Notes under the pieces: model-generated
What the model was told of the DNA's origin: nothing
What the model saw: only the letters and a program-made list of their open reading frames with translations
Database searches by the model: none
Made by a program: the position numbers and the translations under genes
Shown here: positions 1 to 64,000 of the stretch, piece after piece
How the letters are laid out: each line of letters opens with the position of its first letter
How positions within the stretch are numbered: the stretch's first letter is position 1
Source: Branchiostoma floridae
Taxonomy: Eukaryota > Chordata > Leptocardii > Amphioxiformes > Branchiostomatidae
Direction: 5' to 3'
Length of the DNA stretch: 64,000 bases
Assembly: GCF_000003815.2 (NCBI RefSeq)
Contig: NC_049985.1
Coordinates: 1,515,410-1,579,409 of the forward strand

Positions 1-342
1 GAGATACATCACCAATAGGAGTGCGTTTTGCTAGGGTTTAAAACAAATACAATGTAGTGGATCATCGTAATTCTTAAGACTGCACGGCAGTAATATGTGA
101 ACTGTAAAATTTGTACTATCGTTCGCACGTTTTTGTATTCTGTTAAGGTGATTTGTTATTTTCACAGGTCACTAGTGAATAAAAAACATATAAAAAAGGA
201 AATACAAAACGACGAATTAGACGGAAAAAAACACTTCATATTACAAACTAAAACTAAACTGTAATGATGAAATATTTTAGGCCCAAAATAACACCGCCGG
301 TGTTAACATCACCTTCTAGTAACACTTTCTTGTTTTTTTCAG

Positions 343-3300
343 GCCAACCTGTTGAACCCCGGTCCCGTCGTCTTTCTAATGTTGAGAGGATGTGCAGCCG
401 AAGACACATGTTCCACTAACCAAGCAACAGCAGGTATGTTGTTCTTGAATAGATATTAGAAAATCAAACTGTGCAGCTGCGTAGTGTCTCCCAGTACTGA
501 ATCACACTCCTAGTAGAGGTTAGGCCTATGCTTGGTTTGGACGTCTTTTTGGTGTTTTTATGTGTTGTCTATTTTGTCAGGGAAACCTGACAAAATAGCT
601 CGATAAACATGCATAAAAAGTCGGCAAAAGACCCTCTTCTTTGAGAATTATACTACATTGTATTTTGTAGAGTAGCATAATTGTTGTATACATTGCCATC
701 TTGTATTACATAAAGTCAAATATTTCTTATTGATGCTCTTTTTAACGGATATTCAATGAAAGAAAGACCGCAATCTTTTGCAAAGAAAATTGAAAACTGT
801 TAGAAGTTTTAGGTTTTTAGTTTAAAGTGGATAAGCACACAAACATTTCCGGTACGTTTATGTAGGTTAGACATCCCGGTAAATAATATTTAAAGACTTT
901 TCAATCTCTACAACCTGATTAAAAACGGAGCTCGATATTTACTTCCGGCGTTTCGAGTGATCCTTAGAAGTTAGTAAATTTGACATGTTCAACCTTTTTT
1001 CAGTTATATGTACTTGTTTTGAATTATTCTGTCAGTTCATTCTAGTGACAGTGAAGAAGAGTTATGGATGTCATTCGAAACGTACTGAAGTAAATCTCCG
1101 GGTTTTTTTTCAATATCCAGTTCTAGCGATTGAATTGTCTATAAATATCGTTTGTGTACATTTCATTCCTACATACAGTTCCATTTTCGCGGTTGCTGTC
1201 CGTATGGCCCTTGTCAGAGTATTAGCGGTGACTCTTGCTGTGTTTGATACTTGCATGTGCAAACCAGGGTATCATTCACCATCGATCACCCTCGGAAAAT
1301 TCACACCCTAACGTTTATGCTTTATTCTACAGTCCAGTCGCAGTGCTGTAACGACACCCTGTGCAACAATGCCAGCTTCGTGCCGACCACGGTACCTCCC
1401 ACCACCACGGAGACCACTCTAGTGACAACCCCACCCCAACCTACCTTCCTGCCGACCGAACCAGGACCTACCGTAGACACTACGCTCGAACCGACAGGTA
1501 CAGATGACGTTGGTACTACATTCTTAGCCATGACAGAGCTGTTTACCATAGAAGCGACCGAACCTACTGACGCCACCGATATTGGTACAACACTTCTATC
1601 CATGACTGAATATGACACAACAATAGACCTACAAACCGATGTAGCCACCCCACAAGAAACCCTTATGATGACAGAGCTGTTTACCACAGAAGCGACCGAA
1701 CCTACAGACTCCACCGACATTGGCACAACACTCCTATCCATGACTGAATATGACACCACAATAGATGAACAAACCGATGGAACTACCCAATACGAAACCC
1801 TAGCGATGACCGAGTTCTCTACTATCATGATAGAATCAACCGAAACCACATCGAACACAGAAGAGTACACAGTCGAAGCGACCGAAACGACGCTCGTCAC
1901 AGAGGAACTGGACTTAATGACTACAGACACCGCAGAGCTAGGTCCCACTTTCTTAACCATAACTGAATATGACACCACCATAGAACAGCAAACCGACGGA
2001 GCAACGTCTCTCGAAACAGAAGTGATGACCGAACTATCTACCATGGAAACGTCCGACACTACGCTAGGCACAGAGGAAACAGAACTGACCACAGTTGACG
2101 GCACAGAAACGATGATTGTCACGGAGCTAGAGGGAACAGACCCGATGGCTACAGACACCACAGACCTCGGTACTACAATCTTAGCGATGACACAATTCGA
2201 TGCCACCACAGATGAACCAACCACCGAAACCATTCCAACCGAAACTATGGTGATGACAGGGACAGGAGCTACCACAGAGGCGACCGATATTGGTACCACA
2301 CTCTTATCCGTGACAGAAGAGGACACAACCATAGACCAACAAACTGATGTAACCACCCCATTCGAAACACTAGTGATGACTGAGCTCTCTACCATTGAAA
2401 CGACCGAAACCACGCTCTACACAGAAGACTCCGGATTCACGACAGAAGAAACCACGCTCTACACAGAAGACCCAATATTCACGACAGAAGAAGCCACGCC
2501 CAACACAGAAGACTCAGAATTCACGACAGAAGAAACCACGCTCTACACTGAAGACTCGACATTCACTACAGAAAAAACCACGCCCAACACTGAAGACTCC
2601 GGATTCACTACAGACGAAACCACGCTCTACACAGAAGACTCCGGATTCACGTCGGAAGAAACCACGCTCTATACAGAAGACCCAGCATTCACGACAGAGG
2701 AAACCACGTTAAACACGGAAGACTCAGGATTCACGACAGACGAAGCCACGCCCAACACTGAAGACCCAGCACTCGCAACAGAAGGAACAGGACTAACAAC
2801 AACAGGTATTACCGATATCAGTACGCCTGTCTTAAGCATGACACAGTATGACACCACCATTTCAGACGAACAAACAGAACTAGTCACCCTGGTAACAACC
2901 CCACCCCGATCTCCCCTGCCCGAAACCTCACCGACGACCGAATCAGCAACCAACCCAGAATCGTCAGAGATGACGACAGAAGAGTTTTCTGATCTGACGA
3001 CAACCCCGCCTGAAATAACTACAGATATCACTGATACAGCTGGTACTACACTCTTATCTATGACACAATATGACACCACCCCAAACCAGCAAAGTGAGGA
3101 CACCACCTCAGCGGAAGGACCGGAGTTGACAACGATAGAGTTCCGGTCCACGGAACTATCAAAGACGTCATCTTTAGGTATCCCTGGCTTTGGTGTCACT
3201 GTTTATTGTGTAGTAGTATATATAACACCACAAAGGCTAAGTATCCACCCTACCCTTCAGAGGTATAGTTGATAAACCCCACCACCACCATCTACCTCAG

Positions 3301-5216
3301 TAGTCACCCAACCCTCAACTTGTTTTGACCAGCAATCACCCTTACACCGATAACCATAATCCAACTCAAACTACCACCACATCCACTTTTGACACCAGCT
3401 TTTGTTTGACGTTGGCAGTGGCCTAAAGCTATCTGTTCAAACTTCTTTCCATACAGATATGACGACTACACTCGGGACAGGGGTCACCACAGAAGGACCG
3501 ACCCAGGCTACACTCGGGACAGGGGTCACCACAGAAGGACCGACCCAGGCTACACTCGGGACAGGGGTCACCACAGAAGGGCCGACCCAGGCTACAGAAG
3601 GGACAGGGGTCACCACAGAAGGACCGACCCAGGCTACACTCGGGACAGGGGTCACCACAGAAGGACCGACCCAGGCTACAGAAGGGACAGGGTTCACCAC
3701 AGAAGGACCGACCCAGGCGACAGGAGGGTCAGGGGTCACCACAGAAGGACAGACCCAGGCTACAGGAGGGTCAGGGGTCACCACAGAAGGACCGACCCAG
3801 GCTACAGGAGGGTCAGGGGTCACCACAGANNNNNNNNNNNNNNNNNNNNNNNNNNNNNNNNNNNNNNNNNNNNNNNNNNNNNNNNNNNNNNNNNNNNNNN
3901 NNNNNNNNNNNNNNNNNNNNNNNNNNNNNTACAGGAGGGTCAGGGGTCACCACAGAAGGACCGATCCAGGCTACAGGAGGGTCAGGGGTCACCACAGAAG
4001 GACAGACGCAGGCTACAGGAGGGTCAGGGGTCACCACAGAAGGACAGACCCAGGCGACAGGAGGGTCAGGGGTCACCACAGAAGGACAGACCCAGGCTAC
4101 AGGAGGGTCAGGGGTCACCACAGAAGGACCGACCCAGGCTACAGGAGGGTCAGGGGTCACCACAGAAGGACCGACCCAGGCTACAGGAGGGTCAGGGGTC
4201 ACCACAGAAGGACAGACCCAGGCGACAGGAGGGTCAGGGGTCACCACAGAAGGACAGACCCAGGCTACAGGAGGGTCAGGGGTCACCACAGAAGGACAGA
4301 CTCAGGCTACAGGAGGGTCAGGGGTCACCACAGAAGGACAGACCCAGGCTACAGGAGGGTCAGGGGTCACCACAGAAGGACAGACTCAGGCTACAGGAGG
4401 GTCAGGGGTCACGACAGAAGGGTTGGGGCAAGGTTCCGAGGGATCTGAACAAACGTCTTCGTCCACCGCAGAAGCTAGTACAGGTACCACAGACTGTTCC
4501 GTTGCTGATCAATGCGAGAATATTAGAGCAATTTGCATCTATACTTAGCGAAGTATACAGTAGACCCCAAAAATGCATCAGCACCAGAAACATTATCATT
4601 CCCTTTATCTCAGCATTGCAGCTAGCCGCGGCGACTTCTTCATGGCTTCTCTTGCTTGCATGCTCTGATACGACTGCAAGCTACAGAAGCCTTGCATATT
4701 ACAACAGTCGCCGCGGCTACATTGCATGCAGTCAAGCACACAACTGACGGTACCCTTTGCCCTAATAAACTATCAACCTAAAGTGAACTTCCCCTCCTAT
4801 TATTGTTAAACCACTCTTTGCCAAAACTACCATTGATGGCGTGCTTCTGCCCACTTTTGACAATGAAAATAACACACTTTTATTTTTCAAACTCTACAGC
4901 AACAACAGATCCGGCTGCCACTGCATCATCACAACCACCTGCAGTCAACGGTACAACAGCAGCGGTCGCTGTCAATACAACAGCCAGTATCAACCAGCCA
5001 GAAGCAGGTGCGAACATCGGCCTCATCGTCGGCTGTACCGTGCCCGCCGTGCTGGGTCTTGCCGGGCTTGTATCTCTCGTCTACTTCCTCCTGAAGCGCA
5101 AGAAGATGGGGAAGGGCAAGATCCATCCCGGCGACTCGTACGGCGTCGATATCCCAGAAGCCGCACCGGAGAGCTACAAAGCTTTTGACCCGTCCTTCCG
5201 CAATTTCAGCGAGTGA
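343..5216 (+). CDS. Ly6/uPAR-like domain plus mucin stalk, single-pass membrane protein (5' partial)
   Basis: Four exons are supported: 343-433, 1333-3177, 3457-4483 and 4900-5216. All three internal introns are phase 1 and have GT/AG ends. The first exon ends a cysteine-rich module (RGCAAEDTC) and the next opens with [10 protein letters not shown], the CC-x4-CN signature that closes Ly6/uPAR three-finger domains; the earlier part of that domain lies left of the window. A very Thr/Ser/Glu-rich stalk of over 900 residues follows, containing two arrays of 14-residue repeats, as expected for an O-glycosylated mucin. The last exon encodes a hydrophobic helix (about [19 protein letters not shown]), a basic KRKK stop-transfer and a 35-residue tail ending NFSE. 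I infer a plasma-membrane type I mucin-like receptor or adhesion protein. The frame across the assembly gap cannot be checked. No known orthologue is recognised. Confidence 0.78.
434..1332 (+). other. Intron of the Ly6-mucin gene
   Basis: This phase-1 intron (GTATGT donor at 434, CTACAG acceptor at 1332) splits the Ly6-like module. It is AT-rich. The only structure seen is a perfect 12-bp hairpin at 570-597 with a GAAA loop. Reading frames within it lack coding character. Confidence 0.7.
2406..2783 (+). repeat. 42-bp coding repeat array 1 of the mucin stalk
   Basis: Nine tandem 14-codon units with the pattern [14 protein letters not shown] lie inside the large stalk exon. Units differ by a few residues (L/P, Y/N, D/K). 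The upstream part of the same exon has longer, looser repeats containing [13 protein letters not shown]. Confidence 0.9.
3468..4426 (+). repeat. 42-bp coding repeat array 2 of the mucin stalk (VNTR)
   Basis: Tandem 14-codon units of the form [14 protein letters not shown] are seen, eight complete before the gap and eleven after it. Unit-to-unit identity is much higher than in the array of the preceding exon, suggesting recent expansion and probably copy-number polymorphism. Confidence 0.92.
3830..3929. other. Assembly gap of exactly 100 N inside the repeat array
   Basis: One hundred Ns interrupt the 42-bp array. The coding frame before and after differs by one base if 100 is taken literally, so the length is a placeholder and the number of repeat units is unknown. 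Confidence 0.97.
4484..4899 (+). other. Last intron of the Ly6-mucin gene
   Basis: A phase-1 intron with GTACCA donor and CTACAG acceptor. Reading through the donor would give a short tail with a Cys pair and then a stop at 4546-4548, ending the protein without a membrane anchor; this could be an alternative secreted form, but nothing else supports it. Confidence 0.55.
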
Positions 5217-5820
5217 AACTGCTTCTTGCTCGGTTGAGAAAAAAATGCATCATAGTTGATTGATCAAACTACCAGAAGTGAGCCTGAACATAAACTGCTA
5301 ACGATATGTATGAAATGGCAAAGACATAAAACTGTATAAATTATACATGTATTGTATTGTATTGTATTGTATAAATGGTGCTGGCACCCTTAGTGTATTC
5401 TACACTGTAGTTAGATTTGACTGAATTATCTTTTCAATCAATAAGTCAGTCAGTTTGTTGTTTTAGACTGAGCATTTCAATGTTTACAGCTGTATAAGAA
5501 TGTCGTTTTGGCGTATTGTGAGTAGCTATGCAAAGGATGAATGTGAACCTTATTCCATTTCTGACAAGTCCACTGAGATACTTTTGAATCAATGTACAGA
5601 TGGTATAAGCTGTGTAAATATGCACTTAATATCTATTTGTAACACATTCACATTCATTGAAATAAGTTTGATGATTAACACTTTTTTCTGTCCAACTACG
5701 ACACAGCACGATATAAGTTTTCTTCATGAAAGATTAGTATTATATTTGGGGGAGACTGCTGGCGTTTTCAATAAAAACGGGTGCATGTTATGCAGTATTC
5801 AATAAAGATTGTATGTTAGA
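5217..5820 (+). other. 3' UTR of the Ly6-mucin gene with AATAAA signals
   Basis: Non-coding sequence follows the TGA stop. AATAAA hexamers occur at 5770-5775 and 5801-5806, the second being the likelier end of the transcript. A short reading frame at 5500-5805 is probably fortuitous. Confidence 0.6.
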
Positions 5821-6204
5821 ATTTCACCACATGACGCCTTGTGACGATTAATGACACGTAGCAACCAAAAAAAAAAAAGCAAGCATCATCTTTAATTGAG
5901 AAAGTACTGACAGTTTCGACCTCCTAGGACGTCTCACAAAGTACAATACAAGTACCTACTCCTTTTCAGCTAAGTGAAAAAAAGTATGAAATGAAAGGAA
6001 CTTGCGACCATGCCATTAACACATCGTTAACTTTGTTGCATTAAATCACTCTTACAGGTCTGTGAGAAGTGAAAATGAATAACAATACGCTCGTACAAGT
6101 ACAATAACGAATAATTATGATAAATTTTGGTCGGATAGTGCGGGAACTATATCGAAAAGAAGAGTCATTTGGTATATCAAATTGTCCCTTACCACAGTAA
6201 ATCG
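5821..6204. other. Intergenic region between mucin gene and SDR gene A
   Basis: Two converging genes meet here. I see an A-rich run near 5868-5879 and no gene or clear mobile element. Confidence 0.5.
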
Positions 6205-9200
6205 TTAACTTTCCGGTACCAAATCAATCTTAGACGTAAGGTAGTCCGTCAGCTTTGGCATCAGGGCCCCGAATTTGGTGAAGGGCCACATGATGAAGGG
6301 ATAGTAGACCTCCCGGGCTCGTGTGGCGCCTCCTCGCACAATGGACATGGCGGTCTGGTCTACCGGCGTCACTATGTCCAGCAGCTCTGGGGTACTCTGG
6401 AACAAACATGAATGGATAGATGGATCGATGAATAAGCAAGTGAGTGGATGAATAAATGATCTGAGCAGAGCCTTTGAAGGGACAACATGGCCATCAACTA
6501 GTTTTCACAACACTCCTTTAGAGCATAGAAGTAGCCAAATGGGAGGTAACGTTATGGTTGGTCTCGGGGTTTACCGGTCATTCTAAGTCCATGGTTGCAA
6601 ATGGTTTATAGCTTAAAACTAAACCACCACTACGCAAAAGTTAGGTGTGACAGGTTGTTCAATGCAATATAAATAGCTGCTGCCGCGCCGCATGCCTGCG
6701 AAGCTGGTGTGTTACGCCGAAGAGCAGTTATATACCGGCTATACTGATACAGATACAGTAATCTGGAAAAAATATAGCGTGCTAACTCGTCAGGCAAATT
6801 GTTCACCTACTTTCATCTTACCTGTAAGTTTTGAACGACTTTCGGAGTCCCTATGTACCCCAGCACGGCGAGAGTGACGGACACGTCCTGCCCCGCCTTC
6901 ATCAGTTCCACACGGAGCGAGCTGAAGAACCCGTCCAGACCGAACTTGGCGGAGCTGTAGAAGCTCAGGTTGGGCCACGGTATTTTACCTACAGATAGAA
7001 CACATGGAATGAGTAGAACATTTAGAATAAATGGAGCACAAGGAATGAATAGAACATGTACCATAGAATGAATAGAACACATAGAATGAATAGAACACAA
7101 AGAATGAATAAAACACTTGGAATAAATAGATTTCATAGGATGCATAGAACGCATGGAATTAATAGAAACCATGTTCGTGGAATAGAAAGTATATAATGTT
7201 ATATAGAATAGAAAAATAAGTATCAGGAAAAACTTCTTTAAACACAGTGTTTCTCTGCTTGATTTTTTATTGACTGTCTATTTCGACATGCAAACACTAT
7301 ACTGACTGGTTCTGCTCCGCATCCCAGCTAGGTGTCGCTACCTTCATATCTATGTCAGATTTACTACGTATTTTCAAAAAGTTTGTTAACGCTATTCACT
7401 AGGCCTGACTAGGGTTAATAATGTTCACTCTCAGTAGAAATTAAGTTAATTTTTAGCAAAAGGCAGATGTGTACGTGCTCGTCAAATGTTTGCCACGTGC
7501 ATCTAAGGCAAGCGATAGATGAACAGAAACTAATTATATTTACCGAAACCAGAGTTCACCACCACGATATGTCCTTTACTCTCCTTCAGCAGAGGCAGGG
7601 CCAGGGAGGCCAGCCGGACGTAACTGACCAGGTTGATGTTCAAATAGTCTTCAAAGAAGTCCATATCCGGGTCCTGGTCCCAAGACTTGCCCTCGTGAAA
7701 TTTGTCTTCTAGAGATTTATAATTGGACCCAACGTGGTTCAGAACCAAGTAGTCCAGCCTCCCTGGAAAACATGTAGAACATTATTGTTGATGTTAATTC
7801 AATATTAGGTAGTATATCTTGCTTTTAGATACAAGTTTGAACATGTTTTGTTGCGACATAGCCCAATTTAGCAAAAATGTGTAGTAAAAAGGTCCAAGGA
7901 CCCTTACAATAATGTTAACTTTGAACATGGTAACAAAGTATGTATCCAACGTGTGAATTTTACCAGATTTATCACCCGATTTGTGATATTATGGTCTGGT
8001 AGATACAAGACAAATACACCCTAACACAATGCGCCAAACGTCCGAAACTTAATCTCCTTACCAAATTTCTCCTTAGCTGTTTGAATGGTTCTCTCACAGT
8101 CCTCCGCCTTCCCCATGTCCCCGGCCACGTAGTGCGCCTCCTGGGCTCCCAGAGACACAGCTTTCGCTACAACCTCAGGGGAAAAGATACATCGACTTAA
8201 GCTCACCAAGACAATTGTCCAAGGATTCGTACGTGTCTTCTACCAAATTTATTGTATTCCCATACTTTAATTGTCTTACATGTCGGTAACCACCAAACTT
8301 TTCAATCTCTAGCGCCAGTAATGATTCACCAGGCTACTGAATCTATAAAGATAGCTAAATCTCTGAAAAGATGGTCTCTCACTTCTTTTAGCCTGTTCTC
8401 CCTCCTGGCTGTGATGAGAATCTTTGCTCCCAGCCGGGCGTACTGGTACGCCATCTCTTCGCCGATGCCGGTACTGCAGCCCGTGATGACAACTGTTGCA
8501 CCGCGGACAGATTCTGTGGGACAATGCCAACCTTGTCATACGCCAAGCATTATTTCATATATACGGTAAACGCCGAAAAAGGAGCAACTACTCAAGCCCG
8601 AAATCAAGAAAGCTCGGAGTAGAGATTCCCTGCTATGTTTTTTTTAAAGACAAACTCGCGTGAGAATGTTTTGTTTCTTGTTGCTAGTTTCATGACTTTT
8701 AGGTACAAAGTTAAATCGATTAAACTTATTGGTGCCATTCGTATATGCACTGTAACTGTCAGAAGACGTAAAATCCAAATGAATACTTTTCAGTACAGTA
8801 TTTAGACAATCAAGGCTTGTACAAAAAACTGTCAATAGGAATGTGCGTAAACCATACTAGAGAAAGTAAACTTACACAACTAATATTTACACGTACCGAC
8901 GCCATCGTAGAGCCAGTAATACAGTATATCCTGACGACTACAGTACTAACTACCACCCAAAATATTAAGCAATATCTCACTTGTTCGAAATACTTCAATA
9001 CTTTGTCAAAGGCAGAAACACGAAGCATTGCTCGCAACACTATGGTCTTACATGAGGACACGCCCACATTACGTATACGAAGGTAAACAAAGGGTTACTC
9101 GGTCCGGGCAACTAAGACGGAACAAGAAGAGGTCTCTGTCATTTTTGCAAGGCACAATCACAATTTACGCAAGATTTGTTGTTGTACCCTTCTAAAGAGG

Positions 9201-9479
9201 CTATCACAGAATCAACCGTTGACAAGAATCTTTACGGCTATAATTTCCTACACTAAATAGAGGAGCGCTGTACGACACATCTACGACTGTCTCAAATATG
9301 CCCTTAATAAGGCTCTGTACTTAACCTGTCCACTGGTATATATGCTTGTGTAGGCCTCTAGCTATAGAGGGGAATCGCAAAACCGACTTACTGGGATCGA
9401 AGCCATCGTAGTTCCAGTAGATTCCGACGGCAACGGCACAGAGTAACACCAACAAACTGGCCCTCAGTAGAGCCGACAT
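6205..9479 (-). CDS. SDR gene A: 11-beta-hydroxysteroid dehydrogenase 1-like
   Basis: Six exons on the minus strand, in transcript order 9392-9479, 8383-8513, 8062-8173, 7544-7762, 6822-6988 and 6205-6396, join to 302 codons plus stop. The ATG was chosen because it begins a hydrophobic N-terminal anchor ending in GIYWNYDGFDP, as in its paralogues. The Rossmann nucleotide-binding motif TGCSTGIG, the NH-x-G region after LDYLVLNH, the catalytic Ser (VVVNSGFG) and YSSAK are all present, followed by FGLDGFFSSLRVEL, characteristic of HSD11B1/HSD11B1L. I infer an ER-anchored NADP(H) oxidoreductase acting on steroid or other carbonyl substrates; the substrate is unknown. Its terminal exon is more diverged (DLVPES end) than those of B and D. 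It converges on the mucin gene. Confidence 0.85.
6999..7183. repeat. Minisatellite in intron 4 of SDR gene A
   Basis: Degenerate units of about 17 bp containing GAATGAATAGAACA are repeated roughly ten times just upstream, in transcript sense, of exon 5. No coding potential. Confidence 0.8.
8514..9391 (-). other. Intron 1 of SDR gene A
   Basis: AT-rich phase-1 intron between the anchor exon and the Rossmann exon. I see no element or conserved feature in it. Confidence 0.6.
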
Positions 9480-10275
9480 CGTGTGTATGTGTGTGTGTGT
9501 GTTTATACGGAGAATGAAGCAGTTGGGGGCAAAGGTGACTGGGGGCAAGCACCTGCTACATTTTTATTGACTCTCGCTTGACCCGTAAAGCCGGCGGGCG
9601 GCGTCATTTTACGTCAGACCCTGATGGCATGATCCCGTGTTAAATTCACGGTCGTGTTGTTTTTGGTTTAATTGCCGGTGAATTTCCACTGCCAAAAATG
9701 CGTTGTAACATGTGGTGTTATGTCTGGATAAATCATTTACCTTCCACACACAATGGATCAATATCAAGAAATGGTCTTGAACAACATATATATTCTTACA
9801 TTCCATTCTTTCGTATACAACATTCACATTTAAACATAGTAGAAATACATAGTTTTATAACTCAGCCCCATAAAGAATCCGCACCTCAATGATTACCTAC
9901 ATGTCCGCTAACCGATATCAGCTTCCATTATATCAGGCTATTTAAATGACAAAAAAAAGAGAAACATTTTAACATTTTACTAAGTTACCCTCAGCTCCTT
10001 TGTGACTTATCTTACATGGCGGAGCACATTCTCGATAATCTTGAATGTGTTTTTTTCTGTTAGCTGCCAAGGTAAATCATTAACTTTCAGGTAACTGAAT
10101 CATTAATTAAATCATTAACTTCTAGGTAACAAAATCATTAACTTCCTTGTAACCAAATCATCGACTTACAGGTAACCAGATCATTGACTTACAAGTAACT
10201 TAATCGTTAACTTACAAGTAACTAAATTGTTAACTTACCAGTAACTAGATCTTTGACTTACAAGTAAATAAACCA
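9480..10275. other. Spacer between SDR gene A start and SDR gene B end
   Basis: It holds the A promoter and 5' leader, which include a (TG)n run at 9484-9503 directly before the ATG, and, at its right end, the minisatellite that follows gene B. No TATA box is evident. Confidence 0.5.
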
Positions 10276-10300
10276 TTAACTTTCCGGTAGCATGTTAACC
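10065..10300. repeat. Minisatellite overlapping the 3' end of SDR gene B
   Basis: About nine degenerate units of 20-27 bp of the form GTAACTAAATCATTAACTT run from the 3' flank into the last codons of gene B. The unit matches the terminal coding sequence CCGGAAAGTTAATGATT read on the other strand, so the array seems to have grown from the stop-codon region. Confidence 0.75.
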
Positions 10301-13300
10301 CTGACACCTATGTAGTCCACAAACTGCGGCACCAGCCCGGTGAGCTTGGCCATAATCCATGTGTAGAAGGGATAGTACACCTCCCGGGCGCGGGTCGCCC
10401 CTCCCCGGATAACCGCCTGGGCAGTCTCGCCGATCGGAGCGGCACCTTCCAGGGCTTTCTCACCGTCTGGCACATTCTGGAACAAAACAAAACAAGCAAG
10501 GTAACGCACCAGGGGGAGGGGAAAAATCGACCTTGACCTTCGCGCGAGTCTTCCAAACCTAGCCTGAGTACCATCAGGGAAGTACAGTAGAAGCCGCTTA
10601 ATGTCACACCCCATTTGCCAGTGCATTTCGTGCAATTATCCAGGTGGTGCAACAAAGCGAAGTTATTAAGCTGGAACGTACCACCATGGGATTTTGGGAT
10701 TTCGGGCAATTAACAGAAGTGTGTGATTATCCGTTGTGCAATTAACTGACTTCTACTGTAGTGTTAAAGTTAGCTTTAAAAAATTGTTTGCTTTAGTAGG
10801 TTATTAGCTCCTAAGGCTTACTTGCAACTTTTCCGATATTGTCGGTGTCGCGATGAAGCCCAGCACGGCGAGAGTGACGGACACGTCCTGCCTTGCCTTC
10901 ATCAGTTCCACACGGAGCGAGCTGAAGAACCCGTCCAGGCCGAACTTGGCGGAGCTGTAGAAGCTCAGGTTTGGCCAGTACATTTTACCTGCGAACAAGA
11001 CAGGAACACATCAAATTGTGATTTATCAAAATCCCTTACGTCTCAAGTTTTCATTTGATTTTCGTCCTCTTTCTTTCCAACGAATAAACGCTTTCCTTCC
11101 TCTTCCCCTTTCTCCATTTTCCTTCCTTCCTTCTTTCTTTCTTTTTTTCTTTCTTCGCTTTCTGTCTTTCTTTCCTTCCTGTCTGTCTTTCTTTCTTTTT
11201 TATTCATTTCTATCTCTATTTGACTTATCATCATCGAACAGCCTTTCGTTTGTTTTTCTTCCATTTATTTCTTACTTTCTTAATTTCTTTCTCTACGCTC
11301 TCCATAACTTCCTTTCTATTTTCTGTCCTCTCTTTTCCTTTCTCTCTCAATTCGCTCATTATCGTAATAGCAGCATGCACAATAAATAATGACAATACTA
11401 CGTCTGGTGTATCATTTGCAGCAAAGTACATGTAGGTACCCAATGTTTTGAATGAAATGAACAAAATGATGTTACCGAAACCAGAGGACACCACCACGAG
11501 ATGTCCGCTGCTCGCCTTCAGCAGAGGCAGGGCCAGGGAGGCCAGCCGGACGTAACTGACCAGGTTGATGTTAAGGAAATCCTCGAAGAAGTCCACATCC
11601 GGGTCCTGGTCCCAAGATTCTCCCTTGAAGAATTTGTCATGAAGAGGTCCGAAATTGGATCCAAGATGGTTCAGCACCAAATAGTCCAGTCGACCTGAAC
11701 GAAAGGTACAAATCAAGTATCAGCATACAGGAATGCATTTGAATGGAACGAGTTGCCTTCTACAGTACTGTAAGAATGGACACGTCTGGCTTATCCTTCA
11801 AGAAGCTACTGAAAAATCACTGCTGATCTTTGGCCGCCTGACCTCATTAGCTTTGATTCACGATATACGATTTTGATTGACGACCTGTTGTATGTATATT
11901 GTTATTTTCGGTTACATTGTTATATTATTTAGTTTTTCTTACTTCTTTGTTTATGTTATTCGCTTTATGTTATATACAGAGCACGCCTGTAAAGTAGTGT
12001 AAGCGCGCCTACCCTATAAAACGAAAACAGAAATAAACAAGAGTTCGGCGACCTCATACCTCCATGAAATATTTAGTGCTTTTGTAAATTTTATGCAAAT
12101 GACTTAGCCATTTACAAAATTTATGCATGGTGATGTTCATCATTGACTAACGTACACATGTCACAAGTATAAAATTCCCATCATTAGTCATTAAGGGGAT
12201 TTGCTATTTTTGTATATATTATGCAAATCAGTTACTCATTAGCATATTTGGTATCTGCTTATGTTTCACCTATCATAACTTACATGTGTTACATTTACTG
12301 AAATTCAGTTATTGAAAACAATGAAATTGTACAATTTCCTCATTAATTATGCAAATTAGGTCCTCATTTGCATAAAATATATATCATTATGAACATATTT
12401 GTCTAAGCTACCTGCATGCCAAAAATGATGGCAATCCGTCATTCCTTTCTATAGTTATCCTCTTTGGAGTGTCTTGACAAAAATGCCCCTGCAGTTCCAA
12501 AATTAAATGTAAGGGGGCTGAAACTTGCCCCACTTTGTCATGACGTTGAAAGCTATCTACCACCCAAATATCAAGACCATATCATGTCCAGTAAAAGAGA
12601 TACATTGAAAAAAACTGCTATGATAGAATATTCTCATTAATTATGCAAATGTATTCTAATTTTGCATGATTCGTATTTCATCTTATACAACATTGTCTGA
12701 GGTACCTACATACCAAAAATCATGAAAATCCGTTGTTCCCTTCTTGAGTTATCCACTTCAAAAGTTTTTGACAAAAATGCCCCTGCTATCCCAAACCTAG
12801 TCGCTAGGGGGCCCAAACTTATGTCACTTATTCCTGAGCAAAAGAGCTACCTAACACCCCAAAATCAGGACCATATGTTGTTCAGAACACGAGATAGCAA
12901 AACCGGAAGTTGCGCTGCAGTACCAAGGAAAGCCGCTAGGGGGGGCCAACATCTAATCACTTCCAGCTTTCATCACAACCCACCAACACACCAAGTATGA
13001 AACCAATCCACCCAGCCGTTCTTGAGTTATCTTGTTCACAGACAGACAGACAGACAGACAAACGCAGGGTAAAAAATAAATAGACATATTTCTACCTAAA
13101 GTAGATTTGAGTATATTATCTGACAAATAAATATGCATTCATTAGTGCGATTTTACTTTTAGATTATTGCAATAAAAAGAATGCAAAGCGCAAAGAAATA
13201 TTAAGATTTGGAGCACATCTTATTCCCTTACCGAATTTCTCCTCGGCTGTTTGAATGGTTCTCTCATAGTCTTACAAGATTCATCACCTAATTTGTGATT

Positions 13301-15061
13301 TTTTTTCAGTAATCCATGGTTTCTAGTAGATACTAGGCAAATGCAGCCGAAGACAATGTGCCAAACTTCTGAAACTTATTCCCTTACCGAATTTCTCCTT
13401 GGCTGTTTGAATGGTTCTCTCACAGTCCTCCGCCTTCCCCATGTCCCCGGCCACGTAGTGCGCCTCCTGGGCTCCCAGAGACACAGATTTCGCCACGACC
13501 TGGGAGAAAAGAGAGAAACACGGACTTTTAATCTCCTAGGTCGCCAAAACAATTTTCTCCTGTCTTATATCTGTCTTCTACCAACGTTATTGAAATAACA
13601 ACATACTAGTCAACAACCTGGGAGGTTGTGTGTCGGAACATTAGATGATAATTTTCCTAATATTACAAAAACCGGTGCCTTCTCTCGTCCTTCAGCCTGC
13701 TCTCCTTTAACCAAAACCAGGCCTATTTTCTCTATTTCTGTATAGACAAACTGAATTTGATCAAAACAGAGGAAAATATGTTCTCTCACCTCCTTCAGTC
13801 TGTCCTCCCTCCTGGCTGTGATGAGGATCTTTGCTCCCAGCCGGGCGTACTGGTACGCCATCTCTTCGCCGATACCGGTACTGCAGCCCGTGATGACGAC
13901 TGTGGCCCCCCGCAAAGATTCTGCTCGTTCAATTCAGATGTTAAAATTTTCCTTAAGCAGAGACGGTCACTGCTACACGTTTGATAATTAAGGGTTAATG
14001 ACCCGCCCCGATGTGTATATGGTGTCATAACGCCTGGTCCTTTGCTATAACCACAGAATAAAACCACCGAGTGAGCGAAGCAAACTTGCAAACTCCTGAA
14101 TGACGCATAGATCCCTTGGTACTATACGTGTGAATTCCTTTGTCGAATTTCTGAAAATTCACTTTTGTTCTTTGGTGCATACATTTGTAGGGAGATTACA
14201 GATTGCTGTCACACGACTAAGGATTAGCTGCCATAAACTTCATATTGAAACTGGAAGGCATACTCGCACCCCTCTGGAACAATGACTATGCAAATACTGT
14301 AATTTAGATAGAATAGAGGACGGACGCCATGTTGTAGTAGAGTGTAGATTGTATACCGTAGAGAGAAATGAACTGTATAAGGTTATACAAAACCAATTTC
14401 CTTATTTCATACACCTAAGTTCTGTAAAAAAATTCATATTTCTAATGCAAGTAGGCAACTAGACAAACCATCGATCATAAAACATATCAGCTCTTCTATC
14501 TCCACTATAACAGAAAAGCGAGGAGAAGTTGAATTTATCCAGCAATAGTCTCATTTTATATCTGTGAACTGTATCTTTTCAAGATGTCTTGTTGTGACCT
14601 GTACTTAGCCCGGTGTGGCAAAAATGTGCAATAAAGGTCTTCATTTATTTGAAACCAAAATATCCACAGAAAATATCAGAAACATTGCAGTCTTTGGCTG
14701 TTTAGAACAACAAAACTTATTATCAATGTTAACAGAATGAGCCATTCCCGCTTGCAATCTGTACTTATTCCCTCTGCTCTGGCATATGTTTCGCTTCTTT
14801 TGATTGGCCATATACCTTACTTTCTTGTCTGCATCATCGACACCGGTGCCGGTGTCGATTCATTCTGACCAATCAGAGGAGCGATACACATCGGCCTGGC
14901 CGAAATCTTTGTGTTACGGTGTCATAACCAACGTGGAACGGGGCCTTCTGATTGGTCCGTGGCGCCTGGCTATATGATAATTACTAGTAATTGTTATTGT
15001 TGCGTGGCCGATATGGCTTTCCAGGTTAGATAAATACGATTGATTGATTGATTGATTGGTC

Positions 15062-15092
<31 letters not shown>

Positions 15093-15713
15093 CGGTTGAT
15101 TGGTCGATCGATCGATTGATGATTGATTGATTGATCGGTCGATTGATTGATTGATTGATCGATTGATTGATCGATTGATTGATTGATTGGTCGATTGATT
15201 GATCGATTGATTGATTGATCGATTGATTGATTGATCGATTGATTGATTGATTGATCGATTGATTGATCGATTGATTGATCGATTGATTGATCGATTGATT
15301 GATTGATGGGGAAAAGATCGAGAGGCCGCGGCTCGCCGGCTGACTGACTGGCTTGCTTTCTCAGTCTCTGTATACCTTTTTCGTCGAACCGTAGCGAGCT
15401 ATTCTAATTTACCGTAGCGTAGCTACTATTTCTTTCGGATTTTTAAGGAATCATAAGGATTTTACGTCCTTCAATTTACCAGCTGTAGCATCCGACAAAA
15501 TGTTACTTAACCCCGGGCCACATACATAACACATTATGCAACTACATGTATGAAGATAAAGGGCTGGGGCCACACTGCGTCTGTTCAATGTTACACCTAC
15601 AGTATGGCAGATAGTCAATCTTTACCTGGATCGTAGGCATCGTAGTTCCAGTAGATCCCAAGGACTACAGCACAGATTAACGCCAACAAGCTGAACCACG
15701 AGAAACGCGACAT
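10276..15713 (-). CDS. SDR gene B: 11-beta-hydroxysteroid dehydrogenase 1-like
   Basis: Transcript-order exons 15626-15713, 13790-13920, 13388-13499, 11476-11694, 10822-10988 and 10276-10476 give 305 codons plus stop, with exon lengths 88, 131, 112, 219, 167 and 201 and the same phases as the other copies. Domain order: N-terminal anchor (FSLLALICAVVLGIYW), TGCSTGIG cofactor motif, LNHLGSN, catalytic VVVSSGFG Ser and FYSSAK Tyr/Lys, then the C-terminal ALEGAAPIGETAQAVIRGGA segment. The family reduces or oxidises steroid 11-keto/hydroxyl groups at the ER; the substrate here is unknown. It is head to head with gene C and nearly identical to gene D in inverted orientation. Intron 3 carries a relic of a second exon 3. 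Confidence 0.87.
10585..10758. mobile_element. Pogo/Tigger-like MITE in intron 5 of SDR gene B
   Basis: A 174-bp element with inverted termini CAGTAGAAGCCGCTTAA and TTAACTGACTTCTACTG is flanked by TA on both sides, fitting Tc1/mariner-pogo target duplication. A decayed relative lies at 49692-49830 and 57556-57694. Non-coding, so non-autonomous. Confidence 0.75.
11060..11350. repeat. Pyrimidine-rich tract in intron 4 of SDR gene B
   Basis: A CTTT/CTTTC-rich low-complexity tract (purine-rich on the gene's sense strand). The paralogous intron of gene D has the matching purine tract, so it predates the B/D duplication. Reading frames in it are compositional. Confidence 0.8.
12040..13080. repeat. 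Dispersed repeat, full-length copy, intron 3 of SDR gene B
   Basis: A roughly 1-kb non-coding interspersed repeat rich in TTATGCAAAT and containing CTAGGGGGCCCAAACTT and a (CAGA)n stretch. An inverted copy is at 27640-28545, a one-end fragment at 17930-18055, and opposite-end fragments at 49558-49605 and 57420-57470. The ends look like imperfect inverted termini (ACCTTCGCC type). The family is unidentified. Confidence 0.65.
13232..13272 (-). pseudogene. Relic of a second exon 3 in SDR gene B
   Basis: About 40 bp match the 3' end of exon 3, including the GTAAGG donor, and the adjoining intron matches the intron after exon 3 of gene D. The functional exon 3 (13388-13499) instead has flanks like gene A. 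The relic is too short to code. Confidence 0.75.
14100..14640 (+). mobile_element. 3' end of a degenerate non-LTR retrotransposon (LINE)
   Basis: The translation contains RLRISCHKLHIETGRH followed, after one in-frame stop, by CKYC and a GRHVVVECRLY segment. This is the Cys/His-rich region after the reverse transcriptase of LINEs. The fragment ends in a tail with GCAATAAAGG. It lies in intron 1 of gene B, antisense to it. Confidence 0.65.
15042..15307. repeat. GATT tetranucleotide satellite in intron 1 of SDR gene B
   Basis: About 265 bp of GATTGATT interspersed with GATC and GGTC variants. No coding potential. Confidence 0.95.
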
Positions 15714-16025
15714 TGTCTGTACTTACACAGCAACAGAAATTACCCTGACTGGTTAACGCATTTGCGTTACAACCCAGTGCCTCCGGCATTGAACTGTGAC
15801 CCCATGGCCCCACTCAGGCGATCACTCATACGCCCATGGTAGTCTGAACTGGGTCAACCTTTAGAGGGGATCTTTGAACAGGGGTGCATATTTAAGTACC
15901 AAATATTCATACGAATTTCACAGAATTTTAGAGTCACTACTTAGAAACATACATATTTTACGGGATTCATTAGGGTTGTAATATTCCTTAGTACTGGATC
16001 CTATGAGTGCCATAACATTTGTATG

Positions 16026-16226
16026 TAACGCTAGTTCACCTTTACCCGCGGGGGTAACCTATACCCGTTGTATTTGAGAGCATGGTATTTAGGGATTATA
16101 TTAAGTCAACTGTGATTTAAAAGTGCGGTTTGACACCACCGTCCGTCAACTCGATATCCCTAAATATCCATTTATTTAAAAAAAACGGATATAGGTGACC
16201 TCGTGGATAAAGGTGATCTTCCGTTA
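16026..16226. mobile_element. Palindromic foldback element 1 between SDR genes B and C
   Basis: Left arm AACGCTAGTTCACCTTTACC with GGTAACCTATACCCGTTG, and right arm its imperfect inverse ending near 16226. The sequence is almost self-complementary, typical of a foldback MITE. Confidence 0.6.
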
Positions 16227-16310
16227 TAGGCTCTCTCGCAGATTTCCCTGCGCACGTGCGGGCCACAGGAATCCTGGATGATATGCAAAAGAGGAAGGCC
16301 CCTAAGATGT

Positions 16311-16519
16311 AACGCTAGTTCACCTTTTTTCCGTTGGGTAACCTAGATTCATTGTTTAAAAAAAGCTGGGTATCTAGAGATTTCAGGTCAACAACGTGGG
16401 TTTCAAATGTCAACATTTTCAAGATATTGCAATGAGAAACTACCTTCCATTGACGCCCCCCCCCCATTTGTATATACAACGGATATAGGTTACCCTACGG
16501 ATAAAGGTGAACTAACGTT
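16311..16519. mobile_element. Palindromic foldback element 2, same family
   Basis: Left arm AACGCTAGTTCACCTTTTTT and GGGTAACCTAGATTC; right arm ATAAAGGTGAACTAACGTT is its inverse. It lies 85 bp from element 1, has the same arms, and carries a different, longer spacer. Confidence 0.6.
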
Positions 16520-17117
16520 AATTAGTCTCGTCTCGACCATGATCGCGATTTGCGTAACCATGTCCAGAACTTTATGGTGCCTGCAATCAAATTTTGGCCA
16601 TTTCCAAAATAAAAAAGAACTTTTCAACCATGCTGTAAGTAGTACCAAGGAGGTTAAACGTACAAAACAGCTGCAAAATGAGCAAATAAATACAATACAT
16701 ACAAAATGTAACGCTGCCACACGGTTCACCTACCATACATCCTCAGGGTTGCTACTTCCATCCTTAGGACTGGAAGGATCGCAAAGCATTCAGGTAAGTT
16801 CTTGTTAAGAATTGTCTCAAGAAGTCCAGCCGGAAGATTAGTGGGTATACGCCACCAATGGATTTTCTTGCATTTTACCTGCAATGAAATACGTAGCACA
16901 TGTTAAACGCTGTGCATAGGCTAAACTTAGTCTATATAACGTCGTGGGCTGAACCAAACTTGAATCTGAAGCACTCACGATCAGGTTCAAGTCTCGTACA
17001 TCGGGTGCTGGGAACGAGAGTGACCACGGATGACCGTGCTTGGTGCTCCACTGTGCGGCCCCTGCCTGGTATGTGTCCTGTGCTAAGCCCAAGGCCTACA
17101 GTGCTGCTCTAAGTACC

Positions 17118-20100
17118 ATGTCTCGTCTAGCGTGGGTCAGTCTGGCGGTAGTGTTGGCTGCTGTGGGGACTGGGGTCTACTGGAGCTATGATGGCTTCGA
17201 TCCAGGTAAAAGTTAAACTACTACTGTAACAGTCTATATCTAGTCCAGGGCGTTATATTTTTTGGAGCAATAAAAAGTACAACGACGAAGTTCATACGGT
17301 CAAGTACAAAATCGAAATACATACAAAGTAAACCCTAACATTCTTATTGCTAAAGAATATAGGCTAAAATAAGTACGTAATCGACTAATGGTTTGTTGTT
17401 AGAAAAAAAAACGTTTGCAGCACAAAGGTCAAAGCTAAGGTTCTTGACAACGAGTGCCGGCTAAGCCATCTTAAGAATGCTGGAGATGTTAATTATATAA
17501 GACAACGGAACGACTAAGACCGCAAAAGTATTAAATCATTTAACCGCACATTTACGAATAACCACACCAATCACGCGTCAACATTCAGCAACTGTACACA
17601 TCCAGAAAGGCGACGTACTATTCTTTAGATGGGCAATATGGCACTTCTACTGAGTCAATCTATCACTGTCAAAATATATCCTTGATCTGGTTAAATATAG
17701 TTGGCAATGCTGCATGGCATGTAACACTATCTTAATCCCCTGCCTCATATGCACGGGACCTTCTCAGGATTTTGCTTCTGACCACTCCACACTAAAGCTC
17801 GACGCTGGGTTGGTAGTAGCGTAGCTATAGAACCCAGCCAATGCTAGCTCCGATTCGCCCCTCTGATCACAGCCAAGCAGGATATTGAGTTTCCCTTCAT
17901 ATGCTTCAAAATGTATAGTCAATATTTTAATCATTGGCGACCTGCTAACACGCCAAATATGGGGTCGTTCTTGAGTTATCTTGTTGACCAACAGACAGAC
18001 AGACAGACAGACACACTGACAAACGCTACTATACCTTCTGGTGAAGGTAGTGACTAAAGAAAATCATCTGAAGAGAAACTAACTCATGCCTTCCAGAGTC
18101 TCTGCGGGGGGCAACTGTCGTCATCACGGGCTGCAGTACCGGCATCGGCGAAGAGATGGCGTACCAGTACGCCCGGCTGGGAGCAAAGATACTCATCACA
18201 GCCAGAAGGGAGAACAGGCTGAAGGAGGTGGGGATGTTTTGTAATAAAATCAGTGATAAAAAATGAATATTCTTCTCATATGAAAGACCTGAATAGCCCC
18301 GTAGCAGCCACTTGTCTAATTGCGTAGTACTACTATTCTTAATCTTGTAGTCTTGTGAGATATGTACAGTGTCATTGATGTAAGACGGTTCGACTCAACT
18401 GTATGCTTCCCCAGGTTGTAGCGAAGGCTATGTCTCTGGGAGCCCAGGAGGCGCGCTACGTGGCCGGGGACATGGGGAAGGCGGAGGACTGTGAGAGAAC
18501 CATTCAAACAGCCAAGGAGAAATTCGGTTTGGTTTTACTTATCAAAATATCCGTTACTGATACATTATACGCTCAGTATTATTGGAATCTTCTTACATTG
18601 CTCACTGCCGATGGAATACTGCTTGCCGAATTACTTACATTTGCTACATTGCTTATCTTATTATTTACTCATAACTCCATTTTTTATTTATTTATTCATT
18701 CATTCATTCATTCTTGTCCATCTATTTATCTATTTATTTTATTACAATTTATTATTGATTTTATTTCAGAACGCCTTGACTATCTAGTCATCAACCACGA
18801 AGGGTCAAGTTTCAAAAACGTTGTGGACTACTACGGAAAGAAGTTTTGGGACGAAGACCCTGATATGGACTACCTGGTGGACTTCCTAAACATCAGTCTG
18901 ATCAGTTACGTCCGTCTGGCCTCGCTGGCCATGCCTCTGCTGAAGGATAATAAAGGACATATCGTGGTGCTGTCGGGTTTTCATGGTAAGCATCCGGTCG
19001 CACACGTTGTGGGCTTTTCGTACGATTGCAAACGTACGGCATTTTTGCGACAGTTGCAAGGTCATTTTTGCGACAGTTGCAAGGTATGTTGACAATTCAA
19101 GTATTCTAAGGCCGTCTTAGACCATTATCGGTGGCTAGCTCTGTCACAGTCTGCTTTAATATTTTGCGACACAAACAATCATACTACGACCTACGACCTG
19201 GCGACAATTGCTGTACGATGGGTCGTAGGTGTGTCTCCTGTGACGAAAAAAAAACGTTGTCGTAGAACCTTGGTGTGGGTCGGATCTGTCATTGTCTTGC
19301 CGAAAATCTTACCACAAAAAAAACACTCTTGGACTCGCCTTTAAGCAAGGCAGTCTTGTACTTTTACAGTCAATGAGACGAGCTGACGTCATGATTATTT
19401 CAGGTCAAAGTACCTCGTAGATCAAGATTAACTGTTGCTGACAACACAACACTGTCAACAGTTGTTATTCTCATGGTCACCTTTGCTCTAACCTGGGGGC
19501 CAGGCAGGATCGGGTAGCTAGCTATTTTTTTTCTACGGGGATCAAAGGCCCGCCGATCTCATATTAGCGGTCGGACTGCCTTTGGTCCTTGTAGAATAAA
19601 CTCGCTAGCTACCCGATCCTGTCTAGCTCCCAAGGTATTGCTCCTCCTTCGGACTTAAACTCCCCAGAGCGCTAATATGAGATCGGCGAGCTCGAGCTGA
19701 CTGTCTTAGGTCCCCGTAGAGTAAACTCGCTAGCCACCCGATCCTGTCTGGCCCCCAGGGTACCTTTGCTCGTTCTCCCTCACCTCTGTACATGTGTTTC
19801 TAGGAAAGACTCCATTTCCTACCTGTACCTGGGGCTCCACTGCCAAGTTTGGCCTGGACGGGTTCTTCAGCTCGCTCCGTGTGGAACTGGTGAAGGCGGG
19901 GCAGGACGTGTCTGTCACTCTCGCCGTGCTGGGCTTGATCAGGACACCCGCGGTGGAAGACTTGTTGCAGGTATATAGACAGTTCGTGTTATGCTAGGGC
20001 ATGGCGCTAGCCAGCCTCTAGGGTGTAATTCAGTTGGCCGGAGTACACCCTTTAAACAGTCTGGAATCAAGGCTAGTTTTCCGTCAATTAACGGAACGTC

Positions 20101-20525
20101 GCTGCGTGTGACGGAAAAAAATTAAAATCAATCCGACAACCTTGACGGACAAAAATCGTGGGTAAAGATTAAAAAAAACTGAATTTGAATTAACCAACAC
20201 CAACATCTCATAGAAAGAAATTTCGAGCTGGCTATAGCCCCGTTCTAGAGTCATGATATTCCCTAACCGGGGCCCGGTTACAAACAACAGTATACATAGA
20301 GTACATACAATCGTCACACATTTCTTGCAGAATACAGAGACGGGACGAGAGGCACTGAAGGCGGCGGCGCCCGTGGACGAGACAGCCCGGGCCATCCTCC
20401 GCGGCGGGGCGGTCAGAGCCCGCGAGGTCTACTTCCCGCCGTCCGTGTGTTGGATTATGATTAAACTCCGACCCATGGTTCCTACCTTCGTCGATAACCA
20501 TGGGTCAGCATGCTTCTTTCCGTGA
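17118..20525 (+). CDS. SDR gene C: HSD11B1-like, catalytic residues altered (putative pseudoenzyme)
   Basis: Exons 17118-17205, 18097-18227, 18415-18526, 18770-18985, 19804-19970 and 20331-20525 join in frame to 302 codons plus stop. The cofactor motif TGCSTGIG and the anchor are intact. The catalytic block has changed: the paralogues read SFYxSAKFGLDG, while this gene reads CTWGSTAKFGLDG, so Tyr is replaced by Gly while Lys remains. The catalytic Ser pair VVVSSGFG has become VVLSGFHG. Exon 4 is one codon short and the C-terminus is divergent (ending SACFFP). Donors after exon 2 (GTGGGG) and exon 3 (GTTTGG) are weak, but GT is kept. An open frame without catalytic residues suggests a pseudoenzyme or an early pseudogene; dehydrogenase activity is unlikely. 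Confidence 0.75.
17206..18096 (+). other. Intron 1 of SDR gene C
   Basis: AT-rich. Its right end holds a fragment of the dispersed repeat family (about 17930-18055) with a (CAGA)n stretch. Nothing else is recognised. Confidence 0.55.
19490..19761. mobile_element. Foldback element in intron 4 of SDR gene C
   Basis: Begins CCTGGGGGCCAGGCAGGATC and ends with the inverse GATCCTGTCTGGCCCCCAGG, with a third internal copy near 19603-19630. The flanks share ACCTTTGCTC, a probable target duplication. Non-coding. Confidence 0.65.
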
Positions 20526-20900
20526 GGGGTGCGAGCTATCTGGACAGAACGTTACCTACCGCTCTCATTCAACGTTACGCGTGGTCGGTAAGCTATTCGT
20601 GAATGGCGTTTTGTCGATGTTAAAAATTCTAATGATTAAACTCGTCGTTAAGCATTAGCCTAAAATTTACAATGGAATGCCAATGGTAGCAAATTGTCAT
20701 TTGTCATTCGTAGCAGTCGTTGTGCAATAGTGTTTTAACTTTTGTTCTTCCCGTTTCCGTAGCTAATTTTACAGGTGCTATACGAGTATGTGAACAGTGT
20801 TTGCTAGCACAACGCTCCGTACGGCTGTCACCGTTGTGCTCAGATTTGTCTCACTATTTGTTACTCCCTCTGTCTCCGAGACAGAAAGCAGGACCAGAGA
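20526..20900. other. 3' flank between SDR gene C and receptor L1 (convergent)
   Basis: It contains the 3' UTR of gene C and the distal edge of the L1 transcript. I found no clear AATAAA for gene C. Confidence 0.45.
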
Positions 20901-20923
20901 CACTGATAGTGTGCTGAGACTGC

Positions 20924-20929
20924 TTTATT
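20924..20929 (-). terminator. Poly(A) signal of receptor L1
   Basis: AATAAA on the minus strand lies inside a roughly 60-bp block (GAAATAAAGCA... to CAGTGT...CTGGTCCT) that recurs about 1.1-2 kb past the stop of every receptor paralogue, marking the conserved transcript end. Confidence 0.7.
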
Positions 20930-22017
20930 TCATATTCAAGTAACTGTGGTCCAACTAATATGATAATGTCATTAATGACATGACACTCTTTCCAGTAGGT
21001 TATAGTATTTGAATAGTTGACAATCATAGTTCGTACGTCTAAGAATGAACTTTGTTTAGAAAGACTATTAGTCCACAACCATCACACCAATTACATTTCT
21101 TGGTTCTCGGGTAACTGATTCATGTTTGTTATTGTTGTTATTCTGTTATTGTTGTTATTGTTGTTATTGGGCGGGCCGACGTCTAAGAATGAACTTTGTT
21201 TAGAAAGACTATTCGGCTACAACCATCACACCAATTACATTTCTTGGTTCTCGGGTAACTGATTCATGTTTGCTGATATGAAAAATATAAAGACCACGTG
21301 TACTATTTACAATGTGAATAAAACCATTATATTTTACACCAACCAATTTACGAAATTACTTATCTTCCTGCTTGACGTTTTATGAAATGTATCAAACAGT
21401 CAACTGCTATGTTACACGTTGAGTTCCTTTTCACCAATTTGCATTGGAAGCTTCTATACTGTACAATGTAGGCATGGAGTCTATCATAGACTGCCCGCTT
21501 TGTGTGTGATATATCATATACCCCGGCTAAAGAAAACAGAAATAGTTAAATAAGAAATTTAATGAATTACTACTGTTCAAGGTACGGCTATTTCACAAAG
21601 GCCGAAGAGCCTTCGGGACGCAGTTCGAAAAACAGTGCAAATTTCCCCAGTTTGTTACATTGTTGATTCTGAAACTACACGTTGGTACTCCTCTTCAACA
21701 TGCTAATCATTTATAAATCAATCTTACATCACTGGTGTGATGACTCAATTTCTTGGAACTAAAAAACTTCATATACATGTCAAACAATCACAAATAAATA
21801 TTTCTTACATCAATACATCCTGTTAAATCTAAATTTCGTAAAGTGAACAAATATGTCCAAAAAAGCAGCTAAGTCACATTTACTTACCCCTTTTTAACAT
21901 TCTCACATGTCTAGTCCCGCGTCTTCCCCCTATTTACATTGCCAAAGCAAGATTCAAGTATCAAAACACCTCAGTAGATACATGTGCACCGGCTATTGTA
22001 AACGCACTTGCAAAATG
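20930..22017 (-). other. 3' UTR of receptor L1
   Basis: About 1.1 kb of AT-rich non-coding sequence. It contains a direct duplication of about 92 bp (21035-21127 and 21177-21269) separated by a GTTATTGTT run. Confidence 0.6.
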
Positions 22018-24912
22018 CTATGGTTCACCGTCATGCTCATAGATCATACAACAAGCAGCAGCTGCTGTTTTCTCATCACCTGCCTCATAGATATCATGAG
22101 AAGCCTGAGACTCTGGTTTCCCATTGTCGTTCTTGTAAATAGAGTGAGGTGCAGATAATTCTGCTTTCTGGTCATCATTTCCGTAAATGATTTGAGAAGC
22201 CGGAGACTCTGTTTGCTCATTGTCAGTCTTGTAGATGGATTGAGATGCAGCAGACTGTGCTTTATCATCGTCATGGCCATAAATAACCTGAGCAGAAGCA
22301 TACAGCACTGTATCGTCTTTATTGGTATTCTCATAGGTGACATGAGAAGTATCATGTACTGTTTCCTTCACATGGGTGTTCTCATGGCTGGCATGAGAAG
22401 TACCAGCTGCTGCTTTCTCAGGACCGTCAGGACCAATGTAATGAGAGACAGCAGATTCTGCTTCTTTTTTAGGCATAGAAATGGGCTTCACATCCTCATA
22501 ACCAGACTCAACCTTCGCATACACTATGTTTACTAGTTCATGGACTGTCATTAGATTTTTGGCCGACAGTGCCTCTGGTGCACATGCCGATTCTTTGTTT
22601 GAACCTACAGCACCCCTAGCAGTGCTAGCGATGGTTTGGAGAGTTTCGGGGTCATCATACACATTCTCAGACATGTCGGCCTGTTTGCCTGTGGGGGGAT
22701 TGATTGTTGGTGCTGATATTACAGGGGACTTTTTCTTCCTTTGCGTCCACCAAAATGCAAAGGCAAGGCTAGAAATCATTATGACTCCGCCGAAGGTGCC
22801 AAGACCAATAGCAAGATGCAGAAGCAATGTTGGATTGACTTCTGAAAGTGGAGGTAAAGTTGACACCAAAGATAAAACATTGAGGGAATTAAATGTGGCA
22901 GTTTTGACATCAACAAACACTGTGCCAGACACCGAGCCGATAGTATTTGTTGCAATGCAAATGTACTGACCAGCATCTGCTGCAATAACATTAATTATGG
23001 TGATGGTACCATTCACTCCCACAGTCACTCTCCCACGTGACTCAGCACTTGCAATCAGTCCAGATGGGAGGGTGACAGTGACATTTGGAGGAGGTATTCC
23101 TGAAGCTTCACAGGCCAAATACAGGGTGCCTTCCTGTGTATTTTCGCTTATTTCAAACCGCACAATCGTTGGCCTTTTGAACATCATAACGTCAGACTGT
23201 ACAGCGCCAGTGGATACGCCTGACGTAACTTTTGTTTGGGTTTCTACCTCAACAAACAGTTTGTTGGAAATCGTTGGCTTTTGGAACATCTTGCCGTCAG
23301 ACTGTGCGACAGATGTCGAAGCCATGACGTCAGAGATCTCCACAAGGTCAGTGGATACTACTGGCATGACCGATGTTGGGGTTTCTACCTCAACAAACAG
23401 TGTCTCAGATGCAGAGCCACCTGGATTTGTTGCAGTACAGATGTACTGACCAGCATCTGCTGCAGTAACATCTCTTATAGTGATGGTACCATTCACCTCC
23501 ACAGTCACTCTCCCACTTGATTCAACAGTTGCAATCAGCTTAGATGGGAGGGTGACTGTGACTTCTGGCTTAGGTGTACTTGAAGCTTCACCAACCAAAC
23601 GGAGAGTTCCCCCCTGCACCAGTCTGTCGCCTTTGCTGTTTTGAAAACTTACAATCTTTGGTTTTTCACAGATTAGCTGGTCAAGGTTTACATACTCAAG
23701 TTGTTTCCCATGGAGGCCGCTTGGTGTTTGACAAACAATTTGGTTTTTGAATAGCTGCGCTTTCTTGACATTTGCCATTGCACAATCACAGTACCAGGGG
23801 TTTCCCTTCAGTGTCAACCGTATGAGCTTGGGCAAATGTGAGAATGTACCAGGATTAATGGCAGTTAGGCGGTTTCTCTCCAGATCTATATTTTGGAGCC
23901 TGGGTAGGTTTGAAAATACCCCAGGTTGAATGCGACTTATTTTATTAGCGTGCAGCCCCAAGTCATGGAGTTCAGGCAAATCTGAGATTGTGCCAGGTTT
24001 AATGTCAGATATTGTGTTATATTCTACATGCAGCGCGTTGAGCTTTGGTAGATTGGTGAATGTGCCTGGGTCAATCTTAGTTATCCGGTTTTGGGATAGC
24101 TTCAACATCCTAAGCTCTGGTAGATTTGTAAATGCACCTTGGTCAATGTTTGTTATCTGGTTGATGGATAGGTCCAACCACTCAAGCTTTGGTAGATTGG
24201 TGAATGTGCCTGGGTCAATCTTAGTTATCCGGTTTCGGGATAGGGGCAACATCCTAAGCTTTGGTAGATTTGTGAATGTACCTTGGTCAATGTTTGTTAT
24301 CTGGTTGCTGGATAGGCCCAACCACTCAAGCTTTGGTAGATTTGAGAATGTACCTGGGTTAATGTTTGTTATCTGGTTGATGGATAGGGCCAACCGGTCA
24401 AGCTTTGGTAGATTTGTGAATGTACCTGGGAGGATTTTAGTTAGTCTGTTGTTCTTCAGTTGCAAATGACAGAGCTCTGGTAGATTCGAAAATGTACGGG
24501 GGTCAATGTTAGTTATTTGGTTTTGATACAGCCACAATTTTCTAAGCTGAAATAGACCTGAAAATGTACGAGGCTGGAGGTAAGTTATCTTGTTAATTTG
24601 TAGGTACAATGTGTGAAGCTCCGTCAGATTAGAGAATGTCTGCTCATTTACTGTGGAAATCTGATTGTGGTGAAATTCTAACTCTCTCAACTTTGTGTAC
24701 TTTGAGACGTCAAACTGACCTAAGCTTGTGATGTAATTTGATCGCAGCTTAAGCTTAGTGATGGTTGCAGGTAGGTACTGAGGAACACTCGTGAGACTCT
24801 GGAACTCACATTCACAGTCAGACGGACAGCTGCTGCTGCAGGCTGCGGTCGGCCCGGCTTCCTTCAACACGATGAGCAGGAGAACCAGGAGAGCCTTCCG
24901 CTTGTTTGCCAT
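22018..24912 (-). CDS. LRR-Ig receptor L1 (LRRIG family), 964 aa
   Basis: One uninterrupted coding exon. Signal peptide about 1-24; LRRNT with CSSSCPSDCEC 25-36; thirteen 24-residue LRRs about 50-361; LRRCT (NPWYCDC) 371-415; Ig1 about 417-509; Ser/Thr-rich linker holding a duplicated module 510-580; Ig2 about 580-669 (C601, C652); TM about 697-722; RKKK stop-transfer; tyrosine-rich tail 727-964. The tail has YDDP (Y752), IVYAKV (796-801, ITIM-like) and six 16-residue Tyr units from 876 (Y878, 894, 910, 926, 942, 958). Ig1 has Gly441 where the paralogues have the first disulfide Cys. The family is known as innate-type surface receptors in amphioxus; ligand and partners are unknown. The start lies just after an AG, so the ATG exon may be spliced to upstream leaders. 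Confidence 0.93.
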   Translation of the reverse strand: MANKRKALLVLLLIVLKEAGPTAACSSSCPSDCECEFQSLTSVPQYLPATITKLKLRSNYITSLGQFDVSKYTKLRELEFHHNQISTVNEQTFSNLTELHTLYLQINKITYLQPRTFSGLFQLRKLWLYQNQITNIDPRTFSNLPELCHLQLKNNRLTKILPGTFTNLPKLDRLALSINQITNINPGTFSNLPKLEWLGLSSNQITNIDQGTFTNLPKLRMLPLSRNRITKIDPGTFTNLPKLEWLDLSINQITNIDQGAFTNLPELRMLKLSQNRITKIDPGTFTNLPKLNALHVEYNTISDIKPGTISDLPELHDLGLHANKISRIQPGVFSNLPRLQNIDLERNRLTAINPGTFSHLPKLIRLTLKGNPWYCDCAMANVKKAQLFKNQIVCQTPSGLHGKQLEYVNLDQLICEKPKIVSFQNSKGDRLVQGGTLRLVGEASSTPKPEVTVTLPSKLIATVESSGRVTVEVNGTITIRDVTAADAGQYICTATNPGGSASETLFVEVETPTSVMPVVSTDLVEISDVMASTSVAQSDGKMFQKPTISNKLFVEVETQTKVTSGVSTGAVQSDVMMFKRPTIVRFEISENTQEGTLYLACEASGIPPPNVTVTLPSGLIASAESRGRVTVGVNGTITIINVIAADAGQYICIATNTIGSVSGTVFVDVKTATFNSLNVLSLVSTLPPLSEVNPTLLLHLAIGLGTFGGVIMISSLAFAFWWTQRKKKSPVISAPTINPPTGKQADMSENVYDDPETLQTIASTARGAVGSNKESACAPEALSAKNLMTVHELVNIVYAKVESGYEDVKPISMPKKEAESAVSHYIGPDGPEKAAAGTSHASHENTHVKETVHDTSHVTYENTNKDDTVLYASAQVIYGHDDDKAQSAASQSIYKTDNEQTESPASQIIYGNDDQKAELSAPHSIYKNDNGKPESQASHDIYEAGDEKTAAAACCMIYEHDGEP
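22021..22287 (-). repeat. 16-residue (48-bp) tyrosine repeat array, L1 tail
   Basis: Five full units and one terminal partial unit follow the pattern [V/S/I/D]IY-x-x-D-x-x-K-x-x-S-x-A-S-x. One Tyr per unit lies exactly every 16 residues. Confidence 0.9.
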
Positions 24913-25371
24913 TTCCTATATATCAACATGGGTTACACAGTAATACATCTGGGGATAAGTTTATCCTTACAACGGTGGGCAAATTGGAGCAACTCCATAA
25001 CTTACACAGTTTAAAAGATTGTATGATCAGGACTAATGGACTCTGATTGCATATGATAATGGTCTGAAATGTAATCCGTCATGTCTTTTTCTGTTCACAT
25101 TGGTATGCAAATTCCCATTACTTATTTAATTCATTCATGATTTGGAGTTATATTAGGATTAACGTTGTACAATTGATTTGCCTTATTTTGTCATACATGT
25201 AGTTAAATTGCGTTATTATTTGTCGATTCTTGCTGTGTTACCATTTATTTGATTTTATATTGTCATCGATTATTGCTATGTATGTACGGGGTTTCCCCCC
25301 AGGGATCTTTGAAAAACGCCAGCCAGGCGACATGTATACCCTGGATAAATAGAATAAACAAACAAACAAAC
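24913..25371. promoter_or_regulatory. Upstream region of receptor L1
   Basis: AT-rich sequence immediately 5' of L1. ATATAG precedes GAAATGG, a possible 3' splice site just before the ATG, as in the paralogues. No TATA box or other gene is evident. Confidence 0.4.
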
Positions 25372-25376
25372 ATGTA

Positions 25377-25722
25377 CAGGGCTCGAAATACCACCTGCAT
25401 ATGCTGGTTAGTGCAGGTAAAATTGGAGCTGTGTAGGTATTTCTGATGTCCACCTGCACCTAATCTGCACTGGTCCATGTACTGGGTTTTATACATAAAT
25501 GTCCTATGATTTGGTGTATGTGGATTGTTATTACACTTAGCTGCATTGACTATTATCACCTATAAAGTATAGAAGAAAAATAGCGATGGTTCCTGAACAA
25601 TTTTAGTATGATCCATACTTCATAAATTCAGAGTGGTGCAGGCAAAATTTGCCTGGTGCAGGTAATTTTCAATGTTACCTGCACCAGTGCAGGTATACAG
25701 AAAAAAAGCATTTCGAGCCCTG
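25377..25722. mobile_element. Non-autonomous DNA transposon with CAGGGCTCGAAAT termini
   Basis: Perfect 13-bp inverted termini CAGGGCTCGAAAT and ATTTCGAGCCCTG are flanked by the 5-bp direct repeat ATGTA. The inside is made of (in)verted TGCACCTGC-like motifs and has no gene. Confidence 0.8.
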
Positions 25723-25764
25723 ATGTATGTTCATGGGTATACTTCGTACATGAATACCCATGGG

Positions 25765-26186
25765 TAGGGCTGGGTACCGGTACAGAAACTCAAGGTCCGG
25801 TTAAGGTCCAGAGGATCAGGTCCAGGTCCGGACTTGAACCTGGACCTGATTCAGTATGTGAAAACTTGTGAATGGACAAATTTCAAAACAATGGTCCATT
25901 TCACTAGGAAGAAATCTGTTTGCAAATCTATTCGACTCCAACTGGCGTTTTAAACCCTACAAGGCTAACTGCGTCTGAGAAAGAAACGACTATAGACTCA
26001 ACGCTACATCGCTCTTGTTATTTTCTTCGACCGGTAAGCCCCAAAACGTGTGAATCATATAATCTATTCATTTTCCAATAGGTCCAACATCCGGTCCACC
26101 AATTTTTTTCAAGTCCGGTTTTTCCGGACCAGTCCAATAAGAAAAACCGGTTTTGCACCGGTACATCGTACCGGTACCCAGCCCTA
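25765..26186. mobile_element. hAT-type MITE, 422 bp
   Basis: Inverted termini TAGGGCTGGGTACCGGTAC and its inverse are flanked by the 8-bp target duplication CCCATGGG, the length made by hAT transposases. The interior holds CAGGTCCAGGTCCGG-type palindromes and no coding sequence. Confidence 0.85.
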
Positions 26187-26320
26187 CCCATGGGTTTCTC
26201 CTGTCGATTGGACAGATAAGGAGGCAGACAGGCTTTTTGCCTGTTTGCCTGACCTGCACATGACTTTTTATGGTGAAGGAGGGGTGTGCAATTCTTTCTC
26301 CACCCTCTCGTCTACTGGAG

Positions 26321-26502
26321 CACTAAGTCTCACAGGGGCAAATGTATGCAACGTGAGAGGCGGCTCCAGCAGATGCAGCTTTGTTGTTCGGAGTATCCGT
26401 CTCCTAGGAGGACTAAGTCTCACAGGGGCAAATGTATGCAACGTGTGAGGCGGCTCCAGCAGATGCAGCTTTGTTGTTCGGAGTATCCGTCTCCTAGGAG
26501 GA
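26321..26502. repeat. Two tandem 90-bp repeats
   Basis: Two nearly identical units begin at ACTAAGTCTCACAGGGGCAA (26322 and 26412). They abut the SINE and may be part of a longer composite element. Confidence 0.85.
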
Positions 26503-26504
26503 CT

Positions 26505-26778
26505 TCCGACCAGGGATGTAAGGGGTTCCTCCTACCCCCGACTCGTGTGCCATGGCGGGTGCCGCTCATGCCCGAACATGCCCGAAGGCCTGTCTCGGCC
26601 ACATAGCCCCACCAAGCCACACAAGGCCACTAGATACTCATTTACACCTGAGTTAAGTGAGGAAAGTCGTGTAAAGTGCCTTTCCCAAGGGCACAAGATC
26701 GGTGACATGGCAGTTGGATTCGAACCCGCAACCTCTCGGTCTCGAGCCGCACATGCTGCCACTGCGCCACGCGGCCCC
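26505..26778 (-). mobile_element. tRNA-derived SINE
   Basis: On the minus strand the head has an A-box-like TGGCGCAGTGG and a B-box GGTTCGAATCC (plus-strand 26716-26726). The central part contains GGGAAAGGCACTTTACACGA, which resembles a conserved central domain found in several deuterostome SINEs; I recall this only loosely. It is not a functional tRNA: the acceptor stem is not closed. Confidence 0.75.
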
Positions 26779-27012
26779 ACTCATGGGTATATATGGGTAT
26801 AAGCATATATATGTATACCCATTGATATGTTCTGGGGATCTGGGGATACATAGGTTTATAGTGCACGTGCATCATGGAGGTTTTTTTAACTTTTCAATTC
26901 TCAAACATTACTCATTAATGTTTTCTTACTGGCGAAATTGGCGTTTTAACCTTCCATTTTTCTCTCATGATCAATTAAGGATTAACTGTAGTTGTACTGA
27001 ATATTGGTAGCT

Positions 27013-27252
27013 GGGTATAAATAGAGTTCTGAATATGGTGTTTTGCACCATATGGATGACGTCATCAAGATTCATTGCCCGTACTTAATTTTTTCAGAGA
27101 TAAGATAAAGGTACATCATACACATGAGAAACAGTTTCACAGCAGGGGTATTATCAAAGTGCTGCGTTTTCTCTTAGAAAAAATATCAGTGGCAATTAAT
27201 GAAACTTGATGACATCGTCCATATGGTCCCAAAATCATATAATTTCATACCC
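27013..27252. mobile_element. Diverged foldback/MITE
   Basis: The ends GGGTATAAAT and ATTTCATACCC are inverse, and the subterminal ATATGGATGACGTCATCAAG is mirrored by CTTGATGACATCGTCCATAT. Non-coding. Confidence 0.55.
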
Positions 27253-27639
27253 AATACTTAGCACAACTATAGTTTTTCCTTAATTCATTAATGAGAAAAC
27301 AATCCAGTGCAACTGCTGTTCTTTCTTAATACATTAAGGAGAAAACAATGCAAATTCAGTCAGAAGTCCATGAGGACTTGGTGGAGTCATTACGGAGAGC
27401 ACTGAGAGGCCATCTCTACTACAGCAACATACAGAAATCAACAATCCATTTCAACGTGGGCTAAGAGAGGTTTAAAAGTCAGACTAATCCCTCATTTCAA
27501 AACCTTTCTCAAGGATCATGAACATCCTTACGTAGATTTAGTTGTCACGTCCACAACAAACAAGGAAAACCAAACTTCCACGAACCCATACCTTCGCCAA
27601 ATAATTTTTTTACCTTTACAACTGGTGTATTGATTGTGT

Positions 27640-28545
27640 GTGTTTTTTTTTTCATTACCTTCGCCGAGAAGGTTATACTTTGGGTAGCGTGTGTATGTAT
27701 GTCTCTATGTCTGTAGAAGACCATCATAACTCAAGAACGCCTGGATGGATTGTATTGATATTTGGTATGTGGGTAGGTCTTGATGAGACTTGAAAACGAT
27801 TAGATTTTGGGCCCCCTAGCAGCCTGTTACGGTACTGCATCGGAACTTCCTGGATTGATATTTTGAGTTCTGAACATGCTGCTGCAATGATTTTTGAGTG
27901 GTGGACAGCTCTTGATGCCGAGAGTAAGTGGTGTAGGTTTGGGCCCCCTAGCGGCTTGGTTTGGAACTGCAGGCAGGTTTAGTGTCAGACTTTAAAAGGG
28001 AATAACTCAGGAAGGGGTTAACGGATTGTTCTGATTTTTGGTATGTAGATAGCTTAAGCGATGCTTCATATAATGACATACAAATTATACAAATTTGTAT
28101 CTAATTTGCATAATTAATTAGGAAATTTTGTAAACGCGCTCAGTTCCATTATAGGGCCATTGCAACATGTGACATTTGATTGAATATTGATTTATATAGG
28201 TTATGCAAAATAATGACCTAATTTGCATAATTAATGAGAAAATGCTTTAATTTCATTGTGGTAAATTATGGGAACTTCTTACTTGTAGCATTTGGAAGTT
28301 ACATACAGGTTAACATCGTTGACATTTATTATGCAAATGAGATACTCATTTGCATAAATTATCAGAAAATGCGATAACAGCCTTCTTTCTTAACATAGAT
28401 TGTGTACGTCTGTTGTCTCGTTGAGGAGATGATTAACTGATATAATTTATGCAAATGAGAACTCTATTTGCATAATTAATGACAGACATAATTAATACAG
28501 CAGTTGTAAAGGTTAGGCTCATTTGGCGAAGGTATGGGGTCGTGG
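27640..28545. repeat. Dispersed repeat copy, inverted relative to the one in SDR gene B
   Basis: Shares CAAGAACGCC, GGGCCCCCTAGC and the TTATGCAAAT-rich half with the 12-13 kb copy. It is bounded by ACCTTCGCCGAGAAGG at the left and GGCGAAGGTATGGGGTCGTG at the right. A stray end piece is at 27575-27602. Confidence 0.65.
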
Positions 28546-28559
28546 AACTCTAGTTAATT

Positions 28560-30640
28560 ATGCAAACTATTACAATAAGACATAGTTCGAGGGCGTAAAG
28601 ATAGAAAACATCGCCACCAATGCATGCATTTCTCAGAATGCAGTAGAGCTGCCATCCTACATAATGCACACCTGTTGTACATGTGTACAGGAGACTTTTT
28701 CCTACGCAGTGCCACACCCTAATATCACATGCAAAGCACATATAGAATTACTCTGGCCATGAATAACAGAAAATAATCAGTCGCTGATGTTCGGCTTGCT
28801 CAAAGCAGGCCCCAGCATATTGTCTTGTTTGTTTGTTGATTCATAATTTACAAGCACCAGACCCGTGCTTCCGTAATTTTCACCCCGTGTGTTTTCTTCG
28901 TGACAGCCAGCACTCATCATAGAATACAAACTTCTCACTTGGTCATACATGTACCTACATTAGTTCGCATTTGCCTTTAAATCAGGGTATGTAGTAATTT
29001 GCTATATGCTTATTTATTCATTTATGCATCTAATATTCTTAGGTTGAGAGAGAATATGTTTACGTGGAGAGGGAATATGCTTACGTGGTATCAAAACGAT
29101 GAAAGGACCCGACACCGACAATCCATGCGCTTGTCTTATTTCTCGAAGACCGTTTTCCCAATTGAAGCAAGCCTACACAGAAGGGCTTTGCAAATGACCT
29201 TCCTGACGAAAGTACGCTCCATATCCCATACATCCCGGTATCGTAGGGAAAGAAACAGAATTTATTCCACAAACAGTAATAGAAAGTAGTCAGTCGCTGC
29301 TGTACTGCTTCGGCAAAGCCATTTTGACATATAATTTGAGTGCAGTGCAACATTAACATTGCCCTTGTCTGTGTTAGAGCAAATACAAAAAGCACAACAA
29401 GCGGATAACTTAAATAACAGACTGACCTGACTTAAGTAATCTACCTTCCGAAGGTTCGTGACAGTTCAGCACAGATCGTCGGACACAAACTTCTATCCTG
29501 GTATCATCTGTAATACAAAGGAAACTAAATTCAACTTAAAGGTAGACATTTCTTTCTTTCTTAAACAAGCTTTCTTCCTTAAGCATTCTGAGCTTTTTCC
29601 CCGTAGGTTTTAATCTAGCATGCCATTAAAAACAAGATCAGGTCCCTTCTGTACCTGGTACACACTTATGAAGCAGAGACCGTCCCCACAATGTGCGAGT
29701 GGAAAACACGTCTGGACCTCTTCATTAGCGTCTGGGTTTAGAACAGACGTCACATGGAGCATGCGCAGTGTGTATACTTGTGTATGCCTACGTGGTAATC
29801 ATATAATGAAAGGCGCCGCCTTTCCATGCATTTTGATAAATGCCATATGTGATTGTGATATTATTATATCCCAGGAAAATTGAAGCACAACTATACAGGG
29901 CTACCTCCTCACAAAAATACGCCCAATAACGCCCGGTCTCGTTGATTAAGTACCTTTGCTTCGTCCAACAATAGAGATAAGAAATAACTAGTCGCCGGTC
30001 TAAATGCCGGCTTGTTCAAAGCCACTAGTTCCCAACAGTTACACATTGTCTTGTTTGCTAATTCTTAATCTTAACGCGTCATTGCTAACCATTGAAAGAG
30101 CAGCTCCCCCGCTGCACCAGGTTCACACTAATGTAGCAGAAAGAGGTACAGTCCCCACAATGTGCGAGTGGAAAAACACGTAGTAAAAGTTTTGATTTGT
30201 TTGGGCCAGCAATAACAGAAACTAATCAGTCGCTGCTCAAATGTTTATAACTGATGTCGGTCTGCTCAAAGCCAGCCCGGCATTTTTTCTGTTGCAGTAC
30301 CCCTTCACGCAGCACGAAACCAAAAACCAACCTACCTTCCGAAGTCTTTTCTCCGTAGATTTTCCTCCCGATGAAACAGAATGTATCGTTAGTTGCCCTC
30401 TTCTTGTGTTTTTCAGACTAAGAAGACAAACGGAGTTGCACTATGGTGCGTCTCTTACGTGGGCGAACGGAAGTGCGCATGCGCCTGGGCATATTCATTA
30501 GCGCCTGGGTTCCGAGCAGACGTCACCAGGAGCATGCGCAGTATGTGGACTGCCTGGGAGACAAATTGCTTCAAAAGATTGACGTCAACAATATTCGACT
30601 AGCGAATTGTCAGCATGCGTAAATCAAGCAGAAAGAACTT
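28560..30640 (-). repeat. Ancestral receptor-spacer block with leader/promoter cassettes (between L1 and SDR gene D)
   Basis: This stretch matches the spacers upstream of L2, L3 and L4 in order: a CATCGCCACC block, CAGCAATAACAGAAA modules, a candidate leader exon about 29430-29510 on the minus strand, and GC palindromes (29762-29767, 30474-30484, about 30533). It lies 4-5 kb upstream of L1. It could be the L1 promoter region or the remains of a lost receptor unit. Confidence 0.5.
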
Positions 30641-31212
30641 TTTCTTAAAGAGTACATCTGTTATTGTTGCCTCGACGGGGATGGGAGGACTGGATCCCAA
30701 TAAGTGGGTATTTATGTACAATAAAGGTCTTAATTAATTAATTAATTAGTTAATAACGAAAAGTTCGACACGTTGATCTGCTTTCCTGAGGAGGGCGGGA
30801 GGAATTATACATTCTGTCTAAGAAGAGGCAACACAGGCATTGCGTATACTTATTGATACCTATATGCTGTGCAGAAGGTAATTGACCAAGAGAATTTCTC
30901 TGTGTTCTCTCCATGTCAAATTCCATTTGCATGGTCTTTGTCCTTGTCAGCAGAAGTTACATATGGCCTTCTTCCGTCAAGATTGACCATGGTGAAATCC
31001 TAATTGATATCAGTCCTACAGTGTCTGCTGTCGCTAAGTAGTCATATACGAGAAATGAGCTGGCCAGTTCTTATAACGAAAGGCTAGTTGGGCAGCCCTG
31101 GTTGTGCGGACTGAATGGACAAATCAATAGATAAATACCTTCGCGGAGAAGGTTCGCCACGTCCCCGAGACAGAAATGAGGACCAGAAATACTGATAGTG
31201 TGTCAAGATTGC

Positions 31213-31218
31213 TTTATT
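31213..31218 (-). terminator. Orphan copy of the receptor poly(A) block
   Basis: The conserved receptor 3'-end block with AATAAA (minus) sits here, but no receptor reading frame follows upstream before SDR gene D. It is evidence of a lost or interrupted unit. Confidence 0.6.
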
Positions 31219-31409
31219 TCCATAGTAGGTGAATATTCTTTCATCACTTCTCTGCAACTGACATCCTTTGAATTTTAAGAAAGCAAAGTAAATACTAGAG
31301 TGTAAAAGATATCAAAGTAGACAAATATAAAAAGAAACTCGAACACAATTAATCAGATTTGTTTCACAAACGCTAGGGTTGTATGCAGAAACATGAACAT
31401 GCGCTCAAA

Positions 31410-31795
31410 AACGTAAAATCCCGACAGGACAAGAACAGTTTCATTCTATATGATACACATGTAGAAAGTCTCTGTTTGATCCATACAAACCTCTCTTAAG
31501 AACGCAAATCTTCGGCATTGGCACAACTGTGTCAATTTTTTTGACGCACCTGTAGTATGGCACATTTGTATCTGAATACACTTCCCTTAGTAACGTAAAA
31601 TCTCGACAGGACAAGAACTGTGCTAATCTTTATTGTAGAAAGTCTATGTTCAATCCGTATAAACTTGCCTTGATAGCGGGGAAAGCTTCGACATTGGCAC
31701 AGACTGTCACTTTTTTTTACACACATGTAGTATGGCACTGGTCTATCCGTTTATTCCGTATAAACCTCCCTCATACCGAAAAGCCTCTACATTGT
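31410..31795. repeat. Tandem repeat of about 182 bp
   Basis: ACGTAAAATC[C/T]CGACAGGACA recurs at 31411 and 31593 with following sequence alike, and a partial third unit near 31745. It is within the orphan 3'-UTR-like stretch. Confidence 0.7.
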
Positions 31796-31799
31796 AGTA

Positions 31800-32344
31800 T
31801 GATATGTAAAAACAACCTCAAGAGTACAGTAATCCATTAGATGTGTTAAAGTGACTGCCATATCACCGACTTAGGTGATAGTGCAACAACACTACACTAT
31901 TGGTATGGTTGACCCGGAAGCAGTTGATCCTTGTCCTATCCATAACCCGGTATATCGGAAAACCCCATGCAGTGCGTAACTCGTCTCGAATACAATCATA
32001 GCGAAACGCACCGCTAAAACGCTGAAAATTGGTCAACTTTCAGGCGTAATTACATGACTTCTAACTGCGGTCCAGCTTTCAAAAATAGTTCCTCGTGATT
32101 TATTAACCCCTTCCAAGAACGGGGAACCATTTTAAGGCTGATATATTATAAACGCATCGCGGCTTTACTATACCGTTTTTTACTGGACATACCGTAAGAA
32201 CTCATCCGGGCTTAGTACAGTGTATGAGTGATCGCCTGAATGGGGCTATGCTATGGGGTCACAGTTCAATGCCGGAGGCACTGGGTTGTAACGCAAATGC
32301 GTTAACCAGTCAGGGTAATTTCTGTTGCTGTGTAAGTACAGACA
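31800..32344 (+). promoter_or_regulatory. Upstream region of SDR gene D
   Basis: From about 32220 to the ATG the sequence is almost the same as that upstream of gene B in inverted orientation, so leader and proximal promoter were duplicated together. The left part shows nothing recognisable. Confidence 0.55.
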
Positions 32345-35300
32345 ATGTCGCGTTTCTCGTGGTTCAGCTTGTTGGCGTTAATCTGTGCTGTAGTCCTTGG
32401 GATCTACTGGAACTACGATGGCTTCGATCCAGGTAAATTTTGTGTGTCTGCCATAGGTGTAGTATTGACGGGACGCAGTGTGGCCACCGCACTTAATAGC
32501 TGCACAATGTGTTATGTATGCGGCCCGGGGTTAAGTAACATTCAGTCGGATGCTACAGCTGGTAACTATATCTGTTCACAGAGAGCAGAACGCATGTGTG
32601 GCAACAGGAACTAGTATGACACAGGTAAAAGAAAACAAAACCTGTTGGATTTTGTTTATATGCAACTCGAAACAGTAGTCGAGACAAGGACTGTTTTCTT
32701 TACCTTATCTCTATGAGAAGACTTGTTGGAGGACGTAAAATCCGATTCGCGATAGGAATACTTTGTGAATAGCATTTCACGGATAAATTCAGGAGAGTTA
32801 ACAACACAAATTTAAGCACCTAGTAAGCTTTAACAAATAATTTACCCACGACGTTTAAGGTTGAAATAGAGCGGACCGGTTACGGTCGATTAGAATAACT
32901 CGGCACAGAATACACAAAGAGTAAGGTCAGTCAGCCGGCGAATCGGCCTCTCTTTCTCATAAAACAATTAACAATAACAACTAATTAACAAACGAGTAGC
33001 AATGACCGTCTCTGCTTAAGGATAATTTAAACATCTGAAATTCAACTTACAGAGTCTCTGCGGGGGGCAACTGTCGTCATCACTGGCTGCAGTACCGGTA
33101 TCGGCGAAGAGATGGCGTACCAGTACGCCCGGCTGGGAGCAAAGATCCTCATCACAGCCAGGAGGGAGAACAGGCTGAAGGAGGTGGGGAGGATTCATAA
33201 TGAAATTAGTGACAAAAAATTATGATTCCGTCTTCTCAAGAGGGTTTTTCCCCAGAACGATCGTAGAGTGGAATTTGTTATCACCAAGCACAATGGGGGC
33301 ATCTTCTCTGGATTGTTTTGTAGATATACGTGCAAAGGTTAGGTTATACCATTCTAAGGGTGATTATACCGGCTAGATACAGATACAGACATTAAATACC
33401 TGTATAGCTCCGAAGCATTCACTTGGCTAATTACGTAGTCTTATTCTTGATGCAATACTGTATGCTTCCTTCAGGTGGTAGCGAAGGCTGTGTCTCTGGG
33501 AGCCCAGGAGGCGCACTACGTGGCCGGGGACATGGGGAAGGCGGAGGACTGTGAGAGAACCATTCAAACAGCCAAGGAGAAATTCGGTAGGGGAATAAGA
33601 TGTGCTTCAAATCTTAAGACTATTTCTTTGCGCTTTGTATTCTTTTCTTTCCAATAATCTAAAAGTAAAACCCGACTATTGGGTGCACATTGCATCATTT
33701 GTAAGATAATATACTCAAATACACTTTATCCGGGATCATATCTATTTAATATCTATTTCTATTGTTTATTACTTATCTATTATTTGTTTTCGTTTTATTG
33801 GCGTGCTCCGTACAGAATAATATAAACGGAATAATATGAATAAAGAAGTAAGAAAAACTAAGCAATGAACAAAATGTGGCAGGCCGGGTGAAGAGGTCAG
33901 AGATCAGCAGTCATGTTTTAGTGGGTTCTTAAAAGATACGCCAGGGGTGTCTACGCTAACAGTACTGTAGAAGGCAACTCGTTCCATACAAATATACCCA
34001 TGTACGCCGACATTTGAACTGTACATTTCGTTAAGGTCGGCTGGACTATCTGGTGCTGAACCATCTTGGGTCAAACTTCGGGTCTTTTCAAGACAAATTC
34101 TTCAATGGGAAGTCTTGGGACCAGGACCCGGATGTGGACTTCTTCGAGGACTTCTTAAACATCAACCTGATCAGTTACGTGCGGCTGGCCTCCCTGGCCC
34201 TGCCTCTGCTGAAGGCGAGCAGCGGACATCTCGTGGTGGTGTCCTCTGGTTTCGGTAAAATCATTCTGTTCGTTTGTTGTGCATGATGATAAGATAGTGA
34301 TAGAGAGAGAAAGAAAGAAAGAGACAGAAAGGGAGAGCGAAAGACGAAGCCAGAGAAAGAGTAAGAAAGAAAAGAAAAAAAGAAAGAAAAATATCTGAGA
34401 TGATAAATCAAGTCATTGGGTTGACAGAAAGAGATGAAAAAGAAAAAAGAGAAGAGAAAGTGAGAGAATGAAATGAAGGAGTAAGAGAGAAATGAAAGAA
34501 AAATTAAAAAAAGAATGAAAGAAAAAGAGCAAGGAAAGAAGGAAAGAAAAAGAAGAAAAAAGGAAAGAAGGGAAGAAAAAGAGAGAAAAAGAAAAAAAGA
34601 GAAAGGAAAGAAATGAAGAAAGTAAGAATAAAAGAAATGGAAAGAAAGAAGAAAGAAAGAAAACAGAATGGAGGAAAGAGAGGAGAAGGGAAAGAAAGAA
34701 GATGTTTGATGATTTTTACTTGATTGTGTACGTTTCTATGTTGTTTGCAGGTAAGATGTACTTTCCAAACGTGAGCTTCTACTGCTCTGCCAAGTTCGGC
34801 CTGGACGGGTTCTTCAGCTCGCTCCGTGTGGAACTGATGAAGGCAGGGCAGGACGTGTCCGTCACTCTCGCCGTGCTGGGGTTCATCGCGACACCGAAAA
34901 TGGCGGAAAAGTTGCAGGTAAGCCAATGGTTAGGAGCCTTCACAGCCTTCCGTTGTTCTTTTTACCTCCATACAAATTGAGGTATTGTTGCGTCTGTCTC
35001 TGTTTGTATGTGTGTTCGTCTTTCCGGCTATTTGTAGTCAGCATAACGTTTGACCTTTAGATGGATTGTGACAATATTTCAGTATGTGGATATGGGTTTG
35101 GAATAGCCTGGGTACCATCCGGAAAGTAGTTCGCTCCGGCGTTTATTATACACTACTGTCGCTTCTCTGCTGTTCTGTCGGGTAGCAGAAGCGAACATTG
35201 GAGTGAACTACTACCCGGATGGTACTCAGGCTAGGTTTGAAAGACGCTCAAGGTCGATTTCGGGCCCCCCTGTTGCGTGACCTTAGCTTGCTTGTTTGGT

Positions 35301-35511
35301 TTTATTCCAGGATGTACCAGACGGTGAGAAAGCACTGGAAGGTGCCGCTCCCATCGGCGAGACTGCCCAGGCCGTTATACGGGGAGGGGCGACCCGCGCC
35401 CGGGAGGTCTACTATCCCTTCTACACCTGGGTTATGGCTAAACTCCCCGGGCTTGTGCCGCAATTCGTGGACTACATAGGTGTCAGGGTTAATATGCTAC
35501 CGGAAAGTTAA
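32345..35511 (+). CDS. SDR gene D: 11-beta-hydroxysteroid dehydrogenase 1-like
   Basis: Exons 32345-32432, 33053-33183, 33475-33586, 34036-34254, 34751-34917 and 35311-35511 join to 305 codons plus stop. N-terminal anchor, TGCSTGIG, LNHLGSN, VVVSSGFG and FYCSAK are all intact, so an active NADP(H)-dependent reductase/dehydrogenase of the HSD11B1/HSD11B1L type is expected; the substrate is unknown. Protein and leader are nearly identical to gene B. Exon 2 uses a GTGGGG donor, and the acceptor before exon 4 (CGTTAAG) has a poor pyrimidine tract compared with B, which may lower splicing efficiency. It interrupts the receptor cluster and is opposite in strand to it. Confidence 0.87.
32433..33052 (+). 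other. Intron 1 of SDR gene D
   Basis: It begins like intron 1 of gene B but is much shorter because it lacks the GATT satellite and the LINE fragment. Nothing else is recognised. Confidence 0.6.
34285..34700. repeat. Purine-rich tract in intron 4 of SDR gene D
   Basis: GAAAGAAA-rich low-complexity sequence, the counterpart of the tract in gene B. Confidence 0.85.
35104..35233. mobile_element. Foldback element in intron 5 of SDR gene D
   Basis: TAGCCTGGGTACCATCCGG at the left and CCGGATGGTACTCAGGCTA at the right make a 130-bp palindrome with internal GTAGTTCGCTCC/GGAGTGAACTAC arms. Gene B keeps only one half of it, next to the pogo-like MITE. Confidence 0.7.
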
Positions 35512-35800
35512 TGATTTAGTAACTTGTAAGTTAACGATTTTGTTACTTGTAAGTCAATGATTCTGTTACAAAGGTCTACTATCCCTTCTACACCTGGGTT
35601 ATGGCCAAACTCACCGTGTTAGTGCCGCGGGTCGTGGACTACATTGGTGTCAGGGTTAACATGCTACCGGAAAGTTAATTATTTAGTTACTGTTATGTTA
35701 ACGATTTAGTTACTGGTAAGTTAATGGTTTGGTTACCAGGAAGTTAATGATTTAGTTACCTAGCAGTTAATAAATCAGTTACATATAAGTTAATGATTTG
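35512..35800. repeat. Stop-codon-derived minisatellite after SDR gene D
   Basis: Repeats of AAGTTAATGATTTAGTTAC type surround the duplicated exon tail and mirror those after gene B. An AATAAA at 35769-35774 could end the gene D transcript. Confidence 0.65.
35572..35678 (+). pseudogene. Duplicated tail of the terminal exon of SDR gene D
   Basis: A second copy of the last 35 codons (VYYPFYTWVMAKL to NMLPES and stop) lies 60 bp past the true stop with about 8 base changes. It lacks a splice acceptor and the 5' half of the exon, so it is 3' UTR debris. Confidence 0.85.
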
Positions 35801-36282
35801 CCTTGGGACTATAAGAGAAAGAATGAAGCACGTTCAAAGTTATCGACAATGCAATACATTGTAAGACAAGTCACAAACGAGTTCAGAGTAACTTAGTAAA
35901 TGTTAAAATGTTTCTTTTGGTAATCATTGAGGTGTAGATACTTTATGGGGCTGAGGTATACAACTATGCATTTCTACATATCGCTAGGTGTTTAGAATTT
36001 GAATGTTGTATACTAATGAATGAAATGTTAGGAGATACATAAATATATGTGTGTTCGTGAGAATAGGTACTGTATTACTAATGTATCATTATACTACTGT
36101 ACAAGAAAACAGCACTTCATTCCTACATTAGCCATATAACATACGTCCTTTGTCACTGAAAGTCTCATCCACCGGTCCCACCAACTGCATTACTTAACTA
36201 CTAATTGCATACACAGTCTCAAGAACTAAGAGAGGTAAGTACATAAAACTAGTGTCTAATCAACTACATGATACTATGGATA

Positions 36283-37183
36283 CTATTGTCGGGTTTGACT
36301 TCTTCTTTGAAGGCAGTGGTTAATGAACTGTCCCACGTTCTGTATGATGGTGGGATTTTGTGCTTTTAATAGAAATGTAGTCTTTTGGTGATCATTTAGG
36401 TGGTAAAAGCTTGACGAAATTGTGGCAACTGTTTGAAATAATGTTTTTCTTTCGGTTTCATAGTGGGTACACTGACTGATAAAATGTGTTTCATTTTCCA
36501 TTAGCTTACCGTTATCTAGGGACAGTTGATGAAAAAACGTTTGAACGTACATATCGGTAAGTCTTCTCTTTAACAAAGTACATATGTTCTTATTGTCTAA
36601 TGTAGGGTAGTTAATGTTCCATAAGAAAGAATAGCCTGTGTTATCTATTATTTCTTTAACAGGATGCAACCATTTTTTCTTGTAACTATTTCCCATAAGG
36701 TATTCCTGACAGAGTAGTGCGTCCACCTGTAGGGGGGGGGGGGTGGAACTGTCCAGTTGTTTTAGTCTTTAGCCAGTATCTTATTACACGTACGGATATA
36801 TCAATATCTGTTGGGAACATCCCAAGCTCTGCTCTGCATGCTTGATTACATGAATACCTGTGCACACCAAGGATGTTTTTACAAAAGCGATTCTGGGTTG
36901 TTTCAACGGGACATTTGTCATTAGAGGAACCTTTGCCCCAGATCTCACATGCATACAACAGTGTAGACTTGCTACTAGTATCATAGATTTTAAGTAGAGC
37001 CTTTGGGGATAACGAGTTGCGAATGAGGGGTTTAATGCTTAAGGCGGCTTTGCGTGCCTTTAAAGACAATTGCTTTTTGGCTAATGAATAACTTCCTGAC
37101 GAGGACAAAATCAGGCCTAGGTAAGTGTATGGTTTAGTGACTTGGATACTCTCTACGCCAAGGGAAAATTTGATGTTCTTCAC
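36283..37183 (-). mobile_element. 5'-truncated LINE fragment (reverse-transcriptase C-terminal region)
   Basis: Two minus-strand frames join across a C/G run at 36733-36744: an upstream part with YTYLGLILSSSGSY and LLYACEIWGKG, and a downstream part with ENETHFISQCTHYETERKTLF. These are the thumb and post-RT segments of a non-LTR reverse transcriptase (family not resolved). The frame break and truncation mean it is inactive. It split a receptor 3'-UTR block: matching sequence resumes on both sides (37190 and 37480). Confidence 0.75.
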
Positions 37184-37259
37184 GTCAGCTTAGAACTTGA
37201 ATGCTTTTGGTCCGAGACAGAAAGCAGGACCAGGAACACGGATAGTGTGTCACGATTGT

Positions 37260-37265
37260 TTTATT
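37260..37265 (-). terminator. Second copy of the receptor poly(A) block downstream of L2
   Basis: AATAAA in a duplicated copy of the receptor 3'-end block, 290 bp beyond the copy at 37548. It could serve as a distal alternative site. Confidence 0.5.
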
Positions 37266-37547
37266 TCAATAGTAAAATGAATGTTCTTTAATCACTGCTC
37301 TGCAACTGACATCCTTTGAATCTGAAGATAGCAAAGTAAATGCTAGAGTGTAAAAGATGTTAAAGGAGACAAATGTAAAAAGAAACTCGAACACCATACA
37401 TCAGATTTGCGTGGCAAACGCTAGGGTTGTAGGGATGCAGAAACATGAACATCAGGTTCCTGGAATAATACGTCAACTTAGAACTTGAATACTTTTTGTC
37501 TGAGACAGCAAGCAGGACCAGATACACAGATAGTGTTTCAAGATTGC

Positions 37548-37553
37548 TTTATT
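37548..37553 (-). terminator. Poly(A) signal of receptor L2
   Basis: AATAAA in the conserved receptor 3'-end block, about 2 kb past the L2 stop. Confidence 0.6.
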
Positions 37554-37895
37554 TCCATAGTAGTTGAATGTTCTTTCATCACTTCTCTACAACTGACATC
37601 CTTTGAATTTTAAGAAAGCAAAGTAAATACTAGAGTGTAAAAGATATTAAAGTAGACAAATATAAAAAGAAACTCGAACACAATTAATCAGATTTGTTTC
37701 ACAAACGCTAGGGTTGTATGCAGAAACATGAACATCAGGGTCCTGATAGTGATATGAATACGTAATAAAAAATATTTTTATTCTTAAATCAATACATCAT
37801 GTTGCCTCTAAATGCCGTAAAGTGAACTTATAGGTGCAATAAAGGTATACTCCTCCCTTACATCCTCACATCTCGAGGCCCTCGCTCGACCTCCT

Positions 37896-37898
37896 ATG

Positions 37899-37961
<63 letters not shown>
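37896..37961. repeat. TA dinucleotide microsatellite
   Basis: Over 30 TA units in the 3' UTR of L2. The neighbouring CATAGGCAGGTGTGTACATA is repeated three times. Confidence 0.95.
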
Positions 37962-37964
<3 letters not shown>

Positions 37965-39478
37965 TACATAGGCAGGTGTGTACATATATATAATGCATAG
38001 GCAGGTGTGTACATATATATAATACATAGACAGGTGTGTGTATATATATACACAATTAAGATCTACTTTATTCATTAATAACATTGAAAAGGTAACCTTA
38101 TCACTACATATTATTTTTTTTGGTTTTTATTGACATCAATTTTTCTTCTATAGGAAATGTTAAGTCATCCAAGATATCATTCCGACCTAGATATCGTCAC
38201 TAAAACACTACATATGGCCATAAAACCCCTCAAGTTTTTTCTACTTTAAGTTTTTTGAACAATTCTACTTTATTCATTAATAACATTGAAAAGGTAACCT
38301 TATCACGAACATTAAGGTTTTTTTTTTGCTTTTTGGTTTTGATTGACATCAATATTTCTTCTGTAGGAAATGTTAAGTCATCTAAGATATCATTCCGACG
38401 TAGATATCGTCAGAACGCTACAGATGGTCATAAAGCCCCTCTAGTCTTTTTCTACTTTAAGTTTTTTTCTACAATTCTCAAATCTTTTTCAACTCTTCAA
38501 GTTACGACTATTTCACTGCAAAGGCATGGGTGTCTTCATGAACTAGTTCGAGAAACAGCTACTTCATTTGTTAAAGGTTTTTCCAGCATGTCACATTAAC
38601 AGTTGCCTTTATGGCCTAAGCTTGCTGCGCTACTCTGTAACCCGCTAATCAGTTTCAAATCACCCTTACATGCTCTGCTGGCTCTTGGAACTTAAATGTT
38701 ACTTTTAAAAGAAGTTCATAAATATGTTGAATAAGGATCTTGAAAAATATGTCAGCATGTTGATCAGATTTGCACAGAAAGCACAGGATTGGCGACGTTA
38801 GATACAGGGATATAAAGAACAAGATCCTAAACAGATACATCAGAAACGAAGATTTCATCTATTTGAAACCAACTTCCAAAAAGTAAAGGAATAGATATAA
38901 AAATTGTCCCACATAGATTAATGAAACTATACATATATACAAATCACAAAACAACTGTCTTTGTACAAAACGTTATGGGGTCAGTTTTGACCCCATACGA
39001 TAATCTACGTCGCAGAAAAGGTACGGTGGTTTGAGGGTTAAAAAAGTTAATAAATATGGATCTTGACAAATATGTTGATCAGATTTGAACAGAAAACACA
39101 AGGTTGGCGACGTTAGATACAGGGATATCAAAAACAAGATCCTAAACAGAGCCATCAGAAACTAGATACAGATAAACCATCTTTACCTCAACATTTCGAA
39201 TATTAAATCTCTTTGAAACTAACTTCCGAAAAGTAAAGGAAAAGATGTAAAAATTCCTCCTTTACCTTCATACGTTTAGAAATGTAACGTAAGGTAACAA
39301 AGCAAATTTTAATTACCCAGACATTTCAAAGGTCAAAGTCAAACATTACTCTGAGGAATGTACATCTCGTAATCATACTTCAATGATAACTTCTACGTAC
39401 TGTTACACGTAGTTGGAGTTTTAGATCTTCGAATTCAAGATACATTCATGACTTCTTCGGGTAGTACAGTACTTGTCT

Positions 39479-39567
39479 ACACACACACACACACACATAC
39501 ACACACATACACAATCACACACAATCACAATCACACACACACACATACACACACACACAAACACACC
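39479..39567. repeat. CA microsatellite after the L2 stop
   Basis: Imperfect (CA)n, about 30 bp beyond the stop of L2 on the minus strand. Homologous runs follow L3, L4 and L5. Confidence 0.9.
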
Positions 39568-39600
39568 TTCTGACACACATACACGTACATACATGCACAT

Positions 39601-42159
39601 TTAGTCTTCATCATTATTCTCATAGATCAAACAAGAAGCAGTACTACCAGTAGTTGCTGTTTTCTCATCACCAGCCTCATAGATATCACGAGAAGCCCGA
39701 GACTCTGGTTTCTCATCATCATTCTTGTAAATAGAGTCAGATGCAAATGATTCTGCTTTCTGGTTGTCATTTCCGTAAATGATTTGAGAAGCCGGAGACT
39801 CTGGTTTCTCACTCTCATTGTTGTAAATAGCGTGAGGTGAAGAGGATTCTGCTTTCTGGACATCATTTCCGTGAATGCTAACCGGAGACTCTGTTTTGTC
39901 TCTATCAGTCTTGTAGATGGGTTGAGATGCAGCAGACTGTGCTTTATCATCTTCATGGCCATAAATAACCTGAGCAGAGGCATAAAGTACTGCTTCATCC
40001 TCATCGACATTCTCATTAGTGACATGAGAGGCATCATGTACTGTTTCCTGCACGTGGGTGTTCTCATAGCTAGCATGAGAAGTAGCAGCTTCTGCTTCTT
40101 TTTTAGGCATAGAAACGGGCTTTATATCCTCACTACCAGACCCATCTTTCCCATACACGATATTTACTAGCTCATGGACTTTCATTGGCTTCTGGGCCGA
40201 CACAGATTCTTCCTTTGAAACTACATCACTTCTAAGAGAACCAGCAATGGCTAGGAGAGATTCGGGGTCCTCATATGCGTTCTCAGGCATGCCGGCCTGT
40301 TCGTTTGCACTTGCAGCACTGTTGGTTATCTCTGGGTTTAAAGATCTACCCTGACCTCTTGTTCTATAGGTGGAATTGTTCACCATGTCGTCTGTAACGA
40401 GGGAATCATTATTCAGAGCTATCGGGGCCTTTTTCTTTCCCCGGGGACCCTTCAACCGCAATTTAAGGCCAAGACCAAAAACCAGCAATACTGCACCAGC
40501 TGTACCAAAACCAACCGCAAATTCCAGAGGAAAAATTGTTGACTTGCCTTCTGAATTGCCTGAGGGAGATGATGCTGGTACTAGAGGCGAAGCACTGAAA
40601 GGGGGCGAAACAGACGCAGCACCAATAAACACTGTACGAGACGCAGAGCCGACAGTATTTGTTGCAATGCAGATGTACAGACCAGCATCTGCTGCAGTAA
40701 CATTAGTTACGGTGATGGTACCATTCACTCCCACAGTCACTCTCACACCTGACTCAGCGCTTGCAATCAGTCCAGATGGGAGAGTGACAATGATATTTGG
40801 AGCAGGTTTTCCTGAAGCTTCACAGACCAAATACAGAGTCTCTCCTTGTGCTAGTGTATCATTGCTTACCTTAAACCTCACAATCGTTGGGGTTTTCAAC
40901 ATAGTGCCCTCTGACTGTACAGCGCTGGTGGATACAACTGGCATGACTGATGTTGGGGTGCGTACCTCAACAAACAGTGTCTCAGATGAACAGCCACCAG
41001 GATTTATTGCCGTACAGATATACTGACCAGCATCTGATGCAGTGACATCTCTTATAGTGATAGTACCATTCACCTCCACAGTCACTCTCCCTTCTGACTC
41101 AACAGTAACATTCTGTTCAGATGGGAGGGTGACTGTAATGTCTGGTGTAGGGATACCTGAAGCTTCACAGACCAAATAGAGAGTTCCCCCTCGCACCAGT
41201 GTACCACTCTTATTGTTGACAAACCTCACAATCTTTGGTTCTTTACAGATAAGATCTTCTGAGTTGATATCATCAAGACTTTTCATACGGAGGTTACTAG
41301 GTTCTTGACAAACAATTTTGTTATATTCCCGAAATGCCATCGAAGGTGTGAATTTCCTATTGTACAAATAAAGGGCTGTCATTCTACAGTCACAGTGCCA
41401 GGGGTTTTCCGGTAGTGCAATGTACATCTCACGCTTGGGTAAATTTGAGATTATATCAGGGTGAATGCTAGTCAGAAGATTTTGATGCAGGTCCAGGCGG
41501 ATGAGCTTGGGTAGGTTTGCAAATGCCCCAGGTTGAATGCAACGTATTTGATTAGAATGCAGCCCCAAACGAGTGAGTTGAGGTAAATCTGCGAATGTGC
41601 CACACTTAATGTCAGTTATTTTGTTTGTGTGTATCTGCAGATTGTCGAGCTTTGGTAGATTTGTGAATGTACCGGGGAGAATTTTAGTTAGTTTGTTGCA
41701 GCACAAATGCACATACCACAGCTCCGGTAGATTCGAGAATGTACCAGGTTCAATGCTAGTTATCTGGTTTTCCACTAACTGGAGCTCTCTAAGCTTAGAT
41801 AGACCTGAAAATGTTTGAGGCTGAATGTTAGTTAAATTGTTAAAAGTCAGGTGTAACTTTTGGAGCTCAGTCAGACTTGAGAATGTCTGCTCATTAACTA
41901 TTAAAATCTGATTGCGGTGAAAATCTAACTATCTCAACTTTGTGTACTTTGAGAAGTCAGACCTACTTAAGCTTGTGATGAGATTAGATCGCAGCTTAAG
42001 CTTAGTGATGGTTGCCGGCAGGTCCTGAGGAACACTGCTGAGACCCTTCCTCTCACAGTCACAGTCAGACCGACATCTGCTGCTGCAGGCTGCGGTCGGC
42101 CCGGCTTCCCTCAACACGATAAGCAGGAGAACCAGGAGAGTCTTCCGCTTGTTCGCCAT
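39601..42159 (-). pseudogene. LRR-Ig receptor L2 with a single premature stop
   Basis: The gene is colinear with L1 over 853 codons and open except for TAG at 41929-41931 (codon 77), where L1 has GAG. Domains: signal peptide, LRRNT (CSSRCRSDCDC), about eight LRRs, LRRCT (NPWHCDC), Ig1, a single (not duplicated) linker module, Ig2, TM, GKKK stop-transfer, and a tail with YEDP, one VHELVNIVYG motif and eight 16-residue Tyr-type units, the most of any copy here. No frameshifts are seen, so the stop is recent, polymorphic, or a sequencing error. As written, the receptor would end after the first LRR; a downstream start would lack a signal peptide. Confidence 0.85.
39604..39970 (-). repeat. 16-residue tyrosine repeat array, L2 tail (eight units)
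   Basis: Units include IYNNESEK, IYGNDNQK, IYKNDDEK and the terminal IYENND. One unit has His for Tyr (IHGND) and is two residues short at its junction. Confidence 0.85.
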
Positions 42160-44912
42160 TTTCTATACATGAAATGTGTTGCACCGTGATACATCTGGAA
42201 ATATGATTCTCCTTGTACGCTGAATTAATTGAAGCCACGTTCCCTATGAAACATATCTGAATACTCATGAATATTGTCCTGCACATCTATTTACAGTGTA
42301 CCATAATTTTTTTTATTTAGTACAATTGTCACACATGACCTTCAATTAAAATCAACACATGACCTTCAATTAAAATCAAACCTCCATGAAAACTTGGTGG
42401 GGACATTTTGTTAAAATAAGAGGAGCCATATCTACTAAAAATGTAGTGACTAAGATAGGATAAGTCCGACGAATCCCTCCTCTCAAGACCTTTCAGCATC
42501 CTAAATATTATGAAAAATCCTTAGCTATCATGTAAACAACAAGCAAGAAAACAACAAAATAACAAATCGACAACCCAACATAGTTGGAGGACGTCGAACA
42601 ATGTTGGTTTCACGAAATTACTTCCATCAACGCATACATTTATCAGATGCTGTAAAGCTTTTATCTTACATAAAGCGCACATGTCGTGTACTGTTTTCTT
42701 CTTTCATCCATAGTGCCACACCCTTACATGAAAAGGAGATAGAGAATTACTTCGGCCAGCAATAAGAGAAACTAATAATCAGTCGCTGCTCTCATGCTAG
42801 TGACTGATGTCGGCTTGCACAAAGCCTACTGGTCCGACATGTTTTATTGTCTGTTGATTCACAATTACAGCAAGCGCCAAAACACAAAAAAACAGACCAA
42901 CCTGTCCTCAGTTATTTTTCTAAGTCATTTCACAACATAAGAATAACAAAAATACTAACAACAAAAACGGGCTAGGGCGCATACAACAATGGCTATTGTT
43001 AACATTACTAATGTCGGCCTGTTCAAAGCGCCGGTACCCAACACATTTCTTTGTTTATTCTTAAGCATGCTTCTTCCCGTAATCTTAACTCGCCATTGCT
43101 TATCGATATCATTCAAAGAGCAGCTCCTCCTCTGCACCCAGTTCACTAATGCAGCAGACTGAGGTACAGTCCCCACAATGTGCGAGTGGAAAAGCACGTA
43201 GTAAAAGTAAGTGTTTACTTGTTTTGGCCAGCAAGAACAGAAACTAATCAGTCTCTGCTCTAATACTAATAACTGATGTCGGGCTGCTCAAAGCCAGTCC
43301 TGCATATTTCAGTTTATTCAGTTTCAGTTTATTTATTTTACCAGGAATACATCTCAGGTCAGCGTAGACCTGTTTTTCAGGCAATCCTGGGCACATGTGC
43401 ATACATAAAAACAACGCAATATCAATAGATAACAACATACTGTAAAAATAGCATTACTAAGCCATTAGGTGTAATTGGCGCCTAAATGTCCTGAAGTTCA
43501 TCATGCATGGATTTATATTTCCTGATGCCGCACCATTACAAACATAAACAGCACGGAAATAAAGGTGAAACTAACGCACCTTTTCTCCGTGGACTTTCCT
43601 CCGGATGAATCAGAATTTATCGTTAGCTGGCCGCCGCAAAGTTTGCCTCTCCCTGTGTTGGTCAGACTAATGTAGAGTTGTACTATGGAGGGCGAGCGGT
43701 AGTGCGCATGCGTCTGGGCATATTTCATTAGCGTCTGGGTTCCGAGCAGACGTCATCAGGAGCATGCGCAGTATGTGGTCTGCCAGATAGACACAAATGT
43801 TGTGGTTGTTGTTGTTTGTTTTCCAAAATATTGACGTCAACTTTATACCATAAAACACGCCTGAATCTGTTTATTAGCGTCTGGGTCTACATCAGACGAC
43901 ACATGCGCAGTTTATATATTGATATGTGCTTACGTGGTAAAGAGCTGTTAAAAGGGCCCGACGCTGCCTATCCAGACGTATTATGTAAGAAATGTTTTTC
44001 ATTCCTAGTAAAAGCATACCTATAAGGTGGAACTATAGATACATGTCTGGGATTCTCCACAAAACATGGGCTAGACATCTCAGACACCCCGACCTCGTAG
44101 AGACATGGAAGAGCATACCTGATCTACATGTGTAACTTAGTCATTGGGTTTGCTGGTACAAGATAGAGAGAAAAGGTTTGATTTGATTTCATTCGACTAG
44201 AAATAACAGAAAGTAATCTGTGGATTCTCTCATGTTAATAACTGATGTCGGCCTGCTCAAAGCGACATGTTTCTGTTAATTGTCTGTACATGTAACAAGC
44301 AGCACGAAAATAAAAGGAATCACCGACCTACCTTCGGCATGTTTATTTTCTTTATTGATGCCCGTAGGCTGTGCAGAAGATAACTGACAAACAGAATGTC
44401 TCTGTGTCTTCGAAGAATAGTTGGTAGAATACAGGATATAGGAGAATAATTTTTACACAACCAGCAGGTACTTACATTGCTTACGTTTCGATGTCTCTCT
44501 TTGAGAAGCTCTGACGAAGGTGTCTGAGAGACATCGAAACGTAAGCAATGCAAGTACCTACTGGTTGTGCAAAAAGAATTCTCCTATGTCGTCTCTGTGT
44601 CTTGTTCTCTCCATGTCAAATTTCATGTGTATTCTCTTTGTCACTTGTTGAAAGGCTTGTATATGGCCTTCTTCGAACAATATTGACCATTATAAAATAC
44701 TAATCGATATAAGCCCTACAGCGTCTGCTGTGGCTAAACAGTCCTATACGAGAAATGAGCTAGCCAGATCTTATAACCACAGACTAGTTGGACAGCCCTG
44801 GCTGTGCGTGCCGAACTGACGAATCAATCAATAAATAGCCCCGGGAAGAAGGTTCGCCTCGTCTCCGAGACAGAAATGAGGACCAGAAACACAGATAGTG
44901 TGTCACGATTGC
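42160..44912. promoter_or_regulatory. Spacer upstream of L2 with partial leader cassettes
   Basis: It holds CAGCAATAACAGAAA-type modules (about 42757, 43225, 44195), GTGCGCATGCGT and CATGCGCAGT motifs (43700, 43765, 43905), a candidate leader-exon remnant near 42895, and a foldback insertion at 44437-44587. No gene is seen. Confidence 0.45.
44437..44587. mobile_element. Foldback insertion in the L2-L3 spacer
   Basis: Arms of about 60 bp are nearly perfect inverses (TTGCTTACGTTTCGATGTCT / AGACATCGAAACGTAAGCAA). A 13-bp direct repeat GTCTCTGTGTCTT flanks it at 44398 and 44591. The homologous sites at 53190 and 61505 lack the insert. Confidence 0.8.
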
Positions 44913-44918
44913 TTTATT
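44913..44918 (-). terminator. Poly(A) signal of receptor L3
   Basis: AATAAA in the conserved receptor 3'-end block, 1.77 kb past the L3 stop. Confidence 0.65.
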
Positions 44919-45215
44919 TCGAGAGTATCTCAGTGAATGTTCTTTAATCACTGCTATGCAACTGACATCCTTTGAATTTGAAGATAGCAAAGTAAATACT
45001 AGAGTGTGCAACATATTAAAGTAGACAAATATAAATAGAAAGTCGAACACAATTAATCAGATTTGCTTGGCAAACGCTAGCGTTGTAGATGCAGAAACAT
45101 GAACATCAGGTTCCTGATATGAATACGTAGTTACAAATATTTTTTCTTGAATCAATACATCATGGTTTCTCTAAATGCCGTTAAGTGAACTAATAGGTGC
45201 AATAAAGGTAGCTTT

Positions 45216-45362
45216 ATGGGAGTATTTATGAACAATTGTTGTTGGATGTTACTAAGTTAGTAATTGTTCATAAATACTCCCATACGCCTCCTTTACATCC
45301 TCACATCTCTAGGCCCTCGCTCAACCGCTCAGGCTCAGGGCCTAGAGATGTGAGGATGTAAA
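45216..45362. repeat. Two adjacent strong inverted repeats
   Basis: The first arm pair (45216-45237 with 45262-45283) includes GAGTATTTATGAACAATT; the second is a perfect 26-bp pair (45292-45317 with 45337-45362) containing CATCCTCACATCTCTAGG. L4 and L5 units lack both, and L2 has only one arm of the second. Confidence 0.8.
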
Positions 45363-46478
45363 GGATATATATGTATATATATATATATATTCATACACGA
45401 TTAAGATCTACTTTATTCATTAATAACATTGAAAAGGTACCCTTATCACGAAATGATTTTTTTTTGCTTTTTGGTTTTGATTGACATCAATTTTTCTCTT
45501 GTAGGAAATGTTAAGTCATCCGACCTATATATCGTCAAAACACTACAGATGGTCATTAAGTCCCTCTACTTTCGCTTTTTTTACTTTAAATTTTTTCTAC
45601 AATTCTCAAATATTTTTCTACTTTTCAAGTTACGACTATTTCACTGCAAAGGCATGGGTGTCTTCATGAACTAGTTCGAGAAACAGCTACTTCATTTGTT
45701 AAAGGTTTTTCCAGCATGTTACATTGACAGTTGCCTATATGGCTCAAGATTGCTGCGCTACTCTGTAACCCCCTAATCAGTTTCAAATCACCCTTACATG
45801 CTCTGCCGGCTCTTGGAACTTGAATGTTACTTTTACAGAAAGTTCATAAATATGTTGAATAAGGATCTTGAAAAATATGTCAGCATGTTGATCAGATTTG
45901 CACAGAAATCACAAGATTGGAGACGTTACATACAGGGATATAAAGAACAAGATCCTAAACAGATACATCAGAAACGAAGATTTCATCTATTTGAAACCAA
46001 CTTCCAGAAAGTAAAGGAATAGATATAAAAATTGTCCCACATAGATTAATGAAATCACAAAACAACTGTCTTTGTACAAAACGTTATGGGGTCAGTTTTG
46101 ACCCCATACTATAATCTACGTCGAAAAAAAGGTACGGTGGTTTGAGGGTTAAAAAAGTTCATAAGTATGGATCTTGACAAATATGTTGATCAGATTTGAA
46201 CAGAAAACCCATGATTGGCGACGTCAGATACAGGGATATCAAAAACAAGATCCTAAACAGAGCCATTAGAAACTAGATACAGATGAACCATCTTTACCTC
46301 AATATTTCGAATCTTAAATCTCTTTGAAACAAAGTCAAACATTACTCTGAGGAATGTACATCTCGTAATCATACTTCAACGATAATTTCTACGTACTGTC
46401 ACATGTAGTTGGGGTTTTAGATCTTCAAATTCAAGATACATTCTTCATGATTACTTCAGGTAGTACAGTAAAGTCTAC

Positions 46479-46546
46479 ACACACACACGCACACACACAT
46501 ACAAACACTAACACACACACACACACACGCACACACACATACAAAC

Positions 46547-46579
<33 letters not shown>

Positions 46580-46655
46580 AACACACACACACAAACACAC
46601 ACACACACACACACACACAAATACACTTACACACACACGCACAAACACACCTTCT
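46479..46655. repeat. CA microsatellite after the L3 stop
   Basis: Long imperfect (CA)n. Apparent frames on either strand are low-complexity His/Thr or Cys/Val runs. Confidence 0.95.
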
Positions 46656-46688
46656 GACACACATACACGTACATACATGCACCGTGAT

Positions 46689-49439
46689 TTAGTCGTTATC
46701 ATTATTCTCATAGATCAAACAAGAAGCAGTAGCTGCTGTTTTCTCATCACCTGCCTCATAGATATTATGAGAAGCCTGAGACTCTGGTTTCTCATTATCA
46801 TTCTTGTAAATAGAGTCAGATGCAGAAGATCCTGCTTTCTGACCGTCATTCCCGTGAATGATTTCAGAACCAGGAGACTCTGGTTTCTCATTGTCAGTCT
46901 TGTAGATGGATTGAGATGCAGCAGACTGTGCTTTATCGTCTTCATGGCCATAAATAACCTGAGAAGAAGCATATAGCACCGCCTCGTCCTTAACGGTATT
47001 CTCGGTGACAAGAGAAGTTTCATGGTCTGTTTTCTTCACATGGATGTTCTCATGGCTGGAATCAGAAGTAGCAGCTGCTGCTTTCTCATGGTCGTCAGGA
47101 CCTATGTAATGAGATGTAGAAGCTACTGCTTCTTTTTTAGGTATAGAAATGAGCTTCTCATCATCCAAGTCAGACATACCCTTCCCATACACGATGTTTA
47201 CTAGTTCATGAACTGTCATTGACTTTGAGACAGTTTTTAGTGCACATGCTGATTCTTCTTTTAAACTTACCGGACCTCTAAGAGGGCAAGCCTGGTCTTC
47301 ACCATACACTATGTTTACTAGTTCATGGACTGTCACTGGCTTTTGGGCCGACGCTGCTTTTGATGCAGATTCTACTGATTCCTCTTTTGAATCTATAACA
47401 CCTTTAGGAGGCCCAGCGATGGCTACGAGAGATTCGGGGTCCTCATATACGTTCTCAGGTATGTCGGCCTCTTCTGTACCTGCAGTACTGCTGGTTATCT
47501 CTGACCTGCGCATGCCCTGACCTCCTGAGCTATTGAGCGACGTGCTGACCATGTCGTCTGTGGGGGGATCAATTTTTGGTGCTGATGGTGCTTGGGCTTT
47601 TTTCTTCCTTTGCGACCGCCAAAGTGCAAATGCAAGAGCAACAGAAATCATTATGACTCCGCCGACAGTGGCAAGACCGATAGCAGGGGGCAGAGGAAAT
47701 TTTGTTGGATCGCCTTCTGAATGGCTAAGTGGAGGTGAAGTTAAATCATGATCATATGTGGCGGTTTGGACATCAACAAACATTGTGGCCGATGTTGAGC
47801 CGACAGGATTTGTTGCAATACAGATGTACTGACCAGCATCTGCTGCAGTAATATTAGTTATGGTGATGGTACCATTCACTCCCACAGTCACTCTTCCACC
47901 TGACTCAGCACTTCCAATCAGTCCAGATGGGAGAGTGACTAGGATGTTTGGAGGGGGCATTCCTGAAGCTTCGCAGACCAAATACAGAGCCTCCCCTTGT
48001 GTCAGTGTACTATTGCTTAACTTAAACCTCACAATCGTTGGCTTTTTGGACATCATGCCGCCAGACTGTGCAGCGCCAGTGGATACGCCCGACATGACTG
48101 ATGTTATAGTTTCTGTCTCAACAGACAGTCTGTCAGATGTCGTTAGCCTTTTGAACATCACACCGTCAGTGTGTGCGACATATGTTACAGCTATGACATC
48201 AGAGGTCTCCGCAAGGTCAGTGGATACGACAGACATGGCCGATGTTGGGATTTCTACCACCACAAATAGGTTAACATATGCAAAGCCAACTAGATTTCTC
48301 GCAGTACAGATGTACTTACCAGAATCAGCTGCAGTAACATTAGTTACGATGAAAGTACCGTTCACTCCCACAGTCACTCTCCCTCCTGACTCAACAGTAG
48401 CATTCAGTCCAGATGGGAGGGTGACTGTGATGTCTGGTGTAGGGATACCTGAAGCTGCACAGACCAAATGAAGAGTTTCTCCCGGCACCAGTCTGTTGCC
48501 ATTGATGTTTTCAAAACTCACAATCTTTGGTTTTTTACAGATTAGATTGTTTGGATCAATTTCGTCTAGTTTTCTCCCGTGGAGGTTGCTAGGTTTTTGA
48601 CAAGTTATTTTGTTATTGAATTTAAAGGTTTTCTTGACATCTACCATCCTACAATCGCAATTCCATGGGTTTTCATCCAGGCGTAACGTTTTAAGATTAG
48701 TTAGATTTGAGAGTGCCCCAGGTTGAATGTCACGTAATTGATTACTTGATAGCTCCAAAACATGAAGTCTGGGCAAATCTGAAAATGTGCCAGTCTTGAA
48801 ATCAGTTATTTGGTTGTTGTGCAGCGACAAATGCTTGAGACGTCGTTTATTTGTGAATGTACCTGGAAGGACTGTAGTTAGGTTGTTGGAGGTTAGGAAC
48901 AAACCAGTAAGCCCCGTTAGATTCCGGAATGTACCGAGCGGAATTTCAGTTATTTTGTTGTTACCTAGGTTCAGAGATCTTAGCCTTGATAAACATGAAA
49001 ATATACCAGGTAAACATGAAAATGTACCAGGGTCAATGTTGGTTATCTTGTTGCCGTTCAGGTACAGCTCTTGGAGCCCAAATACAAGTGAAAATGCACC
49101 AGACTCAATGTAAGTTATTTTGTTATTTGATAGGTGCAACTTTTGGAGATGGTCCGAACTGAACGCCTTCTTGGGGACTTTCGAAATATTATTATTATTA
49201 ACATTTAACTCCTTCAACTTTGAGTACATTGAGAATCCATGTCTTCTTAAGTTTGTGATAGAATTGTGGGACAGCTTAAGGCTGGTGATGGTTCTAGGCA
49301 GGCTCAGAGGAACACGGGAGTAGCCCCTACCGACGCAATTGCAGACTGATGGACAGCTGCTGCCGCAGAGTCGGGTCTGTCCAGCTTCCCGCAAAATGAT
49401 GATCAGAAGGACCAGGAGTGTCGCCAGCTTGTTCGCCAT
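46689..49439 (-). CDS. LRR-Ig receptor L3 (LRRIG family), 916 aa
   Basis: Single coding exon, complete. Signal peptide about 1-24; LRRNT CGSSCPSVCNC 25-35; eight LRRs about 50-250, the fourth lengthened by seven residues (TFSCLPGIFSCLS); LRRCT (NPWNCDC) 257-301; Ig1 about 304-396 (C327, C378); linker with a duplicated module 397-466; Ig2 467-557 (C489, C540); TM about 585-607; RKKK; tail with YEDP (Y665), two VHELVNIVYG modules (704-713, 743-752) and six 16-residue units (Y830, 846, His862, Y878, 894, 910). Probably a surface recognition receptor; ligand unknown. CTTAG directly before GAAATGG suggests a spliced 5' leader. L1's ITIM-like motif is missing. Confidence 0.93.
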   Translation of the reverse strand: MANKLATLLVLLIIILREAGQTRLCGSSCPSVCNCVGRGYSRVPLSLPRTITSLKLSHNSITNLRRHGFSMYSKLKELNVNNNNISKVPKKAFSSDHLQKLHLSNNKITYIESGAFSLVFGLQELYLNGNKITNIDPGTFSCLPGIFSCLSRLRSLNLGNNKITEIPLGTFRNLTGLTGLFLTSNNLTTVLPGTFTNKRRLKHLSLHNNQITDFKTGTFSDLPRLHVLELSSNQLRDIQPGALSNLTNLKTLRLDENPWNCDCRMVDVKKTFKFNNKITCQKPSNLHGRKLDEIDPNNLICKKPKIVSFENINGNRLVPGETLHLVCAASGIPTPDITVTLPSGLNATVESGGRVTVGVNGTFIVTNVTAADSGKYICTARNLVGFAYVNLFVVVEIPTSAMSVVSTDLAETSDVIAVTYVAHTDGVMFKRLTTSDRLSVETETITSVMSGVSTGAAQSGGMMSKKPTIVRFKLSNSTLTQGEALYLVCEASGMPPPNILVTLPSGLIGSAESGGRVTVGVNGTITITNITAADAGQYICIATNPVGSTSATMFVDVQTATYDHDLTSPPLSHSEGDPTKFPLPPAIGLATVGGVIMISVALAFALWRSQRKKKAQAPSAPKIDPPTDDMVSTSLNSSGGQGMRRSEITSSTAGTEEADIPENVYEDPESLVAIAGPPKGVIDSKEESVESASKAASAQKPVTVHELVNIVYGEDQACPLRGPVSLKEESACALKTVSKSMTVHELVNIVYGKGMSDLDDEKLISIPKKEAVASTSHYIGPDDHEKAAAATSDSSHENIHVKKTDHETSLVTENTVKDEAVLYASSQVIYGHEDDKAQSAASQSIYKTDNEKPESPGSEIIHGNDGQKAGSSASDSIYKNDNEKPESQASHNIYEAGDEKTAATASCLIYENNDND
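46692..46959 (-). repeat. 16-residue tyrosine repeat array, L3 tail
   Basis: Six units in perfect 16-residue register, the third with His in place of Tyr (IIHGNDGQ). Confidence 0.9.
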
Positions 49440-52400
49440 TTCCTAAGTATCAACATGAGTTACATCGTAATACAAATATCATATAGTTATCTTGCAACTA
49501 ACGGTGAACAAATTGCCAGCTTTTTTGCCCTTCAAGCTACACTGCAATACAATGGGAACAAGAGTTCGGAGACCTCGTACCTCCGTGAGTTTTTTGTAAA
49601 TTGTTTCATCTCCCCTCTTTGTTCATAGAAATCAGCATTATCAGCATAATCCATGTTAATTGATGGTCAGTGCTACCAAAATTGCATATACAGTGAAAGC
49701 CAGTTAATTGCACATCGGATTAACGCACATTCCTGTTAACTGAACGGAATCCCAAAATCCCAAACTGGCGCGGTCCAGCTAGATAGCTTCGCATTATTGC
49801 GCCAGCCGGATAATCACGAGATTTACTGGCAAATAGGCCGTGCAAGTATTGTATGTGTGAAAGTCCAAAAATTAGGAATAAATCCATTATATTGAAGCCA
49901 GAAGGCCGACATTCGCAGCAAATCAACATCCGCCATACACCTACCCACCACATCTAAATCAACACCACAGCAAGTCCAGATACAAAAATATGACACAAAA
50001 CGTATTGCTGCAGTACCAAGGTCAACCAACAGGTGGCGCAAAAACCACCTGCACCATCACCATCCCCACACCTACCCACCCACCGAAAACTATTGCAAAC
50101 ATTCCATCGCTTCTTGAGATGTACACCACATAACCTCCGTAGTGAATAAAAAAATATGTCAACAATACCGCTATCTTCAAGGAAGTAACAACGTAACATC
50201 GTTGGAGAACATAGAACTGTTGGGTGGGGAACTGAAGAAAACATTGCCACCAATGCATACATATTTCAGAATCCAGTAGAGCTTTCATCCCACATAAGCC
50301 ACACCTGTTGTGTACAGGAGACTATTTCTTTTACAGTGCCGCACCCTTACTCTCCTTAGGTTGGACACAGCAAAAAAATGTCAAAATAGAAAGCCCGATA
50401 AAAACGACTAAAAAAACGTTGAAAAAACAGCCGGAGCCTAACCTCTGCTTGGAGAGTACCGCACCCTTACATCATGCAATAGGTTTACTTTACTTCACAA
50501 TTACTATGGCCAGCAATAACAGAAAATAATCAGTCGCTGATCTGAGCTTAGTTATTGATGCCGGCCTGCTCAAAACCGGGCCGACATATTTTCTTCTTTT
50601 TTTCTTCTCGGTTCCTACAAAGACCAAAATAAACATCAGACCAACCTGTCTTCGGCAATTTTCCTTCGGTAGATTCTTTGTGACACTTCAGCACAGATCA
50701 TTGGACACGAACTCCCCTAAGTCCTGGTCGTACCTGTAATACAACGAAAACAAATTTAACTTCACGCAGACAAACCTTATGCAAGCTTTCCACTATGGAT
50801 TTTGATGTTAACAATGCATTGCTATCAAATTATCAAAAAATAAGAGCAGCTTCCATCTCTATTCCTGGTGCACACTAATATAGCAGACAGAGAATCAGCC
50901 CCCAGAATGTGCGAACACGCCTGGACCTGTTTATTAGCGTCTGGGTCTAGACCAGACGACACATGCGCAGTGTGTAGATTGATATGCGTTTACGAGGTAA
51001 TCAACTGTTAAAAGAGCCCGACGCTGCCTACCCAGACGTATTATGCAAGAAATAATTTTCATTCTTGTAAAAGCATACTATAGATACATGTATAACATTC
51101 TTCTCAAACGTGAGCTAGACATCTCAGACACCCCTTATTTTAAAACCATCCAACTCAATTTTTAATTATTGTAATTATTGCCACCGGTGCATAACGTTAC
51201 ATTTATCATAAGCTGTAAAGCTCGTACACAGATAAAGTAGACCTGTCATGTGCTATTATTCCTTTCTTTCCCCACAGTACCACGCCCTTACATCAAAAGC
51301 AGACATAGAATTACTTCGGCCAGCAATAACAGAAAGTAATCAGCCGCTGTTCTATAGATCTAGTGCTGATAACTGATATCGGCTTGCACAAAGCCAGCCC
51401 GGCATATTTTTGTGTCTATTGATCCATAATTACATCTAGCGCCCAAACAAAATATAACAGACCAACCTGTTTTCAGCAATCTTCCTTCAGTAAGGTTCTT
51501 CGTGACAGTTCAGTACAGATCATCGGACACAAACTCTCCTATATCCTGGTTTAACCTGTAATACAACGAAGTCAAATTCAACTTTTAGGCAGACCAACCT
51601 TTACAATCTTTCTGTTGGGGATTGAATCTTAACAATCCAATGCTATCAAACTATAAAGCAAAACAAGTCTTAGAGCAGTTTCATTCTCTGTACCCGATCC
51701 ACACTAATGTAGGAGGCAGAGATACGGTCCCACGATGTGTGAGTGGAAAGAACACGCCTGGATCTGTTTATTAGCGTCTGTGTCTAGACCAGACGTCACA
51801 TGCGCATGCGCAGTTTATAGATTGTTATGTGTTTACGTGGTAATCAACTGTTAAAAGGACCCGACGCTGCCTCTCTTGAATTTTCTTGTCTATTGATCCA
51901 TAATTACAGCAAGCTCCGAAACAAAGTATAACAGACCAACCTGTTTTCAGTAGTCTTCCTCCCGTGTGTCTCTTTGTGACAGTTCAGCACTGATCATCGG
52001 ACGCAAACTCCTGGGCGTACCTGTAATCGAACAACGAAGTCAAATTCAACTCATAGCCAGACCAACCTTTTGTGATCATTCTCTTGTGGATTTTAATCTG
52101 AAAAATGCAATGATAGATTATCAAAAACAGGAGCAGTTCCCTTCTCTGTCCCTGATCCACACTAATATAGCAGACAGAGATACGGTCCCCACGATGTGCG
52201 TGTGGAAAAAACACGCCTGGATCTGTTTATTAGCGTCTGGGTCTACATCGGACGACACATAGATTGATACATGGTGCTTACGTTGGAAACAACTGCTAAA
52301 AGGGCCCGACGCTGCCTATCTTGAATTTTCTTGTCTAGTGATAATTACAGCAAGCTCCCAAACAAAATAAAACCAACCAATTAAAGCAACCTGTCTTTAG

Positions 52401-53482
52401 TAGTCGTCCTTCCGAAAGTTTTTTCGTGACAGTTTAGCACTGATCATCAGACACAAACTCGTGCTCGTAGCTGTAACACAACGAAGTCAAATTCAACTTA
52501 TAGGCAGACCAACCTTTTGCAAACTTTCTCCGGTGGATTTAATCTTAAGTTGAATTATAAAAGTTAATTATCAAGTTAAATTATAGAATTAACAACATCA
52601 GTTCCCTTCTCTGTACCTGTTTCACATAAAGCAGACAGAAGCACGATCTCCACAATGTGCGAGCGGAAAAACACGCCTGGATCTGTTTATTAGCGTTTAG
52701 TAGCGCAGTTTATGGATTGATATGTGTTTACGTGGTAAACAACTGTTAAAAGGACCCGACGCTGGCTATCCAGACGTATTATGTAAGAAGTGTTTTGGAT
52801 TCCTAGTAAAAGCATACCTGAACAGTGACGCTATGGATACCTGTATGGCATTCTTCAAAAAACATGGGCTAGACATCTCAGACACTCCGAACTCGTAGAG
52901 ACATAGAAGACCATACCTGATCTACATGTATGCCTTAGTCATTGGGTTTGCTGGTACAAGATAGAGAGAAATGGTTTGATTTGATTCGCTTCAAATAGAA
53001 ATAACAGAAAGTAATCTGTGGATTCTCTTATGTTGATAACTGATGTCGGCCTGCTCAAAGAGACATGCTTCTGTTAATTGTCTGTACATGTAACAAGCAG
53101 CACGAAAATAAAAGAAACCACCGACCTACCTTCGGTATGTTTATTTTCTTTATTGATGTCAGTAGGCTGTGTAGAAGATAACAGACCAAGAGAATGTGTC
53201 TTGTTCTCTCCATGTCAAATGCCATGTGTATTCTCTTTGTCTCCCTCTGCAAGGCTTGTATATGGCCTTCTTCGGACAATATTGACCATGGTAAAGTTCT
53301 AATTGATATAAGCCCTACAGCGTGGCTAATCAGTCCTATACGAGAAATAAGCTGGCCATGGCATTTCTTATACCTACAGACTGCTGAATGGACAAAGCAA
53401 TAAATTATTACCCCTGAGAAGGTTCACCTCGTCTCCGAGACAGAAATGAGGACCAGAAACACTGATAGTGTGTCAAGATTGC
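49440..53482 (-). promoter_or_regulatory. Spacer upstream of L3 with four tandem leader/promoter cassettes
   Basis: Between about 50580 and 52880 a unit of roughly 450 bp recurs. On the minus strand each unit has GC-rich motifs (GACGTC next to TGCGCA; full TGCGCATGCGCA at 51801-51812), then a short segment ending in GT, then a 80-89 bp exon-like block with AG before and GTTGG after (50646-50733, 51467-51555, 51941-52020; a fourth near 52390). None has an open coding frame. I infer alternative promoters with non-coding first exons for L3. A dispersed-repeat end (49558) and a decayed pogo-like MITE (49692-49830) lie close to the gene. Confidence 0.5.
51801..51812. promoter_or_regulatory. NRF-1-type palindrome in a leader cassette (L3 side)
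   Basis: TGCGCATGCGCA, a perfect match to the vertebrate NRF-1 consensus palindrome, preceded by AGACGTCACA. Binding is inferred from the motif only. Confidence 0.5.
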
Positions 53483-53488
53483 TTTATT
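53483..53488 (-). terminator. Poly(A) signal of receptor L4
   Basis: AATAAA in the conserved receptor 3'-end block, 1.07 kb past the L4 stop. Confidence 0.65.
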
Positions 53489-54450
53489 TCCATAGTAGGT
53501 GAATGTTCTTTAATTACTGCTCTGCAACTGACATCCTTGGAATTTTAAGATAGCAAAGTAAATGCTAAAGTGTTCAAGATATTAAAGTCGACAAATATTA
53601 AAAAACTCGAACACAACTCATAAGAATTGCTTGTCAAGCGCTAGCGTTATAGATGCAGACACATGAACATCAGGTTCCTGATATGAATACGAAGTTACAA
53701 ATATGTTTTTCTCAAATAAATACATCATGTTGCCTTCAAATGCCGTAAAGTGAACCAATAGGTGCAATAAAGGTAGCTTGGTAATTGTTCATAATATACC
53801 CCTCCTTTACATCCTTTATATCCTTTACATCCTTTATATTTACACAATTAAGATCTACTTTACTCATTAATAACATTTAAAAGGTAACCTTTTCACGAAC
53901 ATAATTTTTTTTTGCTTTTTGGTTTTCAATGACATCAATTTTTTGTTAGGAAATGTTAAGTCATCCAAGATATCATTCCGACCTAGATATCGTCAGAACA
54001 CTACAGATGGTCATAAAGCCCCTCTAGCTTTTTTCTACTTTAAGTTTTTTTCTACAATTCTCAAATCTTTTTCAACTCTTGACGTTACGACTATTTCACT
54101 GCACACTATGGTCCAAGATTGCTACGCTACTCTGTAACCCGCTAATAAGTTTCAAATCACCCTTACACGCTCTGCTGACTCTTGGAACTTGAATGTTACT
54201 TTTACAAAAAGTTCATAAACATGTCAAATAAGGATCTGCAAAAATATGTTTGCATGTTGGTCAGAGTTACAGACAAACCATCTTCACCTCAATATTCCGA
54301 AGATTTCATCTATTTGAAACTGACTTCCTGAAATAAAGGAATAGATAGAAAATTCCTCATTTACCTTTGTACCGTTACATGTAGTTGAGGTTTTAGATTT
54401 TCGACTTCAAGATACATTCTTTATGATTTCTTCGGGTAGTACAGTACTCG

Positions 54451-54496
<46 letters not shown>

Positions 54497-54555
54497 CGCA
54501 CACACGCACAAACACACCTTCTGACACACATACACGTACATACATACATGCACAT
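53489..54555 (-). other. 3' UTR of receptor L4
   Basis: Shorter relative of the L2/L3 3' UTRs with a CA run (54453-54511) next to the stop. Almost identical to the L5 3' UTR. Confidence 0.6.
54453..54511. repeat. CA microsatellite after the L4 stop
   Basis: (CA)n with a few CG interruptions. Confidence 0.95.
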
Positions 54556-57297
54556 TTATTCTTCATCATGATTCTCATAGATCAAACAAGAAGCAGCAGC
54601 TGCTGTTTTCTCATTATCTGCCTCATAGATATCATGAGAATCCTGAGACTCTGGTTTCTCACTGTCTTTCTTGTAAATAGAGTTAGATGCAGAAGATTCT
54701 GCTTTCTGGTCATCATTTCCTTGGACGATATGAGAAGCCTGAGACTCTGGTTTCTCATTGTCAGTCTTGTAGATGGATTGAGATGCAGCACACTGTGCTT
54801 TATCATCTTCATGACCATAAATAACCTCAGCAGAAGCATACAGCACTGCTTCGTCTTTAACGGTATTCTCGGTAACATGAGAGTTACCATGGTCTGTTTC
54901 CTTCACATGTCTGTTCTCATGACTGGAATCAGAATTAGCAGCTGCTGCTTTTTCATGGCCATCAGGACCAATGTTATTAGAACTAGCAGCTTCTGCTTCT
55001 TTTTTAGGCATAGAAATGAGCTTCTCATCCTCCAAGTCAGACATACCCTTCCCATACACGATGTTTTCTAGTTCATGTCTAACTGTCATTGACTTTGAGG
55101 CCAACACAGCTTTTGGTGCACATACTGATTGTTCTTTCGAACCTACAGGACCTCTAAGAGGACCAGCCTGGTCTCCACCATACACGATGTTTACTAGTTC
55201 ATGGACTGTCACTGACTTTTGGACAGACGCTGCTTTTGATGCACATACTTCTGACTCTTCTTTTGAACCAACTAAGGGCGGACCAGCAATGGCTATGAGA
55301 GATTCGGGGTCCTCATATTCGTTCTCAGGCATATCGACCTGTTCTATACCTGTAGTACTGCTGGTTATCTCTGACCTGCCCTGACTTCCTGAGCTATTGA
55401 GCGACGTGCTGATCATGTCGTCTGTGGGGGGATCAATTTTTGGTGCTGATGGTGCTTGGGCTTTTTTCTTCCTCTGTGCCCGCCAAAGAGCAAGGGAAAG
55501 AGCAACAGAAATCATTATGACTCCGCCAACAGTGGCAAGACCGATAGCAGGGGGCAGAGGAAATTTTGTTGGATCGCCTTCTGAATGGCCAAGTGGAGGT
55601 GAGGTTGAATCATATGTGGCGGTTTGGACATCAACAAACACTGTGGCTGACGCCGAGCCCTCAGGGTTTGTTGCAATGCAGACATACAGACCAGCATCTG
55701 CTGCAGTAACGTTAGTTATGGTGATGGTACCATTCACTCCCACAGTCACTCTTCCACATGACTCGGCACTTGCAATCAGTCCAGATGGGAGAGTGACTAG
55801 GATGTTTGGAGGGGGTCTTCCTGAAGCTTCGCAGACCAAATACAGAGCCTCCCCTTGTGCCAGTGTACTATTGCTTAACTTAAACCTCACAATCGTTGGC
55901 GTTTTGGACACCATGCCGCCAGACTGTACAGCGCTAGTGGATACGCCCGACATGACTGATGTTATAGTTTCTGTCTCAACAAACAGTCTGTCAGATGTCG
56001 TTATCCTTTTGAACATCACACCGTCAGTGTGCGAGGCAGATGTTACAGCTATGACATCTGAGGTCTCCACAAGGTCAGTGGATACAACTGACATGGCCGA
56101 TGTTGGGATTTCTACCGCCACAAATAGGTTGACATATGCAAAGCCAACTAGATTTCTCGCAGTACAGATGTACTTACCAGCATCAGCTGCAGTAACATTA
56201 GTTACTATGAAAGTACCGTTCACTCCCACGGTCACTCTCCCTCCTGACTCAACAGTCGCATTCAGTCCAGGTGGGAGGGTGACTGTGATGTCTGGTTTAG
56301 GGATACCTGAAGCTGCACAGACCAAATGGAGAGTTTCTCCCGGCACCAGTCTGTTGCCCTTGATGTTTTCAAAACTCACAATCTTTGGTTTTTTACAGAT
56401 TAGATTGTTTGGATCAATTTCGTCTAGTTTTCTCCCGTGGAGGTTGCTAGGTTCTTGACAAGTTATTTTGTTATTGAATTTAAAGGTTTTCTTGACATCT
56501 ACCATCCTACAATCGCAATTCCATGGGTTTTCATCCAGGCGTAACGTTTTAAGATTAGTTAGATTTGAGAGTGCCCCAGGTTGAATGTCACGTAATTGAT
56601 TACTTGATAGATCCAAAAGATGAAGTCTGGGTAAATCTGAAAATGTGCCAATCTTGAAATCAGTTATTTGGTTGTTGCGCAGCGACAAACCCTTGAGACG
56701 TCGTTTATTTGTGAATGTACCTGGAAGGACTGTAGTTAGGTTGTTGGAGTATAGGCTCAAACCAGAAAGCAGCGTTAGATTCTGGAATGTACCGAGCTGA
56801 ATTTTAGTTATTTTGTTGTTACCTAGGTTCAGAGATCTTAGATTTGATAAACATGAAAATATACCAGGTAAACATGAAAATGTATCAGGGTCAATGTTGG
56901 TTATCTTGTTGCCGTTCAGGTACAGGTCTTGGAGCCGACCTAGACGCGAAAATGCACCAGGCTGAATGCAAGTTATTTTGTTATTTGATAGGAGCAACTT
57001 TTGGAGCTGGTTCGAAGTGACCGCCCCCTTGTGGACTTTTGAAATCTTATTATGATTAAGACTTAGCTCCTTCAACTTTGAGTACAATGAGAATCCATTT
57101 CTTCTTAAGTTTGTGATAGAATTGTGGGACAGCTTAAGGCTGGTGATGGTTCTAGGCAGGTTCAGAGGAACACGGCGGTAGCCCCTACCGACGCAATTGC
57201 AGACTGATGGACAGCTGCTGCCGCAGAGTTGGGTCTGTCCAGCTTCCCGCAAAATGATGATCAGAAGAACCAGGAGTGTCGCCAGCTTGTTCGCCAT
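54556..57297 (-). CDS. LRR-Ig receptor L4 (LRRIG family), 913 aa
   Basis: Single complete coding exon, closely related to L3 along its whole length: signal peptide, LRRNT (CGSSCPSVCNC), eight LRRs with the same seven-residue insert in the fourth, LRRCT (NPWNCDC), Ig1, duplicated linker module, Ig2, TM (IGLATVGGVIMISVALSLALW), RKKK, and a tail with YEDP, two HELxNIVYG modules (the second TVRHELENIVYG) and six 16-residue units, the third of which has lost its Tyr (IVQGNDDQ). Ig2 has an extra Cys (AESCGRV) absent from the paralogues. The role is as for L3: probable surface receptor, ligand unknown. Its C-terminal third is almost identical to L5, its ectodomain closest to L3. Confidence 0.93.
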   Translation of the reverse strand: MANKLATLLVLLIIILREAGQTQLCGSSCPSVCNCVGRGYRRVPLNLPRTITSLKLSHNSITNLRRNGFSLYSKLKELSLNHNKISKVHKGAVTSNQLQKLLLSNNKITCIQPGAFSRLGRLQDLYLNGNKITNIDPDTFSCLPGIFSCLSNLRSLNLGNNKITKIQLGTFQNLTLLSGLSLYSNNLTTVLPGTFTNKRRLKGLSLRNNQITDFKIGTFSDLPRLHLLDLSSNQLRDIQPGALSNLTNLKTLRLDENPWNCDCRMVDVKKTFKFNNKITCQEPSNLHGRKLDEIDPNNLICKKPKIVSFENIKGNRLVPGETLHLVCAASGIPKPDITVTLPPGLNATVESGGRVTVGVNGTFIVTNVTAADAGKYICTARNLVGFAYVNLFVAVEIPTSAMSVVSTDLVETSDVIAVTSASHTDGVMFKRITTSDRLFVETETITSVMSGVSTSAVQSGGMVSKTPTIVRFKLSNSTLAQGEALYLVCEASGRPPPNILVTLPSGLIASAESCGRVTVGVNGTITITNVTAADAGLYVCIATNPEGSASATVFVDVQTATYDSTSPPLGHSEGDPTKFPLPPAIGLATVGGVIMISVALSLALWRAQRKKKAQAPSAPKIDPPTDDMISTSLNSSGSQGRSEITSSTTGIEQVDMPENEYEDPESLIAIAGPPLVGSKEESEVCASKAASVQKSVTVHELVNIVYGGDQAGPLRGPVGSKEQSVCAPKAVLASKSMTVRHELENIVYGKGMSDLEDEKLISMPKKEAEAASSNNIGPDGHEKAAAANSDSSHENRHVKETDHGNSHVTENTVKDEAVLYASAEVIYGHEDDKAQCAASQSIYKTDNEKPESQASHIVQGNDDQKAESSASNSIYKKDSEKPESQDSHDIYEADNEKTAAAASCLIYENHDEE
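54559..54826 (-). repeat. 16-residue tyrosine repeat array, L4 tail
   Basis: Six units in register; Tyr is missing from unit three. The last unit is IYENHDEE. Confidence 0.9.
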
Positions 57298-60200
57298 TTC
57301 CTAAGTATCAACATGAGTTACATCGTAATACATCTTGGAATATTATATAGTTATCTTGCAACTAATGGTTAACAAATTGCCAGCTTTTTTGCCATTCAAG
57401 CTACACTGCAATACAATGGGAACAAGAGTTCGGAGACCTCGTACCTCCGTGAGTTTTTTGTAAATTGTTTCATCTCCCCTCTTTGTTCATAGAAATCAGC
57501 ATTATCAGCATAATCCATGTTAATTGATGGTCAGTGCTACCAAAATTGCATATACAGTGAAAGCCAGTTAATTGCACATCGGATTAACGCACATTCCTGT
57601 TAACTGAACGGAATCCCAAAATCCCAAACTGGCGCGGTCCAGCTAGATAGCTTCGCATTATTGCACCAGCCGGATAATCACGAGATTTACTGGCAAATAG
57701 GCCGTGCAAGTATTGTATGTGTGAAAGTCCAAAAATTAGGAATAAATCCATTATATTGAAGCCAGAAGGCCGACATTCGCAGCAAATCTTCATCCGCCAT
57801 ACACCTACCCACCACATCTAAATCAACACCACAGCAAGTCCAGATACAAAAATATGACACAAAACGTATTGCTGCAGTACCAAGGTCAACCAACAGGTGG
57901 CGCAAAATCCACCTGCACCATCACCATCCCCACACCTACCCACCCACCGAAAACTATTGCAAACATTCCATCGCTTCTTGAGATGTACACCACATAACCT
58001 CCGTAGTGAATAAAAAAATATGTCAACAATACCGCTATCTTCAAGGAAGTAACAACGTAACATCGTTGGAGAACATAGAACTGTTGGGTGGGGAACTGAA
58101 GAAAACATTGCCACCAATGCATACATATTTCAGAATCCAGTAGAGCTTTCATCCCGAATAAGCCACACCTGTTGTGTACAGGAGACTATTTCTTTTACAG
58201 TGCCGCACCCTTACTCTCCTTAGGTTGGACACAGCAAAAAAATGTCAAAATAGAAAGCCCGATAAAAACGACTAAAAAAACGTTGAAAAAACAGCCGGAG
58301 CCTAACCTCTGCTTGGAGAGTACCGCACCCTTACATCATGCAATAGGTTTACTTTACTTCACAATTACTATGGCCAGCAATAACAGAAAATAATCAGTCG
58401 CTGATCTGAGCTTAGTTATTGATGCCGGCCTGCTCAAAACCGGGCCGACATATTTTCTTCTTTTTTTCTTCTCGGTTCCTACAAAGACCAAAATAAACAT
58501 CAGACCAACCTGTCTTCGGCAATTTTCCTTCGGTAGATTCTTTGTGACACTTCAGCACAGATCATTGGACACGAACTCCCCTAAGTCCTGGTCGTACCTG
58601 TAATACAACGAAAACAAATTTAACTTCACGCAGACAAACCTTATGCAAGCTTTCCACTATGGATTTTGATGTTAACAATGCATTGCTATCAAATTATCAA
58701 AAAATAAGAGCAGCTTCCATCTCTATTCCTGGTGCACACTAATATAGCAGACAGAGAATCAGCCCCCAGAATGTGCGAACACGCCTGGACCTGTTTATTA
58801 GCGTCTGGGTCTAGACCAGACGACACATGCGTAGTGTGTAGATTGATATGCGTTTACGAGGTAATCAACTGTTAAAAGAGCCCGACGCTGCCTACCCAGA
58901 CGTATTATGCAAGAAATAATTTTCATTCTTGTAAAAGCATACTATAGATACATGTATAACATTCTTCTCAAACGTGAGCTAGACATCTCAGACACCCCTT
59001 ATTTTAAAACCATCCAACTCAATTTTTAATTATTGTAATTATTGCCACCGGTGCATAACGTTACATTTATCATAAGCTGTAAAGCTCGTACACAGATAAA
59101 GTACACCTATCATGTGCTATTATTCCTTTCTTTCCCCACAGTACCACGCCCTTACATCAAAAGCAGACATAGAATTACTTCGGCCAGCAATAACAGAAAG
59201 TAATCAGCCGCTGTTCTATAGATCTAGTGCTGATAACTGATATCGGCTTGCACAAAGCCAGCCCGGCATATTTTTGTGTCTATTGATCCATAATTACATC
59301 TAGCGCCCAAACAAAATATAACAGACCAACCTGTTTTCAGCAATCTTCCTTCAGTAAGGTTCTTCGTGACAGTTCAGCACAGATCATCAGACACAAACTC
59401 TCCTATATCCTGGTTTAACCTGTAATACAACGAAGTCAAATTCAACTTTTAGGCAGACCAACCTTTACAATCTTTCTGTTGGGGATTGAATCTTAACAAT
59501 CCAATGCTATCAAACTATAAAGCAAAACAAGTCTTAGAGCAGTTTCATTCTCTGTACCCGATCCACACTAATGTAGGAGGCAGAGATACGGTCCCACGAT
59601 GTGTGAGTGGAAAGAACACGCCTGGATCTGTTTATTAGCGTCTGTGTCTAGACCAGACGTCACATGCGCATGCGCAGTTTATAGATTGTTATGTGTTTAC
59701 GTGGTAATCAACTGTTAAAAGGACCCGACGCTGCCTCTCTTGAATTTTCTTGTCTATTGATCCATAATTACAGCAAGCTCCGAAACAAAGTATAACAGAC
59801 CAACCTGTTTTCAGTAGTCTTCCTCCTGTGTGTCTCTTTGTGACAGTTCAGCACTGATCATCGGACGCAAACTCCTGGGCGTACCTGTAATCGAACAACG
59901 AAGTCAAATCTAACTTATAGGCAGACCTTTTGTGATCTTTCTCCTGTGGATTTTAAACTGAAAAATGCAATGATAGATTATCAAAATCAAGTGCAGTTCC
60001 CTTCTCTGTACCTGATTCACACTAATATAGCAGACAGAGGTACGGTCCCCACGATGTGCGAGTTGAAAAAACACGCCTGGATCTGTTTATTAGCGTCTGG
60101 GTCTACATCGGACGACACATGCGCAGTTTATAGATTGAAATGTGCTTACGTGGTAAACAACTGTTAAAAGGGCCCCACGCTGCCTCTCTTGAATTTTCTT

Positions 60201-61796
60201 GTCTATTGATCCATAATTACATCAAGCCCCCCCCCCCCCCCAAAAAAAACAGACCAACCGGTCTTCAGGAGTCTTCCTTCCGCACGTTTTTCGTGACAGC
60301 TCAGCAATGATCATCAGACACAAACTCCTGGGCGTACCTGTAACACGACGAAGTCAAATTCAACTCATAGCCAGACCAACCTTTCGTGATCATTCTCTTG
60401 TGGATTTTAATCTGAAAAATGCAATGATAGATTATCAAAAACAAGAGCAGTTCCCTTCTCTGTCCCTGATCCACACTAATATAGCAGACAGAGATACGGT
60501 CCCCACGATGTGCGTGTGGAAAAAACACGCCTGGATCTGTTTATTAGCGTCTGGGTCTACATCGGACGACACATAGATTGATACATGGTGCTTACGTTGG
60601 AAACAACTGCTAAAAGGGCCCGACGCTGCCTATCTTGAATTTTCTTGTCTAGTGATAATTACAGCAAGCTCCCAAACAAAATAAAACCAACCAATTAAAG
60701 CAACCTGTCTTTAGTAGTCGTCCTTCCGAAAGTTTTTTCGTGACAGTTTAGCACTGATCATCAGACACAAACTCGTGCTCGTAGCTGTAACACAACGAAG
60801 TCAAATTCAACTTATAGGCAGACCAACCTTTTGCAAGCTTTCTCCGGTGGATTTAATCTTAAGTTGAATTATAAAAGTTAATTATCAAGTTAAATTATAG
60901 AATTAACAACATCAGTTCCCTTCTCTGTACCTGTTTCACATAAAGCAGACAGAAGCACGATCTCCACAATGTGCGAGCGGAAAAACACGCCTGGATCTGT
61001 TTATTAGCGTTTAGTAGCGCAGTTTATGGATTGATATGTGTTTACGTGGTAAACAACTGTTAAAAGGACCCGACGCTGGCTATCCAGACGTATTATGTAA
61101 GAAGTGTTTTGCATTCCTAGTAAAAGCATACCTGAACAGTGACGCTATGGATACCTGTATGGCATTCTTCAAAAAACATGGGCTAGACATCTCAGACACT
61201 CCGAACTCGTAGAGACATAGAAGACCATACCTGATCTACATGTATGCCTTAGTCATTGGGTTTGCTGGTACAAGATAGAGAGAAATGGTTTGATTTGATT
61301 CGCTTCAAATAGAAATAACAGAAAGTAATCTGTGGATTCTCTTATGTTGATAACTGATGTCGGCCTGCTCAAAGAGACATGCTTCTGTTAATTGTCTGTA
61401 CATGTAACAAGCAGCACGAAAATAAAAGAAACCACCGACCTACCTTCGGTATGTTTATTTTCTTTATTGATGTCCGTAGGCTGTGTAGAAGATAACAGAC
61501 CAAGAGAATGTGTCTTGTTCTCTCCATGTCAAATGCCATGTGTATTCTCTTTGTCTCCCTCTGCAAGGCTTGTATATGGCCTTCTTCGGACAATATTGAC
61601 CATGGTAAAGTTCTAATTGATATAAGCCCTACAGCGTGGCTAATCAGTCCTATACGAGAAATAAGCTGGCCATGGCATTTCTTATACCTACAGACTGCTG
61701 AATGGACAAAGCAATAAATTATTACCCCTGAGAAGGTTCACCTCGTCTCCGAGACAGAAATGAGGACCAGAAACACTGATAGTGTGTCAAGATTGC
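57298..61796 (-). promoter_or_regulatory. Spacer upstream of L4 with about five leader/promoter cassettes
   Basis: Nearly base-for-base copy of the spacer upstream of L3 at an offset of 7864 bp, until about 59930, where one additional unit of about 450 bp (around 59930-60380) shifts the offset to 8314 bp. Candidate leader exons end at GTTGG (or GTTGG-like) near 58510, 59330, 59805, 60262 and 60700 on the minus strand. A C-run at 60228-60241 marks the extra unit. Confidence 0.5.
59665..59676. promoter_or_regulatory. NRF-1-type palindrome in a leader cassette (L4 side)
   Basis: Second perfect TGCGCATGCGCA, at the homologous position in the duplicated spacer. Confidence 0.5.
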
Positions 61797-61802
61797 TTTA
61801 TT
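61797..61802 (-). terminator. Poly(A) signal of receptor L5
   Basis: AATAAA in the conserved receptor 3'-end block, 1.07 kb past the L5 stop. Confidence 0.65.
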
Positions 61803-62765
61803 TCCATAGTAGGTGAATGTTCTTTAATTACTGCTCTGCAACTGACATCCTTGGAATTTTAAGATAGCAAAGTAAATGCTAAAGTGTTCAAGATATTAAA
61901 GTCGACAAATATTAAAAAACTCGAACACAACTCATAAGATTTGCTTGTCAAGCGCTAGCGTTATAGATGCAGACACATGAACATCAGGTTCCTGATATGA
62001 ATACGAAGTTACAAATATGTTTTTCTCAAATAAGTACATCATGTTGCCTTCAAATGCCGTAAAGTGAACCAATAGGTGCAATAAAGGTAGCTTGGTAATT
62101 GTTCATAATATACCCCTCCTTTACATCCTTTATATCCTTTACATCCTTTATATTTACACAATTAAGATCTACTTTACTCATTAATAACATTTAAAAGGTA
62201 ACCTTTTCACGAACATAATTTTTTTTTTGCTTTTTGGTTTTCAATGACATAAATTTTTTGTTAGGAAATGTTAAGTCATCCAAGATATCATTCCGACCTA
62301 GATATCGTCAGAACACTACAGATGGTCATAAAGCCCCTCTAGCTTTTTTCTACTTTAAGTTTTTTTCTACAATTCTCAAATCTTTTTCAACTCTTGACGT
62401 TACGACTATTTCACTGCACACTATAATCCAAGATTGCTACGCTACTCTGTAACCCGCTAATAAGTTTCAAATCACCCTTACACGCTCTGCTGACTCTTGG
62501 AACTTGAATGTTACTTTTACAAAAAGTTCATAAACATGTCAAATAAGGATCTGCAAAAATATGTTTGCATGTTGGTCAGAGTTACAGACAAACCATCTTC
62601 ACCTCAATATTCCGAAGATTTCATCTATTTGAAACTGACTTCCTGAAATAAAGGAATAGATAGAAAATTCCTCATTTACCTTTGTACCGTTACATGTAGT
62701 TGAGGTTTTAGATTTTCGACTTCAAGATACATTCTTTATGATTTCTTCGGGTAGTACAGTACTCG

Positions 62766-62805
<40 letters not shown>

Positions 62806-62876
62806 CGCACACGCACACGCACACACACACAAACAAACGCACCTTCTGACTCACATACATGTACATACATGCACGT
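61803..62876 (-). other. 3' UTR of receptor L5
   Basis: Almost identical to the L4 3' UTR. The CA run lies at 62768-62835. Confidence 0.6.
62768..62835. repeat. CA microsatellite after the L5 stop
   Basis: (CA)n with CG interruptions. Confidence 0.95.
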
Positions 62877-64000
62877 TCATTCTTCATCATTATTCTCATA
62901 GATCAAACAAGAAGCAGTAGCTGCTGTTTTCTCATTATCTGCCTCATAGATATCATGAGAATCCTGAGACTCTGGTTTCTCACTGTCTTTCTTGTAAATA
63001 GAGTTAGATGCAGAAGATTCTGCTTTCTGGTCATCATTTCCTTGGACGATATGAGAAGCCTGAGACTCTGGTTTCTCATTGTCAGTCTTGTAGATGGATT
63101 GAGATGCAGCACACTGTGCTTTATCATCTTCATGACCATAAATAACCTCAGCAGAAGCATACAGCACTGCTTCGTCTTTAACGGTATTCTCGGTAACATG
63201 AGAGTTACCATGGTCTGTTTCCTTCACATGTCTGTTCTCATGGCTGGGATCAGAATTAGCAGCTGCTGCTTTTTCATGGCCATCAGGACCAATGTTATTA
63301 GAACTAGCAGCTTCTGCTTCTTTTTTAGGCATAGAAATAATGAGCTTCTCATCCTCCAAGTCAGACATACCCTTCCCATACTCGATGTTTTCTAGTTCAT
63401 GTCTAACTGTCATTGACTTTGAGGCCAACACAGCTTTTGGTGCGCATTGTTCTTTTGAACCTACAGGACCTCTAAGAGGACCAGCCTGGTCTTCACCATA
63501 CATGACGTTTACTAGTTCATGGACTGTTACTGGCTTTGGGGCCGACGCTGCACATACCACTGATTCTTCTTTTGGATCTACAGCACCTTTAAGAGGGCTA
63601 GTGAGGATGGCTACGAGAGATTCGGGGTCCTCATACACCTTTTCAGGCGCATCGACCTGATCTCCTGAGGTATTGAGCGACTTGTTAGCCACGTCGTCTG
63701 TACGGGTATCAATTGTTGGTGCTGATGGTGCGTGGGCTTTTTTCTGTCTTTTTTTCTTCCAAAAAGCAAGAAAAAGGGCAAGAGAAATCATTATGACTCC
63801 GCCAGTAGTGGCAAGACCGATAGCTCGGGGCAGAGGAAATTTTGTTGGATCGCCTTCTGAATGGCCAAGTGGGGGTGAAGTTGAATTATATGTGGCGGTT
63901 TGGACATCAACAAACACTTTGGCCGACGCCGAGCCCTCAGGGTTTGTTGCAATGCAGATGTACTGGCCAGCATCTGCTGCAGTAACATTAGTTACGGTGA
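62877..64000 (-). CDS. LRR-Ig receptor L5 (5' partial, runs off the window)
   Basis: The open frame continues to the right edge. Visible parts: the end of Ig2 (VTAADAGQYICIATN), TM (IGLATTGGVIMISLALFLAF) with KKKRQKK stop-transfer, a tail with YEDP, one VHELVNVMYG and one TVRHELENIEYG module, and six 16-residue units, the third without Tyr as in L4. From about codon DQAGPLRG to the stop it is almost identical to L4; upstream of that the membrane-proximal tail differs clearly. Ectodomain, start and promoter lie outside the window. Confidence 0.88.
   Translation of the reverse strand, partial: TVTNVTAADAGQYICIATNPEGSASAKVFVDVQTATYNSTSPPLGHSEGDPTKFPLPRAIGLATTGGVIMISLALFLAFWKKKRQKKAHAPSAPTIDTRTDDVANKSLNTSGDQVDAPEKVYEDPESLVAILTSPLKGAVDPKEESVVCAASAPKPVTVHELVNVMYGEDQAGPLRGPVGSKEQCAPKAVLASKSMTVRHELENIEYGKGMSDLEDEKLIISMPKKEAEAASSNNIGPDGHEKAAAANSDPSHENRHVKETDHGNSHVTENTVKDEAVLYASAEVIYGHEDDKAQCAASQSIYKTDNEKPESQASHIVQGNDDQKAESSASNSIYKKDSEKPESQDSHDIYEADNEKTAATASCLIYENNDEE
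62880..63147 (-). repeat. 16-residue tyrosine repeat array, L5 tail
   Basis: Same six units as L4 with one or two substitutions. Confidence 0.9.

Follow-up and report, generated by a model that had tools for sequence, protein, structure and literature searches.

Receptor genes in the 64,000-nt stretch of Branchiostoma floridae DNA analyzed here (the window) end in a tandem tyrosine repeat. The repeat is real, and we favor, at a probability of roughly 0.6, the reading that the tail is a cytoplasmic scaffold that would be phosphorylated by a Src-family kinase and would dock SH2 adaptors of the Grb2/GADS type, i.e., a LAT-like array built into a receptor. What the present analysis brings to this reading is the repeats, the family that carries them, the predicted topology, and the conservation of the tyrosine, of the isoleucine before it, and, in distant members, of asparagine at position +2. 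We take the window receptors to be probable members of the amphioxus LRRIG family (leucine-rich repeats [LRR] plus Ig domains, single pass), with which they share an LRR and Ig ectodomain (10/10 proteins scanned), a predicted membrane segment, and many paralogues. No tandem tyrosine tail on amphioxus LRRIG proteins was found in the literature searched (the 2008 amphioxus immune-gene survey lay outside its scope).

Receptors of the window and their tyrosine arrays

All five receptors lie on the minus strand. Receptor 1 (R1; 22018..24912) is a single open frame of 964 residues with Pfam LRR_8 and Ig_3/I-set domains, laid out from N to C terminus as a hydrophobic stretch, leucine-rich repeats, two Ig domains, a transmembrane segment, and the 16-mer tyrosine tail. 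The AlphaFold2 model of R1 contains an LRR solenoid and a membrane helix, and hydropathy and this helix place the membrane segment, with the basic residues behind it, at 22732..22812 (minus). The R1 tyrosine array (22018..22287, minus; six units plus the stop codon) begins at V876 (window position 22287) and ends at the stop codon (22018-22020). Its tyrosines, residues 878, 894, 910, 926, 942, and 958, are spaced by exactly 16, just as a preliminary description of this DNA had reported, and are encoded on the minus strand at 22279-22281, 22231-22233, 22183-22185, 22135-22137, 22087-22089, and 22039-22041. Tandem Repeats Finder gave the array a 96-bp period, equal to two units. The sequence also holds a membrane-proximal tyrosine motif, NVYDDPE (Y-D-D-P; 22645..22665, minus), which in an alignment of nine receptors recurs as Y-D/E-D-P in all nine, and a HELVNIVY module (22519..22542, minus) that reads IVYAKV in R1, with the spacing of an ITIM; in the same alignment, this module is present twice in R3 to R6 and in R8.

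Receptor 2 (R2; 39601..41928, minus) is the open frame downstream of an in-frame stop and has an eight-unit tail. The stop, a TAG at 41929-41931 (minus), falls inside the leucine-rich repeat region of the ectodomain, so that R2 may be a pseudogene in the present assembly. Its array (39601..39969, minus; eight units, irregularly spaced, with His in unit 3) has tyrosine spacings of 16, 30 (14 + 16, with the His between), 16, 16, 16, and 19. R3 (46689..49439, minus; 916 residues) and R4 (54556..57297, minus; 913 residues) were delimited by open frame and Pfam domains. R5 is represented by its C-terminal part (62877..63998, minus); its frame runs past the window end, which cuts the gene, and the whole frame of 898 residues was taken from the genome. 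The arrays of R3 (46689..46958; His in unit 3), R4 (54556..54825; Gln in unit 3), and R5 (62877..63146; Gln in unit 3), all on the minus strand, have six units each in the 16-residue register of R1. The preliminary description, which gave all five receptors units of exactly 16 residues, was accurate for R1, R3, R4, and R5 but not for R2, where 14 and 19 occur; its count of eight units in R2 against six elsewhere was correct, with the qualification that the spacing is irregular and the R2 ectodomain carries a stop. Loss of the unit 3 tyrosine, which it listed for R3 to R5, extends to R2 and hence to four of the five receptors. Its statement that several units read Y-x-N is borne out by 10 of the 28 tyrosine-bearing units (R1, 2/6; R2, 4/7; R3, 2/5; R4, 1/5; R5, 1/5), although most units in the window are not of this type.

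Outside the window, R7 (C7 near 1.70 Mb; 945 residues) has an eight-unit array in an uninterrupted frame, with tyrosine spacings that include 13 and 14. The difference in copy number between R2 and R7 and the other members of the clade is one unit pair, which fits the 96-bp period. R1 to R7 together have 46 units, in which the tyrosine is kept 41 times, the residue before the tyrosine position is always Ile (43) or Val (3), and residue +3 is D, E, N, G, or H; chance likeness of the units is excluded by the common register and by the constancy of Ile/Val and Tyr. Four of the ten clade genes (R2, R8, R9, and R10, the last at C12:15.404 Mb) show breakage or decay, either within the array or ahead of it.

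Pfam detected LRR_8 in 10/10 proteins scanned and Ig_3 or I-set in 10/10. Hydropathy plots of 13 frames showed a hydrophobic segment ahead of the tail in 13/13 and an N-terminal one above threshold in 8/13; five frames (R3, R6, R8, and the C7:15.2 Mb and C7:3.3 Mb members) had extra ectodomain segments above threshold, which we read as Ig or linker strands. With an N-terminal hydrophobic stretch ahead of the ectodomain and, between ectodomain and tail, a hydrophobic segment followed by basic residues, the tail is predicted to be cytoplasmic. As a point against this prediction, the frequency of N-glycosylation sequons was only modestly lower in the tails (0.84 per 100) than in the ectodomains (1.25). 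The AlphaFold2 model gives the R1 tail no secondary structure and the tail is probably disordered; low model confidence spans the Ig domains too, so the model is weak evidence on this point. A known domain in the tail was ruled out: the Pfam families listed for 10 proteins included none for the tail, and the last 160 residues of R1 had no PDB match at an E value of ≤1. Prokaryotic relatives were sought by a pattern search of genome contigs, in which 9 stretches matched and 0 encode a relative.

A wider family and its tyrosine motif

With the R1 tail as the only query, a search of the same genome, in which the best candidates were scored, returned 101 matches in 62 places at an E value of ≤0.01, some of them marginal (0.001 to 0.01). 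Tails were counted at 36 of the 62 places, a nonrandom choice that includes the broken R2, R8, and R9 and others with early stops; C3:31.50 Mb (mostly masked) and C12:15.404 Mb (tail split between two frames) were dropped, and 24 places lay outside the count. The 36 tails have 8 to 29 tyrosines each. Y-x-N is the consensus of a Grb2/GADS site, and Asn occupied +2 in 141 of the 290 unique tyrosine contexts of these tails, compared with 8.2% (maximum, 11.9%) in 500 shuffles, which makes it about six times commoner in the real tails; in ectodomain parts of the same proteins, Y-x-N occurred at 26 of 330 tyrosines. Y-x-N is thus strongly enriched across the wider family. The number of such sites per tail had a median of 4.5 and reached 22, with few-site tails at the other end (none in R8 and one apiece in R4, R5, R6, and R9). 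Ile or Val stood at -1 in 171 of the 290 contexts.

Individual members show the motif in regular and irregular settings. The C9 member has 19 consecutive units spaced by exactly 16, with Ile in 19/19, Tyr in 19/19, and Asn at +2 in 14/19. The C7:15.2 Mb member has nine regular units, with Tyr and Asn at +2 in 9/9, and ahead of this regular array 13 of its 17 tyrosines are in Y-x-N, 14 to 23 residues apart; we used this count of all tyrosines since "loose" units had been chosen with a pattern demanding Y, E/G, and N and were conserved by construction. A run of Y-K-K units in the C7:3.233 Mb member, one with Cys in place of Tyr, shows that Asn at +2 is not invariably kept. As read from these sequences, the core consensus across the wider family is [I/V]-Y-x-N-[D/E], with 16 residues as the commonest spacing. 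A strictly periodic structural repeat was rejected, since spacings of 13, 14, and 19 (R2 and R7) and of 14 to 23 (C7:15.2 Mb) occur while the tyrosine core persists.

Residue +3 bears on other possible functions of the tyrosines. It was I, L, V, or M in only 13 of the 290 contexts, which argues against ITIM, ITAM (paired YxxI/L), and Yxx-phi signals as the main unit motif. We therefore consider it unlikely that these are inhibitory, ITIM-like receptors in which phosphotyrosine-bound SHP or SHIP phosphatases dampen signaling, as has been proposed for the lancelet LRR receptor BbLcLRR. According to PMC8211107, BbLcLRR is a substrate of Lck that binds SHIP1 and, when expressed in Jurkat cells, inhibits T-cell signaling. 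The context of its Y690, HDYDDP, resembles the membrane-proximal NVYDDPE/NVYEDPE of the receptors described here. R1 also has two motifs with ITIM spacing, IVYAKV and SGYEDV, and AIYQSD, which the BbLcLRR paper cites as ITIM-like in amphioxus VCP, is close to units of the SIYKTD type. However, both R1 motifs lie outside the array, and the ITIM pattern [ILVS]xYxx[ILV] fits just 5 of the 290 contexts. BbLcLRR is like the window receptors in being an LRR receptor with a tyrosine-bearing tail and a Y-D-D-P context, with Lck phosphorylation demonstrated for BbLcLRR itself; it differs in having a WSC domain, no Ig among the domains listed, three mapped cytoplasmic tyrosines, and ITIM-type motifs, and the available text of PMC8211107 describes no array in it.

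A nondocking role for the tyrosines, either in endocytic sorting through Yxx-phi signals or as sticker contacts in condensates, appears very improbable. Aromatic residues at regular spacing in an acidic tail of low hydrophobicity, as the composition of five tails indicates, could serve as stickers, but stickers would need neither Asn at +2 nor Ile at -1, and Phe should serve them equally well; the rarity of hydrophobic residues at +3 speaks against sorting signals.

Constraint on the repeat units

Units were compared with one another within the same gene (R1, R2, R3, R4, and R7) over the first nine registers; these pairwise comparisons are mutually dependent and include the broken R2. Nonsynonymous differences per site were 0.021 at the Ile (-1) and 0.082 at the Tyr, compared with 0.27 to 0.75 at the seven other registers. 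Synonymous differences were 0.82 at the Ile and 1.63 at the Tyr and were at least 0.677 at six of the nine registers. Ile and Tyr are thus kept between units whose synonymous sites are widely different. Taken whole, the array is only weakly constrained: the pooled dN/dS was 0.69, and 2 of 15 pairs, with few synonymous changes, gave 2.05 and 1.64. Amino-acid-level neutrality of the repeats, which the preliminary description had named as the outcome that would speak against its reading, accordingly applies in part to the spacer residues and does not extend to Tyr or Ile.

These values bear directly on the proposal that the array is a coding minisatellite evolving neutrally or nearly so, in which a 48-bp repeat expands and decays in a disordered tail and no single unit has a function. 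In favor of it, the pooled ratio is 0.69, the C9 array is uniform at the DNA level (48 bp × 17.9 copies, 86% match), and several members of the window clade are broken. We nevertheless regard this explanation as improbable, more so than the inhibitory one, given that Ile and Tyr persist between units despite wide synonymous divergence, that Y-x-N is kept among the uneven spacers ahead of the regular C7:15.2 Mb array, and that the excess of Asn at +2 over shuffled tails was obtained with unique contexts.

A putative docking scaffold and its known counterparts

We hypothesize that the proteins are type I membrane receptors with an LRR and Ig ectodomain and a tail that is a string of short tyrosine motifs. 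Ligand binding to the ectodomain, or its clustering, would be the trigger; a Src-family kinase, which Ile or Val at -1 would suit, would then phosphorylate the units, to which Grb2/GADS-type SH2 adaptors would be recruited. With many like docking sites on each receptor, adaptors could be cross-linked into a cluster without a separate adaptor protein. Unequal exchange of 48-bp units, taken as 96-bp pairs in the window clade, would alter the number of sites, and single tyrosine losses might fine-tune it.

The tails are probably chains of docking sites whose number shifts as DNA repeats are gained or lost, and receptor and signaling scaffold would then be united in one protein. Vertebrate lymphocyte receptors have few tyrosine motifs of their own and depend for valency on adaptors such as LAT; here, one gene combines an LRR-Ig ectodomain with a tail of up to 29 tyrosines in a large paralogous family, and the number of sites follows a coding tandem repeat. 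More tentatively, we suggest that lancelets may possess a germline family of dozens of loci that fuses LRR-Ig recognition to a LAT-like multivalent array, in which a fast-mutating 48-bp coding repeat would set the gain of each receptor, recognition and valency would codiversify, and the tails would anchor amphioxus GADS/SLP-76; we rate this reading below even odds. Were docking true, the family would offer a natural series relating phosphotyrosine site number to the threshold and size of signaling clusters.

Published work is consistent with several of these steps. Lck favors a bulky hydrophobic residue at -1, whereas ZAP-70 favors Asp (PMC5089863), and three tyrosines of the Branchiostoma belcheri receptor BbLcLRR, one of them in HDYDDP, are phosphorylated by Lck in HEK293T and Jurkat cells (PMC8211107). 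Another LRR protein, FrLRR, was coprecipitated by B. belcheri Grb2 (PMC10199209); since it is predicted to be GPI anchored, its association with Grb2 cannot serve as a model for a tyrosine tail. In work on amphioxus SLP-76, human LAT was not bound by bbGADS, and the authors speculate about recruitment of bbGADS by an as-yet-unknown membrane protein (PMC5431462); if docking is true, the receptors described here would be candidates for that protein. A spacing of ~20 residues between SH2 sites is a recurring feature of LAT, nephrin, and EGFR (PMC9333988).

The likeness to LAT lies in a membrane-anchored, predicted cytoplasmic tail with several Y-x-N sites; LAT has several Grb2/GADS sites, two of which, Y171 and Y191, are reported to be ~20 residues apart. 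LAT differs in having four distal tyrosine sites, against 8 to 29 tyrosines per tail here, and the commonest residues at -1 here are Ile and Val, not the Asp preferred by ZAP-70. To our knowledge, LAT has no ligand-binding ectodomain, and we claim no relation to it by sequence. In p130Cas (YxxP) and in bacterial EPIYA-repeat effectors, too, tyrosine sites are repeated and their copy number matters. These proteins resemble the tails in their tandem phosphotyrosine units (putative here) and copy-number differences but have other motifs and are not ligand-binding receptors, and no relationship is implied. The vertebrate LRIG, LINGO, and LRRC4 (NGL) families share the LRR plus Ig ectodomain, but their tails are not known to carry tandem tyrosine arrays. 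In a PDB search with R1, chains of LRIG1, LINGO, and LRRC4B/C were among the 60 matches listed.

Tyrosine arrays of the receptors and their close relatives

Receptor 1 (R1) is encoded on the minus strand by a single open frame of 964 residues (22018-24912), and its C-terminal 89 residues, from VIYGHDDDKAQSAASQ to MIYEHDGEP, form six 16-residue units with Tyr at positions 878, 894, 910, 926, 942, and 958. The DNA repeat underlying this array was detected as a 96-bp period, and YG.. and YK.. units alternate at its front. R3, R4, and R5 also have six units each, in the register of R1. The preliminary description had assigned a strict 16-residue tandem repeat with fixed Tyr to the C termini of all five receptors; this held for these four but not for R2, which has spacings of 14 and 19 and His in unit 3. 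R2 does have more units, as had been claimed (eight versus six), but its frame contains an in-frame TAG in the leucine-rich repeat (LRR) region (41929-41931), downstream of which it is otherwise open (775 residues). An eight-unit tail nevertheless does occur in an unbroken gene, since R7, a relative outside the window (contig C7 near 1.70 Mb), has eight units, with spacings that include 13 and 14, in an open frame of 945 residues. We read the two additional units of R2 and R7 as one YG../YK.. pair.

Loss of one Tyr had been noted in three receptors, and R3 to R5 indeed have His or Gln at that position, but the count omitted the His in unit 3 of R2. In a FastTree phylogeny of the sequence preceding the array, R2 clustered with R1 and R7, separately from R3 to R6 (R6 being another outside relative); thus, the His in R2 and the His or Gln in R3 to R6 would reflect either two losses or a single loss spread via gene conversion.

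Other Tyr modules were also found in more than one copy. HELVNIVYG (HELVNIVY) is doubled in R3 to R6, in R8, and in the C17 relatives read (in the window, at 47187-47327 and 55054-55203), and R9 has two copies of a YEDPES module; several kinds of Tyr module duplicate in these tails. The LRRs of R1 (24041-24522) are a tandem DNA array too, with a period of 72 bp and multiples, and for this reason the numbers of recognition units and tail units may change through one common process.

The wider family in the genome

Using the R1 tail to search the 513-Mb genome (431 contigs; E ≤ 0.01), we obtained 101 matches in 62 places, with starts within 3.5 kb merged to one place: 29 on C5, 14 on C7, 6 on C17, 4 on C1, 3 on C12, 2 on C10, and 1 each on C2, C3, C9, and C189. 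DNA was used from 38 of the 62 places, and exclusion of two (masked, or split over frames) left 36 tails. The number of Tyr per tail ranged from 8 to 29, with a median of 12, and that of Y-x-N motifs from 0 to 22, with a median of 4.5. The commonest spacing of consecutive Tyr was 16 (83/287, i.e., 310 Tyr less 23, in 23 nonredundant tails of 32). Among 290 unique Tyr heptamers, Asn occupied +2 in 141, compared to 8.2% after shuffling (SD, 1.2; maximum of 500 shuffles, 11.9%); Ile or Val was at -1 in 171, Asp or Glu at +3 in 133, and Ile, Leu, Val, or Met at +3 in 13. The ectodomain parts of these proteins contained 330 Tyr, 26 of them in Y-x-N.

In the tail at C9:10.748 Mb, 19 successive units are spaced exactly 16 residues apart (Ile, 19/19; Tyr, 19/19; Asn at +2, 14/19), an array that Tandem Repeats Finder (TRF) reported as 48 bp × 17.9. 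At C7:15.235 Mb, nine regular units (Tyr and Asn at +2, both 9/9) are preceded by 17 Tyr spaced 14 to 23 residues apart, 13 of them in Y-x-N, and a member at C7:3.318 Mb has a run of units spaced 17. The tail at C7:3.233 Mb (stretch L064, C7:3231300-3234000) is otherwise Y-x-N but contains a Y-K-K run in which one unit has Cys for Tyr; the run goes against any rule of Asn at +2, and a unit type from which Asn was lost seems to have spread. The family sample comes from one genome, and several members are broken: of two C12 relatives (L014:2395-4938 and L015:3816-6409), the tail of one ends at a stop in unit 2 and that of the other runs across two frames, and in a third relative (L011; C7:1.691 Mb) the array has decayed.

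Constraint and predicted topology

Pooled dN/dS (NG86; 15 pairs among R1, R2, R3, R4, R6, and R7) was 0.69 for the array, 0.64 for the proximal tail, 0.94 for the stalk and membrane segment, 0.55 and 0.45 for the Ig domains, 0.69 for the inter-Ig linker, and 0.59 for the LRR part. Within the array, two pairs exceeded 1 (2.05 and 1.64; synonymous changes, 3.5 and 4.5, respectively), and so, taken in its entirety, the array is not tightly held. When units were compared within genes (R1, R2, R3, R4, and R7; first nine registers), nonsynonymous difference per site, from comparisons that are not independent, was 0.021 at Ile(-1) and 0.082 at Tyr versus 0.27 to 0.75 at the seven other registers; synonymous difference was 0.82 and 1.63, respectively, and at least 0.677 at six of the nine. 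In R1 to R7, the residue before the Tyr register is Ile in 43 of 46 units and Val in 3, and Tyr itself is present in 41. As judged from these comparisons, the residues kept across units are Tyr and Ile. The contrast was weaker between genes, where the nonsynonymous difference at matched units was 0.028 for Ile and 0.060 for Tyr and did not exceed 0.059 at four other registers (+1, +2, +7, and +8).

Pfam detected LRRs and Ig domains in 10/10 proteins scanned and matched no family in the tail of any of them. Hydropathy analysis revealed a segment ahead of the tail in 13/13 frames, an N-terminal segment above the same threshold in 8/13, and a further ectodomain segment in five, which we read as Ig or linker strands. 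Together with the basic residues that follow the membrane segment in R1 and close relatives, these segments predict a type I protein with an intracellular tail. N-glycosylation sequons were somewhat less frequent in tails than in ectodomains (0.84 versus 1.25 per 100 residues; 36 proteins), a difference that on its own says little about topology. The AlphaFold2 model (13-row alignment) contained an LRR solenoid, predicted with confidence, and a membrane helix, and its tail lacked secondary structure (pLDDT near 25); since the Ig domains were also of low confidence, disorder of the tail is suggested rather than demonstrated.

A candidate signaling mechanism and neighboring features

Amphioxus LRR-Ig receptors are a known expanded family, and by ectodomain we file these receptors as LRRIG. 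In the literature searched, whose coverage excludes many subscription papers, no title or abstract concerned a tandem tyrosine tail. The consensus of Grb2 and GADS SH2 domains is Y-x-N. The preliminary description had put forward SH2 docking of the Grb2 type, with copy number tuning the sites. We infer three steps: a kinase would act on units with Ile or Val at -1, Y-x-N units would recruit Grb2/GADS via SH2, and tails would cluster, as with LAT. By analogy, the most likely mode of action is LAT-like; the likeness lies in this probable mode, and sequence relation to LAT is not claimed.

Passages of PMC8211107 describe phosphorylation of BbLcLRR, a Branchiostoma belcheri LRR receptor, by Lck in HEK293T and Jurkat cells, and loss of its TCR-induced phosphorylation when three Tyr, one within HDYDDP, were mutated. 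B. belcheri has Grb2 (excerpt of PMC10199209) and GADS (bbGADS; excerpt of PMC5431462). The latter authors speculate that a membrane protein yet to be named recruits bbGADS, bbSLP-76, and bbPLC-gamma1, and in their study bbGADS did not bind human LAT. According to portions of a preprint (PMC12636440), Grb2, SOS1, and other adaptors cross-link LAT, which condenses, and modeling gives a longer delay when fewer sites are available. SH2 sites separated by ~20 residues are a recurrent feature of LAT, EGFR, and nephrin (PMC9333988, in part), a spacing near the 16-residue period of the receptor tails described here.

Close to the receptor genes, exon-like pieces at 18379-19092, 11231-11719, 6813-7277, and 34519-34980 resemble short-chain dehydrogenases by eye and are apparently a second local family. 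A mucin-like frame with a tandem repeat (3393-4448) is interrupted by a 100-N gap (3830-3929), and a second, Thr-rich frame lies at 1248-3272. By eye, frames at 36283-37189 resemble part of a reverse transcriptase from a non-LTR element.
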